Assembly: GCA_009920665.1 (NCBI GenBank)
Contig: RFZL01000013.1
Span: forward strand, 1-54,180
Origin: Alphaproteobacteria bacterium
GTDB lineage: Bacteria > Pseudomonadota > Alphaproteobacteria > Puniceispirillales > Puniceispirillaceae
Direction of reading: 5' to 3'
Length of the DNA stretch: 54,180 bases
Part shown: positions 1-54,180 of the stretch, in pieces
Position numbering within the stretch: position 1 is the first letter of the stretch
Layout of the letters: each line of letters opens with the position of its first letter
The notes under the pieces: model-generated
Seen by the model: the letters and a program-made list of their open reading frames with translations, nothing else
Database searches by the model: none
What the model was told of the DNA's origin: nothing
Translations under genes and position numbers: made by a program

Positions 1-66
1 GGAAATGCTGACGCCGTCGCGCACGCAGGTGGTGTGGCCGATGGTCGGGCGGGCCGGATGACGCAT
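1..66 (-). CDS. Possible start of an unidentified protein, cut by the window edge
   Basis: Twenty-two codons stay open from an ATG at position 66 to the window edge (MRHPARPTIGHTTCVRDG...). It lies downstream of the glycosyltransferase-like gene on the same strand, so it could be the next gene of that operon. No convincing Shine-Dalgarno sequence precedes the ATG, and the fragment is too short to assign to a family. It could be a later part of nothing more than an open frame; support is only frame openness and strand agreement. Confidence 0.3.
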   Translation of the reverse strand, partial: MRHPARPTIGHTTCVRDGVSIS

Positions 67-74
67 CGGGGGCT

Positions 75-104
75 GGGTGCCAAGGGGCCGGGTGCCAGGG
101 GGGG
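75..104. repeat. Two-copy imperfect 15 bp tandem repeat
   Basis: Two adjacent copies of GGGTGCCAAGGGGCC-like sequence (75-89 and 90-104, two mismatches) lie between the stop codon of the glycosyltransferase-like gene and the putative next gene. It belongs to a class of short tandem duplications at gene borders seen six times in this window. Confidence 0.6.
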
Positions 105-134
105 CGGTTGCCAGAGCGCCGGCAGATGTTCCCG

Positions 135-2012
135 TCAGCCTGCAGAATCCACCATCGATCGGCGAATGATATCGGCAAGGCCGGCGGGGGCGGCGCGACC
201 TTCGCCAAGCGCGCCAAGGATGGCCTCCCATCCCGCCCGTTCATGCGCCAGCCGCGCCGCCATATCGGTCTCGCAGAATGACAGGCAGGCAGCAAGCCGC
301 GCCGCGCCGTTACGGACATAGCTGCCGCCCTTCGCGGCGCCGTCAATGGCGAAGATCAGACCGGCAAGCGCCGCCGGATCCGGCGAGACGAAACAGGCGG
401 TGAAGGGCCAGAGATGGTCGCGGAGCGTCTCGAATCCCTGCGGGTGGAGTTGCGCATAGCGACTGAAAAGCAGCAATCTCTCGATGTCACCGATAGCCTT
501 GCCGTCGCTCGCATGCGCGATGGCGCGGGCGGCGAAGGCCTGCTTGTCATGCCGCATGATCAGCCCTTCGGCATGGAGATGTCCGAGATATTCCGCCTCG
601 CCGAATGCCGATATGGCATAGGCCTGATCCTCGGCCCGATTGATGAAGGTCGGGGTGAAGGGCCGCCAGCGGCGAAGCGCGTCGGCGGTGATGCCGGTCG
701 TGCCGCCGGTCACATGAACGCGCTGAAAGCCGGGTGCCCGTTGCAGGATTTCAGCCTCGGTGGAGATCGCCTGCGGCCATTGCGGGCAGAACAGCCGACG
801 CGAAGTCAATGGTGCCTTGAGCGCTTCGGTATCGGGCCGCCTGACATCGGGGATGAACAATCCGGTCGCGGCGTCCGCCTCATTGACCAGCCCGCCGGCA
901 AGCATGCCCAGATCGACAAGCTTGCCTTCATGGTCACGCGCCGTGCCACCCCACAGGGGATTGGCGATGGTCTGCAGGGCGGTGCGCCCGGTATGCGACT
1001 TCAGCGCCGTCTGGTCGAAGATCTGGTCAAGATCGATCTTGAAGGTGAATCTTACGCGTGGATTGACCACCATCTGCCAGACAAGAAGGATCACCTTGAG
1101 AAAGCTGTAATGCCGGCCATAGGCGCCATTGACACCGAATATATCGGCTGCCGCCGCGTCGCCCGGGCACAGGCACCGCGCTATGGCGCGGCACCGGTCC
1201 TCGTCAAACACAAAAACCCGCAAATGCCGCAAATCAAGATGGCGGGTGATGATGTCCCGCACATAGGCAAACCCCGTTTCCTCCATGCCCGGGTGCGTGA
1301 CCGAGACCGACATGACAAGATCCATCCGCGCCGCGGGCGGCAATGTGCCAGCCTCACATTCCGCGGCCAGCGCCCGGTCGAGGCTGGCAAGCCCATAGAG
1401 GATCTCGTTTTCCTCCGGCCGCGCATCGAGCGGGATGGGATGATCATACCAGAAGGTTTGCCGGCTTTCGGCGAAGCGGTGTCCGGCCGCGCGGTGATCC
1501 GCCGGGACATCGGGTGAATCAGGATCGAGCGGCGGACTGATCAGGGCGTTGGCCGTGAACAGCAGTTCTGCGGCCGGCGCGCGAAGCGGCGCTGATGGCG
1601 GTGTAAGGTCATGCAACCGGCGCCGGGCACGAATGGTTTCGGCCATATCATCGGGCGCGGCGCTGGCGGCGGCGGCTGGTGGGCAGAAGATGTCCCATGG
1701 ATGGCGCCGGTCTTCGGGGTCGATAACAAAATCAGCGAGACTGCGTTCCAGAAAGGATACCAGATGGCGTGTCACCATACCGTCGGGACTGGCGGATGTC
1801 GCGGCTTCGGTCTGTTTCACCAGTGCCTCTGCCGCCGAGTGATCGGGATGTGCGGTCAGTCCACGAAGCAGCCAGGCACGGCAAAGCCGAGCCTGATCGT
1901 CAGGCGCCGTGTCAAGGCTCAGCGCCGGCCAGTCATCGCTGGTCAGCAGCCTGTCGCCCGCTGCGGAAAGGCCGCGTGTGATCCGGCCGGTCGCGTCCGT
2001 GGCGTCCGTCAT
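135..2012 (-). CDS. Glycosyltransferase-like protein of unknown role
   Basis: A 625-residue cytoplasmic-looking protein without signal peptide or membrane segments. The middle part (about residues 245-400) reads like a GT-A glycosyltransferase: a strand-rich stretch starting MDLVMSVSVTHPGMEETG, then FKIDLDQIFDQ where the Asp-Leu-Asp could be the metal- and nucleotide-sugar-binding DxD. The N-terminal 200 residues are helical and alanine-rich. I do not recognise a named family. Start choice: the ATG at 2012 follows GGGAGAC at a good distance; the longer frame would run through the operators and into lacI. It is divergent from the LacI operon and shares its control region, so it may be co-regulated with glycoside uptake. 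The glycosyltransferase call is inference from one motif and overall pattern. Confidence 0.6.
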   Translation of the reverse strand: MTDATDATGRITRGLSAAGDRLLTSDDWPALSLDTAPDDQARLCRAWLLRGLTAHPDHSAAEALVKQTEAATSASPDGMVTRHLVSFLERSLADFVIDPEDRRHPWDIFCPPAAAASAAPDDMAETIRARRRLHDLTPPSAPLRAPAAELLFTANALISPPLDPDSPDVPADHRAAGHRFAESRQTFWYDHPIPLDARPEENEILYGLASLDRALAAECEAGTLPPAARMDLVMSVSVTHPGMEETGFAYVRDIITRHLDLRHLRVFVFDEDRCRAIARCLCPGDAAAADIFGVNGAYGRHYSFLKVILLVWQMVVNPRVRFTFKIDLDQIFDQTALKSHTGRTALQTIANPLWGGTARDHEGKLVDLGMLAGGLVNEADAATGLFIPDVRRPDTEALKAPLTSRRLFCPQWPQAISTEAEILQRAPGFQRVHVTGGTTGITADALRRWRPFTPTFINRAEDQAYAISAFGEAEYLGHLHAEGLIMRHDKQAFAARAIAHASDGKAIGDIERLLLFSRYAQLHPQGFETLRDHLWPFTACFVSPDPAALAGLIFAIDGAAKGGSYVRNGAARLAACLSFCETDMAARLAHERAGWEAILGALGEGRAAPAGLADIIRRSMVDSAG

Positions 2013-2107
2013 TCCAGTCTCCCTTCGCCCGACATGCGGCACAGATTGGCCGTGATTCCCATGCGAACCGCATGATGCTGTCGCAGGATAGGACGATAAA
2101 ATGATGC

Positions 2108-2145
2108 CCGAAAGCGTTTTCGGTTGACACCGAAATCGCTTTCGG
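2108..2145. promoter_or_regulatory. Twin LacI-type operators flanking a -35 box
   Basis: Two 16 bp near-perfect palindromes, CCGAAAGCGTTTTCGG (2108-2123) and CCGAAATCGCTTTCGG (2130-2145), are 22 bp apart start to start, about two helical turns. Both have the central CG and A/T-flanked arms typical of LacI/GalR-family operators. A consensus -35 hexamer TTGACA (2124-2129) lies exactly between them, reading towards lacI; no strong -10 is visible, and the lacI ATG follows only 13 bp after the second operator. Autoregulation of lacI and its operon, plus control of the divergent gene, is the natural reading. Confidence 0.75.
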
Positions 2146-2158
2146 AAAAGGTATCGGC

Positions 2159-3253
2159 ATGGGGGGACCAGCAAGATTAAAGGTCATTGCCGAGCGGCTG
2201 AACCTGTCGCAGAGCACCGTGTCACGGGCTCTGAACGACTATCAGGACATCTCGGACCGGACCAAGCGGCTTGTTCGTGAGGCGGCCAACGAGCTTGGCT
2301 ACCAGCCGAACATGCATGCCAGACGGCTTGCACTCGGCAAGTCCGAGACGCTTGGCTATGTGATGCCCTGGCAGGATCGCCAGGTGACGGAATCCTTCCT
2401 CAGCGAACTCATGGCCGGCATGGCCAAGGCACTGGCCGGCTATGGCTGGGACTTGACGGTGCTTGTCCCCCACAGTGTTGCCGAAGAGCTGGAGCTGTTC
2501 CAGAGAATCGCCCGCACACGCCATATCAGCGGGCTGGTGATCTCCCGGACCTATAGCGACGATCCGCGGTTCCGTGTTCTGCGGGATCTGCAGATCCCGT
2601 TCGTGTCGCATGGCCGGTCCAATGACAGTGACGAGACGGCCTGGCTTGATGTTGACAATGAACGCGCCTTTGCCGAGATGACGGCGCATCTCGCCGGCCT
2701 CGGACACCGCCGGATTGCGCATATCGCCGGACCGGAGGTCTATAATTTCGCCCGTCAGCGCCGTGCCGGTTGGCGCCGCGGCATCAGTGAGGCCGGGCTT
2801 GATCCGGACAGCGCACCGCTTGAGGAGACCGAGCTCAGTTTCGAAGGTGGCAAGGCTGCGATGGTCAGGCTTCTGGCGCTCGACCCGCCACCAACCGCCA
2901 TTTGTTGCGTGTCGGATGTTGTCGCCATTGGCGCGATGCAGGCGATCCGCGACGCCGGGCTGGTGCCGGGACGCGAAATCTCGCTTGTCGGCTATGACGG
3001 GCTCGAGATCGGCGCCTGGATCGAGCCGCCACTCACCACGATGCGCCAGCCGCAGCGCTCCGCCGGGCGCCAACTGGCAGAAATGTTGATCAGTCTTGTC
3101 GAGGGCACCACCGGGCCCGCCGACAATCAGGAACTCGTGCGCGCGTCACTCGTGCGTCGGGGAACGGCCAATCCACCCGTTTCGGGTTGGCCGGAAAGCC
3201 GGCAGGCAGTCCGGCAAACAACAAGAGCAAACTCTGGAGGTGTTGACTCATGA
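2159..3253 (+). CDS. LacI-family transcriptional regulator
   Basis: A 364-residue repressor. Residues 5-28 form the LacI helix-turn-helix and hinge entry (RLKVIAERLNLSQSTVSRAL), followed by the hinge region and a periplasmic-binding-protein-like sensor domain (about 60-340) with the usual SLVGYDGLEIGAWIEPPLTT segment near the end. The start is set by the helix-turn-helix beginning almost at once. It is the first gene of the sugar transporter operon and its stop overlaps the ATG of the binding-protein gene (ATGA). The two palindromes immediately upstream are the likely operators, so it should repress its own operon until a sugar or glycoside is bound. The effector is unknown; from the linked hydrolase a glucosyl- or mannosyl-glycerate-type ligand is a guess. 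Confidence 0.95.
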   Translation: MGGPARLKVIAERLNLSQSTVSRALNDYQDISDRTKRLVREAANELGYQPNMHARRLALGKSETLGYVMPWQDRQVTESFLSELMAGMAKALAGYGWDLTVLVPHSVAEELELFQRIARTRHISGLVISRTYSDDPRFRVLRDLQIPFVSHGRSNDSDETAWLDVDNERAFAEMTAHLAGLGHRRIAHIAGPEVYNFARQRRAGWRRGISEAGLDPDSAPLEETELSFEGGKAAMVRLLALDPPPTAICCVSDVVAIGAMQAIRDAGLVPGREISLVGYDGLEIGAWIEPPLTTMRQPQRSAGRQLAEMLISLVEGTTGPADNQELVRASLVRRGTANPPVSGWPESRQAVRQTTRANSGGVDS

Positions 3254-4593
3254 GACCACTTTTCCTAACGGCAGCGACGGCGGTGATCACCACCCTTGTC
3301 GCAGGCGTCGCACAGGCGGACACGATTCGCTTCTGGACGACCGAAAACCAGCCTGCGCGTCTTGCCAAGCAGCAGGCGATGGCTGAGGATTTCAACAGGA
3401 AGACGGGCCACACGGTCGAGGTGATTCCGGTTGAGGAGAAAGACCTTGGCACGCGGGCGACGGCTGCTTTTGCGGCCGGTGCGCTTCCCGATGTCATTTA
3501 CCACCCGCTACAATATGTGCTGCCCTGGGCCGAGGCCGGCATTCTGGATGTCGAGGCCAATTCCGACATCGTTGACGATTTGCAGAAGAACACCTTCGCA
3601 CCCGGCGCCATCACCATGGCGCAGTTCGACGGCATGACAGCCGCCGTTCCGGTCGATGGCTGGACGCAGATGGTTGTCTATCGCAAGGATCTGTTCGAGG
3701 CCGCCGGTCTTGACGCACCGACAAGCTATGCGGCAATCGAGGCGGCTGTTGACGCGCTTCACAACCCGCCATCCATGTATGGTTTCGTGGCGCCGAACAA
3801 GGTGGACGAGAACTTCATGAGCCAGGTTCTGGAGCATGTGTTCCTCGCCAATGGTGTCTCGCCGGTCAGCTCTGACGGCTTCGCGCCGCTTGACGCCGCG
3901 GCGACGACCGAGGTTCTGGACTTCTACAAGAAGATTGCCAAGGCATCGCCTCCGGGTGAGCTTTTCTGGAAGCAGTCGCGCGAGATGTATTTCGCTGGCC
4001 AGGCCGCGATGATCATCTGGTCGCCCTTCATCCTTGACGAGCTGGCAGGTCTTCGTGATTCGGCCCCGCCGACCATCAATGACGATCCGACCTCGCCCGA
4101 ACTGGCCTCGAAGACAGGCATCGTGACCACCTTCGGCGGTCCCTCGAACCCGAGCGGCGCCGCCTGGGCCGACATCCGCTATTTCGGTGTCACCAGCGAT
4201 GCCAACATCGATGTTGCGTCCGAATTCGTGACCTATTCGATGACGGATGGCTATACAGCGACCCTGTCGATCGCCCCTGAGGGCAAGTTCCCGGTCCGTC
4301 GCGGTGAAGTCACCGACACGGCCCGCTATGTGAACGCATGGTCGAAGCTTCCGGTCGGTGTTGACCGCAAGGCCCCGCTGTCGGAGCTGTATGACCAGGC
4401 GACCATCCGCCGGATTGTCAGCGGCCTTGAGACCGCCAATCGCTGGGGTGTGAAGGAAGGCCAGCTTTCGCTTGCGTCGAAGATGATCAACACGCAGGCC
4501 ATCAACCGCGTCGTTCGTCAGTATATCGATGACGAAATCGGCGCTGCTGACGCGGTTGCCAAGCTCAATGCCGAGCTTGGTGCCGTTCAGTAA
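3250..4593 (+). CDS. Sugar ABC transporter, periplasmic substrate-binding protein
   Basis: A 447-residue extracellular solute-binding protein of the MalE/UgpB class (carbohydrate uptake CUT1). Residues 1-23 are a Sec signal peptide ending AQA before Asp24. The mature part begins TIRFWTTENQPARLAKQQAMA and has the two-lobe pattern with PDVIYHPLQYVLPWAEAG and the tryptophan-containing VDGWTQMVVYRKDLFEAAGL. A strong GGAGG sits 9 bp before the ATG, which overlaps the lacI stop. It delivers ligand to the two permeases that follow. A stable hairpin directly after the stop codon separates it from the permease genes, which would keep its expression higher. Family assignment is firm, ligand is not. Confidence 0.95.
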   Translation: MRPLFLTAATAVITTLVAGVAQADTIRFWTTENQPARLAKQQAMAEDFNRKTGHTVEVIPVEEKDLGTRATAAFAAGALPDVIYHPLQYVLPWAEAGILDVEANSDIVDDLQKNTFAPGAITMAQFDGMTAAVPVDGWTQMVVYRKDLFEAAGLDAPTSYAAIEAAVDALHNPPSMYGFVAPNKVDENFMSQVLEHVFLANGVSPVSSDGFAPLDAAATTEVLDFYKKIAKASPPGELFWKQSREMYFAGQAAMIIWSPFILDELAGLRDSAPPTINDDPTSPELASKTGIVTTFGGPSNPSGAAWADIRYFGVTSDANIDVASEFVTYSMTDGYTATLSIAPEGKFPVRRGEVTDTARYVNAWSKLPVGVDRKAPLSELYDQATIRRIVSGLETANRWGVKEGQLSLASKMINTQAINRVVRQYIDDEIGAADAVAKLNAELGAVQ

Positions 4594-4608
4594 ACTGTCA
4601 TAATCTGC

Positions 4609-4636
4609 CCGGCAGCCGTCATGTGACGGCTGCCGG
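4609..4636 (+). terminator. Intercistronic hairpin after the binding-protein gene
   Basis: A perfect 13 bp inverted repeat, CCGGCAGCCGTCA and its complement with only TG between, lies 15 bp after the binding-protein stop. The following CGCATTTCATTTC is only moderately T-rich, so it is better read as an attenuator or mRNA-stabilising structure than a full terminator, since the permease genes downstream have no separate visible promoter. Confidence 0.7.
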
Positions 4637-4666
4637 CGCATTTCATTTCAGACATAAAGACAGCAG

Positions 4667-5971
4667 ATGAATCACATGGACCAGCCAGATCGCCGACGCG
4701 AGGGCGCACTAGCACGCCGCGAAAGGCGGCTTGCCTATGCCTTGCTGATGCCGACATTTCTGCTTGTTCTGGCGGTTGTGCTGCTGCCGCTGCTGGCGAA
4801 TTTCTGGATTTCGGTAAAGCCGGTCACCCTTGCCGAACTGCGCCCGCCTTCCCTGATCCTGAAAGAACAGGTGCGGGGCGATCTCGCCGCCGCCGGTGAC
4901 GAGGCGCGCCTCGAATATCGCTATCGCAACTCGTCGATCAAATATCCGCTGGAAGAGGTTGTCTTTACCGACAGCCTTCCGGCCGGGGTTGTGGTCACAT
5001 CGCTCGACCCGGCCTGCGTCCTTGAGTCCGACGGTGCCGCCCTTCGCTGTGAACTTGGCACGCTGGACGGCAAGGCGCGCGGCAAGATTCGCATCGGGAT
5101 CACGGCTGGCGATGGATTCAGCGGCGACAAGGCCAGCTTCAAGGCCGGCTTCAAGGCCAGCGTGCCGACAGCCACCTTCACCGCCTACAATGTGATGACG
5201 TCGTTTGATTTCACGCTGGCGAATTTTGAACGCGTGTTTTCGGCAGCGGAGTTCTGGGATGTGCTCAAGGTATCGGTCTACTACACCGTCTTCGGCACCG
5301 CCGGGGCCCTGCTGCTGGGCCTGTTCGCCGCGCAGATCCTGCAGAAAGCATTTTTTGGCCGGCCGCTGATCCGCGGGTTGATGCTGTTTCCCTATGTCGC
5401 GCCGGTGATTGCCGTCGCCTTTTCCTGGGTGGTTCTGTTCGACCCGTTCTCCGGCGCGGTGAATGCCATGCTGCTGCAGATGGATGTCGCCGAGGGGCCG
5501 ATCAATTTCTTTGGTCAGCGATCGGTCACCATCGATGTGTTCGGCTTCGGCCTGACCCTGCCGATGGCGCTGACAATGGTCATCCTGTTCGAGGTCTGGC
5601 GTTATTTCCCGCTCTCATTCCTGTTCATTCTGGCCCGCATGCAGTCGATTCCGTCGGATATCTACGAGGCAGCAGAGATCGATGGCGCGACGCCGATCCA
5701 GCAATTCTGGTTCCTGTCGCTTCCCTATATCGCCGGCATTCTGGCGGTGCTGTTCCTGCTCCGCTTCATCTGGACCTTCAACAAGTTCGACGACATCTTC
5801 CTGCTGACCGGTGGCAATGCCGGCACGCGGACACTGACGGTCAATGTCTATGAGCAGGCGTTCGCGATCTCGAATCTTGGTGCCGGCGCGGCGGTGGCGG
5901 TGGTGATCTTCGCGCTGCTGCTTGTCTTCTCGGTGATCTTCATCCGTTTTTCACCAAAGGATGCCAGCTGA
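4667..5971 (+). CDS. Sugar ABC transporter permease with periplasmic DUF11-like insertion
   Basis: A 434-residue MalF/UgpA-type inner-membrane permease. Transmembrane segment 1 is residues 22-50. It is followed not by a short loop but by about 110 polar residues (60-172) that resemble a DUF11-type immunoglobulin-like repeat: YRYRNSSIKYPLEEVVFTD and SLPAGV, with two cysteines (117, 128) that could form a disulfide in the periplasm. The normal permease core resumes at about 185 and carries the EAA coupling loop (YEAAEIDGATPIQQFW). MalF of enteric bacteria also has a large periplasmic loop, but of a different kind. A second ATG three codons downstream is possible as start. The stop overlaps the ATG of the next permease (TGATG), indicating translational coupling. 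Confidence 0.92.
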   Translation: MNHMDQPDRRREGALARRERRLAYALLMPTFLLVLAVVLLPLLANFWISVKPVTLAELRPPSLILKEQVRGDLAAAGDEARLEYRYRNSSIKYPLEEVVFTDSLPAGVVVTSLDPACVLESDGAALRCELGTLDGKARGKIRIGITAGDGFSGDKASFKAGFKASVPTATFTAYNVMTSFDFTLANFERVFSAAEFWDVLKVSVYYTVFGTAGALLLGLFAAQILQKAFFGRPLIRGLMLFPYVAPVIAVAFSWVVLFDPFSGAVNAMLLQMDVAEGPINFFGQRSVTIDVFGFGLTLPMALTMVILFEVWRYFPLSFLFILARMQSIPSDIYEAAEIDGATPIQQFWFLSLPYIAGILAVLFLLRFIWTFNKFDDIFLLTGGNAGTRTLTVNVYEQAFAISNLGAGAAVAVVIFALLLVFSVIFIRFSPKDAS

Positions 5972-7200
5972 TGAAGTTCTGGATGCATGGCATGTTCGGC
6001 GCCGTCCTGGCCGGCGGAATCTGGGTCGCTCTCTGGCAGATCATCGTGACGATGGCGCTGATCGTCACCACGGGCGCCGGGCTGACGCTACAGGCCGGTC
6101 CGGCCCTGCTTGCCGGCATGGTCGCCGGCCCGGTGGCCATCCTGCTGCGCCCGCCGACCCGTCTGGTGCGGCATGGTATCGGCATCACGGTGATGGCGGC
6201 GCTTCTCTGGGGTTTTACCCTAGGCGCGCCGTTTGATCCGAACGGGTTGCTACCGGCCTGGCAGAGTGTGGTGGCCATAATCATCGCCGCCGCGGCAGGC
6301 TGGCTCAGCCTGACCAGCACCATTGGCGCGATGGCGCCGGCGATGCAGGCCCGCTATGCGGCCGAAACATTCTATCTGCGCCTGTTATGGGGCCTTGGCC
6401 TGATGATGTTCGTGCTGATTGTCGCCGTCCCGTTCTATGTGATGGTGATGACAAGTCTGAAAAGCCAGCAAAGTCTGCTTGCCAACCCGCTGGATTTCTC
6501 GATCGACCCGGCTGTCGGTGGCGCGGTCCTGTTCCGGTCCTATATCGAGCTTTTCACCGAATATGATTTCGGGACATTGTTGCTCAATTCGGCGATTGTC
6601 TCGGTGGCGACGGTGCTGATCACACTGCTGTTCTCGGTGCCTGGGGCCTATGCGGTGGCGAAGCTTCGCTTTCCGGGCCGCAAATGGCTGTCCGGTTCGG
6701 TGCTGCTGATCTATCTCATTCCGGCGATCATCCTGGTGATTCCGCTTTATGCGGTGTTCAGCCAGCTTGGGCTTCGCAATTCACTTCTGGGGCTGTGCAT
6801 CGTGTATCCGGCGACGACGATTCCGGTCGCGCTCTACATGCTTCGTGGCTATTTCGCCGGCCTGCCATCGGAGCTTGATGATGCCGGGTTGATGGATGGC
6901 CTTTCACGCCTGCAGATCATCACACGGATCGCGATGCCGCTGTCGATGCCGGCGATTGCCTCGGTCGCGCTCTATGTCTTCATGATCGCCTGGAACGAGT
7001 TCCTTTTTGCCTTCATGTTTCTTGATGATGTGAAGCTGTTCACGCTGTCGCGTGGTATTGTATCGCTGAATTCCTCGGAGGTTCCGCGCCAGCATCTGAT
7101 GGCCGGAGCCGTGATCGCTACAACGCCGGTTCTGATACTGTTCCTGTGGTTCGAGAGGTTCCTTGTCACGGGGCTGACGGCAGGAAGCGTCAAGGGATAG
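5971..7200 (+). CDS. Sugar ABC transporter permease with extended N-terminus
   Basis: A 409-residue MalG/UgpE-type permease; the family usually has about 280 residues. The first 125 residues add roughly four hydrophobic segments (about 8-35, 45-57, 68-85, 98-118) before the canonical core, which begins near residue 130 with LRLLWGLGLMMFVLIVAVPFYVMVMTSLK split over the first core helix. The EAA-type loop reads LPSELDDAGLMDGLSRLQI near residues 295-313. It pairs with the preceding permease, also enlarged, to form the membrane channel. The two genes overlap by one base. The extension looks genuine because reading frame, codon use and translational coupling are continuous from the first ATG. Confidence 0.92.
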   Translation: MKFWMHGMFGAVLAGGIWVALWQIIVTMALIVTTGAGLTLQAGPALLAGMVAGPVAILLRPPTRLVRHGIGITVMAALLWGFTLGAPFDPNGLLPAWQSVVAIIIAAAAGWLSLTSTIGAMAPAMQARYAAETFYLRLLWGLGLMMFVLIVAVPFYVMVMTSLKSQQSLLANPLDFSIDPAVGGAVLFRSYIELFTEYDFGTLLLNSAIVSVATVLITLLFSVPGAYAVAKLRFPGRKWLSGSVLLIYLIPAIILVIPLYAVFSQLGLRNSLLGLCIVYPATTIPVALYMLRGYFAGLPSELDDAGLMDGLSRLQIITRIAMPLSMPAIASVALYVFMIAWNEFLFAFMFLDDVKLFTLSRGIVSLNSSEVPRQHLMAGAVIATTPVLILFLWFERFLVTGLTAGSVKG

Positions 7201-7231
7201 AGGACAGATGTCCGCAAACAGAGGATAGAGG

Positions 7232-8521
7232 ATGACAAGCCGAATCGAAGAAGCCATCAGGACCATCAGGGTCAATGACCGCGGCGGATACACGGTGCCC
7301 ACCAACCGGCTATATCCCTATCAGTGGAACTGGGATTCCGGATTCACCGCGCTCGGTATCTGGCATTTCAACAAATGGCGGGCCTGGCTCGAAATCATGG
7401 CGCTTCTCGATGCGCAGTGGGATGACGGCATGGTGCCGCATATCGTCTTCCGTCAGCACGATCCGGACTATTTCCCCGGCCCCGGTGTCTGGCAGACCAA
7501 TACCGAGCCGTCGACAAGCGGTCATTCACAGCCACCGGTTCTGGCCAGCGTGATCCTGCGGATGGTCCGCATGGGAACGGCCTATGACAGCCGTAAGGCG
7601 CGCGAGGTCTTCCCGCGCCTGATGGCCTATCATCGCTGGTTCTGCAATGCCCGTGACCCGCAGGGAACCGGTGTGATCGGCATCATTCATCCCTGGGAGT
7701 CCGGGCGCGACAATTGCCCGGACTGGGACATCGGCATGGAGGGCATCACTGTTCCCGACAATTTGATGAGCTATAACCGCCGTGACACCTCGCATGTTGA
7801 CAGCGACCAGCGGCCGACACAGGCGCAATATGACCGCTTCATCACCATCGTCCAGTTCGGGCGCGAGGTGGGCTGGGACCATCACGCTATCCACGCAAGG
7901 GGGCCATTCCTGATGGCCGACCCCGGGGTCCAGTTCATTCTGCTTCGCGCCTGCCGCGATCTGCTTGAGCTGGCGCAGCGACTCGACATGGATCAGGCCT
8001 TTGACGAGATCCGGGAATGGATCGACCGGCTGACCACAGGCTGTAACTGGCTATGGAACGACACCATTGGTGGCTATTGCGCGCGCGATATCCGCAGCGG
8101 CACCTTCAGCAATGCCATCACCAACGCGTCGATGCTGAGTTTCTATGCCGGCGCCGGATCGGCTGAACAGCGCGCCAGCATGGCGGCGCATTGCCGCCGG
8201 ATCCTCGATGCCTGCCGCTACGGCATGCCAAGCTGGGATCCGGAACATGCCGATTTTGAATCAAAGCGGTACTGGCGTGGACCGGTCTGGGCGATCATGA
8301 ACCATATGGTCTGGACCGGCCTTGCCGATGCCGGCGAGGCAGAGCTGTCGGCGCGAATCAGCAACGATACCCTTGACCTGGTTGAATCGCAGGGCATGGC
8401 GGAATATTTTGACCCGCTCGACGGTGCCGGGCTTGGTGGCATGGATTTCTCCTGGACCGCCGCCATCTATCTCGAACTGTGCCGCGACGAGGTCGCCGCG
8501 CTGCATAAAGAAACCGCTTAG
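7232..8521 (+). CDS. GH63-type glycoside hydrolase, glucosyl/mannosyl-glycerate hydrolase-like
   Basis: A 429-residue (alpha/alpha)6-barrel hydrolase with no signal peptide, so it should act on imported substrate in the cytoplasm. Family signs are RLYPYQWNWDSGF (residues 26-38), HPWESGRDN (153-161, Asp160 the likely general acid), YWRGPVWAIMNHM, and EYFDP (Glu391 the likely general base) followed by GMDFSWTAAIYLEL at the C-terminus. This layout matches the bacterial glucosylglycerate and mannosylglycerate hydrolases of the GH63 group. Products would be glucose or mannose plus glycerate or a related acid. It sits between the permease and ATPase genes of the transporter, which ties the transporter to a glycosyl-acid or short alpha-glucoside. 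AGAGG at about 7220 serves as ribosome site and belongs to a duplicated GATAGAGGA. Confidence 0.85.
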   Translation: MTSRIEEAIRTIRVNDRGGYTVPTNRLYPYQWNWDSGFTALGIWHFNKWRAWLEIMALLDAQWDDGMVPHIVFRQHDPDYFPGPGVWQTNTEPSTSGHSQPPVLASVILRMVRMGTAYDSRKAREVFPRLMAYHRWFCNARDPQGTGVIGIIHPWESGRDNCPDWDIGMEGITVPDNLMSYNRRDTSHVDSDQRPTQAQYDRFITIVQFGREVGWDHHAIHARGPFLMADPGVQFILLRACRDLLELAQRLDMDQAFDEIREWIDRLTTGCNWLWNDTIGGYCARDIRSGTFSNAITNASMLSFYAGAGSAEQRASMAAHCRRILDACRYGMPSWDPEHADFESKRYWRGPVWAIMNHMVWTGLADAGEAELSARISNDTLDLVESQGMAEYFDPLDGAGLGGMDFSWTAAIYLELCRDEVAALHKETA

Positions 8522-8559
8522 GGAAACCGCACTGGAAGATTGCGGAGGGGACCTGTCAC

Positions 8560-9624
8560 ATGGCGTCGATTGAGCTTCGGGCGATTGAAAAATGGTTCGA
8601 TGACCTGCAGGTCATCAAAGGTGTCGATTTCGATATCGATGAAGGCGAGTTCATTGTTCTTGTCGGTCCATCCGGATGCGGCAAGTCGACCCTGCTGCGA
8701 ATCCTTGCCGGACTGGAGGATGCCAGTGTTGGCTCGGTTCTGATCGATGGCGATGATGTGACCGACCGGCTGCCATCCGAGCGCGGCCTGTCGATGGTCT
8801 TCCAGTCCTATGCCCTCTATCCGCATATGGATGTGGCGGCCAATATCGGGTTCGCCCTGAAGACGGCGGGTGTCGGCAAGGCCGAGATTGAAGCGCGGGT
8901 CAGGGCGGTGGCGAAAATCCTCCGTCTCGAGCCGTTGCTGGACCGGCTGCCGAAACAGCTGTCCGGTGGTCAGCGCCAGCGTGTCGCCATCGGCCGCGCC
9001 ATCATCCGCGAACCGAAAGGGTTCCTGTTCGACGAGCCGCTGTCCAATCTGGACGCCGCGCTGCGGGTGAATATGCGGCTGGAAATCTCGCGCCTCCATG
9101 AACAGCTTGGCATCACCACCATCTATGTCACGCATGACCAGATCGAGGCGATGACGCTGGCGGACAGGATCGTGGTGCTGAATGAGGGCGAAATCATGCA
9201 GGCCGGCAGCCCGCGGGACCTTTATAATCTGCCGCAGAACAAGTTCGTTGCCGAATTCATCGGCAGCCCGAAGATGAATCTGATGCCGGCCGAGATGGCG
9301 GATGGCAAGCTGCGCCTTCTTGCCGAAACGCCGCGGACAGTCGGCCTTGATGCGATGCCGCCGGATATCGCCTGGCTTGGCGTACGGCCCGAAAACATCA
9401 TGCTGTGCGCGGCAGATGACGCGGATGACAGCATGATCACCGGAACACTCAGCGTCTGTGAATATCTCGGATCGGAGCAGTTCGCCTATGTCGATTGCGG
9501 CTTTGACGAGATGATCACCGTGCGGGTCGACCCGGCCGAGGAACTTGTCACCGGCACGATGGTGGGGCTACGGTTTGACCCGAACGCCCGGCATTGTTTC
9601 GACCAAGCCGGCAAGCGGCTCTAG
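8560..9624 (+). CDS. Sugar ABC transporter ATPase (MalK/UgpC type)
   Basis: A 354-residue ATPase that energises the transporter encoded upstream. It shows Walker A GPSGCGKST (residues 36-44), the Q-loop, the signature LSGGQRQRVAIGRA, Walker B FLFDEPLSNLDAALR and the switch histidine in YVTHDQIEAMTLADR, then a C-terminal regulatory OB-fold region (about 240-354) with the GVRPENI motif of the MalK group. GGAGGGGAC precedes the ATG. It closes the operon, 38 bp after the hydrolase. In related species one such ATPase may serve several CUT1 systems; here it has a dedicated position. Confidence 0.97.
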   Translation: MASIELRAIEKWFDDLQVIKGVDFDIDEGEFIVLVGPSGCGKSTLLRILAGLEDASVGSVLIDGDDVTDRLPSERGLSMVFQSYALYPHMDVAANIGFALKTAGVGKAEIEARVRAVAKILRLEPLLDRLPKQLSGGQRQRVAIGRAIIREPKGFLFDEPLSNLDAALRVNMRLEISRLHEQLGITTIYVTHDQIEAMTLADRIVVLNEGEIMQAGSPRDLYNLPQNKFVAEFIGSPKMNLMPAEMADGKLRLLAETPRTVGLDAMPPDIAWLGVRPENIMLCAADDADDSMITGTLSVCEYLGSEQFAYVDCGFDEMITVRVDPAEELVTGTMVGLRFDPNARHCFDQAGKRL

Positions 9625-9696
9625 TATGCCGCGCATTCTTGTTGTCGAGAGCAACCCCCGCTCCATTCGTGACCGGGCTTTCCGGATTTTGACTGA

Positions 9697-10914
9697 TCAG
9701 ATGATGGCGGTCTCGATGATCGGGCGGTTGGCAGCAATCCGGTCAAAGGCGAATGGCGACAGATCGAGCGAGCGGTATTCGCCATAGGTGATCAGCTCGG
9801 CAATGCCGCGCCCCATGGCCGGGCTCTGCTGTAGGCCATGACCGGAAAAGCCGTTCTGAAAGATGAAATTGCGGACCTCGTCATGCGGTCCCAGAATGGC
9901 GTTCTGGTCGAGTGTGTTGAAGGCGTAATGTCCGGCCCATTCGGTGACCACGCGGATCGCCTCGAATTGCGGGATCCGCCCGGCGATGATCGGCCAGACA
10001 TGATCCTGCCACCGGTCCGGATCCATGACGAAATCATCATAGGCGACAGCCGGATCGGGATCGGCCGGGCAGCCGGCAAGATAGGTCGCCGGCCCGTCCT
10101 GCCGGAAATGTACGCCTGACGGGTCGATGGTCAGCGGCAGATCGCGGTCAAGTGGTGTTTCGGCAGTAAAAATCCAGGTGAAGCGCTTGCGTGGTTCAAC
10201 CGGCAGATCTATTCCGGCCATGGCCGCCGTGCGCGCGGCACGCGGGCCGCTGGCATTGACAACGGTGCCGCAGGCGATGGTCTCGCCGCTGGCCAGTGTC
10301 ACATGCGTGATATGCGCACCGTCGCGGGACATCGCGACCACCTCGCCGGCGACATAATCGACACCGCGTTCGCGGGCGCCGCGCCGCAGCCAGTCAAACA
10401 ATGTTCCGCCGTCGAAATAACCCTCATCGCGTCGATTTATCGACCCGAGAACAAGATCATCGACCTTGTAGAAAGGATAGCGGGCTGCGATCTCCTGCGG
10501 CGTCAGCAATTCGGTCCCGGCACCGGCGGCGCGCTGGATATCGCGGTTGTGGCGCAGCAGTTCGGCAAAGGGCGCATTGTCGGCCAGATACATGTAGCCG
10601 TAATTCTGGATATCCAGCTCCGGCACCCGTTCGTCACCGCCCATATGGGTGCGCAGATTCTTCACAAACTCCGCCGCGAACTGCGAAATGCGGATGTTCA
10701 GCTCGGTCGAGAATTGCTGGCGCATGCAGGAGTTGGTATGCGCGGTCGAACATAGCTGATAGCTCGGGTCGCGCTCGATGACGAGGACCGAACCGTCGAA
10801 ATCATCGTTCTGCGACAGAAAGAAGGCCGTTGCCGATCCCATGATCGCCCCGCCGATGATGACCACGTCATAGGCTGCGCGCGGTGCTTCATTCGGCATG
10901 GATGATGTGTTCAT
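9697..10914 (-). CDS. FAD-dependent oxidoreductase (DAO family)
   Basis: A 405-residue flavoprotein of the D-amino-acid oxidase/sarcosine oxidase superfamily. The N-terminal dinucleotide site reads VIIGGAIMGSATA (about 18-30) and the FAD-contacting C-terminal part reads FQNGFSGHGLQQSPAMGRGIAELI. The CSTAHTNSCMRQQF segment and the general pattern resemble the FOXRED1-like subgroup, which oxidises C-N bonds of secondary amines or amino acids. The substrate cannot be deduced. It lies 22 bp downstream of the AGE-type isomerase on the same strand, so the two are probably one transcript. It converges on the ATPase gene with about 70 bp between stops. Confidence 0.88.
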   Translation of the reverse strand: MNTSSMPNEAPRAAYDVVIIGGAIMGSATAFFLSQNDDFDGSVLVIERDPSYQLCSTAHTNSCMRQQFSTELNIRISQFAAEFVKNLRTHMGGDERVPELDIQNYGYMYLADNAPFAELLRHNRDIQRAAGAGTELLTPQEIAARYPFYKVDDLVLGSINRRDEGYFDGGTLFDWLRRGARERGVDYVAGEVVAMSRDGAHITHVTLASGETIACGTVVNASGPRAARTAAMAGIDLPVEPRKRFTWIFTAETPLDRDLPLTIDPSGVHFRQDGPATYLAGCPADPDPAVAYDDFVMDPDRWQDHVWPIIAGRIPQFEAIRVVTEWAGHYAFNTLDQNAILGPHDEVRNFIFQNGFSGHGLQQSPAMGRGIAELITYGEYRSLDLSPFAFDRIAANRPIIETAII

Positions 10915-10936
10915 GGTCCTGCCCCCGCGATGCCTG

Positions 10937-12139
10937 TCAGTCGGCGTCCATCACCGACAATACATCCCAGCAGGCACCCATGGTGTGATAATCGACCTTG
11001 CCAGCCGGTGATTTGAACGGTTCGAGCCATGCCCCCTCGCGGCTCACAATGCGGTACCAGGCGCCATATTCATGGTCGACAAGATGATCCCATGACCATT
11101 CCCACAGCCGCTGATAATCGTCACGATAGAGGGCATCGCCGGTGCGATTGTAGAGCCGCCAGGCGGTGGCGATCGCCTCGGCCTGGACCCAGAAATATTT
11201 CGTCGCATCGGCGAAACCGCCATCCGGCGCATAGCCATAGACAAGCCCGCCATGCGCCGCATCCCACCCCCGTTCCATCGCCTTGTCATAGAGCGCAGCC
11301 GCCGTCGCCAGATGCCAGTCGGCGGGCCGGTGCGTGTCAAGCTGCAATAGCAGCTTTGCCCATTCCACCTGATGTCCGGGCTGGAATCCCCACGGTTTGA
11401 ACAGGTCGTCCGGCTTGTCGATATTGTACTGCCAGTCATGATGCCAGCCGGAATCATAATGCTCCCAGACCTGCCCGTCCGCGGCGGCTGCAAGCTCGAC
11501 GGTGAATTTATGCGCCACCCGGTCGGCACGATCCAGATAGCGCGCCTCGCCGGTGGTCTCGAAGGCGGCGAGCAACGCCTCGACACCATGCATGTTGGCA
11601 TTCTGCCCACGATAGCTGTCAAGCATTGACAGGTCGGCCGAACGCTCATCCGCATAGGCGCCATGACCTGCTTCGAAGAACTGTGCCTCCATGAAATCCC
11701 AGCAGGACTCCAGCATCGTGCCGGCACCGTCAATGCCGATCCGTGCCGCCCAGGCCGCCGCGAGAATGACGAAGGCATGGCCATAGGCCATGGCGCGCCC
11801 ATCCTCGATCACATCCGCCTTCCGCTGCCACAGATAATGGCCCTGATCAGTGCGATGATGGGTCTCGAGATAGCGCAACCCATGCGCCGCCCAGTCGCGG
11901 TAATGTGGACGGCCTGTCTGCAGAAAGGCGTTGGCATGGTTGAAGACAAAGCGCGTGGAACTCACAAGATGGCGCGTGTCGCGGTCATAGACCGTGCCGT
12001 CATCGAGAAAATGATGGAAGAATCCCCCTTCCGGGTCGAACGCCGAAGGCTCGTAAAAGGCCAGAATGCTCTCGACATGTGACCGCAGGAAAGCCGGGGA
12101 TTCGAAGTCGGGTCGGTCGGGTCTGTCGTCTCTTTTCAT
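10937..12139 (-). CDS. AGE-family sugar isomerase/epimerase
   Basis: A 400-residue (alpha/alpha)6-barrel of the N-acylglucosamine 2-epimerase family, which includes mannose isomerase, aldose-ketose isomerase YihS and cellobiose epimerase. Visible family signs are SSTRFVFNHANAF, ANMHGVEALLAAFE, FQPGHQVEWAKLLL with the catalytic-type histidine, and KVDYHTMGACWDVL near the end. A mannose/fructose or glucose/fructose isomerase role would fit beside the glycosidase and transporter. The start was placed at 12139 because family similarity begins there; an in-frame ATG at 12196 is an alternative. Nothing in the window supports sulfoquinovose metabolism, so YihS function is not implied. Confidence 0.85.
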   Translation of the reverse strand: MKRDDRPDRPDFESPAFLRSHVESILAFYEPSAFDPEGGFFHHFLDDGTVYDRDTRHLVSSTRFVFNHANAFLQTGRPHYRDWAAHGLRYLETHHRTDQGHYLWQRKADVIEDGRAMAYGHAFVILAAAWAARIGIDGAGTMLESCWDFMEAQFFEAGHGAYADERSADLSMLDSYRGQNANMHGVEALLAAFETTGEARYLDRADRVAHKFTVELAAAADGQVWEHYDSGWHHDWQYNIDKPDDLFKPWGFQPGHQVEWAKLLLQLDTHRPADWHLATAAALYDKAMERGWDAAHGGLVYGYAPDGGFADATKYFWVQAEAIATAWRLYNRTGDALYRDDYQRLWEWSWDHLVDHEYGAWYRIVSREGAWLEPFKSPAGKVDYHTMGACWDVLSVMDAD

Positions 12140-12282
12140 TTCAGCCTGCCGGTCGCGCCATAGCGCCTTACGGCCGGGGCGCTCATGTTCGATCATCACT
12201 CGGATATGGATATCAGGTCGGATTCGGCTCTGCCAGCTGTAATCAGTAATGTGGGCAACGTAACAGGGGAATATTATCCATC

Positions 12283-12310
12283 TTGTGATCCTACAGGGCG
12301 TTGCTATTGT
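12283..12310 (+). promoter_or_regulatory. Candidate promoter of the otn/ltn remnant and hydroxypyruvate isomerase gene
   Basis: TTGTGA (12283-12288) and TATTGT (12305-12310) are separated by 16 bp, a reasonable sigma-70-like pair. It lies 30 bp before the GTG of the degraded reading frame and well placed to transcribe the surviving isomerase gene. Confidence 0.35.
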
Positions 12311-12325
12311 GCTGGCACCTGTCAC

Positions 12326-12330
12326 AGGAG
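12326..12330 (+). promoter_or_regulatory. Shine-Dalgarno sequence left from a deleted operon
   Basis: AGGAG lies 9 bp before a GTG that opens only 33 codons of a dehydrogenase N-terminus. The site is intact although the gene it served is gone. Confidence 0.6.
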
Positions 12331-12339
12331 ACAGATCGC

Positions 12340-12559
12340 GTGACCGGTGAAAATGTCAGGAAAGTGGCTGTTTTCGGCCTTGGTTCGATGGCATATGGCA
12401 TGGCGCAGTCGCTTCTTCGTGCCAGCCTGCAACGCCATTGAGGAGCTTGAGGATATGGCACGGCTGGCGCTGCTGACCCGTGGTATGAACCCGCGGATGT
12501 TGACCGACGCGCAGATGCGCAATGTGGTAACGGGCTTTGACATCGAGTGGGATGAATGA
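12340..12559 (+). pseudogene. Deletion scar: dehydrogenase start fused out of frame to aldolase end
   Basis: From the GTG at 12340, 33 codons read MTGENVRKVAVFGLGSMAYG and MAQSLLRA before a stop at 12439. This is the Rossmann start of a 3-hydroxyisobutyrate-dehydrogenase-family enzyme of the LtnD/OtnD type. In the next frame, from about 12428 to the stop at 12557-12559, the sequence reads CNAIEELEDMARLALLTRG then MNPRMLTDAQ, which is the C-terminal helix region of a class II aldolase of the OtnC/LtnC type. Its TGA overlaps the ATG of the hydroxypyruvate-isomerase-like gene (ATGA), as in intact operons. The simplest reading is an internal deletion of roughly the body of otnD, otnK and otnC, with the junction near 12421-12437. 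The identification rests on two short motifs plus gene order. Confidence 0.7.
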
Positions 12560-13317
12560 CGCGATTTTCAGCCAATCTGGGGTTTCTGTGGACTGACCGG
12601 TCGCTTGTCGATGCCATCCATGCGGCGCATGATGCCGGGTTCGATGCTGTTGAATGCCACTGGCCCTATGATTATGACCCGGCGGAGGTGAAGGCGGCGC
12701 TTGATGCCACCGGCCTTTCCATGCTGGGGCTGAACACGCTGCGTGGTGATGTTGCCGCCGGTGATAGCGGGCTGGCCGCGCTTCCCGGGCGCCAGGACGA
12801 GGCACGCGTGGCGATCGACCGGGCCATCGCCTATGCCGGTGCCATCAACACGCCGAAGATTCACGTGATGGCGGGTTTTGCCGAGGGCATGCAGGCGGAG
12901 GCCTGCTTCATCGACAATCTGCGCCATGCTACCGAAGCCGCGCCGGGCATCACCTTCCTGATCGAGCCGCTGAACCATCATGATGCGCCGGGCTATTTCC
13001 TGCATCACACCGACCAGGCACGCAGGATCATCGAAGCTGTTGCGGCCCCGAACCTGAAATTGATGTTCGACTGTTACCATATCCAGATCCTGGAGGGTGA
13101 TCTGACCCGTCGGCTGAGCGCCAATCTCGACATCACCGGCCATGTCCAGTTTGCTGGCGTGCCGTCGCGCGGCCGTCCCGATCATGGCGAGATCGACTAT
13201 CGTCATATCTTCGCGCATATCGCCGAGATCGGCTATGACGCGCCGCTTGGCGCCGAATACAGGCCCGAGGGCGGCGATACCGACAACAGCCTCGGATGGA
13301 TGGCGAGGCTTCGCTGA
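12556..13317 (+). CDS. Hydroxypyruvate isomerase-like protein (Hyi/OtnI family)
   Basis: A 253-residue TIM-barrel of the xylose-isomerase-like superfamily. Family marks: FSANLGFLWTDRSLVDAI at the start, AGFDAVECHWPY, FLIEPLNHHDAPGYFL with the metal-binding Glu, LMFDCYHIQILEGDL, HVQFAGVPSRGRPDHGEIDY and GAEYRPEG. Hyi interconverts hydroxypyruvate and tartronate semialdehyde; OtnI relatives isomerise 2-oxo-tetronates. The preceding scar says it once was the last gene of an otn/ltn-type operon for four-carbon sugar acids. It is intact and still has promoter and coupling signals upstream, so it may have been retained for glycerate or hydroxypyruvate metabolism linked to the neighbouring glycosyl-acid system. 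Confidence 0.9.
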   Translation: MTRFSANLGFLWTDRSLVDAIHAAHDAGFDAVECHWPYDYDPAEVKAALDATGLSMLGLNTLRGDVAAGDSGLAALPGRQDEARVAIDRAIAYAGAINTPKIHVMAGFAEGMQAEACFIDNLRHATEAAPGITFLIEPLNHHDAPGYFLHHTDQARRIIEAVAAPNLKLMFDCYHIQILEGDLTRRLSANLDITGHVQFAGVPSRGRPDHGEIDYRHIFAHIAEIGYDAPLGAEYRPEGGDTDNSLGWMARLR

Positions 13318-13445
13318 GAATTCGGTGACAGGCCGGGCGGGAGTCGGATCAGGCTGAACGCCTGCGGCAATGCTCCATCTTGCCGCCGCCCTGGCACCCT
13401 TCCTATATGTTACGTCTGACAAACAAGTCATTCAGGGAGTGGCGC

Positions 13446-13868
13446 ATGGCCATCCTCGCCCTCATTCACGCGGCGATTGCCGGCTTCATGCTGTTCTTCA
13501 TGGCTGTGGTGCCGCAGGCCGCCTTCAAGACCCTGTCTGCAAAGGCTGTCGGCGCCTTTCTGCGGGTGTTGTTCCCGCGCCTGTTCCTGTTCGGCCTTAT
13601 GCTTTCGCTGGCGGCATGCGTGGCAGCGCTGATGGTGGACGCGGACTGGCAACTTGCCGTCTCCATCCTGATCGCGGGCGGGTTCGCGGTGAATGTCTTC
13701 ATCCTGACGCCGCGGATCAACGCCTATCGCGACCGTGATCTTGACGGTGATGCGACGGCGAAACGCATGTTCGGGCTGCTGCATCTGGCGTCGGTCGGCA
13801 TTTTTCTGCTGCAGCTTGCCGGAAGTTTCGCGGTGATCGGATCTTATGCTCTCGGCAGCGCCGTCTGA
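13446..13868 (+). CDS. DUF4149-type small membrane protein
   Basis: A 140-residue protein with four hydrophobic segments (about 2-25, 38-60, 66-88, 115-138). The pattern, including FFMAVVPQAAFKTLS, ITPR-like LTPRINAYRD between helices 3 and 4 and FGLLHLASVGIF, resembles DUF4149/TMEM205-like proteins, whose function is not established. Start choice: ATG at 13446 has GGGAG six bases upstream; the longer frame has no ribosome site. It follows the isomerase gene by about 130 bp and may be monocistronic. Confidence 0.8.
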   Translation: MAILALIHAAIAGFMLFFMAVVPQAAFKTLSAKAVGAFLRVLFPRLFLFGLMLSLAACVAALMVDADWQLAVSILIAGGFAVNVFILTPRINAYRDRDLDGDATAKRMFGLLHLASVGIFLLQLAGSFAVIGSYALGSAV

Positions 13869-13898
13869 AACACCCGGACCGTGCGCTGGCCTGACGTG

Positions 13899-14183
13899 TC
13901 AGAGACGATTGAGCGCCCGCACAGTCTTGGCAGTCACCATCTCCCTCGTCGCCGCGTCGAAACGCCTGAAATGCGCTGATGCCAGATGCGTCTCGAACGC
14001 GGCGCGGTCATCATAGATCTCATAGAGAAAAATACGGTGCGGGGTGTCGGGGTCCTGGCAGACATCGAACTGCTGGCATCCGGGTTCCTCGCGCATGGAT
14101 GCGGCAGCGTTTTCAGCCATCAGCGGCAGGAACTCGGCCAGACGGTCGGGTTTGATCTCGAAATCGACGATGATCGCATACAT
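13899..14183 (-). CDS. Antibiotic biosynthesis monooxygenase (ABM) domain protein
   Basis: A 94-residue single ABM domain, a dimeric alpha/beta ferredoxin-like fold. It opens MYAIIVDFEIKPDRLAEFLP and contains the family stretch EPGCQQFDVCQDP, then IFLYEIYDDRAAFETHLAS and HFRRF. Members include cofactor-free quinol monooxygenases (YgiN) and the autoinducer-processing LsrG; substrate is not predictable. GGAGACAGG lies just before the ATG. It is 16 bp downstream of the dehydrogenase gene on the same strand, so the two are probably co-transcribed. Confidence 0.88.
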   Translation of the reverse strand: MYAIIVDFEIKPDRLAEFLPLMAENAAASMREEPGCQQFDVCQDPDTPHRIFLYEIYDDRAAFETHLASAHFRRFDAATREMVTAKTVRALNRL

Positions 14184-14199
14184 TGTCCTGTCTCCGGAA

Positions 14200-15315
14200 T
14201 CACTCTGCCCCTTGCAGGTGCGCCAGGACGGCTCCTGTCATGGCGATGGTTCCCATATCACCGCCAAATTCCATCGGGCGGAGTTCGTTTGCCGCAAAGC
14301 CCGCCGCGACAGCATCCTCAATCCGTGCCGCCGCAACTTCATAGGCCGGCAGGTCGCATCGCGCGGCAAGGTAATCCAGCATCATCGCCCCGCTGAGGAT
14401 GGCGGCAAGCGGATTGGCCTTGTCCTGGCCGGCAATATCGGGGGCGGACCCATGCGCCGGCTGGAACAGCGCGTTTTCATCGCCAATCTCACCGCAGGCG
14501 GCCATGCCCATGCCCCCAACCAGCCCGCCGGCAAGATCGGAGAGGATATCGCCGAACATGTTCTCCATCACCATCACATCGAATTCCCAGGGCCGGCGTA
14601 CCATGTCGAGCGCCATGGCATCGACATAGCTGTAGCCGGTTTCGATATCGGGATGGAATTTGGAAACCTCGTCGAAAATCGAGCGGAAGAAGGCTTGTGA
14701 TCTGAAGACATTGGCCTTGTCAACGCAGGTCAGGCGCCCGCGCTTGCCACGCTGCTGGCGGCGTGCCGCCAGCCGGAAGGCGAATTCATGAAGTTTGCGC
14801 GTTGTGCTGGCGGAAATCCGCATGATGTCGGATATCGCAGTGGGGGCGGCCGGGTCTCCCTCCACCGGCGAGCGGTCATGCACCGCCGCGCTATAGAACA
14901 GCCCCTCGGTGGATTCGCGGATAATGACGAGGTCGAGGTCTGCCGCGCGCGGATCGGCAAGCCGCTGCGGCGTGTTCGGGTAGGCGCGCACCGGACGGAC
15001 GCCGGCATAAAGCTGGAATCGCTCGCGCAGTCGCAGATGCGGCGAGATTTCGGTGCCGTCAGGATGGCGAACCGAAGGCAGGCCAATGGCGCCGAGAAAA
15101 ATGGCGTCGGCGTCGCCGGCGCGTTCCTCGCCGCCGGGTTCGATATCTTTGCCGGTGCGTTGAAAACAGGCGGCGCCGGCATCAATGTCGTCACAGGTAA
15201 AGCCCGTCGCGCCGACAGCATCAAGCGCTGCCGCTGCAATCGTCAGCGTCGCGTCGGTGACATCGCCGCCGATCCCGTCACCCCTGATCACCGCTAATCC
15301 CGGTGTGCGTGCCAC
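14200..15315 (-). CDS. Isocitrate/isopropylmalate dehydrogenase family enzyme
   Basis: A 371-residue NAD-dependent beta-decarboxylating dehydrogenase. It starts GLAVIRGDGIGGDVT, has the substrate arginines in LRLRERFQLYAGVRPV, the specificity loop RESTEGLFYS, DKANVFRSQAFFRS, the metal-binding DAMALDMVRRP and DVMVMENMFGDILSD, and the adenine-site PAHGSAPDIAGQDKANP. This group oxidises 3-isopropylmalate, tartrate, D-malate or related 2-hydroxyacids. The absence of leu genes nearby favours a tartrate/malate-type or unknown hydroxyacid role. The GTG at 15315 was chosen because GGAAGG precedes it and the family fold starts here; ATGs at 15402, 15414 or 15441 would add 29-42 residues with no family match. 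Confidence 0.87.
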   Translation of the reverse strand: MARTPGLAVIRGDGIGGDVTDATLTIAAAALDAVGATGFTCDDIDAGAACFQRTGKDIEPGGEERAGDADAIFLGAIGLPSVRHPDGTEISPHLRLRERFQLYAGVRPVRAYPNTPQRLADPRAADLDLVIIRESTEGLFYSAAVHDRSPVEGDPAAPTAISDIMRISASTTRKLHEFAFRLAARRQQRGKRGRLTCVDKANVFRSQAFFRSIFDEVSKFHPDIETGYSYVDAMALDMVRRPWEFDVMVMENMFGDILSDLAGGLVGGMGMAACGEIGDENALFQPAHGSAPDIAGQDKANPLAAILSGAMMLDYLAARCDLPAYEVAAARIEDAVAAGFAANELRPMEFGGDMGTIAMTGAVLAHLQGAE

Positions 15316-15584
15316 GTCTGACCGTCCTTCCTGCGCGGATATCCAATCGCTGTCAGCCTGCAGCGTTTCCTTGCCCACAAACTCAGGCGCCCCGGCAGGC
15401 ATGTGCGGGCGCATAATGTCACCGGGGACGCGATCAATCAATGGCTGGCCCGATACGCTTTCAATGTCTGAAAATCCGTCTCAGTATCTAGCCGGCTCTG
15501 TCGGCTTGACCGAATTTGTCTTGAAAAAAACAGGTGCTGCGCTCAGTGTGAGCAGTGCTGGTCCGGTTTTGATGTTTGGTTGTC

Positions 15585-16061
15585 ATGTCTTTTGACGAAA
15601 ATTTTCAGCTTATCTGGCGGCGATTTCTCGAAATGGAGATCATCCGCAGTCAGCATTGCCTGAAGATGGCTGGCAGTGCGAACGCCTATCTGGTCCTGCA
15701 GGTGGTCTGCTGGCACCATTTCCTCCTTGTCAGTGAGGATCTTGACGACACCTCCTATGATGCCACACGGGAAAGCTGGATTGCGCTTGCGAACCAACCG
15801 GGGGCCAGGGGCAAAAAACTGACCTATGCGCTGATCGCCGAACTGACCGGTCTCGACAAGGAAACAGTGCGTCGCAATGTCAGGGCCCTCGCCGACCGCG
15901 GATGGGTGACGGCTGACCGGAAACTTGGAGTGATATTCTCGCCGGCGGCAGAGCTGAATGACAGGCTTGTCAATGAACTCAACCCCGTCGAGACAAAGCT
16001 TGTGATGCAGTTTGCACAGACGCTTGAGCGATACGGATATCTGCCACCGGCCGGTGACTAG
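15585..16061 (+). CDS. Winged helix-turn-helix protein of unknown family
   Basis: A 158-residue protein. Residues 72-105 form a clear helix-turn-helix, LTYALIAELTGLDKETVRRN followed by VRALADRGWV, with a short wing after it. The first 70 residues contain aromatic helices that may mediate dimerisation. It looks like a stand-alone regulator in the MarR-like size range but lacks clear MarR features. Its stop overlaps that of the pirin gene tail to tail by three bases. A TTG three codons upstream is a possible alternative start. Confidence 0.75.
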   Translation: MSFDENFQLIWRRFLEMEIIRSQHCLKMAGSANAYLVLQVVCWHHFLLVSEDLDDTSYDATRESWIALANQPGARGKKLTYALIAELTGLDKETVRRNVRALADRGWVTADRKLGVIFSPAAELNDRLVNELNPVETKLVMQFAQTLERYGYLPPAGD

Positions 16062-16762
16062 CGCGCCTCAATGCGCCCCGGCACCTCTATCACCAGAACC
16101 TCGCTGTCGGCTGCCGCGCCAAGATCGATGCTATCCTGTCCGGAGATGGCAAGACCGTCGCCGCGTTTCGCAACATGGCCGCCAATGGCAACTTCGCCCT
16201 CGGAGACCAGCAGATAGGCCTGACCCTCGATATGGTGGGTGAGGGCGGTGCCGGCGGCCAGCCTGCCGGCATAGATTCGGGCATCCTGGTGGATTGACAG
16301 CGGCGCTGACCCGTCCCCCGAGACAAGAAGCGGCAGCGTGTCGCGTGAAGGTGTTTTTGGAAATTCGGCCGTGTCCCAGCGTGGTTCGATGCCGCGGCTT
16401 CGCGGCATGATCCAGATCTGGAAGATGTTGGTTTCCTCGTCTTCGTGGTTGTATTCCGAATGTGAGATTCCAGTGCCGGCACTCATCACCTGGACATTGC
16501 CGGCGGTTGTGCGCCCGCTGTTGCCACGGTTGTCCTTGTGACTGATGGCGCCGCGGCGAACATAGGTGATAATCTCCATATCCGAATGCGGGTGTGTGTC
16601 AAAGCCGGTATGTGGCTGGATCACATCATCATTGATCACCAGCAATTCGCCAAAACTCATTTTCGCGGGATCGCGGTAGCTGGCGAAGCTGAAATGGTGC
16701 CTGGCGTTAAGCCATCCATGGTTGGCGCCACCAAGATCGTCATATTTGTGGTGCGTGATCAT
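16058..16762 (-). CDS. Pirin family protein (YhhW-like)
   Basis: A 234-residue bicupin. The N-terminal cupin has the pirin metal set His57, His59, His101 and Glu103 (HTGFDTHPHSDMEI, AGTGISHSEYN). The start ITHHKYDDLGGANHGWLNAR with HHFSFASY is the usual pirin opening. YhhW-type pirins show quercetin 2,3-dioxygenase activity in vitro; the physiological role is often linked to redox or electrophile stress. It is divergent from a LysR-family regulator, a common arrangement in which the regulator controls the pirin gene. Confidence 0.95.
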   Translation of the reverse strand: MITHHKYDDLGGANHGWLNARHHFSFASYRDPAKMSFGELLVINDDVIQPHTGFDTHPHSDMEIITYVRRGAISHKDNRGNSGRTTAGNVQVMSAGTGISHSEYNHEDEETNIFQIWIMPRSRGIEPRWDTAEFPKTPSRDTLPLLVSGDGSAPLSIHQDARIYAGRLAAGTALTHHIEGQAYLLVSEGEVAIGGHVAKRGDGLAISGQDSIDLGAAADSEVLVIEVPGRIEAR

Positions 16763-16809
16763 CTGTCATACTCCCGGCAGGCTATGTGCGAATGTCTCAA
16801 CATTAACCC

Positions 16810-16826
16810 TTATTTATGGTAAATAA
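16810..16826. promoter_or_regulatory. Palindrome between pirin and LysR genes
   Basis: TTATTTA-TGG-TAAATAA is a perfect inverted repeat with a 3 bp centre in the pirin/LysR intergenic region. It lies about 48 bp upstream of the pirin ATG and could be a LysR regulatory site or part of the pirin promoter. Confidence 0.45.
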
Positions 16827-16850
16827 ATGCCCTTGAATTCACTAGACAAG

Positions 16851-16863
16851 TAACCTCAGGTTA
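16851..16863. promoter_or_regulatory. Candidate LysR autoregulatory site
   Basis: TAACCT-C-AGGTTA is a perfect 13 bp inverted repeat ending six bases before the LysR ATG. Its position across the expected initiation region suits autorepression. It also leaves no Shine-Dalgarno sequence for the LysR gene. Confidence 0.5.
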
Positions 16864-16869
16864 TTAAAA

Positions 16870-17784
16870 ATGCTCTATTCTTCGTCAGTCGATATTTTCC
16901 GCGCGGTCATGAAGCGTGGCAGTTTCGTCGGTGCGGCCGATGAGCTTGGCATTTCCGGCGCGGCCGTCAGCAAGCAGATCAAGTCCCTCGAACAGCGTCT
17001 GAACCTCGTGCTGTTCTACCGCACGACACGCAGCGTCGTGCCGACCGAGGCGGCGGAACGTCTTGCTGATCTGCTGGCGCGTGGCCATGATGAATTCGGC
17101 AGTTTGCTGGATGAGCTTGGCGACGCGCAGAGCCGCCCGTCAGGCCGGCTTCGGGTCAATGTGCCGATGTCGTTTGGTGAGCTGTTCCTGCGTCGTCCCA
17201 TCGCCATCTATGCCAGGCAATTTCCCGATGTCACCGTCGATGTCGATTTCGATGATCGCCGCGTTCATCTGGTAGAGGATGGTTATGATCTGGTCGTGCG
17301 GATTGGTGTGCTGGAGGATTCCGGCCTGATCGCAAGACGGGTCGGGGATTGCCCGTTATATTTGTGCGCTGCGCCCCGGCTGGTGGAAGATCACGGCCTG
17401 CCGACCGGTCCGGCGGATATTCCGGCGCTGCCGGCGGTGATCTATTCACTGGCCTCCGCCGCGTCGAGCTGGTCATGCCGTGATGCCAAGGGCGTGCAGA
17501 CAACAGTGCCGCTGCGGCCGGCACTCTATGCCAACAGTGCCGGGATGATGCTCGATGCCTGTATCGAGGGGGTGGGAGTCGCCATCCTGCCGCATTTCAG
17601 CTGTGCCGACGCGCTGGCCTCGGGCCGCCTGGTCAGGCTACTGTCGGCATTCGACACGGTACCCGATCTTGGCATCTATGTTGTCTATCCCGACAAGCGC
17701 TTCGTACCGCTGAAGGTGCGAAGCTTCATCGATGTCATCGCTGCCGAGCTGGCAAGCGAGGAGGCACGGCTTGCCTTGTCCTGA
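16870..17784 (+). CDS. LysR-family transcriptional regulator
   Basis: A 304-residue regulator. The winged helix-turn-helix lies at residues 5-60 (VDIFRAVMKRGSFVGAADEL, ISGAAVSKQIKSLEQRL), followed by the effector-binding domain starting GRLRVNVPMSFGELFLRRPI. The sequence type, with FYRTTRSVVPTEA and a VLEDSGLIARRVG stretch, is the common DhcR/CrgA-like group. It is divergent from the pirin gene with two palindromes between them, so pirin is its most likely target. The SMP-30 gene downstream is 99 bp away and could also be linked. Confidence 0.95.
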   Translation: MLYSSSVDIFRAVMKRGSFVGAADELGISGAAVSKQIKSLEQRLNLVLFYRTTRSVVPTEAAERLADLLARGHDEFGSLLDELGDAQSRPSGRLRVNVPMSFGELFLRRPIAIYARQFPDVTVDVDFDDRRVHLVEDGYDLVVRIGVLEDSGLIARRVGDCPLYLCAAPRLVEDHGLPTGPADIPALPAVIYSLASAASSWSCRDAKGVQTTVPLRPALYANSAGMMLDACIEGVGVAILPHFSCADALASGRLVRLLSAFDTVPDLGIYVVYPDKRFVPLKVRSFIDVIAAELASEEARLALS

Positions 17785-17883
17785 GTTCGCGGCATGACCG
17801 GACCATCAAGACCGTGATCATGGTTGCCAGACAGGCGGTGACATGCTTGAAACCAGAGCTGAGACGCAAGGGAGACAGACATC

Positions 17884-18768
17884 ATGACGATCGTCGTTGA
17901 ATGTGTCGTTGATTGCCATGCGCGGCTTGGTGAGGGTGCCTGGTGGGATGCCGGTGACAGGGCCTTATGGTGGGTCGACATCAAGGCCGGCCTTGTTCAC
18001 CGGTTTGATCCGTCAAGCGGCGAGAATGCAAGCTTTGCCTGGGGTGAACCGGTGGCCTGCCTCGCGCGGCGTGATGCCGGCGGGCTGATTGTCGGCGCGG
18101 CAAGCGGGATTCATCTGTTTGATCCGGACACCGGTGCGCGTCAGTTGCTGGCCGATCCGGAGCCCGGGCTGGCCGGCAACAGGTTCAATGACGGCACGAC
18201 CGACCCGCAGGGCCGGTTCTGGGCCGGCACGATGCGCGATGACGGATCGCCGCCGGAACGGCGTGGCCGGTTCTATCGGATCGATGCCGACCATGAGGTG
18301 ACAGGCTGGTTCGACCCGGTATTCACCACCAACGGGCTTGCCTTCTCACCTGATGGCCAGGTGATGTATCTTGCCGACACAAACCGCGATGTGCGGACCA
18401 TATGGGCCTGCGACTATGACCTTGAAACCGGCATCCCGTCAGCGCAGCGGCTGTTTTTCGACACCCGCCAGATTGCCGGCCGGCCCGATGGTGGCACTGT
18501 CGATGCCGACGGGTGTTACTGGATGGCCGGCTTTGGTGGCTGGCAGGTGGTGCGAATCACGCCGGACGGGCGGGTCGACCGGATCATCGAAATGCCGGTG
18601 GAACGGCCGACCAAGGTGATGTTTGGTGGGGCCGGCCTCGACACGCTCTATGTCACCTCGATGGGGGACGGCCTTGCCGACGACCCGGCACAGACGCAGG
18701 CTGGCGGCCTGTTCGCCATCACCGGGCTTGGTACGGGCGGTGTGCCACAGGTGCGGTTTGCCGGCTGA
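17884..18768 (+). CDS. SMP-30/gluconolactonase family lactonase
   Basis: A 294-residue six-bladed propeller of the regucalcin/gluconolactonase family. The metal ligands are visible: Glu17 in ARLGEGAWW, the Asn in TTNGLAFSPDG and the Asp in GRPDGGTVDADG. NRFNDGTTDPQGRFWAGTM is the characteristic second motif. The enzymes hydrolyse sugar lactones such as gluconolactone, L-arabinonolactone or galactonolactone. No sugar dehydrogenase partner is adjacent. It has no phosphate-binding features and does not belong to the 6-phosphogluconolactonase family, so it should not be taken for the missing pgl. GGGAGACAG precedes the ATG. Confidence 0.93.
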   Translation: MTIVVECVVDCHARLGEGAWWDAGDRALWWVDIKAGLVHRFDPSSGENASFAWGEPVACLARRDAGGLIVGAASGIHLFDPDTGARQLLADPEPGLAGNRFNDGTTDPQGRFWAGTMRDDGSPPERRGRFYRIDADHEVTGWFDPVFTTNGLAFSPDGQVMYLADTNRDVRTIWACDYDLETGIPSAQRLFFDTRQIAGRPDGGTVDADGCYWMAGFGGWQVVRITPDGRVDRIIEMPVERPTKVMFGGAGLDTLYVTSMGDGLADDPAQTQAGGLFAITGLGTGGVPQVRFAG

Positions 18769-18880
18769 TTGCGGGTGACAGGCGCTGCCTAATGGTGCGG
18801 TTTCATGGTCTAATGGGCCGTATTTGTGCTACAACCATACCATCGTTAACGGCGCCTCTGCTGATGCGGAAAGACAGGTG

Positions 18881-19798
18881 ATGACCGAAGACAGGTTCGA
18901 CAGATTGCGTGAATGGATGGAACTCGAATTCGAGGAGACGCTGGATGATCTTCTCGAGGTCGAATTCAATGAACCGATGCTGTCGGAAGAGGTTCGCAAG
19001 CTCTATCAGAAGCAGCATCCCGACAGTCTCGAGGGGCGCATCTACTATCCGAATTTGCTTCGCCTGCAGGCCGAAATGATCAAGCTGCAGGACTGGGTCG
19101 TCAAGGAAAACGCCAAGATCCTGATCATCTGTGAGGGCCGTGACAGCGCCGGCAAGGGCGGCGTCATCAAACGCATAACGCAACGTCTGAACCCGCGCGT
19201 GGCGCGCGTCGTGGCGCTGCCGAAACCGTCCGAGCGTGAAATGTCGCAATGGTATTTCCAGCGTTATGTACCGCACCTTCCGGCCGGCGGCGAGATCGTC
19301 CTGTTCGACCGGTCATGGTATAACCGCGCCGGTGTCGAACGGGTCATGGGCTTCGCGTCCGAGGACGAGGTCGAACAGTTCTTCCAGGACGTTACCGAAT
19401 TCGAGAGGATGCTGGTCCGCTCGGGAATCATCCTTTTGAAATACTGGTTCTCGATCACCGATGAAGAGCAGCAGCTTCGCTTTCTGATGCGAATCCACGA
19501 CCCGATGAAACAGTGGAAACTGTCGCCGATGGATCTTGAAAGCCGGATCCGGTGGGAGCAATACACCAAGGCCAAGGAAGAGATGTTCGAGCGCACCTCG
19601 ATCGACCAGGCGCCATGGTACATTGTCGAGGGAAATGACAAGAAGCGCGAGAGGCTGAACTGCATGGAGCATATTCTCTCGCGTATCCCCTACCGCGAAA
19701 TCCCGCATGAGAAGGTTGTGCTGCCGGAGCGTGTGTTCAATCCGGATTACGAGCGGCGAACCCTTCCCGACGATTTGTATGTCCCCAAGATCTATTGA
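18881..19798 (+). CDS. ppk2: Polyphosphate kinase 2
   Basis: A 305-residue single-domain PPK2, the size of class I enzymes that make GTP or ATP from nucleoside diphosphate and polyphosphate. Walker A reads GRDSAGKGG (residues 86-94), the Walker B/lid region reads LFDRSWYNRAGVERVMGF, and conserved QWYFQRYVPHLPAGGEIV and WYIVEGNDKKRERLNC segments are present. The ATG at 18881 has GGAAAGACAGG upstream; the longer frame adds 19 residues without family match. It likely serves phosphate and nucleotide homeostasis. A weak hairpin (GTGACC/GGTCAC at 19812-19831, followed by GGTTTT) may end the transcript. Confidence 0.96.
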   Translation: MTEDRFDRLREWMELEFEETLDDLLEVEFNEPMLSEEVRKLYQKQHPDSLEGRIYYPNLLRLQAEMIKLQDWVVKENAKILIICEGRDSAGKGGVIKRITQRLNPRVARVVALPKPSEREMSQWYFQRYVPHLPAGGEIVLFDRSWYNRAGVERVMGFASEDEVEQFFQDVTEFERMLVRSGIILLKYWFSITDEEQQLRFLMRIHDPMKQWKLSPMDLESRIRWEQYTKAKEEMFERTSIDQAPWYIVEGNDKKRERLNCMEHILSRIPYREIPHEKVVLPERVFNPDYERRTLPDDLYVPKIY

Positions 19799-19827
19799 TC
19801 AGGCTACATGGGTGACCTGCGCCCCGG

Positions 19828-20088
19828 TCACGGTTTTGGCGTCAGCAACTTGTGGACATCCGGTCTGATGGCGCGCCCTTCCGGCTCGCTGTAATCGACA
19901 TCCTCGACGCCACAGGAAATGGCGAAACAGGCAAGTGCCACGGCTTTCGGAATTTCAACCGGCTTGTCCTTGCGCTTGCCCTTCTCGTAATACTGGATTG
20001 TGCGAATCTTCAGGCCAAGCTTTCGCGCCGCCCCGGTCTGACTCAGACCATGGGCTTTCCGCCATCGCTTGAATTCCTTTGCATTCAT
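19828..20088 (-). CDS. Xre-type helix-turn-helix protein
   Basis: An 86-residue DNA-binding protein consisting almost only of an Xre/Cro helix-turn-helix: FKRWRKAHGLSQTGAARKLG then IRTIQYYEKGKRKDKPVEIP. It ends with an acidic/proline tail. It is divergent from the Nudix hydrolase gene, and the region between holds two palindromes that are natural binding sites. There is no antitoxin-like partner toxin beside it, so a stand-alone repressor is the best reading. Confidence 0.88.
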   Translation of the reverse strand: MNAKEFKRWRKAHGLSQTGAARKLGLKIRTIQYYEKGKRKDKPVEIPKAVALACFAISCGVEDVDYSEPEGRAIRPDVHKLLTPKP

Positions 20089-20098
20089 CGATCAATCC

Positions 20099-20133
20099 CG
20101 CAATAATTGCGTATATTCTGTGCATTTTATGCA
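20099..20133. promoter_or_regulatory. Two palindromes between Xre and Nudix genes
   Basis: CGCAAT-A-ATTGCG (20099-20111) and TGCAT-TTT-ATGCA (20121-20133) are perfect inverted repeats in the 64 bp divergent region. They lie 10 bp and 32 bp upstream of the Xre ATG and cover where both promoters must be. Binding by the adjacent Xre protein is inferred. Confidence 0.5.
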
Positions 20134-20152
20134 TATTTATCAAGGTGTGATC

Positions 20153-20662
20153 ATGAAGGTTGGTGCCATCGCCTATAGAAAGACACCCGCGGGTGTTGAA
20201 ATTTGCCTTGTCAGCAGTCGTCGCCACAAGGGCAAGCTGACCCTTCCAAAGGGTGAGGTGAAGCCTGGCGAGACACTTGTCGCGGCGGTGAAGCGCGAGC
20301 TGTTCGAGGAGGCTGGATTGCACGGCAAGGTCAAGCAGAGCAAGCGCCCGCTCTGCTTTGCGGCGAAGTCACAGCAGCGTGACCCGGTGTTCTATTTCCT
20401 CGTGAAGATCACCGATGTGAAGATGAAATGGCCAGAAAAGTCCGAACGCAAGCGTGTCTTCACCGATCTTGCCGGCATGACCGGCCTGCCGCTTGGCGAT
20501 GCGCCGAAATCGCTGCTTCGTCATATGCGGCGGCTGCCGCTCTTTGCCGATGGGCGCAAGGGTGATCAGCCGGCCGCCAATCAGGTGGCCGCGAACGATC
20601 TTGTGCCCTTTCGCACCTCCGGTTTCCGGCGTACCTTTGCCCGTTGGCGTCGCGGCCCCTGA
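20153..20662 (+). CDS. Nudix hydrolase
   Basis: A 169-residue protein with a perfect Nudix box from Gly34 to Leu56 (G-x5-E-x7-REL-x-EE-x-GL; GEVKPGETLVAAVKRELFEE). The preceding VGAIAYRKTPAGVEICLVSS is the usual first beta strand region of the DIPP/diadenosine polyphosphate hydrolase type, whose substrates are diphosphoinositol polyphosphates or Ap5A/Ap6A. The C-terminus beyond residue 120 is basic and poorly conserved. The ATG at 20153 has AAGGTG upstream; the longer frame would run through the divergent control region. Confidence 0.93.
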   Translation: MKVGAIAYRKTPAGVEICLVSSRRHKGKLTLPKGEVKPGETLVAAVKRELFEEAGLHGKVKQSKRPLCFAAKSQQRDPVFYFLVKITDVKMKWPEKSERKRVFTDLAGMTGLPLGDAPKSLLRHMRRLPLFADGRKGDQPAANQVAANDLVPFRTSGFRRTFARWRRGP

Positions 20663-20680
20663 GAACCGCCTGTCGTGATG

Positions 20681-21103
20681 CTAGGCAGAAAAGGCCACCG
20701 CCGCGGCAATGATGGCCAGCGCGATGCCGCCCCGCCCCAGCTGTACAAGTCGCTTCATCAACGCGGCGTTGGGTGGGCGCTTGGCCTTCATCGCGCCATG
20801 CATATGGATGTTGCCGAACAGTGATGCGCCAAGGACGATCGCCGCGCCAAGAAGCTTGGCGTGAAACGCGCCATTGATGCCAAGCCCGCCGTAAAGCAGA
20901 TGCGCCAGCCCGATGCCGGTGATCCACAGGGTCAGGATCGAGCCAAGCCCGATATAGCCGAGCAGGGCGAAGGCCTTGCCGACATGCGGTGGTGGCACCT
21001 CTCCGGCGCGGACATAGGCTGATTGCATGATGGTGCTGCCTACGGTGACACCGCCAGCAAACAGGATCGCGAAATAATGCAGAACCTTCAAACCAATTTC
21101 CAT
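20681..21103 (-). CDS. Small four-helix membrane protein, unknown function
   Basis: A 140-residue protein with hydrophobic segments at about 5-25, 45-70, 82-98 and 118-138. Short loops contain HVGKAFALLG and FGNIHMHGAMKAKRPP; the histidines in the latter could bind metal or heme, but this is speculative. The size and layout recall DUF2269/CopD-like membrane proteins, without a firm match. GGAGGGAGAG before the ATG at 21103 fixes the start. Confidence 0.7.
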   Translation of the reverse strand: MEIGLKVLHYFAILFAGGVTVGSTIMQSAYVRAGEVPPPHVGKAFALLGYIGLGSILTLWITGIGLAHLLYGGLGINGAFHAKLLGAAIVLGASLFGNIHMHGAMKAKRPPNAALMKRLVQLGRGGIALAIIAAAVAFSA

Positions 21104-21296
21104 GAAACTCTCCCTCCGCGGCCGGCGGATGATGCATCCCGGCCTTGTCAACAGATCAAACTCTAGCATGGATTTCATGTCAGTTTTTCAAATTAAGTTT
21201 GAATCGATGAGAGCCTTCATTTGCGCTACCGTCACGCTGATGAAGGGGACGACGTTTGCGGGTTTGAGTGTGCATGTCTTCCGGGTTGATCGAATA

Positions 21297-21938
21297 ATGG
21301 ATTGGCGTGGTGTCGGAATTCGGTTTTCTGGTCTGATAGCTGCCTTGCTGATGCTGCTTGCGATCAGCCGGCCGGCCGGTCTGTATGCCCGTACCGAGGT
21401 GCCGGCGATGCGCGACACGGCTGACATTTCGGGGGCCTCGCACGCCGATACAAGCTATCTGTCATGGACGCGGGAGCGGATGCGCGGGCAGCTTGCCGCA
21501 GGTGATCTCGAACCGGCCGCGCGAACCCTGCAATGGATTCGCAGAATCGATCCCGACGATCCCGTCGCCGGTGTTCTTGCCATCGAATTGCAGTTGCAGC
21601 GCGGCGATATCGCCGCCGCCGCCATGCAGCTGATCGAGGTTCTGAACGAGGCTGATGTGCCCAGCGATACCCATGCCGAAGCGCAGCGGATCCTCGCATC
21701 TCTGGTGTCAGGAGGAGGAACCGGCGCTGCTGTAATGGTGACGCGCGACATGCTTGATGAGGCGAATTTGCCAGACGCACCGGGACGATTGCTGCTGGCG
21801 GCTGACGGTGATGGCTTTGCCTATGAGATTGGTACTTCGCCACCCGGTGATGACGACATGCCACGTCAGATCAGGAGATTTTCCGCCGCGACCCCACTTG
21901 ATGAGATGCGGGCGGCAACGTCGGTCAGGATGCCGTGA
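21297..21938 (+). CDS. Secreted or anchored protein with TPR-like helices
   Basis: A 213-residue protein that I do not recognise. Residues 8-31 form a hydrophobic signal sequence or anchor ending GLYA. Residues 60-145 look like two to three helix-turn-helix repeats of the tetratricopeptide kind (GDLEPAARTLQWIRRIDPDD, GDIAAAAMQLIEVLNEADVP). The tail is acidic. No ribosome site of note precedes the ATG at 21297; an upstream frame extends to 21102 but overlaps the start of the divergent membrane protein. Export to the periplasm is the only reasonable prediction. Confidence 0.65.
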   Translation: MDWRGVGIRFSGLIAALLMLLAISRPAGLYARTEVPAMRDTADISGASHADTSYLSWTRERMRGQLAAGDLEPAARTLQWIRRIDPDDPVAGVLAIELQLQRGDIAAAAMQLIEVLNEADVPSDTHAEAQRILASLVSGGGTGAAVMVTRDMLDEANLPDAPGRLLLAADGDGFAYEIGTSPPGDDDMPRQIRRFSAATPLDEMRAATSVRMP

Positions 21939-21943
21939 CAGGC

Positions 21944-21992
21944 CGCTAATCAACCCGGGCCGTTAATCAACCGGGCCGTTAATCAACCGGGC
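21944..21992. repeat. Three-copy 16 bp tandem repeat
   Basis: CGCTAATCAACCCGGGC (21944-21960) is followed by two identical copies of CGTTAATCAACCGGGC (21961-21976, 21977-21992). The array begins six bases after the stop of the TPR-like gene. The copies contain CCGGG-type self-complementary cores but no terminator-like stem. Confidence 0.9.
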
Positions 21993-22048
21993 AAAAAGCA
22001 GGCTCTACAGTGCCGGGCGAGGCCGCAGATTGCCGACACTGTATAATG

Positions 22049-22369
22049 TCAGCTTGCCGCCACCTCTGCCTTGATGGCCTCGGCCTCGTAATTGAAGATA
22101 TAGACGCCAGCGTAATTGTCTTCCTTGTAGACAAAGGTCTGTTTGAGATCCGCGAACACCTCGGCGGCTTTCGCCTCGAAGCGTTTCAGATCATCACTCG
22201 ACTCGAACTTTGTCTGGATTGACAGGCTGCCGCACTTGCCGATCGAGATGTTCAGCGAGCGCATATTGCTGTCGACGATGAGCTTGCCAAAGGCATCGGA
22301 AATGAAGGATGCGGCAACCTTTGCCTCGGCAACACCATTGAATTTGAAATTGAAAATTTTCGCAAACAT
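22049..22369 (-). CDS. Hypothetical protein, 106 residues
   Basis: A small soluble protein, MFAKIFNFKFNGVAEAKVAA at the start, rich in Lys, Ala and Phe, predicted mixed alpha/beta with two strands around NISIGKCGSLSIQTKFES. No known domain is recognised. It starts two bases after the stop of the GAF-domain gene on the same strand, so the pair is an operon and likely acts together. A short ferredoxin-like fold is possible. Confidence 0.7.
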   Translation of the reverse strand: MFAKIFNFKFNGVAEAKVAASFISDAFGKLIVDSNMRSLNISIGKCGSLSIQTKFESSDDLKRFEAKAAEVFADLKQTFVYKEDNYAGVYIFNYEAEAIKAEVAAS

Positions 22370-22371
22370 GG

Positions 22372-23199
22372 TCAGTCAATCTCCGCAAACATTTCGTCCA
22401 GCAGGGCTTCGGCCTCACCACCATCCATCTTGATCCGCTTCATCGCCTTTTGCTGAAGGTTCATGTCGAACTGCAGCCGTCGGCCGGCTTCGGTCATCTG
22501 GACCCGGCCCGCATCATCAACTTCGGCAAGACCGACCCGGATGATGCCTGCCGCATCGTCGGCGGGCACATTCAGCTCGGAGCAGAGCGACACATACATC
22601 TTGAAATCGTCGAGGCCGAAACGCTCGTCAACCTTCTGGAAATGCGCCAGCGCATCAAGCATGCGCTGCGATGTCAGCTCCTTCTGCTTGATCTGAAGGT
22701 CAAGCATATGCGCAATGCTGCCGGTAATCTTCTTGATTTGCGTGACCTGCTCGTCATTCAAACCCTTCGGACCACTTGGATTCAGCATGCATAGCGTGCC
22801 AAGCGCGAAATTCTCGCTGTTGATCACCGGAAAGCCGGCATAGCCGGGCCCTTGTTCCATACCTTGCAGATTCGGATGGTCCTTCCATGTGGGATCCTTG
22901 AGCATATCTTCCATAAGCAGCGGCTCGGTATCGAGGAGCACATAGGCACATACGTTGAGCTCGCTTCGTTCGGATTTTGAACCCGGCACGAAATCATCAC
23001 TCCCTGCCTCGGCAATCGAACATTTCATCTCGCCGTCATAAAGGCTGAAGGTGGCTGTCTCGAAGCCGGTGATGTCCTTGGCCAGATCGCAATAGATCTG
23101 GAACAAATCGGGGTTGGGCGCGTCAATCAGGCCCGTCTTCACAACGGTCTGAGCGCGCAATTCCTCATTCGCGGGACGGGGTGCCAGACCCATATTCAT
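22372..23199 (-). CDS. GAF-domain protein
   Basis: A 275-residue cytoplasmic sensor-like protein. Residues 25-165 form a GAF domain of the kind seen in two-component and cyclic-nucleotide proteins: FQIYCDLAKDITGFETATFS, SELNVCAYVLLDTEPLLMED, GYAGFPVINSENFALGTLCM. The remaining 100 residues are helical with a coiled-coil tendency (QIKKITGSIAHMLDLQIKQ) and no kinase, cyclase or EAL motif, so any output is through a partner, perhaps the 106-residue protein downstream. GGAGGTACATC before the ATG at 23199 is decisive for the start; the longer frame has none. Confidence 0.85.
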   Translation of the reverse strand: MNMGLAPRPANEELRAQTVVKTGLIDAPNPDLFQIYCDLAKDITGFETATFSLYDGEMKCSIAEAGSDDFVPGSKSERSELNVCAYVLLDTEPLLMEDMLKDPTWKDHPNLQGMEQGPGYAGFPVINSENFALGTLCMLNPSGPKGLNDEQVTQIKKITGSIAHMLDLQIKQKELTSQRMLDALAHFQKVDERFGLDDFKMYVSLCSELNVPADDAAGIIRVGLAEVDDAGRVQMTEAGRRLQFDMNLQQKAMKRIKMDGGEAEALLDEMFAEID

Positions 23200-23296
23200 G
23201 ATGTACCTCCATAAGCCAAACCGCGTGCCATGGGCACGAACACTATATTCATTGAGGTATGCTGGATGACCGTCTACGGCGACGTTCACCGAGATG

Positions 23297-23325
23297 TAGT
23301 TTGGCGCATGTCTGACTGATGTCAA
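23297..23325 (-). promoter_or_regulatory. Candidate promoter of the GAF operon
   Basis: On the minus strand TTGACA (23320-23325) is followed after 17 bp by AAACTA (23297-23302). The -35 is consensus, the -10 weak. It would give a 5-prime leader of about 90 bases. The rest of the 308 bp stretch 23200-23507 shows no gene that I can support. Confidence 0.35.
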
Positions 23326-23507
23326 TTGTGATTCGAGGGGAAATGCGAGCTTTTGCATGATTGTCCGGGCGCATTCATATCCGGCCGCCGCCCTGAGGTT
23401 GCGCACGCAATGCGTTTGCCATGCGCATGCGATCTTGCCTTTCAGCCTGTCTTCCGCAAGATAGCGCGTCGCCGTCCGGCGTCGCCACCTGCCATGGAGA
23501 TCCACCG

Positions 23508-24500
23508 GTGACAGTTTCCGATACCGACCAGATCGATGCGCTGGCCAGTCTTGCGGCGGCCTCACTTACGCTCTGGGACGTGCCGGTGGATGCGACGGTG
23601 CGGCTGATCAACCTGTCCGAGAACGCTACCTATCTGGTGGAATCGCCCGGCGGGTTCCGCATGGTGCTGCGCCTGCATCGCGATGGCTATCACAGCCGCC
23701 GCGCGATCGAGTGCGAACTTGCCTGGATGGCGGCGCTTGCCAGCGAGGGCGGTGTCGCGACAGCGCGGCCGATTCCCGGCCGCGACGGGGCCTTGATCCA
23801 GGAGCGGGGAGGTGGTGGGCTGGCGCCGCGCCGCATGGTGATGTTCGAGTTTCTTGCCGGGACGGAACCCGACCCTGACCAGGATCTGGTCGCCCCGTTC
23901 CGGCAGCTTGGCGCCGTCGCGGCGAAGACGCATCTGCACACGGTCAGCTGGGTCCGCCCGCACCCTTTTGAAAGGCTGGTATGGGATGACGAGACGGTGT
24001 TCGGCCCGCATGCCACCTGGGGCGACTGGCGCGCCGCGCCGGGGCTTGATGTTGAAAGCATCGCCCGTCTCGAGGCCGCCGAAATGCTTGTTCGCGAACG
24101 TCTTGCCGCCTATGGTCGCGGGACGGACAGCTATGGGCTGATCCATGCGGACATGCGGCTTGCCAACCTCCTGATCGATGGTGGCAGGACAAGACTGATT
24201 GATTTCGATGATTGTGGGTTCGGGTGGTTCATGTATGACTTCGCCGCTGGCATCAGCTTCATGGAGGACGATCCCCGGGTGCCGGCATTGCGCGCCGCCT
24301 GGCTTGAGGGCTATCGCGCTGTCAGGCCGCTGAGCGCGGCCGACGAGGTGGAAATCGACAGCTTCATCATGTTGCGCCGGATGGCATTGCTGGCCTGGAT
24401 CGGATCGCATGCCGGCACCGAACTGGCCCGTTCGCAGGCTCCGCATTTCGCGTTTGTCTCGGCGCGGTTGGCGCGCGATTATCTGGATCGGTGTGGCTGA
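23508..24500 (+). CDS. Aminoglycoside-phosphotransferase-like kinase
   Basis: A 330-residue kinase of the APH/choline kinase fold, in the subgroup of homoserine-kinase-like and SrkA/YihE-like proteins. The catalytic loop reads HADMRLANLL and the metal site IDFDDCGFGWFMYDFA. The N-lobe contains LSENATYLVESPGGFRMVLR with the ATP-binding Lys replaced in part by LRLHRDGYHS typical of this subgroup. The substrate could be a small amino alcohol or protein. The GTG at 23508 is preceded by GGAG at 8 bases; the frame upstream has no match. The TGA overlaps the ATG of the EamA gene, so the two are translated together. Confidence 0.88.
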   Translation: MTVSDTDQIDALASLAAASLTLWDVPVDATVRLINLSENATYLVESPGGFRMVLRLHRDGYHSRRAIECELAWMAALASEGGVATARPIPGRDGALIQERGGGGLAPRRMVMFEFLAGTEPDPDQDLVAPFRQLGAVAAKTHLHTVSWVRPHPFERLVWDDETVFGPHATWGDWRAAPGLDVESIARLEAAEMLVRERLAAYGRGTDSYGLIHADMRLANLLIDGGRTRLIDFDDCGFGWFMYDFAAGISFMEDDPRVPALRAAWLEGYRAVRPLSAADEVEIDSFIMLRRMALLAWIGSHAGTELARSQAPHFAFVSARLARDYLDRCG

Positions 24501-25408
24501 TGGCGTGGTTCGGGCTCAGCCCTGACGAGGCGCGCGGCCATCTTGCCATGCTTGGCTTCTCGGCGCTTGTCGCCGGCTCGTTCAGCCTTGGCACTATCGT
24601 CGCCAATGATATCGACCCGCAGGCCATCACCGCGGCGCGCTTTGTCCTGGCGACCGTCGTCATGGGGTTTGTCGCCGCCATGCAGCGCGACCTTAAGCCA
24701 TCCCACCTTCGCAGGCCCTGGCGCTATTTCATTCTTGGCGGCCTGTTCACGCTGTATTTTGTGCTGATGTTCGAGGGGTTGAAGACGGCTACGCCGGTCT
24801 CGGCGGCGGCGGTGTTCACGCTGATGCCGTTGATGTCAGCTGTCTTCGGCTGGGTCTTGCTGCGCCAGGTCACGACGCCGCGTATGGCGACGGCTCTTGC
24901 CATTGCCGGTGGTGGCGCGTTGTGGGTGATTTTCCGCGGCGATCTGGCGGCGTTGACGGCGCTCGATATCGGCCGCGGCGAGATGATCTATTTCATCGGC
25001 TGTATCGCGCATGCGCTTTACACGCCGATGGTGCGCAAACTGAATGCCGGCGAGGGGGCGGCGGTCTTCACCTTCGGCATGCTGGTCGCCGGCTCGATCC
25101 TGCTTGGCGTTATCGGCTTTGATGAAATTCGCGCCACCGACTGGATGGCCCTGGCGCCGATGGTCTGGATCACCATTGGCTATCTGACGATCTTCTCCAC
25201 CGCCTCGTCCTTCTTTCTGCTGCAATATGCGACCCTGCGGCTGCCAAGCGCCAAGGTCATGGCCTATTCCTATCTGACGCCGGGATGGGTGATGCTGTGG
25301 GAAATCGGCTTTGGCAACGCGCTGCCGCCGGTGCCGATGCTGCTTGGTCTTGTCGCCACGGTGGTGGCGCTGGCGATGCTGCTGCGTAACGAGGATCGCG
25401 TCGGCTAG
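24500..25408 (+). CDS. EamA/DMT-family transporter
   Basis: A 302-residue membrane protein with ten predicted helices in two EamA repeats (about 8-140 and 155-295). Characteristic stretches are GTIVANDIDPQAITAARFVL, LKTATPVSAAAVFTLMPLMS, and SAKVMAYSYLTPGWVML in the second repeat. Members export amino acids, nucleosides or metabolites. It is coupled to the APH-like kinase gene by a one-base overlap, suggesting a shared physiological task such as handling a small hydroxylated or amino compound. Confidence 0.93.
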   Translation: MAWFGLSPDEARGHLAMLGFSALVAGSFSLGTIVANDIDPQAITAARFVLATVVMGFVAAMQRDLKPSHLRRPWRYFILGGLFTLYFVLMFEGLKTATPVSAAAVFTLMPLMSAVFGWVLLRQVTTPRMATALAIAGGGALWVIFRGDLAALTALDIGRGEMIYFIGCIAHALYTPMVRKLNAGEGAAVFTFGMLVAGSILLGVIGFDEIRATDWMALAPMVWITIGYLTIFSTASSFFLLQYATLRLPSAKVMAYSYLTPGWVMLWEIGFGNALPPVPMLLGLVATVVALAMLLRNEDRVG

Positions 25409-25437
25409 CCGTTCCCCGGGCTGTCAGGTCTGACGAC

Positions 25438-25485
25438 TGACAATTCCGGCACCTGACAATTCTGGCACCTAACAATTCTGGCACA
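25438..25485. repeat. Three-copy 16 bp tandem repeat at a stop codon
   Basis: TGACAATTCCGGCACC, TGACAATTCTGGCACC and TAACAATTCTGGCACA lie head to tail (25438-25453, 25454-25469, 25470-25485). The last copy includes the end of the flavoprotein gene on the minus strand, so the array is a tandem amplification of that gene's terminal codons and stop. Confidence 0.9.
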
Positions 25486-27511
25486 GGCGCAGCGCGTCGG
25501 TCACCGCCGCATTGACGTTGCGGCTGGCCACGGCATCGCCGATCCGGTGAAGCTCGAACGCCGAAGCGCCATTGGCGGATGGCGGCTGCGCGCTGCCAGT
25601 CACCATCATCCCGAGATCGGTCACACCGCCATTGCGGGAGCGCGGCGCCAGCTCGTGAAACAGCGCATCCGCCGGCACCGTGCCATAATCGAAAATTACC
25701 TGTGCCGCGCTTTTTTCCAGATCGCTGCCGGTCAACTCGCTCCGCAGTGTGGCGACAAGCCGGTTGCCCTCGCGCCTGACGCCGACAAGCGCATGTTCGG
25801 TGGTTGTCTCGATCCCGGTCTCGGCGGCCCATTTGCGCCAGATCACCCGCTCGGCATAGGCCTGTTCCATGGCCAGCGTCTCGTCGACGGTCACCAGGCT
25901 GACCCGCGCGCCGGCGGCATGCGCGACATCCGCCGCGCTCATCGCCACATGCCGGCCGGTACCGTCGATGACAAGAACATCGGCCGCCGGCGTCACCGTC
26001 CCCTGGATGATATCCCAGGGGCTGGTCAGTTCATTACCGCCCGGCACCCGGTCGATATTGGGAACGCCGCCGGTGGCGACGATCACAAGATCGGGGTTGC
26101 AGGCCAGCACATCCCCGGCCTCGGCGAATACCCCGCATCGAAGATCGACACCAAGCTGTTCGATCTCGGCTATGCGCCAGTCGACGATGCCGATCATGTC
26201 GCGTCGCCAGTGGGCGCGCGATGCCAGCAGGACCTGCCCGCCGGCGCGCGGCGCGGCCTCGAACAGGGTTACCTTATGGCCACGCGCGGCGGCAACCCGC
26301 GCCGCCTCCAGCCCGGCCGGCCCGGCCCCGACAATGACCACACGCCGGCGCGATGTGGCGGTTTCGATACGGTGATTCAGAACCGCCTCATGGCCGGTGG
26401 CCGGGTTGTGAAGACAGGTTGGCCGCCGGTGCGACATGCAATGGGTGGCACCAACGCAAGGCCGGATCCTGTGTTCCTCGCCGGCGGCGATCTTCTCGAC
26501 AAGATGCGGGTCGGCGATATGGGCGCGGGTCATCCCGACAAGATCGATCAGCCCTTCGGCAATGGCGTGGCGTGCCGTCGCCACATCGGAAATTCGCGCC
26601 GCATGCATCACCGGCAGGTCGATCTGTTCGCGAAAGGCGGCTGCCTTCGCCAGCCAGGGCGCCGTCGGCGAGGCCATGCCCGGCATGTTGTCGATGGCAA
26701 GACCTGCATAGGTGTCCATGCGGCCATAGATGGCGTTGAAGAAATCGAGAACACCTTCCGCCTGAAAACGCTTCGCGATGGCAAGACTGTCCTCGAATCC
26801 CAGCCCGTCCTGATGCCCCTCATCGACGATGAACCGGAAGCCGAGCAGGAAATCCGGCCCGACCGCCTTGCGGATGGCCTTGAAGACCTCGATCCCGAAG
26901 CGGCAGCGATTTTCCAGTGAGCCGCCCCAGGAATCGGTGCGCCGGTTCATCGCCGGCGACAGGAACTGGCCGATCAGATGCGCGCCTGACAGGCATTCAA
27001 TCCCGTCCAGCCCGCCAATCTGACAGCGCCGTGCGGCGGCGACAAAATCGGCTGTCACGCGGGCAATGTCCTGATCTCCCATCTCTTTGGGGATGCTGCG
27101 GTGCAGCGTCTCGCGGATCACCGACGGGGCGATGGTTGGCAACATCGCGCCCTTGTCGAATTCGCCGCGCCGTCCAAGATGCGTGATCTGGCACATCAGG
27201 GCGCTTCCGGCCTCATGGATGCGTGAGGAAAACCGGGTCAGATGCGGGATGACCTCATCCACTCCGAGATTGAGCTGCGGCATCACCGACGGCGAATCGA
27301 TCGAGACATTGGACGATCCGCCAAACATCGTCAGCCCGATCCCGCCGCGTGCCTTTTCAAGATGATAGGCCTGATAGCGGTCGGCAGGCATCCCGCCCTC
27401 ACCAAGTCCGCAGGCATGGCTTGTGCTCATGATCCGGTTGCGCAGCGTCACATGTCCCAGCCTGAAGGGCTGCAGCAGCGGGTCGGTCCCCTCGGTTTTC
27501 CTGTCCGTCAT
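25469..27511 (-). CDS. OYE/trimethylamine dehydrogenase-type flavin oxidoreductase
   Basis: A 680-residue two-part flavoprotein. Residues 11-350 are an old-yellow-enzyme TIM barrel for FMN (QPFRLGHVTLRNRIMSTSH, GLDGIECLSGAHLIGQFLSP). Residues 352-366 are the iron-sulfur cluster segment and 388-680 a FAD/NAD module with GAGPAG at 395-400. The layout matches trimethylamine dehydrogenase, dienoyl-CoA reductase and N-methylproline demethylase; the early SHACGLGEGGMPADRYQAYH fits the demethylase-like branch better. Oddly, of the four usual cluster cysteines only Cys352, Cys358 and Cys366 are present, Ala355 taking one place. GGAGGG before the ATG at 27511 sets the start. It is divergent from the MttB-family gene, which suggests joint use in removing N-methyl groups. 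Confidence 0.9.
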   Translation of the reverse strand: MTDRKTEGTDPLLQPFRLGHVTLRNRIMSTSHACGLGEGGMPADRYQAYHLEKARGGIGLTMFGGSSNVSIDSPSVMPQLNLGVDEVIPHLTRFSSRIHEAGSALMCQITHLGRRGEFDKGAMLPTIAPSVIRETLHRSIPKEMGDQDIARVTADFVAAARRCQIGGLDGIECLSGAHLIGQFLSPAMNRRTDSWGGSLENRCRFGIEVFKAIRKAVGPDFLLGFRFIVDEGHQDGLGFEDSLAIAKRFQAEGVLDFFNAIYGRMDTYAGLAIDNMPGMASPTAPWLAKAAAFREQIDLPVMHAARISDVATARHAIAEGLIDLVGMTRAHIADPHLVEKIAAGEEHRIRPCVGATHCMSHRRPTCLHNPATGHEAVLNHRIETATSRRRVVIVGAGPAGLEAARVAAARGHKVTLFEAAPRAGGQVLLASRAHWRRDMIGIVDWRIAEIEQLGVDLRCGVFAEAGDVLACNPDLVIVATGGVPNIDRVPGGNELTSPWDIIQGTVTPAADVLVIDGTGRHVAMSAADVAHAAGARVSLVTVDETLAMEQAYAERVIWRKWAAETGIETTTEHALVGVRREGNRLVATLRSELTGSDLEKSAAQVIFDYGTVPADALFHELAPRSRNGGVTDLGMMVTGSAQPPSANGASAFELHRIGDAVASRNVNAAVTDALRLCQNC

Positions 27512-27663
27512 GCAGTCAGCCCTCCAGCGTGGCAATCTATCCCGGCAAAATCATGCGGCGAAGCCGGGCCTGTTGCAATAGCGCGGCATATTTGGTTCTT
27601 GCCGGGCGGCGGCTAAGCCGCGATGCTGGTGATGAACAGACAGACCATCCGGGACGTTCGCGA

Positions 27664-29238
27664 ATGTCGGACAGCAATATCGCAAACCGCCAGCGGCGCG
27701 GTCGGCGGGCCAGGGGCGCGGAACCGGCGGCATCGGCCGCGCCGGTTCTGGCCCCGGTCGGCGGCAGGCTGCAGCTTCTCGATGCGGTGGCCCTGCAGCG
27801 CATCCATGAGACCGCGCTTGTGCTGCTGGCCCGGACCGGCATCGCCGAGGCGCCGCCGGCGGTGGTGGAGCTGGCGACCGGTGCCGGCGCGGCGCTTGGC
27901 GAGGATGGCAGGCTGCGCTTTCCGGAATCGCTTGTCGAGCGCGTGCTTGCCGGTCTGCCGCGCCAGATCGGCCTTCACGGGCGCGGTGATGAAGGACCGC
28001 TCGTCCTTGGCGGTGATGAAGTGCATGTCGGCACCGGCGGTGCCTCGCCGGAAATTCTCGACCTTGCCAGCGGGCAGTACCGGCCCTCGATGCTTGCGGA
28101 TATCCATCTGGCGGCGCGGCTTGTCGATGGTCTTGAGCATGTGCATTTCTTCAGCCGACCGATGGTGGCGCGCGATATCGAGCCGCCGCTGCGGATGGAG
28201 GTGAACACCGCCTGGGCCTGCCTTGCCGGCACCGCGAAACATGTCATGGTCAGCGCGTCCTCGGTTGAGGCGGTGGATGAGATCGCCGAGCTTGTCTATA
28301 TGCTTGCTGGCTCCGAAGCGGCCTTCCGCGCCGCGCCTTTCCTGTCGCTGAACGTCAATCATATCGTGCCCCCGCTGCGTTTCGACGCCGACTCCGCCGC
28401 TGTCCTGTTGCGGGCTGTCGCGCGCGGTATTCCGGTGATGGTCAACACTTTCGGCCAGCTTGGCGCGTCGAGCCCGGTCACGATCGCCGGATGTGTGGCG
28501 CAGACAACCGCCGAGACGCTTGCCGGCATGGTGCTTGCCTTTCTTGTCGATCCGGATGTGCCGGCCATTTTCGGGCCACGGCCGATGGTCACCGACCTGC
28601 GGACCGGCGCCATGTCGGGTGGCGGCGGTGAACAGGCAAAGCTGACGGCGGCGGCCATCCAGATGGCGCGGTTCTACGGGCTGCCAAGCTCGACCATCGC
28701 CGGTGCCACCGATTCGAAATGGCCGGATGCGCAGGCCGGTCACGAGAAATGCCTGGCAGTCACGCTGGCGGTGCAGGCCGGCGCGCATTTCATCACCCAG
28801 GCGGCGGGAACGCAGGCAAGTCTGATGGGAACCTCGCTTGAGGCCTATGTGATCGACAATGACATGCTTGGCGCGATCCTCAGTGCGCATACCGCCATCG
28901 AGGTGTCTGACGACACGCTGGATGCGGGCGCGATCCATGACGCGGCCACCGGCGCCGGCCATTTCCTTGGCGAGGCGACCACGCTGGCGCGGATGAACAG
29001 CGATTTCCTCTATCCTGCCATCGGTGACCGGCGCAGCATCGGTGAATGGCAGGATGCTGGCCGGCCCGATATCTGGCGGCGGGCGCATGAACGGGTGCGT
29101 GAATCTCTTGCCGCACCGCCGCGCCAGCTTGTCGATCCGGCGCTGGCGGCCCGCATCGAATCCAGATTTGCGCTGACGCCATTACCATCGGCGCTATCAC
29201 AGACCCTGACCACTGACGAGGTGTCCCATGTCGGATGA
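27664..29238 (+). CDS. MttB-superfamily (trimethylamine methyltransferase-like) protein, no pyrrolysine
   Basis: A 524-residue TIM barrel of the MttB superfamily. The N-terminus (NRQRRGRRARG...) and RIHETALVLLARTGI are family hallmarks, as are VHVGTGGASPEILDLASG, PLRMEVNTAWACLAGTAKHV and QAGAHFITQAAGTQASLMGT. No in-frame amber codon exists, so it is the non-pyrrolysine type, whose studied members demethylate quaternary amines such as glycine betaine with a corrinoid partner. No corrinoid protein or reactivase is encoded nearby. The ATG at 27664 was chosen where the family N-terminus begins. It overlaps the ureohydrolase gene by 11 bases, so both proteins are probably needed together. Confidence 0.9.
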   Translation: MSDSNIANRQRRGRRARGAEPAASAAPVLAPVGGRLQLLDAVALQRIHETALVLLARTGIAEAPPAVVELATGAGAALGEDGRLRFPESLVERVLAGLPRQIGLHGRGDEGPLVLGGDEVHVGTGGASPEILDLASGQYRPSMLADIHLAARLVDGLEHVHFFSRPMVARDIEPPLRMEVNTAWACLAGTAKHVMVSASSVEAVDEIAELVYMLAGSEAAFRAAPFLSLNVNHIVPPLRFDADSAAVLLRAVARGIPVMVNTFGQLGASSPVTIAGCVAQTTAETLAGMVLAFLVDPDVPAIFGPRPMVTDLRTGAMSGGGGEQAKLTAAAIQMARFYGLPSSTIAGATDSKWPDAQAGHEKCLAVTLAVQAGAHFITQAAGTQASLMGTSLEAYVIDNDMLGAILSAHTAIEVSDDTLDAGAIHDAATGAGHFLGEATTLARMNSDFLYPAIGDRRSIGEWQDAGRPDIWRRAHERVRESLAAPPRQLVDPALAARIESRFALTPLPSALSQTLTTDEVSHVG

Positions 29239-30205
29239 CAGTTTCTTCACCCCGGTTTCGGCGCTGGACATGCCGCGCTTCGCCGGCATGCCGAATTTCA
29301 TGCGGTTGCCGCATCTGACGCTGGACTCGCCGCGCATCGACGAGGTGGAGATGGCGTTGGTCGGCGTTCCCTGGGATGCCGGTACGACGAACCGGCCGGG
29401 CCCCAGGCACGGGCCACGTCAACTGCGCGATCTGTCGACGATGATCCGGGCGATGAACCCGGTGACCGGTGTGGCCCCTTTCACCATGGTGAACTGCGCC
29501 GATCTTGGTGATGTCGGCCCGAACCCGATCGACCTTGATGACAGCATGCAGCGCATCGCCGGCTTCTATGGCGAACTGGCCGCGCGCGGGATTACGCCGA
29601 TGACGGCCGGCGGCGATCATCTTGTTTCGCTTCCGGTGCTGCGCGGCATCGCCGCTGGCGGGGCTCTGGGGATGATCCATTTCGATGCCCATACCGACCT
29701 GTTCGACAGCTATTTTGGCGGCTTTCGCTACACCCATGGAACGCCGTTCCGGCGCGCCATTGAAGAGGGGCTTCTTGATCCGAAGCGGGTTGTGCAGATC
29801 GGCATTCGCGGCACCGCCTACAATACCGAGGATGTCGATTGGGGCCTGTCACAGGGGGTGCGGATCATCCGGATCGAGGAGCTTTTCGAGCGCGGTATCG
29901 CCGATGTGATGGCCGAGGCGCGTGAAATTGTCGGCGCGGCGCCAACCTATTGTTCCTTCGATATCGATTTCATCGATCCGAGTTTCGCCCCTGGTACGGG
30001 TACGCCCGAAATCGGCGGTGTCACATCCTTTCAGGCGCAGCAGGTCGTGCGCGAGCTGTCCGGGGTGAATCTGGTCGGTGCCGATCTTGTCGAGGTGTCA
30101 CCGCCATTCGATGCCGCCGGTGGCACCGCCTGGGTCGGGGTGTCGATCATGTTCGAGCTGATGTGTGTGCTGGCCGAGGCCATTGTCGCGCGCCGCACCG
30201 GCTAG
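29228..30205 (+). CDS. Ureohydrolase (agmatinase/guanidinobutyrase family)
   Basis: A 325-residue arginase-fold enzyme with the complete binuclear manganese site: His131 (GGDHLVSLP), Asp153, His155 and Asp157 (HFDAHTDLF), Asp245 and Asp247 (SFDIDFIDPSFAPGTGTPE). Such enzymes split guanidino compounds to urea and an amine: agmatine, guanidinobutyrate, guanidinopropionate, or related amidines. Substrate-loop residues cannot be matched to one of these. No urease or polyamine genes are adjacent. Its start lies inside the MttB-family gene. The pairing of a guanidine hydrolase with methyl-group-removing enzymes is the notable context. Confidence 0.93.
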   Translation: MSDDSFFTPVSALDMPRFAGMPNFMRLPHLTLDSPRIDEVEMALVGVPWDAGTTNRPGPRHGPRQLRDLSTMIRAMNPVTGVAPFTMVNCADLGDVGPNPIDLDDSMQRIAGFYGELAARGITPMTAGGDHLVSLPVLRGIAAGGALGMIHFDAHTDLFDSYFGGFRYTHGTPFRRAIEEGLLDPKRVVQIGIRGTAYNTEDVDWGLSQGVRIIRIEELFERGIADVMAEAREIVGAAPTYCSFDIDFIDPSFAPGTGTPEIGGVTSFQAQQVVRELSGVNLVGADLVEVSPPFDAAGGTAWVGVSIMFELMCVLAEAIVARRTG

Positions 30206-30243
30206 CTGGGGAGCGATCCCGGGCTTGGATCATCGCGGCCCGG

Positions 30244-31101
30244 TCATCCCTGGGTGGCGGTGGCTTCCATTTCGGCCCACATCTCGATCACCCATTGCCG
30301 GATGAGCAACGCCTCTTCCCAGCGGTTCGACATTTCGCGCCCGTCGGCACCGGTCATCGCATATTCCGGCGGTCCGAGCTCGCACAGGAAGATGCAGTCG
30401 CCGGCCGTGTTGCGCGCCCGCCAGCTTTCCAGCCCGTCACGCCACCATCCCCTGAACAGCTCGACCCATTTCGCATGCTGCGGGAAATCGAGCTGAAGCT
30501 GGATCTGCTGGCGGCTGGCGACGCGCCCCTGGAAACTGTCCGACCGTTCGATGATCCGACGGATCAGCCCGGCGTCACGCGCCTCGAGCGGCAGCTTGAA
30601 TTCGCGGTCGACGACGAAATGTGACAGGTCGGCGCAAAGCCGCATTTCCGGCACCGCATCGATCAGGCACAGGGTGGCGTAGAGATCATTGGTGATGCAG
30701 TTGCGGTGCGTCTCGAACTGGATCGGCATGCCGACCTCGTCCGCCATATCGATCCAGCGGCGGATCACCGGAATCATCCCGTCAACACTCAGCGGCATCA
30801 CCTGGCCGATGACATCCACAAAGGGAGCCCCGAAATCCTTTGCCATGATCAGCGTCTCGCGAAGTGATTCGACGCTTTTCGGGAAGGCGACGATCAGCGG
30901 CGTCAGCCCGGCGCGTTCCATATGCGGGCGCACCTCGCGGGCCTGCGCCACGTCACCGGCGCCAAGGTCGATCGCCATGCCGTCATAGCCGGCCGCGGCA
31001 ACCATCTCGCAAATCCGGTCATAGGGCAGGATGGTACCGCTGTCGTCATGCGGCATCATCGCCCAGAGCGATGTGAAGGTCTTGAGCTTTCGCGACGACA
31101 T
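30244..31101 (-). CDS. TIM-barrel isomerase/endonuclease-IV-like protein
   Basis: A 285-residue protein of the xylose isomerase-like TIM-barrel superfamily. Visible features: ICEMVAAAGYDGMAIDLGAG, IQFETHRNCITNDLYATL with the Glu-His metal pair, LCADLSHFVVDREF, and CELGPPEYAMTGADGREMSN as the last strand. Sugar or sugar-acid isomerases and epimerases share this fold. It is the last gene of the minus-strand unit, 7 bp after the desaturase gene, and faces the ureohydrolase gene tail to tail. A role in rearranging a hydroxylated intermediate is possible but unproven. Confidence 0.85.
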   Translation of the reverse strand: MSSRKLKTFTSLWAMMPHDDSGTILPYDRICEMVAAAGYDGMAIDLGAGDVAQAREVRPHMERAGLTPLIVAFPKSVESLRETLIMAKDFGAPFVDVIGQVMPLSVDGMIPVIRRWIDMADEVGMPIQFETHRNCITNDLYATLCLIDAVPEMRLCADLSHFVVDREFKLPLEARDAGLIRRIIERSDSFQGRVASRQQIQLQLDFPQHAKWVELFRGWWRDGLESWRARNTAGDCIFLCELGPPEYAMTGADGREMSNRWEEALLIRQWVIEMWAEMEATATQG

Positions 31102-31108
31102 GGCCCGG

Positions 31109-32089
31109 TCAGGCTTCCAGGCGCGCGGTGCGGCCACCCGCCACCGGCACGATCCAGGCCTCATCCATCGGCCACTGGCTTTCATCCTTCTGCATCAGGC
31201 GCTTCACCACCTCGATCTGGAACTCGATCCAGCCCATGCGATGCACCGGGCCGGCCGCCGATTCGATCTTGTCATTCAGCTTGCGGAGTTGCCAGAACGG
31301 CACCGACGGATAGCTGTGATGCGCGGTGTGGTAGGGCATCTGCCAGCACAGCCAGCGCATGACGGCGTTGGTCCGCGTCGAGCGGGTGTTGTGAAGAATG
31401 TCGGTCTCATGCGACAGGCCGAGATGCTCGATCGTGTTCTGCAGCTGATGGACCCATTTTGTCAGCACCATCGGCAGCAGCCAGAAGGTCACGGCGGCCC
31501 AGCTTTCAAACACCACCGACAATGCCGCGATGACCGCATAGCCGGCGATATGAAGGCGGGATTCGCGGATGATCTTGCCCTCCAGCGCGGCGCTGATATA
31601 GGGCTCGATGATGATTCCGCGGGCACGTCTGACCAGGCCGGTAACACGGTTCATCCAGTAGGTGATGCCGATGAAATAGACAAGATAGCTTTGCAGCGTG
31701 TAGGGCGCGCGGGTCAGTTCGCCGTCACGTTCCCAGTTCGAGGTCCAGCGATGATGCGCCTGGTGCATGGCCAGATCGTAATCACGCGGAAAGATCATCG
31801 CGAAACCGACAAGACGCCCGAAGATCTCGTTCAGCCGGCGCGTCCGGAAGACGGTCCAGTGCGACAGCTCATGCTGCGCCGCGTAGAGGAAATTGACGAC
31901 CACGCCGAGGGCGAATCCGGTCGCCACCACCCACCATGTGCCCATGGCGAGGAAATGCAGATAGCCGAGCGCCGCGATGGCGCCAAGATGGCTTGCCATC
32001 TGCAGGCCGCCGGCAAGGTCGGACTTGGCGTTGAACTCCTTCAACTCTGCCCCGCTCAGGAGCTTTCTGGTCGAAAAGCTTTCTTCCAC
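31109..32089 (-). CDS. Membrane desaturase/hydroxylase with three His boxes
   Basis: A 326-residue integral membrane di-iron enzyme of the fatty acid desaturase superfamily. Histidine boxes are HELSH (residues 73-77), HQAHH (109-113) and HTAHH (254-258), with a further His in NTIEHLG. Four membrane helices frame them. The superfamily includes lipid desaturases, alkane and carotenoid hydroxylases and small-molecule hydroxylases. The gene is a GTG start preceded by GAGG, lies in a transporter operon and not near lipid genes, so hydroxylation of an imported small molecule is a reasonable guess. A lipid role cannot be excluded. Confidence 0.9.
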   Translation of the reverse strand: MEESFSTRKLLSGAELKEFNAKSDLAGGLQMASHLGAIAALGYLHFLAMGTWWVVATGFALGVVVNFLYAAQHELSHWTVFRTRRLNEIFGRLVGFAMIFPRDYDLAMHQAHHRWTSNWERDGELTRAPYTLQSYLVYFIGITYWMNRVTGLVRRARGIIIEPYISAALEGKIIRESRLHIAGYAVIAALSVVFESWAAVTFWLLPMVLTKWVHQLQNTIEHLGLSHETDILHNTRSTRTNAVMRWLCWQMPYHTAHHSYPSVPFWQLRKLNDKIESAAGPVHRMGWIEFQIEVVKRLMQKDESQWPMDEAWIVPVAGGRTARLEA

Positions 32090-32214
32090 TGTTGTTACCT
32101 CGGTCGCGCAGGATTGTTGTCGTCAGGCTAACAGCCTATGGCGGGCACCGGCAAGCCGCGATGCGGCCGGTGGTCACAGCCGTGGCTGTGTCGGGTCCCG
32201 CGATCGGGTCCGGT

Positions 32215-33885
32215 TTACATCCGGCTGGTCGCGGCATCCCCGAGATTTTCCGCACCGCGCTCCTCCAGAAGCTGGTCGAGCCAGCCAGGGTCCATTTCCG
32301 GCACCGAGCTCAGCAGCAGATCGGTATAGGCATGGTGCGGCGGGGTGAACATCTCGTCCTTCGGGCCGGCCTCGACAATCAGCCCGTCCTTCATCACCAC
32401 CACCTCGTCGGCGATGGCGCGCACCGTCGACAGATCATGCGTGATCAGCATGTAGGACAGCTTCATTTCGTCCTGAAGACGTGTCAGCAGCTTCAGGATG
32501 CCCTCGGCGACAAGCTGGTCAAGGGCCGAGGTCACCTCGTCACAGATAATGAATTTCGGTTCCGCCGCCAGCGCCCGCGCGATGCCGATACGCTGTTTCT
32601 GGCCGCCTGAAAGCTCGGAGGGCAGGCGGTCGATATACTCGCCGGGCTCCATCTCGATCTGTTCGAGAAGCTGTTCGACGCGGCGGCGCTTTTTGGCTCC
32701 CTTCAGCCCCAGATAGAATTCTACCGGGCGGCCGATAATCTCGCCGATCCGCTTGCGCGGGTTCAACGCGGTGTCGGCCATCTGGTAGATCATCTGCACC
32801 TGGCGCAGCTGATCGACACTGCGCTTGCGGTAATCGGCCGGCAGCACGGTATTTTCAAAGGCAATCTCGCCCTCGCGCGGCGGCAGCAGGCCGGTGATAC
32901 AGCGGGCGGTGGTCGATTTGCCCGATCCGGACTCGCCGACGACGGCGACAGTGCGGCCTTCATGAATGTCAAAACTGACATCGCGGACCACCGGGTCGCC
33001 ATCGCCATAGGCGGCGGTGACGTTGCGAAGGCTGATCACCGGCGTGGCCCCCGTCTTGACGGCGGGCTTTGGCGGGCGCTGGAAGCTGCGAACGGCCCAG
33101 AGCGATTTTGTGTAATCCTCGCGCGGTGCCTCCAGCATGGTGCGGGTATCGGCCTCCTCGACCTCGTCGCCGCGAAGCAGCACCTTCACCCGGTCCGCCA
33201 TCTGCGCGACGACGGCAAGGTCATGCGTGATGTAGATGGCGGCGGTCTGGAATTGCTCGACAATCTCGCGGATCGCCGCCAGCACCTCGATCTGGGTTGT
33301 CACATCAAGCGCCGTGGTCGGCTCATCGAAGATGATCAGGTCGGGACGGCAGGACATCGCCATCGCCGTCATCGCGCGCTGCAGCTGTCCGCCAGAAACC
33401 TGATGCGGATAGCGGAACCCGATCTCGTCCGGGTTGGGAAGGCGCAGCCGGCGATACAGCTCGATGGCATCCGCCTCGGCGTCATTCCGGCTCGCCAGGC
33501 CATGGAACAGCGGTGCCTCGGAATGCTGGTTGATGATCTTGTGCGCCGGGTTGAAGCTGGCGGCAGCGGACTGCGCGACATAGGCGATGCGCTTGCCAAG
33601 AAGCTGCCGTCTGATGTCCGGCGTGGCGCCGACAAGGTCAATGCCGTCAAATTCGACCGACCCGCCGACAATCTCGCACCCGTCGCGTGTAAAGCCCATC
33701 GCGGCCAGGCCAAGCGTGGATTTGCCGGCACCCGATTCGCCGATCAGCCCCAGAACCTCGCCCCGTTTCAGGTCGAGATCGACCTTGTTGATGATCCGCA
33801 CCCGCGTCTCGTCGGTGATGCCGTCGATCTCCAGATCGCGGATCCGGACAAGCATGTCCCCGTCAGCTGTCTGTTTCGCAGCCAT
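32215..33885 (-). CDS. Fused oligopeptide-type ABC ATPase (DppD-DppF)
   Basis: A 556-residue protein holding two complete ATPases in one chain. Half one has Walker A GESGAGKSTLG, signature VSGGQLQRAMTAMA and Walker B LIIFDEPTTALD; half two has GESGSGKSTTAR, LSGGQKQRIGIARA and FIICDEVTSALD. Each carries the C-terminal oligopeptide-family extension region, the second ending in the PxHxYTxxL-like PPHHAYTDLLLSSVP. It powers the adjacent binding-protein-dependent importer. The ribosome site AAGGAG is located within the final codons of the upstream permease gene. Fused forms are common in alphaproteobacteria. Confidence 0.96.
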   Translation of the reverse strand: MAAKQTADGDMLVRIRDLEIDGITDETRVRIINKVDLDLKRGEVLGLIGESGAGKSTLGLAAMGFTRDGCEIVGGSVEFDGIDLVGATPDIRRQLLGKRIAYVAQSAAASFNPAHKIINQHSEAPLFHGLASRNDAEADAIELYRRLRLPNPDEIGFRYPHQVSGGQLQRAMTAMAMSCRPDLIIFDEPTTALDVTTQIEVLAAIREIVEQFQTAAIYITHDLAVVAQMADRVKVLLRGDEVEEADTRTMLEAPREDYTKSLWAVRSFQRPPKPAVKTGATPVISLRNVTAAYGDGDPVVRDVSFDIHEGRTVAVVGESGSGKSTTARCITGLLPPREGEIAFENTVLPADYRKRSVDQLRQVQMIYQMADTALNPRKRIGEIIGRPVEFYLGLKGAKKRRRVEQLLEQIEMEPGEYIDRLPSELSGGQKQRIGIARALAAEPKFIICDEVTSALDQLVAEGILKLLTRLQDEMKLSYMLITHDLSTVRAIADEVVVMKDGLIVEAGPKDEMFTPPHHAYTDLLLSSVPEMDPGWLDQLLEERGAENLGDAATSRM

Positions 33886-33890
33886 GCGCC

Positions 33891-35078
33891 CTACTCCTTC
33901 AAGCCGGATGCGCGATGCAGCATCCAGTCAACGACAAAATTCACCGCGACGGTCAACAGCGCGATGGCGCCGGCCGCCATCAGCGGCAGCGAGGCTGTCA
34001 GCGGGCTGATCACGGCGAAATTGATGAATTGCGACAGGTCGCGGACCATCGTCCCCCAGTCGGCAAGCGGCGGCTGGATGCCGATTCCAAGGAAGGACAA
34101 CGAGGCGATGGTCAGGAAGACAAAGCAGAATCGCAGCCCGAATTCGGCCAGCAGCGGGGCAAAGGCGTTCGGTGTGATCTCGCTGAAGATCAGATAGGAC
34201 AGCTTTTCGCCGCGCAGTTTCGCCGCCTCGAAGAAATCCATCACCACGATGTTCATGCCGACGGCGCGCGCCAGCCTGAACACGCGGGTGGAATCAAGCA
34301 CCGCGATGATGACGATCATGAACAGGGTGACCATCGATTTCTGTGATCCGAACCAGGCCGTGGCGATGGTCATCAGCAACAGCGCGAAGATCAGCTGCGG
34401 GATCGACATCAGCATATCGACGATGCGCGACAGGACCTGATCAAGGACGCCGCCGATGGTGGCGGCCAGAAATCCGAGGCTGATGCCGATGAAGAAGGCC
34501 AGCAGGGTTGTGACGAAGGCAATGCCGACGGTGTTCTGCGCGCCATAGATGAGGCGCGAGAGAATGTCGCGTCCGATCTGGTCGGTGCCGAGGAAATGTG
34601 CCGGGTTGCCGCCCATTTCGGGATTGCCGCCGGGAAGGACATTGGCGTCCTTGAAAATCTCCGCCTGACCGTAGGGTGCGATGAAATCGGCGAAGATGGC
34701 GACAATGGCATAGATCAGGATCAGCAGGATCCCAAGCGCCGCTGTCACCGGCATCGAGCGGAACAGTTTTTTCGAGGCCCTGGTGCCAACATGGCGGCCG
34801 AGCTGCTGGAACAGGAAGCCGACAATGCCGAAACCGACGACACCATGCACCGCCCAGCGGAAGAAGGTCGCGCCGGGGTTCATGCCGGGGCCGAAATACA
34901 GAGCGATGCCCTGATAGAGGGTGACCAGGAGGAGGCTGTAACCGAAGGCGCCTGTCGGGGTGATATCGCGCAACCGCTCGATCGATCTGGCGCCACCAAT
35001 CTGCCGTCCACCGAAATACAGCGTCAGCGCGCCGGCGACGACAAGGGCCGACCAGTAGGAAAGTGGCAGGGTTGGCAT
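33891..35078 (-). CDS. Oligopeptide-type ABC permease (DppC-like) with N-terminal extension
   Basis: A 395-residue permease; DppC/OppC proteins normally have about 290-300. The first 105 residues add three hydrophobic segments (about 8-25, 44-62, 74-92) ahead of the usual OppC N-terminal region at SMPVTAALGILLILIYAIVA. The core contains NPAHFLGTDQIGRDILSRLIYGAQNT, which is the standard DppC hallmark, and the EAA loop EAAKLRGEKLSYLIFSE. ATG at 35078 has GGAG seven bases upstream. It is 10 bp after the DppB-like gene. Confidence 0.93.
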   Translation of the reverse strand: MPTLPLSYWSALVVAGALTLYFGGRQIGGARSIERLRDITPTGAFGYSLLLVTLYQGIALYFGPGMNPGATFFRWAVHGVVGFGIVGFLFQQLGRHVGTRASKKLFRSMPVTAALGILLILIYAIVAIFADFIAPYGQAEIFKDANVLPGGNPEMGGNPAHFLGTDQIGRDILSRLIYGAQNTVGIAFVTTLLAFFIGISLGFLAATIGGVLDQVLSRIVDMLMSIPQLIFALLLMTIATAWFGSQKSMVTLFMIVIIAVLDSTRVFRLARAVGMNIVVMDFFEAAKLRGEKLSYLIFSEITPNAFAPLLAEFGLRFCFVFLTIASLSFLGIGIQPPLADWGTMVRDLSQFINFAVISPLTASLPLMAAGAIALLTVAVNFVVDWMLHRASGLKE

Positions 35079-35088
35079 CACGCGTCTC

Positions 35089-36087
35089 CTATTTCGGCAG
35101 CCGCAGCCGCGGGTTGGAGAGGATCGACATGACGTCGGCGATCAGGTTCAACGAGATATAGGCCGCCGCGAAGACAAGGCAGCAGGCCTGCACCACCGGT
35201 ATGTCGCGGATTTTCACCGAATCAACGAATAGCTGACCAACCCCGGGATAGACGAACACCACCTCGACCACGACCACGCCGGTGATCAGATAGGCAAGAT
35301 TCAGCGCGATCACATTGATGATCGGCGCCAGCGCGTTCGGTAGCGCGTGCACGACGATGATGCGGAAAGGCGACAGGCCCTTGAGGCGCGCCATCTCGAT
35401 ATAGGGCGAGGCAAGCAGATTGATGATTGCCGCCCGCGTCATCCGCATCATATGCGCCGTCACCACCAGCGTCAGCGTCAAGGCCGGCAGCATCGTCTTC
35501 TCCAGCTTCTGGCCGAAATCCATGCCGTCATGAATGTTCGAGAGGGACGGGAACACCGGGCTGAGGACCGCCAGCAGCAGGATCAGGATATAGGCGACGA
35601 AGAATTCCGGGCTGGAGATCGAGGTCAGGGTGCTGACATTGGCGATGCGGTCGAAGATCGAATAGCGGTACAGCGCCGCCAGAACGCCGATGAGCAGTGA
35701 CAATGGCACGGCGATCGCCGCCGTGACGCCGGCAAGAAACAGCGTGTTGGCGAAGCGCGGGGCCAACTGGTCGGCAACAGTGCCGAAATTGGCGTCGGCC
35801 GTGGTGCCGGCATAGGACGAGAAATTGGCTTTCGCGAAACTGGTGCCGAAATCCCACTGCACCGCGCCGAGCAGCCAGTCGAAATAGCGGATATGGATCG
35901 GTTTATCGAGGCCGAGATCCTTGCGGATCGCGGCCACCGCCTCGGGCGTTGCCGATTGCCCGAGAAGTGCCTGCGCGAAATCGCCCGGCAGCATGTTGAC
36001 GGCGAGAAAAATAATCACCGACACCATGAACATGGTCAGCAGACCAAGCCCGAGGCGCTTGCCGATGATGGTGATTACATTGTTCAT
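35089..36087 (-). CDS. Oligopeptide-type ABC permease (DppB-like)
   Basis: A 332-residue inner-membrane permease. It begins KRLGLGLLTMFMVSVIIFLA and has the conserved FAQALLGQSATPEAVAAIRK with the DLGLDKPIHIRYFDWL periplasmic stretch of the OppB/DppB family, and the EAA loop YIEMARLKGLSPFRIIVVHA. The C-terminus has VFVYPGVGQLFVDSVKIRD. An upstream ATG at 36102 is possible; the one at 36087 has GAGG at close distance. It follows the binding-protein gene after a terminator-like hairpin. Confidence 0.95.
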   Translation of the reverse strand: MNNVITIIGKRLGLGLLTMFMVSVIIFLAVNMLPGDFAQALLGQSATPEAVAAIRKDLGLDKPIHIRYFDWLLGAVQWDFGTSFAKANFSSYAGTTADANFGTVADQLAPRFANTLFLAGVTAAIAVPLSLLIGVLAALYRYSIFDRIANVSTLTSISSPEFFVAYILILLLAVLSPVFPSLSNIHDGMDFGQKLEKTMLPALTLTLVVTAHMMRMTRAAIINLLASPYIEMARLKGLSPFRIIVVHALPNALAPIINVIALNLAYLITGVVVVEVVFVYPGVGQLFVDSVKIRDIPVVQACCLVFAAAYISLNLIADVMSILSNPRLRLPK

Positions 36088-36176
36088 CCCTGCCTCATGC
36101 ATCGCTCACGGTCATGGCCCCGGTTTTACGGGTGATCGCGAACAGACAAATGTCAGAATCAGTAAATAAAGGAAAA

Positions 36177-36198
36177 GGCGGGACCCGAAGGTCCCGCC
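36177..36198 (-). terminator. Terminator-like hairpin between binding-protein and permease genes
   Basis: On the minus strand GGCGGGACC-TTCG-GGTCCCGCC forms a 9 bp GC-rich stem closed by a UUCG tetraloop, followed by TTTTCCTTTATTT. This is a textbook intrinsic terminator 16 bp after the stop of the binding-protein gene, yet the permease genes follow at once. Partial read-through would set a high binding-protein to permease ratio. Confidence 0.9.
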
Positions 36199-36213
36199 GG
36201 GATGTATTCAGGA

Positions 36214-37761
36214 TCAGGCCGTCCACCAGCGCTTGCAGCTGCGCAGGTTGTCGAGCATCCAGAGATTGCCGGTCTTGCCGCTATGCTCGACACGGTTCGA
36301 TTTCGCGTCGACATAATTCTGGTACATCGGCACGACGGTGGCACCCTCGTCACGGCAGATGGACTGCATCTCGCGGTAGATTTCACTACGAAGCCCGGTG
36401 TCGAGCTGGGCGCGGCCCTCGAGAAGCAGCTTCTGGAAGCGCTCATTCTGCCAGCCGGTATCGTTCCACGGAACGCCGGACTCATAGGCGGTCGAGAACA
36501 TCCAGTCCTCGGTCGCGCGGCCGGACCAGTAGCAGGCACACCATGGCTTCTTCAGCCAGACATTCGACCAGTAACCGTCAGCCGGCTCCTGGACGATGTT
36601 GATGTTGATTCCCGCGCCATTGCCGGAGTTCTGATAGAGCTGACCGGCATCGACCGCACCGGCGAAGGCACCGTCGGACACGCTCAGATCAACGTTGAGC
36701 GAGGACAGGCCGGCTTCCTTCAGATAGAACTTGGCCTTGTCAGGGTCATACTCGGTCTGCTCGAGATCGGCGGCGTAATACTGGTTCGCCGGCCCGATCG
36801 GGTGGTCGTTGCCGACCGCACCGTGACCAAGCAGGATCTTGTCGACCATCTCCTGGCGGTTGACGGCGTATTTCAGCGCCCGGCGCACATTCACATCATC
36901 GAAGGGCGCGTTGCCGACCAGCATCGGGAAGGTGTTGTGCATGTTGCCCGTCACCTCGATGATGTCGATGTTGATGTAGGCGTTCAGCAGCTTCACCGAT
37001 TTGAAGTCAACCCGGTTGATGGCGTCGACCTGGCTTGTCATCAGCGCGTTGACACGGGCCGAGGCATCAGCGATGTAGATCTGCTCGACCTCGGCGAAAT
37101 AGCCGCGGTTGTCAGCATCCCAGTGATCCTCGAACTTGGTGACAAGCGCACGAACGCCGGGCTCGAACGAGACCACCTTGTAGGGGCCGGTTCCAATGCC
37201 ACCGGCGATCGCCTCGGCGATCTGGCCGGCCGGGAACATGCAGATATGATAGTCGGACACCAGATACGGGAAGTCGGCGCTGCCGGACTTCAGGACAAAC
37301 TGTACCTGATGGTCGGACAGCTTCTTCATCTCGGAGACCGCAGAGACGATCGGCTTGGCGGCCGACTTGGCGCCTTCCTCGACATGCATGTTCATCGACT
37401 CGATGACGTCATCGGCGCCGAAAGGCTTGCCATTGTGGAACGTCACACCCTTGCGCAGATTGAAGGTCCAGATCTTCGCGTCGGGCGATGCCTCCCAGCT
37501 TTCCGCCAGTTCGCCGACAAGCTCGCCAGCTGACGATACTTCGGTCAGCGTCTCGAACACACAGCCGGCGCCCATATTGATCATGAAACTGTCGGAATGG
37601 GTACGGCTGTCCCAGGTATCCGACGTGTTGCCGCCGGACATGCCGATGCGGTAGGTGCCGCCATGCTTTGGCGCGGCCATCGCCGGCATGCCGGTAACGG
37701 ACAGCGCGCCCGCGGCAGCGGCTGTCTTCAATGCGGTCCGTCTTGAAATGTTCAAAGTCAT
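36214..37761 (-). CDS. Oligopeptide-type ABC substrate-binding protein, Tat-exported
   Basis: A 515-residue SBP_bac_5 family protein. The N-terminus, NISRRTALKTAAAAGALSV, is a twin-arginine (SRRxxLK) export signal with likely cleavage after MAA near residue 30. The mature part has GGTYRIGMSGGNTSDTWDSR, WTFNLRKGVTFHNGKPFGAD and DVNVRRALKYAVNRQEMVDK, all standard family segments. These proteins bind peptides, opines, nickel or quaternary/guanidino compounds. GGAGGAGG precedes the ATG. First gene of the operon with the two permeases, ATPase, desaturase and isomerase; the ligand is likely the substrate of those enzymes. Confidence 0.95.
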   Translation of the reverse strand: MTLNISRRTALKTAAAAGALSVTGMPAMAAPKHGGTYRIGMSGGNTSDTWDSRTHSDSFMINMGAGCVFETLTEVSSAGELVGELAESWEASPDAKIWTFNLRKGVTFHNGKPFGADDVIESMNMHVEEGAKSAAKPIVSAVSEMKKLSDHQVQFVLKSGSADFPYLVSDYHICMFPAGQIAEAIAGGIGTGPYKVVSFEPGVRALVTKFEDHWDADNRGYFAEVEQIYIADASARVNALMTSQVDAINRVDFKSVKLLNAYINIDIIEVTGNMHNTFPMLVGNAPFDDVNVRRALKYAVNRQEMVDKILLGHGAVGNDHPIGPANQYYAADLEQTEYDPDKAKFYLKEAGLSSLNVDLSVSDGAFAGAVDAGQLYQNSGNGAGININIVQEPADGYWSNVWLKKPWCACYWSGRATEDWMFSTAYESGVPWNDTGWQNERFQKLLLEGRAQLDTGLRSEIYREMQSICRDEGATVVPMYQNYVDAKSNRVEHSGKTGNLWMLDNLRSCKRWWTA

Positions 37762-37827
37762 TTTTTCCTCCTCCTGCTTTGCCGGACACCGGCCTCAAGC
37801 TGGGATTGTCGTTGCACCATGAGACAA

Positions 37828-37857
37828 AAAGTATTCAGGATTCGCCAGTCAATGCAA
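37828..37857 (-). promoter_or_regulatory. Candidate promoter of the oligopeptide-type transporter operon
   Basis: On the minus strand TTGCAT (37852-37857) and TACTTT (37828-37833) are 18 bp apart; TTGACT (37847-37852) with TTTTGT 17 bp on is an alternative. Either would start transcription 50-60 bp before the binding-protein ATG. Confidence 0.35.
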
Positions 37858-37872
37858 GCGCTATTGCCATTG
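37850..37872. promoter_or_regulatory. Candidate operator overlapping the transporter promoter
   Basis: An interrupted dyad, CAATG at 37850-37854 and CATTG at 37868-37872, encloses an inner GCAA...TTGC dyad around AGCGCT. It covers the candidate -35 region of the binding-protein promoter. No regulator gene is adjacent, so the binding protein would be encoded elsewhere. Confidence 0.35.
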
Positions 37873-37973
37873 CATCGGCACTAAACTGGCCGGTATCTTG
37901 CAATTAGGATGATGCGCCGGAATCTGATGCTGCTGTCGTGAACACGGTCATGGCAGGTTGCGGTGCGCGCCTG

Positions 37974-38654
37974 TCATTCGGCGGAGGGCGCCGACGATGC
38001 ATTCCAGCTGGCTAGAATGGCGTCATGGCGAAGCAGCGCCTTGGTGTCGCGGCGCACGCCGATCCAGCGCAGATGGATCGAGTTGCGGACGATTTCCTCA
38101 TCGAGTGCCTTCAATTCGTCGGCAATCGGTGCCCAATGGAAGACCGCGTCAGAACTGGCCCGAAAGGCGGCTGGCCCGTCGGCGATGTCGGCCCAGTTGG
38201 CAAAGCTGGCGCGGCGATGGCCTTCGGCCAGCATCTCGAGGAACACTTTCGCTTCGACATCCTGCTGTTCGTAATCGGTCAGCACCTCATCCATGATGCC
38301 GCCGGCAAAACCGGCGCTTTGCTGATGGTCAAGGGTGCCGCGAACATGGAACTGCGCCGCCGCGAACAGCGCCATGTCGGCGACGGCGGCGCCGAAGATA
38401 TGCCAGCGCGCAATCCGCAGCGAGGTCAGGAAATCCTCGTTCGTGAACAGCTTCGGATATTGCATGCCGGCGCGCGCCTTGATGTAGGTATAGAGCGTCA
38501 CCTGCGAAACATAGGCGGCGTTTTTCGCCGTATGCTCAATCAATTGCCGGTAGGATTCGATGGGTGGCTGGCCAATGAATCCCAGCGTTCGAAAGACCGA
38601 TTTGAGCGTTTCCGGCAGAGGCATTTTTCTCGAAAACAGAAAAGTGGTTGTCAT
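37974..38654 (-). CDS. Conserved-looking hypothetical protein, 226 residues
   Basis: I do not recognise this family. It is soluble, mostly helical, with many His and Trp residues in the middle (RIARWHIFGAAVADMALFAA, AAQFHVRGTLDHQQS, FLEMLAEGHRRASFANWADI). No signal peptide or nucleotide-binding motif is seen. ATG at 38654 has AGGAG seven bases upstream. It is divergent from the DUF4212/symporter unit, 160 bp away, so a link to solute uptake is possible. Downstream lies the 212 bp control region of the peptide-type transporter. Confidence 0.7.
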   Translation of the reverse strand: MTTTFLFSRKMPLPETLKSVFRTLGFIGQPPIESYRQLIEHTAKNAAYVSQVTLYTYIKARAGMQYPKLFTNEDFLTSLRIARWHIFGAAVADMALFAAAQFHVRGTLDHQQSAGFAGGIMDEVLTDYEQQDVEAKVFLEMLAEGHRRASFANWADIADGPAAFRASSDAVFHWAPIADELKALDEEIVRNSIHLRWIGVRRDTKALLRHDAILASWNASSAPSAE

Positions 38655-38814
38655 TTTTGCACTCCTGAGTACCATCGGGGCGCAACGAAGTCGCGGTAAA
38701 AAACAATAACAGACCGTGATGGAAGGGGAGGCTTCGGGGCTGACATTCCTCAGCTGGTTCCGGAGCTAAGGTGCTACTCGCCGCGAGGCGGGTGCTTCAA
38801 CAGGAGGAATTTCC

Positions 38815-39072
38815 ATGTCAAACGAAGCAGCTGGTACGTCCAGCCATTGGGAGAAGTCCAAGCGCTTGCTGTTCATCACGCTGGCGATCTGGGCCTTCTT
38901 CTCTTTCGTCGTGCACTGGTTCGGTTCTGCCCTGAATGGTGCCGAGGGATCATTCCCCGGCGGCTATTTCATGGCTGGCCAGGGCTCGCAGATCGCCTTC
39001 GTCATTCTGATTTTCTGGTTCGTTTCGCGCCAGAACAGGCTTGATGACGAACATGGTGTTTCTGAGGAATAG
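38815..39072 (+). CDS. DUF4212 small subunit of sodium:solute symporter
   Basis: An 85-residue protein with two membrane helices (about 17-38 and 53-72) separated by FGSALNGAEGSFPGGYFMAG, ending in a polar tail. DUF4212 proteins are encoded immediately upstream of a sodium:solute symporter and are regarded as its small subunit. AGGAGG precedes the ATG. The symporter gene follows after 12 bp. Confidence 0.95.
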   Translation: MSNEAAGTSSHWEKSKRLLFITLAIWAFFSFVVHWFGSALNGAEGSFPGGYFMAGQGSQIAFVILIFWFVSRQNRLDDEHGVSEE

Positions 39073-39084
39073 GGGGAACTCACC

Positions 39085-40862
39085 ATGATGAAACTCGAAG
39101 GCGGATTCATTCAGAATCTCGGCCGGGTCTACGGAATCTATACACTGGGTTTCCTGGGCTTTGTCATTCTCATGGCCATTCTCGAACAGGCCGGCGTGGC
39201 ACCACGCTATATCGGCTATATGTTCGTTGGCTTCACAATTCTCATCTACGCGCTGATCGGCATCCTTTCGCGGACCATGCAGTCCAACGAATATTATGTT
39301 GCCGGCAGGCAGGTGCCAGCCGTCTTCAACGGGATGGCGACGGCGGCCGACTGGATGTCGGGTGCCTCGTTCATCGCGATGGCCGGTGGTATCTATCTGC
39401 GGGGTTATCCCTATATGGCGTTCCTCGTCGGCTGGACCGGCGGTTACGTTCTTGTGGCAAGCCTTCTGGCGCCCTATCTGCGCAAGTTCGGCTGCTACAC
39501 AGTGCCTGACTTCATCGGAACCCGCTATGGTGGCAACCTGGCGCGTTTCTGTGCGGTTGTCATTCTTGTGGTGGCGTCCTTCACCTATGTGACGGCGCAG
39601 ATCACCGGCACCGGCATCGTGGCCTCGCGCGCGCTCGACATTCCGTTCGAGGTTGGCGTCTGGTTCGGCCTTGCCGGCATTCTTGTATGTTCGATGCTTG
39701 GCGGTATGAAGGCTGTGACCTGGACCCAGGTGGCGCAATATATCGTGTTGATCATCGCCTATCTGTTGCCGGTCTTCTGGATGTCGAACAAGCTGGATTA
39801 CGGTTTGATTCCGCAATTCGCCCAGTTCGACGCTGTCCTGCCGAGGCGGCCGCCCAGGCGAAGGGTCTTGCCGCGCTCACTGTCGGCATCAATGACGCCA
39901 GCGACACGCTGATGGCAAAATGGAAGTTCCTGACCCTCGTGCTCTGCATGATGGCCGGTACAGCCTCGCTGCCGCACGTTCTGATGCGTTACTTCACGAC
40001 GCCGTCGGTGAAGGCAGCCCGCCAGTCAGTCGGCTGGTCGCTGATCTTCATCTTCCTTCTGTACTTCACGGCGCCCGCGCTGGCGACCTTCACCAAGCTG
40101 TCGATCCTGGATCCGAATCTGGCGACCGGCATCATTGGCTCGTCGATTGCCGAGGTGCAGGCGCTTGACTGGGTCCAGAACTGGTCCAGTGTCGGCTTTG
40201 TGAAAATCATCGATGGCAATGGTGACGGTCTTCTGCAGATCAACGAGTTCTTCATGAAGGGTGACATTGTGGTTCTGGCGACGCCGGAAATCGCCGGTCT
40301 TCCCTATGTGATCTCGGGCCTTGTGGCTGCCGGTGGCCTTGCTGCCGCCATGTCGACCGCTGACGGCCTGCTTCTGGCCATCGCCAACGCCCTGTCGCAC
40401 GATCTGTACTACAAGATCATCGACCCGAAGGCGGATACCAAGACACGTCTTGTCGTGGCGCGGATCCTGCTTCTCGCGGTTGGTGCAGCAGCGGCCTTCG
40501 TGGCGTCAGCCAAGCTCACCGGAATTCTCGGTGCGGTTGCCTGGGCGTTCTGTTTCGCGAACTCCGGTCTGTTCTTCCCGCTGGTCCTTGGTGTCTGGTG
40601 GAAGCGGGCCAACCGTGCCGGTGCGGTGGCAGGTATGATTGGCGGCTTTGCTGCCGGTGCCTGGTACCTCTACATGGTGCAGTTCGGTGGCATGGCCCCG
40701 TGGCTTGGTCTTGACGGTCTTCGCTTCGGCATGATCGGCATGCCTGTCAGCCTGGTGCTGATGGTTGTCGTATCGCTGATGACCGAGGAGCCGGACGAGG
40801 AAACCCAGAAAATGGTTGACGCGATCCGGGTACCAAGAGGCGAGACGGTTACCAACGCCTGA
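39085..40862 (+). pseudogene. Sodium:solute symporter (ActP/VC_2705-like), interrupted by a single frameshift
   Basis: The first frame runs 39085-39912 and gives the first 252 residues of a sodium:solute symporter (GRVYGIYTLGFLGFVILMAI, MATAADWMSGASFIAMAGG, TVPDFIGTRYGGNLARFCAV). After Leu at 39838-39840 similarity continues in the frame beginning at 39840 (AEAAAQAKGLAALTVGINDA then WKFLTLVLCMMAGTASLPHV) to the stop at 40862. One missing G, turning CTGGCCGAG into CTGCCGAG, explains it exactly. Both halves are otherwise undamaged, so this is either a very recent mutation or a base-calling error. The intact protein would have about 592 residues and carry acetate, pyruvate, amino acids or similar with sodium, together with DUF4212. 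Confidence 0.9.
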
Positions 40863-40879
40863 CGCCGGGTCCATGCGCC

Positions 40880-40907
40880 GCCATGGATGATGGGCCATGG
40901 ATGACGG
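40880..40907. repeat. Two-copy 14 bp tandem repeat
   Basis: GCCATGGATGATGG (40880-40893) is followed directly by GCCATGGATGACGG (40894-40907), one mismatch. It lies 17 bp after the symporter stop and before the terminator. Confidence 0.85.
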
Positions 40908-40918
40908 ATAAAATGTCG

Positions 40919-40952
40919 CGGAGCAGGGAGGCTTTCCTGCTCCGTTTCTTTT
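40919..40952 (+). terminator. Intrinsic terminator of the symporter transcript
   Basis: CGGAGCAGG and CCTGCTCCG pair over 9 bp with an 8-base loop, followed by TTTCTTTT. It lies 57 bp after the symporter stop codon and before the next gene's ribosome site. Confidence 0.88.
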
Positions 40953-40989
40953 CAGCATACTTTGTGCGGTTACAGGTTATCGGGGAACG

Positions 40990-41346
40990 ATGATGTTCGA
41001 AGGCATTCCAATCTGGGTCATCCTCATCGACTATGCGATGGGGCTGGTCATGTGGACGCTGGTTGGCCGGTTCGGGATGAGCCTGTTCGTCTCCGAACAA
41101 TCGGATTTCTTCTTCATGAAGGCCTTCGTGAAGATGACCGACCCGCTGATCAGGGCGATGAACAAACTGACGCCGGGCTTTCTTGTCGACAGGCTGCGCC
41201 CGCTTTATGTCGCCTGGTTCATCTTCATGATCCGCTTCTACATCATGCCGGTACTTCTCGGCTATGATGTGATGGGCATGCTGTCCTTCCCGCTCGAATC
41301 CGAGCTGGCGCATGTGATCTACGAATTCGGTCAGATATTCCGCTAG
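40990..41346 (+). CDS. Membrane protein of unknown function (YggT-like size)
   Basis: A 118-residue protein with two to three hydrophobic segments (about 8-30, 72-90, possibly 90-105) and a middle part ITD-like KMTDPLIRAMNKLTPGFLVD. This arrangement recalls YggT-family proteins, which also have a short amphipathic repeat before a second helix pair, but the match is loose. GGGGA lies just upstream; the second ATG at 40993 is better spaced from it. The glucokinase gene starts 9 bp after its stop, so they are co-transcribed. Confidence 0.7.
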   Translation: MMFEGIPIWVILIDYAMGLVMWTLVGRFGMSLFVSEQSDFFFMKAFVKMTDPLIRAMNKLTPGFLVDRLRPLYVAWFIFMIRFYIMPVLLGYDVMGMLSFPLESELAHVIYEFGQIFR

Positions 41347-41355
41347 AGGGTGATG

Positions 41356-42306
41356 ATGTCGCTTGTTGCTGTTGATGTTGGCGGCACCAATGTTCGTTTT
41401 GCGATGGCCGGCGCGGATGGCCTGTCGGCGCATCACAGCATGCTGTGTCGCGATTTTCCGACGCTCGAGGCGGCCTTCCTTGCCTATCAGGAACGGATCG
41501 AACAGCCAGTTACCGCGGCCAGCATCGCGGTGGCCGGGCCGGTGCAGTCCGAACATGTCACTGTCACCAACAATCACTGGCGTTTCGGCAAGCGCGACCT
41601 GATGCAGGCGCTGCGGCTGGACAGGCTGCTTGTCGTCAATGATTTCACGGCACAGGCGCTGGCGCAGAATGATCCGACGGCGCATGGCAATCTGCCGCTC
41701 CTCGAAGGCGACGGACAGGCGGCGGCACCGCTTCTGGTCATCGGCCCCGGGACCGGCCTCGGGGTGGCCGCGCTTGTACCTTCGCCGCTGGGTCCGGTGC
41801 CGCTGGAAGGCGAGGGCGGTCACGTCGGGTTCGCACCGCAGGATGATCTGGAGGCTGACCTGTTGCAGCGCTTGCAGGCCGAAATCCCGCATGTCTCTGC
41901 CGAGCATCTTGTCAGCGGCGGCGGGCTCGAGACGCTGTACCGGCTGTTGTCCGGCGGTGCCGAACTGCCGGCCCCGGAGATCGGCGCGGCGGCGCTGGCC
42001 GGCGATGTGACGGCGCGCCGGGCGGTGCATATGATGCTTGGCATTCTGGGAACGGTGATGGCCGACGCCATCCTGACGATCGGATGCTGGCGCGGGGCGG
42101 TCATCGCCGGCGGCATCGTCGCGCAGCTTCACGGTCTTGTCGCGGACAGCCCCTTTGCCGCACGCCTGCGCCATGGTGGCACGATGGGACACCTTCTTGC
42201 CGATCTGCCGGTCTGGCTGTCGGTTGACCCGCATGCCGGGCTGCGCGGGGCGGCGGCGGCGTTCGAGAATGCCAGCCTTGCCTCGCGTGTGATTGCCGCT
42301 GCCTAG
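41356..42306 (+). CDS. glk: Glucokinase
   Basis: A 316-residue glucokinase of the bacterial Glk group. The phosphate-binding DVGGTNVRFA is at residues 7-16, the substrate site at VNDFTAQALA, then VIGPGTGLGVAAL and the Glu/Gly pair in LEGEGGHVGFAP. The late VIAGGIVAQL is also typical. It makes glucose 6-phosphate for the ED operon encoded on the opposite strand. ATG at 41356 is chosen because GAGGG lies five bases before it; the frame has GTG and ATG just upstream. Its stop codon overlaps that of the MFS gene. Confidence 0.95.
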   Translation: MSLVAVDVGGTNVRFAMAGADGLSAHHSMLCRDFPTLEAAFLAYQERIEQPVTAASIAVAGPVQSEHVTVTNNHWRFGKRDLMQALRLDRLLVVNDFTAQALAQNDPTAHGNLPLLEGDGQAAAPLLVIGPGTGLGVAALVPSPLGPVPLEGEGGHVGFAPQDDLEADLLQRLQAEIPHVSAEHLVSGGGLETLYRLLSGGAELPAPEIGAAALAGDVTARRAVHMMLGILGTVMADAILTIGCWRGAVIAGGIVAQLHGLVADSPFAARLRHGGTMGHLLADLPVWLSVDPHAGLRGAAAAFENASLASRVIAAA

Positions 42307-43529
42307 CCGGCGAGGCTCCGTCCGGCGAAACGCGGTATCGTAAAACGCGGCATTGCAAAGCTTGCCAGACCAAGCACCAGCGCCAGCCCGCCAAGCAGCA
42401 GCAGCGTCGCATCCAGCCCGATGAAATGCGCCGTGACACCGAACAGCGCCGGCCCGCTGATCAGCCCGACATAGGCAAAACCGACAATGATCGAAATTTC
42501 CCTCAGCGGCCGGTCCCCGGCGGCGTGTCCGGCCTCGGAAATGATAATCGGAAAGGCGTTGCCAACCGCCAGTCCCATGACAACATAGGCGGTCATCAGA
42601 AGCGGCACCTGCGCTGTTGTCACGGCCAGCATCAACAGGCTGGCCGCGATGATCAGCGGCACGGCAAGAAGAAGATGCGGCCTGATGCGTGCTGTCAGCC
42701 AGTCGCCGGTGAATCTGATGACGGTCATCGCGACGCTGAACCACAGTACGGCATGACCGGCCTCGGCGACAGGCAGGCCGACCGAGCGGTGAAGATGCAG
42801 CGCCGACCAGTCGATGATCCCGCCCTCGGTCAATGTCGCCAGCAGAATGGCAAGGCCAAGGAAGATGATCACCCCATAGGGCAGCCTGAAATCCGGCATC
42901 GGCTGCGCTGTGCCATCAGCATCGGTATCGGCGATGGCAACCCAGCCGCGCCGCGCCGCCATGAACCCGCCATAGATGACGGCGCAGGCAAGAATGCCCG
43001 CGTCAAGCCGGCCCGGGTCATGCGCCATCAGGATGGTGACCAGCCCGGCCCCGATCAGCACGCCGAGCGAGAACAGCGCGTGGAAGAACGACATGGCCCG
43101 TCTGCCGGTCGCCTGTTCCCATTGCGATGCCTGGCTGTTCAGCGCGGTATCGACAAACCCGGCGGCAAAGCCGGTGAAAATACCGCACAGGAAAAACAGT
43201 GGCGGTGAGCCGGTTGTCAGGCACAGCGCAAAGCCGATGGCGTAGGCCGGGCCGGCAAAGCGGATCAGCCGCACCGGATCCTGAAAGGGCCGGAAGCGCG
43301 TGACCATGAAGATGGCGGCGCACAGGCTGATGCCGATCAGCAGCAGGAAGCCGGCAATCATCAACTCGCTGAGGCCGAGATCGGCGCTTCGTGCCGGCAC
43401 CAGCGCGCCCCACATCCCCATGAACAGGCCAAGCCCGAGAAATCCGGCCAGAATCGACCGCCGCGCGGCACCAGTCAGCGGATCAGGCTGGGCGTCAAGC
43501 CCGGTGGTGTCCGGCGTGTCAATTGTCAT
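42303..43529 (-). CDS. MFS transporter (YbjJ-like)
   Basis: A 408-residue transporter with twelve predicted helices and a soluble N-terminal 20 residues. It starts AARRSILAGFLGLGLFMGMW and contains AAGFVDTALNSQASQWEQAT with GRRAMSFFHALFSLG, a feature of the YbjJ/FucP-like MFS subgroup. The position as last gene of the gap-zwf-edd-eda operon suggests transport of glucose, gluconate or another ED substrate, though the family does not fix this. It follows eda by 6 bp. Confidence 0.9.
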   Translation of the reverse strand: MTIDTPDTTGLDAQPDPLTGAARRSILAGFLGLGLFMGMWGALVPARSADLGLSELMIAGFLLLIGISLCAAIFMVTRFRPFQDPVRLIRFAGPAYAIGFALCLTTGSPPLFFLCGIFTGFAAGFVDTALNSQASQWEQATGRRAMSFFHALFSLGVLIGAGLVTILMAHDPGRLDAGILACAVIYGGFMAARRGWVAIADTDADGTAQPMPDFRLPYGVIIFLGLAILLATLTEGGIIDWSALHLHRSVGLPVAEAGHAVLWFSVAMTVIRFTGDWLTARIRPHLLLAVPLIIAASLLMLAVTTAQVPLLMTAYVVMGLAVGNAFPIIISEAGHAAGDRPLREISIIVGFAYVGLISGPALFGVTAHFIGLDATLLLLGGLALVLGLASFAMPRFTIPRFAGRSLAG

Positions 43530-43535
43530 CGGGTT

Positions 43536-44156
43536 TCAGAGCGCCGCCGCGGTCTTTGCGCGGGCGGCGATGGCATCGAATTCGCCGCCGGCAATATCAG
43601 CCTGCGGGGCCACCCAGCTACCGCCGACGCAAGGCACATTCGCCAGCGCCAACCAGTCCGGTGCCGTCGCCGCGGTGATGCCGCCGGTCGGACAGACCGA
43701 AATGCCCGGAAGCGGGCTGATCAGCGATTTGATGAATCCGGTGCCGCCGGCGGCATTTGCCGGAAAGAACTTCACCGCATCGAACCCGGCCTCCTGCAGC
43801 GCCATCATCTCGGATACGCTTGATGCGCCGGGCAGAAGCGGCAGCCCGGCCATCCGGCACACCTCGATCACCGCTGGCGTGGTCCCCGGCGAGACAGCAA
43901 AGGCAGCACCGGCATTCCGGGCGGCGCTGGCAAGGTCGGCGTTGATCACGGTGCCGGCCCCGATCGTGATATCGGGGCAGGCGGCGGCGACAGCGCGAAT
44001 GGAGTCGAGTGCCGCCGGCGTCCGCAAGGTGATCTCGATGGTCTTCAGCCCGCCGTGAAGCAATGCCTCGGCAAGCGGAACCGCCTGCCGACTGTCATCG
44101 ATGACGATCACCGGCATGACCGGGCCAAGCGCCAGGATTTCATGAATTGTGGACAT
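43536..44156 (-). CDS. eda: 2-dehydro-3-deoxyphosphogluconate (KDPG) aldolase
   Basis: A 206-residue class I aldolase that splits KDPG into pyruvate and glyceraldehyde 3-phosphate. Glu41 (KTIEITLRTP) is the general base, Lys128 (FDAVKFFPAN) the Schiff-base lysine, and GAGTV and CPTGGI the phosphate-binding turns. It also acts on related 2-keto-4-hydroxyglutarate in some species. It sits 3 bp after edd in the operon and completes the two ED-specific steps. Confidence 0.97.
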   Translation of the reverse strand: MSTIHEILALGPVMPVIVIDDSRQAVPLAEALLHGGLKTIEITLRTPAALDSIRAVAAACPDITIGAGTVINADLASAARNAGAAFAVSPGTTPAVIEVCRMAGLPLLPGASSVSEMMALQEAGFDAVKFFPANAAGGTGFIKSLISPLPGISVCPTGGITAATAPDWLALANVPCVGGSWVAPQADIAGGEFDAIAARAKTAAAL

Positions 44157-44159
44157 GAC

Positions 44160-45986
44160 TCAGATCTCCGTGAAGGTGAGGCCGGCGCCCTGTTCCGCCG
44201 ATCCGGACGCGGCGCGCATGGCGTTGAACAGAGGGCGGGCAAAGCCGCGCTGTGGGGCACCGTTGATAGGGCCGAAAGCGGGCCGTGACGACAGGTCGGC
44301 GGCGACGCCTAGCGTGCCGGCACCGGCATCGAGCCGGATCATGTCGCCATCGGCGATGCGGCCAATGGCGCCGCCTGCCACCGCCTCGGGGGTGACATGG
44401 ATGGCCGCCGGAACGGTTCCCGATGCGCCCGACATGCGCCCGTCGGTGACCAGCGCGACGGCGAAGCCCTGATCCTGCAGGTTGGCCAGCATCGGTGTCA
44501 GGCTGTGCAGTTCGGGCATCCCGTTGGCCTGTGGGCCCTGGCCACGCACGACAACGACGACATCGCGATTCAGCCTGCCCTCGGCATAGGCTGTCTTGAC
44601 CGCGGCCTCGTCGGCGAACACCGCCGCCGGCGCCTCGATGACATGGCGGTCCTTGGCGACCGCCGAAATCTTGATCACCGCCTTGCCAAGATCACCATCA
44701 AGCATCCGCAGCCCGCCATTGACAGCGTGCGGGTCCGCTGCCGGGCGCAGGATCTGCGGGTCGAGCGAGGTGTCGGGGGCCGGGCGCCAGCGAAGCTTGC
44801 CGTCGCCAAGAACCGGTTCGCTGGCATAATCGGCAAGGCTATCGCCGGCGATGGTGGCGGCGCTGCCATCGAGAAGGCCGGCGCCAAGAAGTTCGCGAAT
44901 GACGTATCCGATGCCGCCGGCGGCGTGGAAATGATTCACATCCGCCTCGCCGTTCGGATAGACACGCGCGAGAAGAGGCGTGATCTCGGACAGGTCGGCG
45001 AAATCCTCCCAGGACAGGGTGATGCCGGCGGCGGCGGCCATCGCCGGCAGATGCAGCGTGTGATTGGTCGACCCGCCGGTGGCATGGAGCCCGATGATGG
45101 CGTTGACGAAACTGCGCTCGTCAAGACACCGGCCAATCGGCCGCGGGTTGGCACCGCCCCGGGCGATTTCAAGGGCGCGCTCGGTCGCCGCCACCGTCAG
45201 CGCGTGGCGCAGATCGTCATGCGGGTTGACGAAGGCGGCGCCGGGAAGATGCAGCCCCATCACCTCCATCAGCATCTGGTTCGAATTCGCGGTGCCGTAG
45301 AAGGTACAGGTTCCGGGCCCGTGATAGGCCGCCACCTCCGAGCGCAACAGATCCTCGCGGCTGGCCTCGCCGCGGGCAAAGGCCTTGCGGATGGAAGCCT
45401 TCTCGGCATTCGGCAGGCCGCTCGTCATCGGCCCGGCGGGAACGAAGATCACCGGCAAATGACCAAAGGACAGCGCCCCGATGACAAGCCCGGGCACGAT
45501 CTTGTCGCAGACGCCAAGGCACAGCGCCGCGTCATAGACACCATGCGACAGGCCGACCGCCGTCGCCATCGCGATGACATCGCGGCTGAGAAGCGACAAT
45601 TCCATGCCGGGCCGGCCCTGGGTGACACCGTCACACATTGCCGGCACACCGCCGGCCACCTGCGCGGTGCCGCCGGCCGCGCGCGCCGCGGCACGGATCA
45701 CCTGCGGGTAGGTCTCGAAAGGCTGATGCGCCGACAGCATGTCGTTATAGGCGGTGATGATGCCGATATTCGCTGCCCGCCGGTCGCCGGCGGCAAGCAC
45801 ATTCTGCTGGTCCTCGCCGGCCGCGGCGGCGGCATGCGCCATGTTCGAACATCCGACCTGGCGGCGGTCGCTGTCCGGCGATGCCTCCATCGCCGCGATA
45901 TCCTCGAGATAGGCCCGGCGGCGGTCATGGCTACGCAGGCGGATCCGTTCGGTAACGCTGGCAACGCGGTCGTGAAGTTCGGTCAT
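44160..45986 (-). CDS. edd: 6-phosphogluconate dehydratase
   Basis: A 608-residue dehydratase of the IlvD/Edd family, full length. It converts 6-phosphogluconate to KDPG. Iron-sulfur ligands appear in [20 protein letters not shown] and [14 protein letters not shown]; the conserved [20 protein letters not shown] and [20 protein letters not shown] are present. It differs from IlvD by the Edd-type N-terminus ([16 protein letters not shown]). It is third in the operon gap-zwf-edd-eda. Confidence 0.97.
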
Positions 45987-46043
45987 GGTCTGGTTCCCTG
46001 GCCGTATGGGCGGGTTGTTCTGTCACGCAGTATCTCACAGCGG

Positions 46044-46080
46044 CAGCCACCTGTCACAGGGTCAGCCACCTGTCAAAGGG
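46044..46080. repeat. Two-copy 19 bp tandem repeat
   Basis: CAGCCACCTGTCACAGGG (46044-46061) and CAGCCACCTGTCAAAGGG (46063-46080) are separated by one base, period 19. It abuts the stop of zwf, between zwf and edd. Confidence 0.85.
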
Positions 46081-46082
46081 GC

Positions 46083-47531
46083 CTAGTCCTCATGCGGGTC
46101 GACCCATTCACGCCCGTCATCGCCAAGCAGGTTGTCCGCCGGCCCCATCGTGCCGGACCGGTAGAGTTCGGGCGCACGGTCACGGATCATCTTGATCACC
46201 GGGTCGATGATATCCCAGGCGGCGAACACCTCGTCACGCCGCATGAACAATGTCTGGTTGCCGCGCGCCGTATCCATCAGAAGTCTTTCATAGGCGTCCG
46301 GCAGCCGTGAGTCGAACGTATCATCGAAGCTGAGATTGAGTTCCGACGGGAACAGGCGCATGCCGCCCGGCCCCGGTTCCTTGGAGATCAGCTGCAGGCG
46401 CAGCCCCTCGCGCGGCTGCAGCCGGATGATCAGGCGGTTTGGCGGGCTGTCGATGTCGCCGCCGCCATTGCGCTGGAAGATATCATGCGGGCGCTGCTTG
46501 AAGGTGATGACGATTTCCGAGGCACGGCGGGCCAGCTTCTTGCCGGTGCGGATATAGAAGGGAACGCCGGCCCAGCGCCAGTTATCGACCGCCAGCTTCA
46601 TCGCGACAAAGGTCTCGGTGTTGGACTGGTGGCCAAGCGCGGTGGCGTATTCCTGATACTGGCCGCAGACGATATCCTCCGCCTCGATGGGCCGGATGGC
46701 GCGAAGAACGCGCAGCTTTTCATCGCGCACCTGATCGGCGTTGAAGAAAGATGGCGGTTCCATCGCCACCAGACAGACAAGCTGCAGAAGATGGTTCTGC
46801 ACCATGTCGCGCACCGCGCCATAGGCGTCGTAATAGTCGGCGCGGTTGTCGACACCGACCGTCTCGGCGACGGTGATCTGGACATGGTCGATATGGCTGT
46901 TGTTCCATTGTGTCTCGAAAATCACATTCGCAAAGCGCAGCGCCATCAGGTTCTGTACCGTTTCCTTGCCAAGATAATGGTCGATCCGGTAGATCTGCGT
47001 TTCGTCGAAGATCTCGGCAAGTTCGGCATTGATGGCGCGGCTCGACGCGCCGTCATGACCAAGCGGCTTTTCGACGACAAGGCGCGCCTGCGGAGTGACA
47101 AGCCCGGCCGATTTCAACAGCCGCGTGGCGTCGCCGAACAGGCTTGGCGCGATGGCAAGATAGAAGATCGTCGGCCGGTCGGCATTGGCACGGGCAGTGA
47201 TGAAATCGGTAAGCTGGTCGGCGCCGTCACCTGATTTCGCATCAAGCGTGAGGATCGTGATCAGGGCCAGGAAGCCCTGCCAGTCCGCCTCGCTGGCATG
47301 TCCATCCGCCAGCGCATCCTCGCAGAACGGGCGAAGCTTCGTCGCAAATTCATCACTGCCAATCTCGCGGCGCGAGGCGGCGGCGATCCGGTATTCGGAT
47401 GTGACCTGGCCATCAAGATAGCGCCAGAACAGCGCCGGAAAAATCTTCCGAAGCGCCAGATCGCCGGTACCACCGATGATGATATAGTCGCTCGGGCTAA
47501 GATTGACGGAATGCGTCTTCGCTTCGCTCAT
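46083..47531 (-). CDS. zwf: Glucose-6-phosphate 1-dehydrogenase
   Basis: A 482-residue NADP-dependent dehydrogenase that feeds the ED pathway. The cofactor site is GGTGDLALRK (residues 20-29), the catalytic region RIDHYLGKETVQNLMALRFA, and the EKPLGHD segment in RLVVEKPLGHDGASSRAIN is present. Product 6-phosphogluconolactone would need a lactonase that is not encoded in this operon. The ATG at 47531 with GGAGACAG upstream was chosen; the longer frame would run into gap. It lies 50 bp after gap and 96 bp before edd, the gap containing a tandem duplication. Confidence 0.97.
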   Translation of the reverse strand: MSEAKTHSVNLSPSDYIIIGGTGDLALRKIFPALFWRYLDGQVTSEYRIAAASRREIGSDEFATKLRPFCEDALADGHASEADWQGFLALITILTLDAKSGDGADQLTDFITARANADRPTIFYLAIAPSLFGDATRLLKSAGLVTPQARLVVEKPLGHDGASSRAINAELAEIFDETQIYRIDHYLGKETVQNLMALRFANVIFETQWNNSHIDHVQITVAETVGVDNRADYYDAYGAVRDMVQNHLLQLVCLVAMEPPSFFNADQVRDEKLRVLRAIRPIEAEDIVCGQYQEYATALGHQSNTETFVAMKLAVDNWRWAGVPFYIRTGKKLARRASEIVITFKQRPHDIFQRNGGGDIDSPPNRLIIRLQPREGLRLQLISKEPGPGGMRLFPSELNLSFDDTFDSRLPDAYERLLMDTARGNQTLFMRRDEVFAAWDIIDPVIKMIRDRAPELYRSGTMGPADNLLGDDGREWVDPHED

Positions 47532-47581
47532 GGTAACTGTCTCCGCCCCGTCATTCCGTCTGCCACGGTCATGTTCACCGG

Positions 47582-48580
47582 CTAGAGTTTCAGAATTGTG
47601 CCGGCGGTGTCCAGCATCCGGTTTGAAAAACCCCATTCATTGTCATACCAGGCCAGCACCCGTGCCATGCCGCCGGGCATCACGCGCGTCTGGTCGAGAT
47701 GCACGACTGCCGAGGCCGGGTCATGATTGAAGTCGCTTGAAACAAGCGGCCTGTCGGTCACATTCATGACCGGCCCCATGCGCTCGGCCGCCTGGGTCAG
47801 CGCCGCGTTGATATCCCCGGCGGTCATTCTGCGCGCCGGTTCGAAAACAAGATCGACCGCAGATACATTCGGGGTCGGCACGCGGATGGCGACGCCGTCA
47901 AGCTTGCCGTCAAGCGCCGGAAGGACAAGACCGACAGCCCGCGCGGCGCCGGTTGTCGAGGGCACCATGTTCAGTGCCGCGGCGCGCGCCCGGTACGGGT
48001 CCTTGTGATCGCCATCGACAAGATTCTGGTCACCCGTATAAGCGTGGATTGTGGTCATGAAGCCCTGGTTGATGCCGCAGGATTCCTGCAGCGCGGCGGC
48101 CACCGGTGCCAGGCAGTTGGTGGTACAGGACGCGTTCGAGATGATCCGCATGTCCGGCGTCAGGCTGTCATGATTGACGCCGTAGACGATGGTCGCATCG
48201 GCACCGCTTGACGGTGCCGATACCAGCACCCGGCCGGCGCCGGCGTCGAGATGGCGTGTTGCGGCCTCGGCCGAGGTGAAGATGCCGGTGCATTCCATGA
48301 CAAGGTCGACACCGCGCTCGCCCCAGGCGCAGGCCTCGGGGTCACGATGGCTCATATAAGCAATGCGATGCCCGTCAACCTCGAGAAAATCATCGCCAGA
48401 CGCAACTTCGCAGGCGAGGCGGCCATGCGTTGAATCAAGTTCGAGAAGCAGCGCGGCGGTTTCCGCCGGGGCCAGGTCGTTGATGGCGACAATCCGGAAA
48501 TCATCGCGTGGCGATTCGATCAGCGCACGCACGACATTGCGGCCGATCCGCCCAAACCCGTTTATGGCAACCTGTTTCAT
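47582..48580 (-). CDS. gap: Glyceraldehyde-3-phosphate dehydrogenase
   Basis: A 332-residue GAPDH. NAD-binding INGFGRIGRNVVRAL is at residues 6-20 with Asp35 (VAINDLA) favouring NAD; catalytic Cys152 sits in ISNASCTTNCLAP, with the His in the VMTTIHAYT-like MTTIHAYTGDQNL, and WYDNEWGFSNRML at the end. It handles the glyceraldehyde 3-phosphate from Eda, which explains its leading position in this operon. ATG at 48580 has GGGG eight bases upstream; a GTG three codons earlier is less likely. Confidence 0.97.
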   Translation of the reverse strand: MKQVAINGFGRIGRNVVRALIESPRDDFRIVAINDLAPAETAALLLELDSTHGRLACEVASGDDFLEVDGHRIAYMSHRDPEACAWGERGVDLVMECTGIFTSAEAATRHLDAGAGRVLVSAPSSGADATIVYGVNHDSLTPDMRIISNASCTTNCLAPVAAALQESCGINQGFMTTIHAYTGDQNLVDGDHKDPYRARAAALNMVPSTTGAARAVGLVLPALDGKLDGVAIRVPTPNVSAVDLVFEPARRMTAGDINAALTQAAERMGPVMNVTDRPLVSSDFNHDPASAVVHLDQTRVMPGGMARVLAWYDNEWGFSNRMLDTAGTILKL

Positions 48581-48642
48581 GGATGGCACCCCATTTTTCA
48601 GTTTCCCGGGTGATACATCAGCCTCGCCAGCGCGTCAATTAA

Positions 48643-48659
48643 TAAATCAAATTGATTTA
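48643..48659. promoter_or_regulatory. 17 bp palindrome between gap operon and ROK gene
   Basis: TAAATCAA-A-TTGATTTA is a perfect 8-1-8 inverted repeat in the AT-rich 257 bp divergent region, 63 bp upstream of the gap ATG. It is the best candidate for the binding site of the adjacent ROK-family regulator on the ED operon. A weaker dyad ATTGT...ACAAT lies 10-30 bp further right. Confidence 0.6.
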
Positions 48660-48807
48660 AAAATAAATTGTGCATGATTTACAATGAATTCCCGTACTAG
48701 GTCTCTGGGCCTGACAGGATAACTGTCCTATGATGATAAATATTGGGCATAATTGCGTTTGTGGGGCGGTGCCTCTACCCTGCCGTCAACCAATCAGGGC
48801 GTATGAA

Positions 48808-48835
48808 TCAGGGGACATAGGTCAGGGGACATAGC
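48808..48835. repeat. Two-copy 14 bp tandem repeat carrying the ribosome site
   Basis: TCAGGGGACATAGG (48808-48821) and TCAGGGGACATAGC (48822-48835) are adjacent. The AGGGG of the second copy is nine bases before the ROK gene ATG and is its Shine-Dalgarno; the first copy is a spare. Confidence 0.85.
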
Positions 48836-48837
48836 TG

Positions 48838-50070
48838 ATGAACACCCGCTCACCGGCTGGCCAGTCACCGATTGGCGACCATATCTCGACTACGCTGCAT
48901 GGTGGCAACCAGGTCAGCGTCGGCCAGTATAACGAGCGGCTGGTGATTTCGCTGCTACGTCGCCATGGCTGGCTGACCAAGGCCGATCTGGCGCGCATGA
49001 CCGGATTGTCGGCGCAGACCATGACGGTGATCGTCAAACGTCTGATCGCCAGCGAGCTGCTGCTGAGCGGTGACAAGGTGCGCGGTCGCGTTGGCCAGCC
49101 ATCGACGCCCTTTGCGCTCAATCCGCTTGGCGCCGTGTCGATTGGCATCAAGATTGGCCGCCGGTCGCTCGATCTCATCGCCATGGGGTTTGATGGCACC
49201 GTTCTGGCGCGGCGTACCGAACGGTTCGCACTGCCCGATGCGGCGGCGACCCTGCGGCTCATTGACGACAATCTTCCCGGCCTGCTTGAAGATTTGCCGG
49301 CTGAACAGAGGACGCGCATTCTGGGCGCCGGCGTGGCGATGCCGCGGACGCTGGCCGGGTGGGAGAGTGAGATGAACCTTCCGGCCGGTGCGCTTGATGA
49401 CTGGAACGAGGTCGATATTGTCGCCGAGGTCGAGAACCGGATTGGCGCCTCGACCTACCTTCTTCACGATGTTTCGGCGGCCTGCCTTGCCGAGCTGTGC
49501 TTCGGGCGGGGCAAGGAAATCCAGAATTTCCTCTATCTATATGTCGGCAGTTTCGTCGGTGGCGGGCTGGTCCTGTCGAACCAGCTGCAGACAGGTGCAC
49601 GCGGCGCCGCCGCCGCCATCGGATCGCTTCCGACCGGGCTGTGCTCGGCAGGTATACCACCTCAGCTGATCGAGAAGGCCTCGCTGACCGGATTCGAGGC
49701 ACTGGTCCGCGCAGCTGGTCGCGAGGATCCACATTCCTTCTATTATGGCGAGCAGGATGCGACCACCGTCAGGGTCTTTGCCGAATGGGCCGAAGGGGCG
49801 GCGCAAAGCCTTGCCTTCGCCATCACCTCCACCGCCTCGATCCTCGATCTCGACGCTGTCATTCTGGCCGGCGGCTTGCCTGAGGACCGAACCGCCGATC
49901 TGCTGCGGATGACTGGGGCGGCGCTGGCCAGCTACAACAGCAAGGGGCTGCACATGCCGCAGCTTCACCAGGCCGAGATCGGCATCACCGCGCGCGCCAT
50001 CGGCAGTGCCTTTCTGCCGATCTATGCGAATTTCTCGCTTGATCGGGATTCACTGCTGATCAACATGTAG
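48838..50070 (+). CDS. ROK-family transcriptional regulator
   Basis: A 410-residue NagC/Mlc/XylR-type repressor. The N-terminal winged helix (about residues 33-95) contains WLTKADLARMTGLSAQTMTV; the ROK domain begins near 98 (SIGIKIGRRSLDLIAMGFDG) and includes YVGSFVGGGLVL and a sugar-binding region. The zinc-binding ROK cysteine motif is not conserved (GLCSAGIPPQ in its place), so the protein probably lacks that metal site. It is divergent from gap-zwf-edd-eda with the 17 bp palindrome between, which makes it the likely sugar-responsive regulator of the ED operon. Confidence 0.93.
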   Translation: MNTRSPAGQSPIGDHISTTLHGGNQVSVGQYNERLVISLLRRHGWLTKADLARMTGLSAQTMTVIVKRLIASELLLSGDKVRGRVGQPSTPFALNPLGAVSIGIKIGRRSLDLIAMGFDGTVLARRTERFALPDAAATLRLIDDNLPGLLEDLPAEQRTRILGAGVAMPRTLAGWESEMNLPAGALDDWNEVDIVAEVENRIGASTYLLHDVSAACLAELCFGRGKEIQNFLYLYVGSFVGGGLVLSNQLQTGARGAAAAIGSLPTGLCSAGIPPQLIEKASLTGFEALVRAAGREDPHSFYYGEQDATTVRVFAEWAEGAAQSLAFAITSTASILDLDAVILAGGLPEDRTADLLRMTGAALASYNSKGLHMPQLHQAEIGITARAIGSAFLPIYANFSLDRDSLLINM

Positions 50071-50094
50071 GCTCAGGATCGCCGGGAGACAGCT

Positions 50095-50907
50095 ATGCAC
50101 CCGCTTTTGCGTGAACAGGATGTCGAAGCCTATCACCGCGACGGGGCGGTGCTGGTCCGCGGCCTGTTCGCCGATCATGTCGAGACCATCGCTGCCGGGA
50201 TCGGGTTCAACATGGACCACCCGGGGCCCTATGCGGCGGAGAATCTCAAACCCGGCGAGACCGGCAGGTTCTTTGACGATTACTGCAACTGGACCCGTAT
50301 CCCGGAATTCCGGGACGTCATCACCGACCCGGTCATTGGCGAGGTGGCGGCCGACCTGATGCGCGCCGACAGCGTCCAGATGTTCCATGACCATGTTCTG
50401 GTCAAGGAACCCGGCACCGCCAAACAGACACCCTGGCATCAGGACAGCCCCTATTATTTCGTCGAGGGAGAGCAGACGGTCAGCTTCTGGTGTCCTGTCG
50501 ATCCGGTTGGCGAGGCGACGCTGCGCTGCGTCGCCGGATCGCATCGCTGGCCGCGGCCGGTGTTGCCGACCCGCTGGCTGTCCGAGGACAATTTCTATGC
50601 TGACGAAAGCGCCTGGATGCCGGTCCCCGACCCCGACGCCGAGGGTATGGAGATTCTTGAATGGCCGATGCAGCCAGGTGATGCGGTGGCCTTTGATTTC
50701 CGTGTTCTGCATGGCGCGCGCGGCAATCACAGCACGGCGCGCCGGCGCGCCTTCTCGCTACGTCTCGTCGGCGATGACGCCCGCTATGTCGAACGGCCGG
50801 GCCGGACCTCGCCGCCTTTTCCCGGGCATGGCATGCGACCCGGTGAACGATTGCGCGAGGACTGGTTCCCCACTATCTTCCAGCGTGGGTCAGCATTGAA
50901 TGACTGA
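50095..50907 (+). CDS. Phytanoyl-CoA dioxygenase family protein
   Basis: A 270-residue Fe(II)/2-oxoglutarate-dependent oxygenase (PhyH superfamily). Iron ligands are His115 and Asp117 (WHQDSPYYF) and His206 (FRVLHGARGNHS), and a basic 2-oxoglutarate-binding Arg is in ARRRAFSLRL. PhyH members hydroxylate fatty acyl, osmolyte or natural-product substrates; the substrate is unknown. It begins 24 bp after the ROK gene and is followed by pobA, so these three genes may form one transcript. Confidence 0.92.
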   Translation: MHPLLREQDVEAYHRDGAVLVRGLFADHVETIAAGIGFNMDHPGPYAAENLKPGETGRFFDDYCNWTRIPEFRDVITDPVIGEVAADLMRADSVQMFHDHVLVKEPGTAKQTPWHQDSPYYFVEGEQTVSFWCPVDPVGEATLRCVAGSHRWPRPVLPTRWLSEDNFYADESAWMPVPDPDAEGMEILEWPMQPGDAVAFDFRVLHGARGNHSTARRRAFSLRLVGDDARYVERPGRTSPPFPGHGMRPGERLREDWFPTIFQRGSALND

Positions 50908-50943
50908 TCAGGCGATGGATTGATCCGGTGGAGGAGAGTGCAG

Positions 50944-52113
50944 GTGCGTAAACAGGTTGTGATCGTCGGGGCGGGTCCCTCGGGCCTTCTTCTCGGCAGA
51001 CTTCTCGATCTGGCCGGTATCGACAATATCGTCCTGGAACGCCAGTCGCAGGATTATGTGCTGGCGCGGATTCGCGCCGGTATCCTGGAACAGACGACGG
51101 TTGACCTGATCCACCGTGCCGGGGCCGGGCAAAGGCTGGCAGCTGAGGGCATTCAGCACCATGCCATGCATCTGGCTTTCGACTACAAGGCGGTGTCCAT
51201 CGGCCTGTCGAACCATACCGGGGGCAAGGTTGTCACTGCCTATGGCCAGACCGAGGTCACCCGCGATCTGTGCGAGGTGCGTAGCGCCGCAGGAGGCGAG
51301 ACGGTGTATGAAGCCGCCGATGTGGAAATCCATGATTTTGATGGCGCCAGCCCCCGGGTCACCTATGTCAAGGATGGCAGGACGCACCGGATCGATTGCG
51401 ACCTGATCGCCGGCTGTGACGGCTATCACGGGGTGTGCCGCAAATCGGTGCCGGAGAGTGCCATCACCACCTATGAGAAACTCTATCCGTTTGGCTGGCT
51501 GGGACTGCTGTCCGAAACCCGGCCGGTCGCGCAAGAGGTTGTCTATGCCAATACCGAACGCGGCTTCGCGCTGTGTTCGATGCGGTCGATGACACGCTCG
51601 CGCTATTACATCCAGTGCGATGTCGATGACCGGGTCGAGAACTGGTCGGATGACGCGTTTTGGGACGAATTCCGCCGCCGCCTGCCGCCGGAGATGGCTG
51701 AATCGCTGGAAACCGGCCCCTCGATCGAGAAAAGCATCGCGCCGCTGCGCAGTTTCGTCGCTGAACCGATGCGTTTTGGCAGGCTGATGCTTGCCGGTGA
51801 TGCCGCGCATGTCGTGCCGCCGACAGGTGCCAAGGGGCTGAACCTTGCCGCCTCCGACATTCATTACATGTATGACGCCATTCTGGCCTTCTGCGCCGAC
51901 AGGGACGAGGCGGCGCTCGATGAATATTCGCGCCGTGCGCTGGACCGCGTGTGGAAAACCGAGCGGTTTTCCTGGTGGTTGACCAACCTGACCCACCGGT
52001 TCAATGACGATGCCTTCGAACAACGGATGAAAGAGGCCGAGCTGGCCTATATCACCACTTCCGAGACCGGGCGCCGGATGGTGGCTGAAAATTACGTCGG
52101 GCTGCCGCTCTGA
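50944..52113 (+). CDS. pobA: 4-hydroxybenzoate 3-monooxygenase
   Basis: A 389-residue FAD monooxygenase converting 4-hydroxybenzoate to protocatechuate. FAD site GAGPSG (residues 9-14), LERQSQDYVLARIRAGILEQ is a PobA hallmark, CDGYHGVCRKSVP the DG motif, and AGDAAHVVPPTGAKGLNLA the second FAD site. Length matches PobA. The GTG at 50944 follows GGAGGAG by eight bases; the longer frame has no support. No pobR or protocatechuate (pca) genes are adjacent. Its 3-prime end overlaps dinB on the opposite strand by 22 bases. Confidence 0.95.
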   Translation: MRKQVVIVGAGPSGLLLGRLLDLAGIDNIVLERQSQDYVLARIRAGILEQTTVDLIHRAGAGQRLAAEGIQHHAMHLAFDYKAVSIGLSNHTGGKVVTAYGQTEVTRDLCEVRSAAGGETVYEAADVEIHDFDGASPRVTYVKDGRTHRIDCDLIAGCDGYHGVCRKSVPESAITTYEKLYPFGWLGLLSETRPVAQEVVYANTERGFALCSMRSMTRSRYYIQCDVDDRVENWSDDAFWDEFRRRLPPEMAESLETGPSIEKSIAPLRSFVAEPMRFGRLMLAGDAAHVVPPTGAKGLNLAASDIHYMYDAILAFCADRDEAALDEYSRRALDRVWKTERFSWWLTNLTHRFNDDAFEQRMKEAELAYITTSETGRRMVAENYVGLPL

Positions 52114-53465
52114 TCATCCTCATCGTCAAGCTGGTCGAGTGAGGCCCGTTGCCGGGTCGGGTCATCCTCCGGCCGATGGCGGCGGCTGAACATCCGGCCG
52201 CTCTGCAGCGATTCCCGCCCCATCCGCGCGTGAAGATCATCGATCGCCGCCTCCAGATCATCACGCCGCCGCTCGCCCTCATCGGCGATGTCGAGCAATG
52301 ACTGTCCGCCCGGCGGGCCAAGCTGGTCGGCACCGATCCCAAGCAGCCGATAGCGCCGCCCGCGACCGGTCTCGCGCGCCAGCAACTCGCGGCCGACGGC
52401 AAACAGCGTGTGCGCCTTGTCGGTGCGCTCACCAAGTGCGCGGCTTCGTGTCAGCAGGCTGTGATCAGGGCGTTTCAGCTTCAGGGTGACCCGCCCGCCG
52501 GCAAGACCCTGCGACTTCATCCGTGCCGAGACCTTGAGGCACAGCATCTCAAGCTCGGCCTCGAGCTCGGCCTGTGTCGACAGGTCGGTGATGAAGGTGG
52601 TTTCGCTGGAAATGCTTTTTGCCTCGCGATCCGGTGTCACCGGCCGCGGATCGATGCCGGCGGCAAGGTCGCGGATGGTCGCCGCGCCGCGACCCAGAAT
52701 GGCTGTCAGTTCCTGTGGCCGCGCCGCAACAAGATCGCCGCAGCTGGTGATGCCGGCCTCCTCCAGCCTGCCCACGGCCGTCTTGCCAAGCCCGAACAGG
52801 ACCGAGACAGGTTGCGGCGCGAGCCAGGCCGCCGCGCTCGCCATGTCGATGGCGAAGAACCCGTCCGGCTTGTCGCGGTCGGAGGCCATTTTTGCCAGCG
52901 ATTTGGTGCCGCTGAGGCCGATCGAGACAGTGATCCCGACCTCCTCGCGAATGGCGCGCTGCAAGCGCACAAGCGATTCCGCCGGCGTGCATCCATGCAA
53001 GGCTTCGGTGCCGGCAAGATCGAGAAACGCCTCATCGATCGACAGCGGTTGCACCAGCGGTGTCAGCGCCAGCATGCGGGCGCGGATTTCACGGCTGACA
53101 CTGACATAATGATCCATCCGCGGGCGGATCACCACCGCGTCGGGGCAGCGCTTCAGCGCCTGCCATGTCGGCATCGCCGACCGCACGCCGAACTGCCTGG
53201 CGATATAGCAGGCGGCGGCAACAACACCGCGCTCACGCCCACCGACAATCACCGGCCGGTCGCGGATGTCCGGATTGTCACGCTTCTCGACCGAGGCGTA
53301 GAAAGCGTCACAATCGACATGCGCGATGGCAAGGGCGAACAGTTCGCGCCCGTTGCGGACATCGGTGGAATGGCAGAAGGGGCAGGCGACCGGCGCTGTT
53401 GTGCCACCGACATGGCCACTGCGAAGGCAGGACCGGCACAGCATCTGGATGGCACCGCCGCTCAT
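52092..53465 (-). CDS. dinB: DNA polymerase IV (DinB) with N-terminal zinc ribbon
   Basis: A 457-residue Y-family translesion polymerase. Before the polymerase proper is a short ribbon with Cys10, Cys13, Cys28 and Cys31, typical of an alphaproteobacterial branch. The catalytic acids are in HVDCDAFYASVE and SIDEAFLDL; the little-finger domain follows near residue 290. The tail (430-457) is polar and acid-rich, without a clear beta-clamp peptide visible. It is transcribed alone; no lexA-type box is evident in the upstream 387 bp. Confidence 0.96.
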   Translation of the reverse strand: MSGGAIQMLCRSCLRSGHVGGTTAPVACPFCHSTDVRNGRELFALAIAHVDCDAFYASVEKRDNPDIRDRPVIVGGRERGVVAAACYIARQFGVRSAMPTWQALKRCPDAVVIRPRMDHYVSVSREIRARMLALTPLVQPLSIDEAFLDLAGTEALHGCTPAESLVRLQRAIREEVGITVSIGLSGTKSLAKMASDRDKPDGFFAIDMASAAAWLAPQPVSVLFGLGKTAVGRLEEAGITSCGDLVAARPQELTAILGRGAATIRDLAAGIDPRPVTPDREAKSISSETTFITDLSTQAELEAELEMLCLKVSARMKSQGLAGGRVTLKLKRPDHSLLTRSRALGERTDKAHTLFAVGRELLARETGRGRRYRLLGIGADQLGPPGGQSLLDIADEGERRRDDLEAAIDDLHARMGRESLQSGRMFSRRHRPEDDPTRQRASLDQLDDEDDQSGSPT

Positions 53466-53852
53466 CGGTGCGCGGCTGCGGTGTCACTGCCCGGCAGGTG
53501 GACTCCGACCCCCTGATTGATGCTCCCCGACATGTGGCTCCAAATCTTCTGCTGGCTTCATTGCTGCCGCCCCGATGCCCCGGTGGCGGTGCCCTCAGAA
53601 TAACGTCTTTGGTGATGTCTGTAAGCAGCCAACCGCGACTCGGTGCCTCACTTGGGTGGCGGCGTTACAAATGGTCCCGGAAACTGCCGGTTCAGTTTGG
53701 TGGACGGTGTTTCCATACGATTAATAGATATTAAAAACAATATGATAGAAAGAGAATGGGCGGTGTCACAAAATTGTAATGCTGACGCAAAGAATCTGTA
53801 ACCCGGCGGGCGCAGTGATGCTGCATCAACCACCCCACGCAGGAGAGGTATC
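53466..53852. other. 387 bp divergent intergenic region between dinB and pstS
   Basis: No protein frame with a ribosome site or known RNA gene is seen. The left 200 bp is GC-rich like the genome. From about 53715 it becomes AT-rich and holds the Pho box and pstS promoter area. The GC-rich part might contain a 3-prime or small RNA, but nothing in it folds obviously. Confidence 0.6.
53764..53781 (+). promoter_or_regulatory. Candidate Pho box upstream of pstS
   Basis: TGTCACA (53764-53770) and TGTAATG (53775-53781) are 11 bp apart, start to start, with AAAT between, as PhoB direct repeats are. It lies 71 bp before the pstS ATG. PhoB control under phosphate limitation is therefore expected. Confidence 0.65.
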
Positions 53853-54180
53853 ATGCGTTTTACTTTTGCTCTTGTCGGTGCTGTCGCCGTTGCTGGCGTC
53901 ACGACCGCCGCTAGCGCCCGCGATTATCTGAGCATCGCAGGCTCGTCGACCGTTCTGCCATTCGCCACCATTGTGGCCGAGCAGCTTGGCAACAATCCTT
54001 CCTTCAAGACACCTGTTGTCGAGTCGGGCGGTTCATCCGTCGGCAAGAAAGGCGTTTGTGAAGGCATCGGCACCGAGTTCATCGACATTGGTAACGCATC
54101 CTCGCGGATGAAGACCGGCGAGCTGGAATATTGTGACGGCAACGGGGTGGACCTGACCGAAATCAAGGTTGGCTATGACG
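53853..54180 (+). CDS. pstS: Phosphate ABC transporter substrate-binding protein PstS (5-prime part)
   Basis: The first 109 residues of a phosphate-binding protein; the gene continues beyond the window. Residues 1-22 are a Sec signal peptide (MRFTFALVGAVAVAGVTTAA then SA). YLSIAGSSTVLPFATIVAEQ and VESGGSSVGKKG are the phosphate-contacting loops of PstS, with IDIGNASSRMK following. AGGAGAGG is five bases before the ATG. The pstCAB genes are expected next. A Pho box upstream fits. Confidence 0.95.
   Translation, partial: MRFTFALVGAVAVAGVTTAASARDYLSIAGSSTVLPFATIVAEQLGNNPSFKTPVVESGGSSVGKKGVCEGIGTEFIDIGNASSRMKTGELEYCDGNGVDLTEIKVGYD

Follow-up and report, generated by a model that had tools for sequence, protein, structure and literature searches.

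What does the block of genes at positions 25469-37761 of a 54,180-nucleotide stretch of alphaproteobacterial DNA (GenBank assembly GCA_009920665.1, contig RFZL01000013.1; hereafter the window) do, and does it act as one pathway? The host is a SAR116-type alphaproteobacterium; SAR116, like Rhodobacteraceae of the Planktomarina type, is common in sunlit ocean waters. An initial annotation, made from the sequence alone, had placed in this interval a flavin demethylase (DemF), an MttB-like protein, a ureohydrolase, an isomerase (Iso), a di-iron hydroxylase (Des) and a dedicated importer. All of these genes were found there, and all match the families that had been assigned to them (Table 1).

Table 1. 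Features of the island and its flank. Likely starts were taken from in-frame methionine positions and lie slightly off the longest frames for DemF (ATG 27511), MttB (ATG 27664) and Iso (ATG 31101).
Feature	Position	Strand	Basis or remark
APH-family small-molecule kinase, MttB neighbour in congeners	23421..24500	+	thrB_alt only 43.8 of 255.9 bits
EamA-type permease, MttB neighbour in congeners	24491..25408	+	family match
DemF, OYE/TMADH-type flavin oxidoreductase, present in few relatives	25469..27511	-	Oxidored_FMN and Pyr_redox_2 domains
MttB superfamily (PF06253) methyltransferase, likely MtgB-type	27664..29238	+	GTG start 27529 also open
Ureohydrolase, closest solved relative 3-guanidinopropionase GpuA	29228..30205	+	Arginase PF00491, 294.7 bits
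Iso, TIM-barrel isomerase/epimerase-like (Art22/IolE/ketose-3-epimerase-like fold), core partner of Des	30244..31101	-	AP_endonuc_2
Des, three-His-box membrane di-iron protein, FA_desaturase superfamily, read as hydroxylase	31109..32089	-	FA_desaturase, 122.8 bits
ABC, Opp-type importer ATPase, two-domain	32215..33885	-	family match
TM2, Opp-type importer permease, DppC-like	33891..35081	-	BPD_transp_1
TM1, Opp-type importer permease, Opp2B/DppB family	35089..36087	-	BPD_transp_1
Hairpin with T-rich tail in the gap from SBP to the first permease, a possible attenuator	36177..36198	-	terminator scan
SBP, solute-binding protein SBP_bac_5	36214..37761	-	239.8 bits

Six minus-strand genes follow one another in the order SBP-TM1-TM2-ABC-Des-Iso with gaps of 126, 7, 5, 125 and 1 bases (the last counted from the long reading of Iso), and the MttB and ureohydrolase genes overlap by 11 bases. 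This arrangement is not due to chance, since it recurs in relatives. The scanned region contains 10 terminator-like sites against a mean of 7.8 in shuffled sequences. Rfam gave no match at the gathering score in the window or in loci L131, L106 and L108, and hence no guanidine riboswitch is present there. Upstream of the island lie genes for an APH-type kinase and an EamA permease that the initial annotation had omitted; they adjoin MttB in six of 68 named loci and in genome G056, and many other contigs stop short.

Conservation was analyzed in 61 genomes of the family, 18 of which hold a close Des, and in the 68 named loci with Des. Des and Iso occur in the same 18 genomes and lie at most 200 bases apart in every one of them. 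Iso likewise stands beside Des in 58 of the 68 loci (at most 200 bases away in 51 and no more than 1,235 in the remaining seven; of the ten loci that lack Iso, one ends directly past Des), counts that overstate the weight of the shared gene order because the loci come from related organisms. The core of the island is the two-gene unit of Des and Iso, and the block is not one fixed eight-gene pathway. Near Des, the 18 genomes carry the importer binding protein in 14 cases, a ureohydrolase in 13 and MttB in 12; the ureohydrolase is absent within 3 kb of Des in five and MttB within 6 kb in six, which contig breaks explain in part. Within the genus, MttB is found at most 4 kb from Iso in 11 of 12 genomes and on another contig in the twelfth. 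Elsewhere the surroundings vary: genes of the DmdA, TPP-enzyme and FMN-dehydrogenase families precede Des in G053 and G051, where no ureohydrolase is present, a DmdA-family gene and part of a TPP gene precede it in G050 before the contig ends, and several Rhodobacteraceae loci hold Des-Iso among quite different neighbours.

The proposal of a single eight-gene set did not survive this survey. Linkage of Des, Iso, importer and ureohydrolase was borne out, but DemF is linked in only two of the 18 Des genomes (G000, the window genome, and G054) and MttB is partly unlinked. Of 29 MttB homologues with at least 49% identity, 15 have a DmdA-family gene no more than 8 kb away, which speaks for a mosaic island. 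In Ruegeria pomeroyi, a 74% homologue of the ureohydrolase is accompanied by an importer of the glycine-betaine type and a further gene of the arginase family.

Des contains the histidine boxes HELSH (73), HQAHH (109) and HTAHH (254), the histidines of which are invariant in 37 sequences. Its structure model (pLDDT 84.9) yielded, as the two top Foldseek matches, FtsHi motor-complex chains of unstated nature (E 1.0e-5 and 1.6e-5), followed by AlkB-AlkG (E 0.019) and stearoyl-CoA desaturase (E 0.63). Hydroxylase appears the better reading of this desaturase-like gene, as had been suggested. Two plasmid relatives (38% and 37%, the closest among those examined) adjoin genes for an iron alcohol dehydrogenase and an alpha/beta hydrolase, one of them also genes for a rubredoxin and an FAD oxidoreductase. 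The window genome also encodes a Des paralogue (G000:C154); one gene away from it lies a member of the arginase family, and genes for DUF1989 and an OpuAC-type importer are in the vicinity. Among the island genes there is no dedicated electron-transfer gene (ferredoxin, reductase) next to Des, and the four Rieske-type matches of the genome all lie on other contigs. Assignment of Des as the L-arginine gamma-hydroxylase GntB was rejected (NCBIfam NF041365, 34.4 bits against a cut-off of 380).

Iso scores 30.8 bits with AP_endonuc_2, slightly under the Pfam cut-off of 31.1. Its model (pLDDT 91.2) has the barrel fold, with Z scores of 16.8-19.9 at 9-21% identity among the 50 matches listed, which include Art22, IolE and ketose-3-epimerases. 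At what we take, from the fold family, to be the metal-ligand positions, E132, D160, H163 and E243 are invariant in 36 sequences, and Q193 stands where three rhizobial relatives carry His (numbering from a reference sequence that begins two residues before the likely start). These relatives (39-41%) are encoded on three rhizobial plasmids, out of 83 matching records, and lie beside a sterol-desaturase-family oxygenase, a Rieske or MocE ferredoxin and an FAD oxidoreductase; one adjoins sugar-importer and inositol-phosphatase genes, which indicates a polyol, and one an S-(hydroxymethyl)glutathione dehydrogenase gene.

The ureohydrolase has GpuA as its best solved relative (PDB 3nip, 406.8 bits) and contains the metal motifs GGDH (128), DAHTD (153) and DIDFIDP (245). 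Its Y162 occupies the column of GpuA Y157, and the 10 close orthologues from the loci and the R. pomeroyi homologue have Tyr there too. According to the available text of PMC10833137, Y157 serves substrate recognition and the guanidinobutyrase of A. niger likewise has Tyr at this position, so that Y162 does not fix the substrate. A ureohydrolase-family gene occurs in 24 of the 68 loci (ten at 80-97% identity, one at 44% and thirteen at 25-31%). As in the window, 22 of the 24 face Iso tail to tail, on the other strand and no more than 500 bases away, and these 22 span two main lineages that are mutually only 25-31% alike.

MttB matches PF06253 with 383.6 bits (cut-off 25) over residues 24-512 of 538, and its frame is open with no internal stop readable as pyrrolysine, which places it among the non-pyrrolysine enzymes. 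By sequence it is likely of the MtgB type. Candidate partners, so named from their presence in the genome, sit together on another contig (G000:C2): an MtgC-like B12-binding protein (TIGR02370, 189.5 bits, below the cut-off of 215.3), an MtgD-like protein (PRK07535, 370.6 bits, cut-off 259), a DUF1638 gene and an AcsV/RamA-like activator (379.4 bits, below the cut-off of 800). DemF has both the OYE barrel and the Pyr_redox domain. Relative to the four-cysteine iron-sulfur motif that we take to be that of TMADH, it retains C353, C359 and C367 with Ala at the second-Cys position, and this pattern, CVGA-x2-C ... C-x2-N, recurs in two further relatives and in a protein annotated as N-methylproline demethylase (L110).

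Taken together, these data suggest that the cluster probably imports and degrades a guanidino-type or methylated nitrogen compound. The initial annotation is upheld in part: in its catabolic, guanidino/methylated-amine theme, in the linkage of the importer and in the conservation among relatives. As the best explanation we propose, with a rough probability of 0.45, that the island serves to catabolize a small acid, guanidino-type and/or N-methylated, a putative substrate class probably derived from marine plankton. The importer would take up the compound; Des would use O2 and electrons from general cellular donors to hydroxylate an unactivated carbon, and Iso, a sugar-isomerase-type barrel, would rearrange or split the product. 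The ureohydrolase may release the amidino group of a linear, 3-guanidinopropionate-like guanidino acid as urea, MttB may take an N-methyl group from a quaternary amine and load it onto the corrinoid protein, from which the MtgD-like protein would pass it to tetrahydrofolate, and DemF, an extra of few genomes, could oxidatively strip a further N-methyl group. This reading draws on the Des-Iso pairing, the tail-to-tail ureohydrolases, Y162, the context of the Des paralogue, the neighbours of the plasmid Des relatives, the gene set on G000:C2 and the precedent of a methylguanidine oxygenase-lyase. Against it count the lack of a ferredoxin or reductase gene by Des, Des genomes without ureohydrolase or MttB, the DmdA contexts of G050, G051 and G053, the polyol context of rhizobial Iso relatives, the empty Rfam search and the kinship of the 68 loci.

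Alternatively, the block may consist of two or three independent modules placed next to each other. One would be an importer-Des-Iso operon whose substrate is a polyol or sugar-like compound, methylated or plain, with Des as O-demethylating hydroxylase and Iso as epimerase; APH, EamA, MttB and the ureohydrolase would form a separate unit. The rhizobial Iso relatives fit this arrangement, the S-(hydroxymethyl)glutathione dehydrogenase gene in particular agreeing with formaldehyde release, as do the modelled likeness of Iso to IolE and ketose-3-epimerases and the Rhodobacteraceae loci with foreign neighbours. MttB and the ureohydrolase also occur without Des-Iso in other genera, and two stretches of 18-19 kb from outside the genus (L122, L123) combine MttB with an Opp-type importer and contain no Des, Iso or ureohydrolase. 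However, two very different ureohydrolase lineages meet Iso tail to tail in 22 of 68 loci, and MttB stays close to Iso throughout most of the genus; we consider independent modules less likely than the single island.

Somewhat less probable still, in our estimate, is that Des-Iso constitutes an undescribed O2-dependent pair of marine Alphaproteobacteria, in which Des would attack an unactivated carbon to open a guanidino or quaternary-amine osmolyte, and Iso, with a changed metal site, would split or rearrange the product, the pair being combined with different importers, ureohydrolases and methyltransferases in each lineage.

A locus for demethylation of an onium osmolyte (DMSP or betaine type), with MttB and a DmdA-family enzyme as ancestral core and Des-Iso acting on the demethylated three-carbon acid, is improbable. 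The frequent MttB-DmdA linkage and the DmdA genes by Des are consistent with it, the DmdA-family protein of L126 reaches 569.4 bits where the cut-off is 410 and has 3tfh, presumably the SAR11 DMSP demethylase, as its best solved relative (371.9 bits), and a gamma-butyrobetaine-hydroxylase-like gene adjoins SBP in L046 and L124. Yet neither of the two DmdA-family matches of the window genome (41% and 44% identity) is on the window's contig, and the ureohydrolase would have no evident role in such a pathway. An ordinary peptide importer beside a lipid desaturase with unrelated neighbours, which family-level annotations alone would give and to which a fabI gene about 8 kb from the 37% Des relative in L102 might point, is very hard to reconcile with the constant Des-Iso pairing and with the alcohol dehydrogenase and hydrolase genes beside the plasmid Des relatives.

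A conserved hydroxylase-isomerase unit tied to a PF06253 methyltransferase and ureohydrolases would offer a handle on a missing route of marine organic nitrogen. The several PF06253 genes of SAR116 and Planktomarina-type bacteria have been suggested to serve diverse methylated compounds, with gene-compound pairs unnamed in the available text (PMC12478193). In the aerobic glycine betaine demethylation of marine bacteria described there (MtgBCD), the MtgC, MtgD, DUF1638 and activator genes lie together. The window genome resembles that system, as far as the accessible part of the report describes it, in having a PF06253 enzyme, one MtgC/MtgD-like core with DUF1638 and activator-like genes, and several paralogues with PF06253 (four matches at E 1e-40), whereas the island MttB adjoins a ureohydrolase and a hydroxylase unit instead of dimethylglycine/sarcosine genes. 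With GpuA, the ureohydrolase shares the metal motifs and the recognition Tyr column, but it sits with a hydroxylase and a methyltransferase. The likeness to MgdH-MgdL is conceptual only, an oxygenase and a second protein (a lyase) that resolves the hydroxylated guanidino product: MgdH, which acts on methylguanidine, is a 2-oxoglutarate enzyme from a riboswitch operon in the portion of PMC12508155 available, whereas Des is a di-iron protein of the membrane and the Rfam search of the island gave no riboswitch. The rhizopine gene set is given, in the available text of PMC10107442, as mocDEF with mocBA and mocC; three rhizobial loci share with the island an Iso-like barrel near a membrane oxygenase, but moc-like loci have another oxygenase family, a ferredoxin and an FAD oxidoreductase, none of which the island has. 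Membership of the island in the rhizopine group was rejected, since genes for a ferredoxin, a separate reductase and a mocA-like dehydrogenase are all missing from the island, whose binding protein is of the SBP_bac_5 type. Finally, DemF shares the domain order and the cysteine pattern of N-methylproline demethylase-type flavoenzymes and differs from them in its linkage to the MttB-ureohydrolase pair.

The catabolic island proposed in the initial annotation is real and conserved, and its core is the pair formed by Des, a three-histidine-box membrane di-iron protein of the FA_desaturase superfamily, and Iso, a TIM-barrel isomerase-like protein. The genes and families listed at the outset were all borne out; a single, fixed eight-gene pathway had to be given up because DemF, the OYE/TMADH-type flavin oxidoreductase, is not conserved. 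The window represents contig C25 of a 2.69-Mb genome in 214 contigs. DemF is divergent from the PF06253 methyltransferase gene MttB, and between the genes for the binding protein (SBP) and the first permease of the importer there is a hairpin ending in a T-rich tail. Promoter-like sites occurred at chance level (3 found, 3.4 in shuffled sequences). Control by a guanidine riboswitch was rejected, there being no Rfam match at the gathering score in four sources (the window and loci L131, L106 and L108). Outside the island, the run at 2159-9624 resembles an operon for the uptake of a compatible-solute sugar.

Features of the window and of related loci, with their positions
Feature	Source	Position	Strand	Remarks
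Island	window	25469-37761		all listed genes present
SBP-TM1-TM2-ABC-Des-Iso	window		minus	Opp-type importer, Des and Iso; gaps fit one transcription unit
MttB-Ureo	window		plus	methyltransferase and ureohydrolase; 11-base overlap, converging on Iso; fits a second transcription unit
Sugar-type uptake run	window	2159-9624		LacI regulator, sugar-type binding protein, permease, mannosylglycerate hydrolase-like enzyme, ABC ATPase
Gene adjoining SBP	window	37974-38675		233 residues, no Pfam match; 85% identical gene at same position in family genome G056
Entner-Doudoroff-type run	window	41350-47636		glucokinase, MFS, EDD-type dehydratase and G6PD genes
DemF homologue (48%) and other FA-desaturase-like gene	L127, congener	6546-10561		less than 4 kb apart
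DemF homologue (48%) and other FA-desaturase-like gene	L128, congener	2971-9727		less than 4 kb apart
TauD/gamma-butyrobetaine-hydroxylase-like gene	L124, another genus of the family	13304-14428		just upstream of SBP
MttB homologue (50%) run	L107, R. pomeroyi megaplasmid	9902-19222		class III aminotransferase, two FAD oxidoreductases, TPP protein

Among the 61 family genomes searched, 18 carry a close Des homologue (at least 72% identity; one of them incomplete at the end of its contig), and Iso was found in exactly these 18, always within 200 bases of Des. The binding-protein gene (at least 43%) lies within 8 kb of Des in 14 of the 18 genomes, the ureohydrolase gene Ureo (at least 69%) within 3 kb in 13, MttB (at least 49%) within 6 kb in 12 and a DmdA-family gene within 4 kb in three. 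With many of the genomes in fragments, these counts are minimum values; the genomes are also related, so that they do not represent independent cases. At these thresholds the tallies comprised 18 rows for Des (weaker paralogues dropped), 19 for Ureo and 29 for MttB; for Iso all 18 rows were used. The binding protein contributed 42 of 49 rows, the seven set aside being four at 31-32%, one of G060 at 31% and the second fragments of G048 and G057. DmdA contributed 28 rows at 53% or more, without G005:C5 and the second fragments of G024 and G032.

Linked DemF (95% identity) was found in one further family genome only, G054, where Iso-Ureo-MttB-DemF was read directly up to the contig end. In G056, listed as 99% complete, SBP-TM1-TM2-ABC-Des-Iso, Ureo, MttB, the permease gene EamA and the kinase gene APH form a single run, and a search of this genome with DemF gave no match. 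Given these two arrangements, DemF would most simply be an insertion between MttB and EamA, the alternative being loss elsewhere. The MttB match of G056 has one stop within the aligned stretch, yet we do not call the gene broken because a 534-residue open frame was read there. APH and EamA adjoin MttB in six named loci, as they do in G056.

One scan of genome contigs with Des yielded 68 loci, and most of their titles name SAR116, Planktomarina, other Rhodobacteraceae or unplaced Alphaproteobacteria. Cultivated Rhodobacteraceae with the Des-Iso pair include Harenicola maris (L082), Puniceibacterium sediminis (L089) and strain IMCC1909 (L047). By tblastn, Iso was present in 58 of the 68 loci, in 51 of them no more than 200 bases from Des; the ten loci lacking it comprise L049, whose contig ends right after Des, and nine others. 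Gene calling recovered Des in 67 of the 68 loci and missed the Iso of L055, which was seen by tblastn. A ureohydrolase-family gene occurs in 24 loci (ten at 80-97% identity, one at 44% and thirteen at 25-31%), and in 22 of these it lies on the opposite strand within 500 bases of Iso, the exceptions being L043 (3.2 kb) and L048 (6.9 kb). Two very unlike lineages occupy one and the same position next to the well conserved Des-Iso pair, which is the best sign that a ureohydrolase is part of the function. The importer types vary: many SAR116 loci have an Opp-type importer, L048 and L088 one of PotA/SBP_bac_8 type and L079 an NMT1-like one, and L089 has a family 5 binding protein. The ABC gene of L047 (~30% identical to that of the window) is of exporter type and not part of an importer; it is followed by a gene for an AMP-binding (adenylate-forming) enzyme. 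Besides L124, a TauD/gamma-butyrobetaine-hydroxylase-like gene is found just upstream of SBP in L046 and, by clustering only, in L041.

A serious rival to this reading is that the island is a mosaic of separate modules. It gains its weight from four observations: a DmdA-family gene accompanies MttB in 15 of 29 MttB copies, within 8 kb; DmdA, TPP-enzyme and FMN-dehydrogenase genes directly precede Des in G053 and G051, with no ureohydrolase there, and the G050 contig carries DmdA plus an incomplete TPP gene; three rhizobial Iso relatives have moc-like surroundings, in one case of inositol character; and Ureo and MttB are each also found without Des. In relatives, the loci L126, L125, L122 and L123 combine MttB and an Opp-type importer with TPP-enzyme genes, and some of them add FMN-dehydrogenase, LysR and DmdA-family genes; the DmdA scores of L126 (569.4 bits) and L122 (633.9 bits) are above the cut-off of 410. 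This arrangement is possibly a DMSP/onium locus common to much of the family. The TPP protein of L107 is nearest sulfoacetaldehyde acetyltransferase (401.4 bits, below the cut-off of 620); as a guess, the run might encode an N-methylated taurine-like route.

MttB itself matches PF06253 with 383.6 bits, and its top solved relative is a glycine betaine methyltransferase (189 bits). Contig C2 of the window's genome holds a candidate partner set of AcsV/RamA-like activator, PRK07535 methyltransferase, DUF1638 and B12 protein, the activator and the B12 protein scoring below the curated NCBIfam cut-offs. According to PMC12478193, a set of this sort serves betaine demethylation and mtgC occurs in SAR116; the paper takes the presence of several PF06253 genes in one genome as a hint of varied methylated substrates.

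For the conserved Des-Iso core, searches of solved-structure sequences gave no match at E 0.001 with either protein. The box histidines of Des are invariant in 37 sequences. Its model is membrane-protein-like; the best two Foldseek matches are chains of FtsHi motor complexes, followed by AlkB-AlkG at E 0.019. Plasmid relatives of Des (38% and 37%) adjoin genes for alcohol dehydrogenase and hydrolase, in one case together with rubredoxin, and a Rieske-type ferredoxin gene adjoins 29-30% relatives in S. meliloti and Ruegeria. From these observations we infer that Des is a hydroxylase rather than a lipid desaturase; a lipid desaturase with unrelated neighbours was considered and rejected. Iso yielded a confident barrel model near Art22, IolE and ketose-3-epimerases, and Gln193 of its marine clade stands against His in the three rhizobial relatives. 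Rhizopine catabolism was rejected because the moc gene set, as given in PMC10107442, was not found. Identity of Des with the arginine hydroxylase GntB was dismissed at 34.4 of 380 bits.

The metal motifs of Ureo are complete, and its best solved relative is GpuA (406.8 bits), above GbuA (333.6 bits). Tyr162 falls in the column of GpuA Tyr157; PMC10833137 names Met161 of guanidinobutyrase and Tyr157 of guanidinopropionase as substrate-recognition residues. With Arg in the 25-31% lineage and Met in the 44% one at this Tyr position, those ureohydrolases probably take other substrates. DemF resembles flavin demethylases, and its three cysteines are arranged as in a protein annotated as N-methylproline demethylase. 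A search with the binding protein matched 82 distinct sequences (best 113.3 bits), from which no ligand could be read. Taken together, a single residue, resemblance at the family level and linkage that recurs suggest a small acid, guanidino or N-methylated, as the most likely substrate. A limited search by title and abstract start found no publication on the island, which is no proof of absence.

Related gene combinations recur elsewhere. On contig C154 (L131) of the window's genome, a Des paralogue (35% identity) is followed by an unassigned gene of 563 residues, an arginase-family gene and DUF1989, the family to which carboxyguanidine deiminase belongs; on its other side lie AcnX and an OpuAC-type binding protein. 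In Ruegeria pomeroyi and strain M382, a 74% ureohydrolase has a betaine-type importer and another arginase-family gene as neighbours, and in strain M382 an annotated amidinotransferase is also near. The amidinotransferase of L108 reaches only 21.9-26.5 bits against deiminase/dimethylargininase-type chains, and the second arginase-family proteins of L106 (nearest GpuA, 173.1 bits) and L131 (nearest agmatinase 1wog, 85.8 bits) give no assignment. A 47-48% DemF homologue occurs in four congeners; of three read, those of G058 and G048 lie no more than 4 kb from another FA-desaturase-like gene and that of G049 by a DmdA-family gene. The FA-desaturase-like gene of L127 and L128 is 63-66% identical to one on S. 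meliloti pSymB. Short of proof, the theme fits: contig C154, the R. pomeroyi and M382 loci and the 47-48% DemF loci bring together hydroxylase, ureohydrolase, demethylase or onium importer in differing ways.
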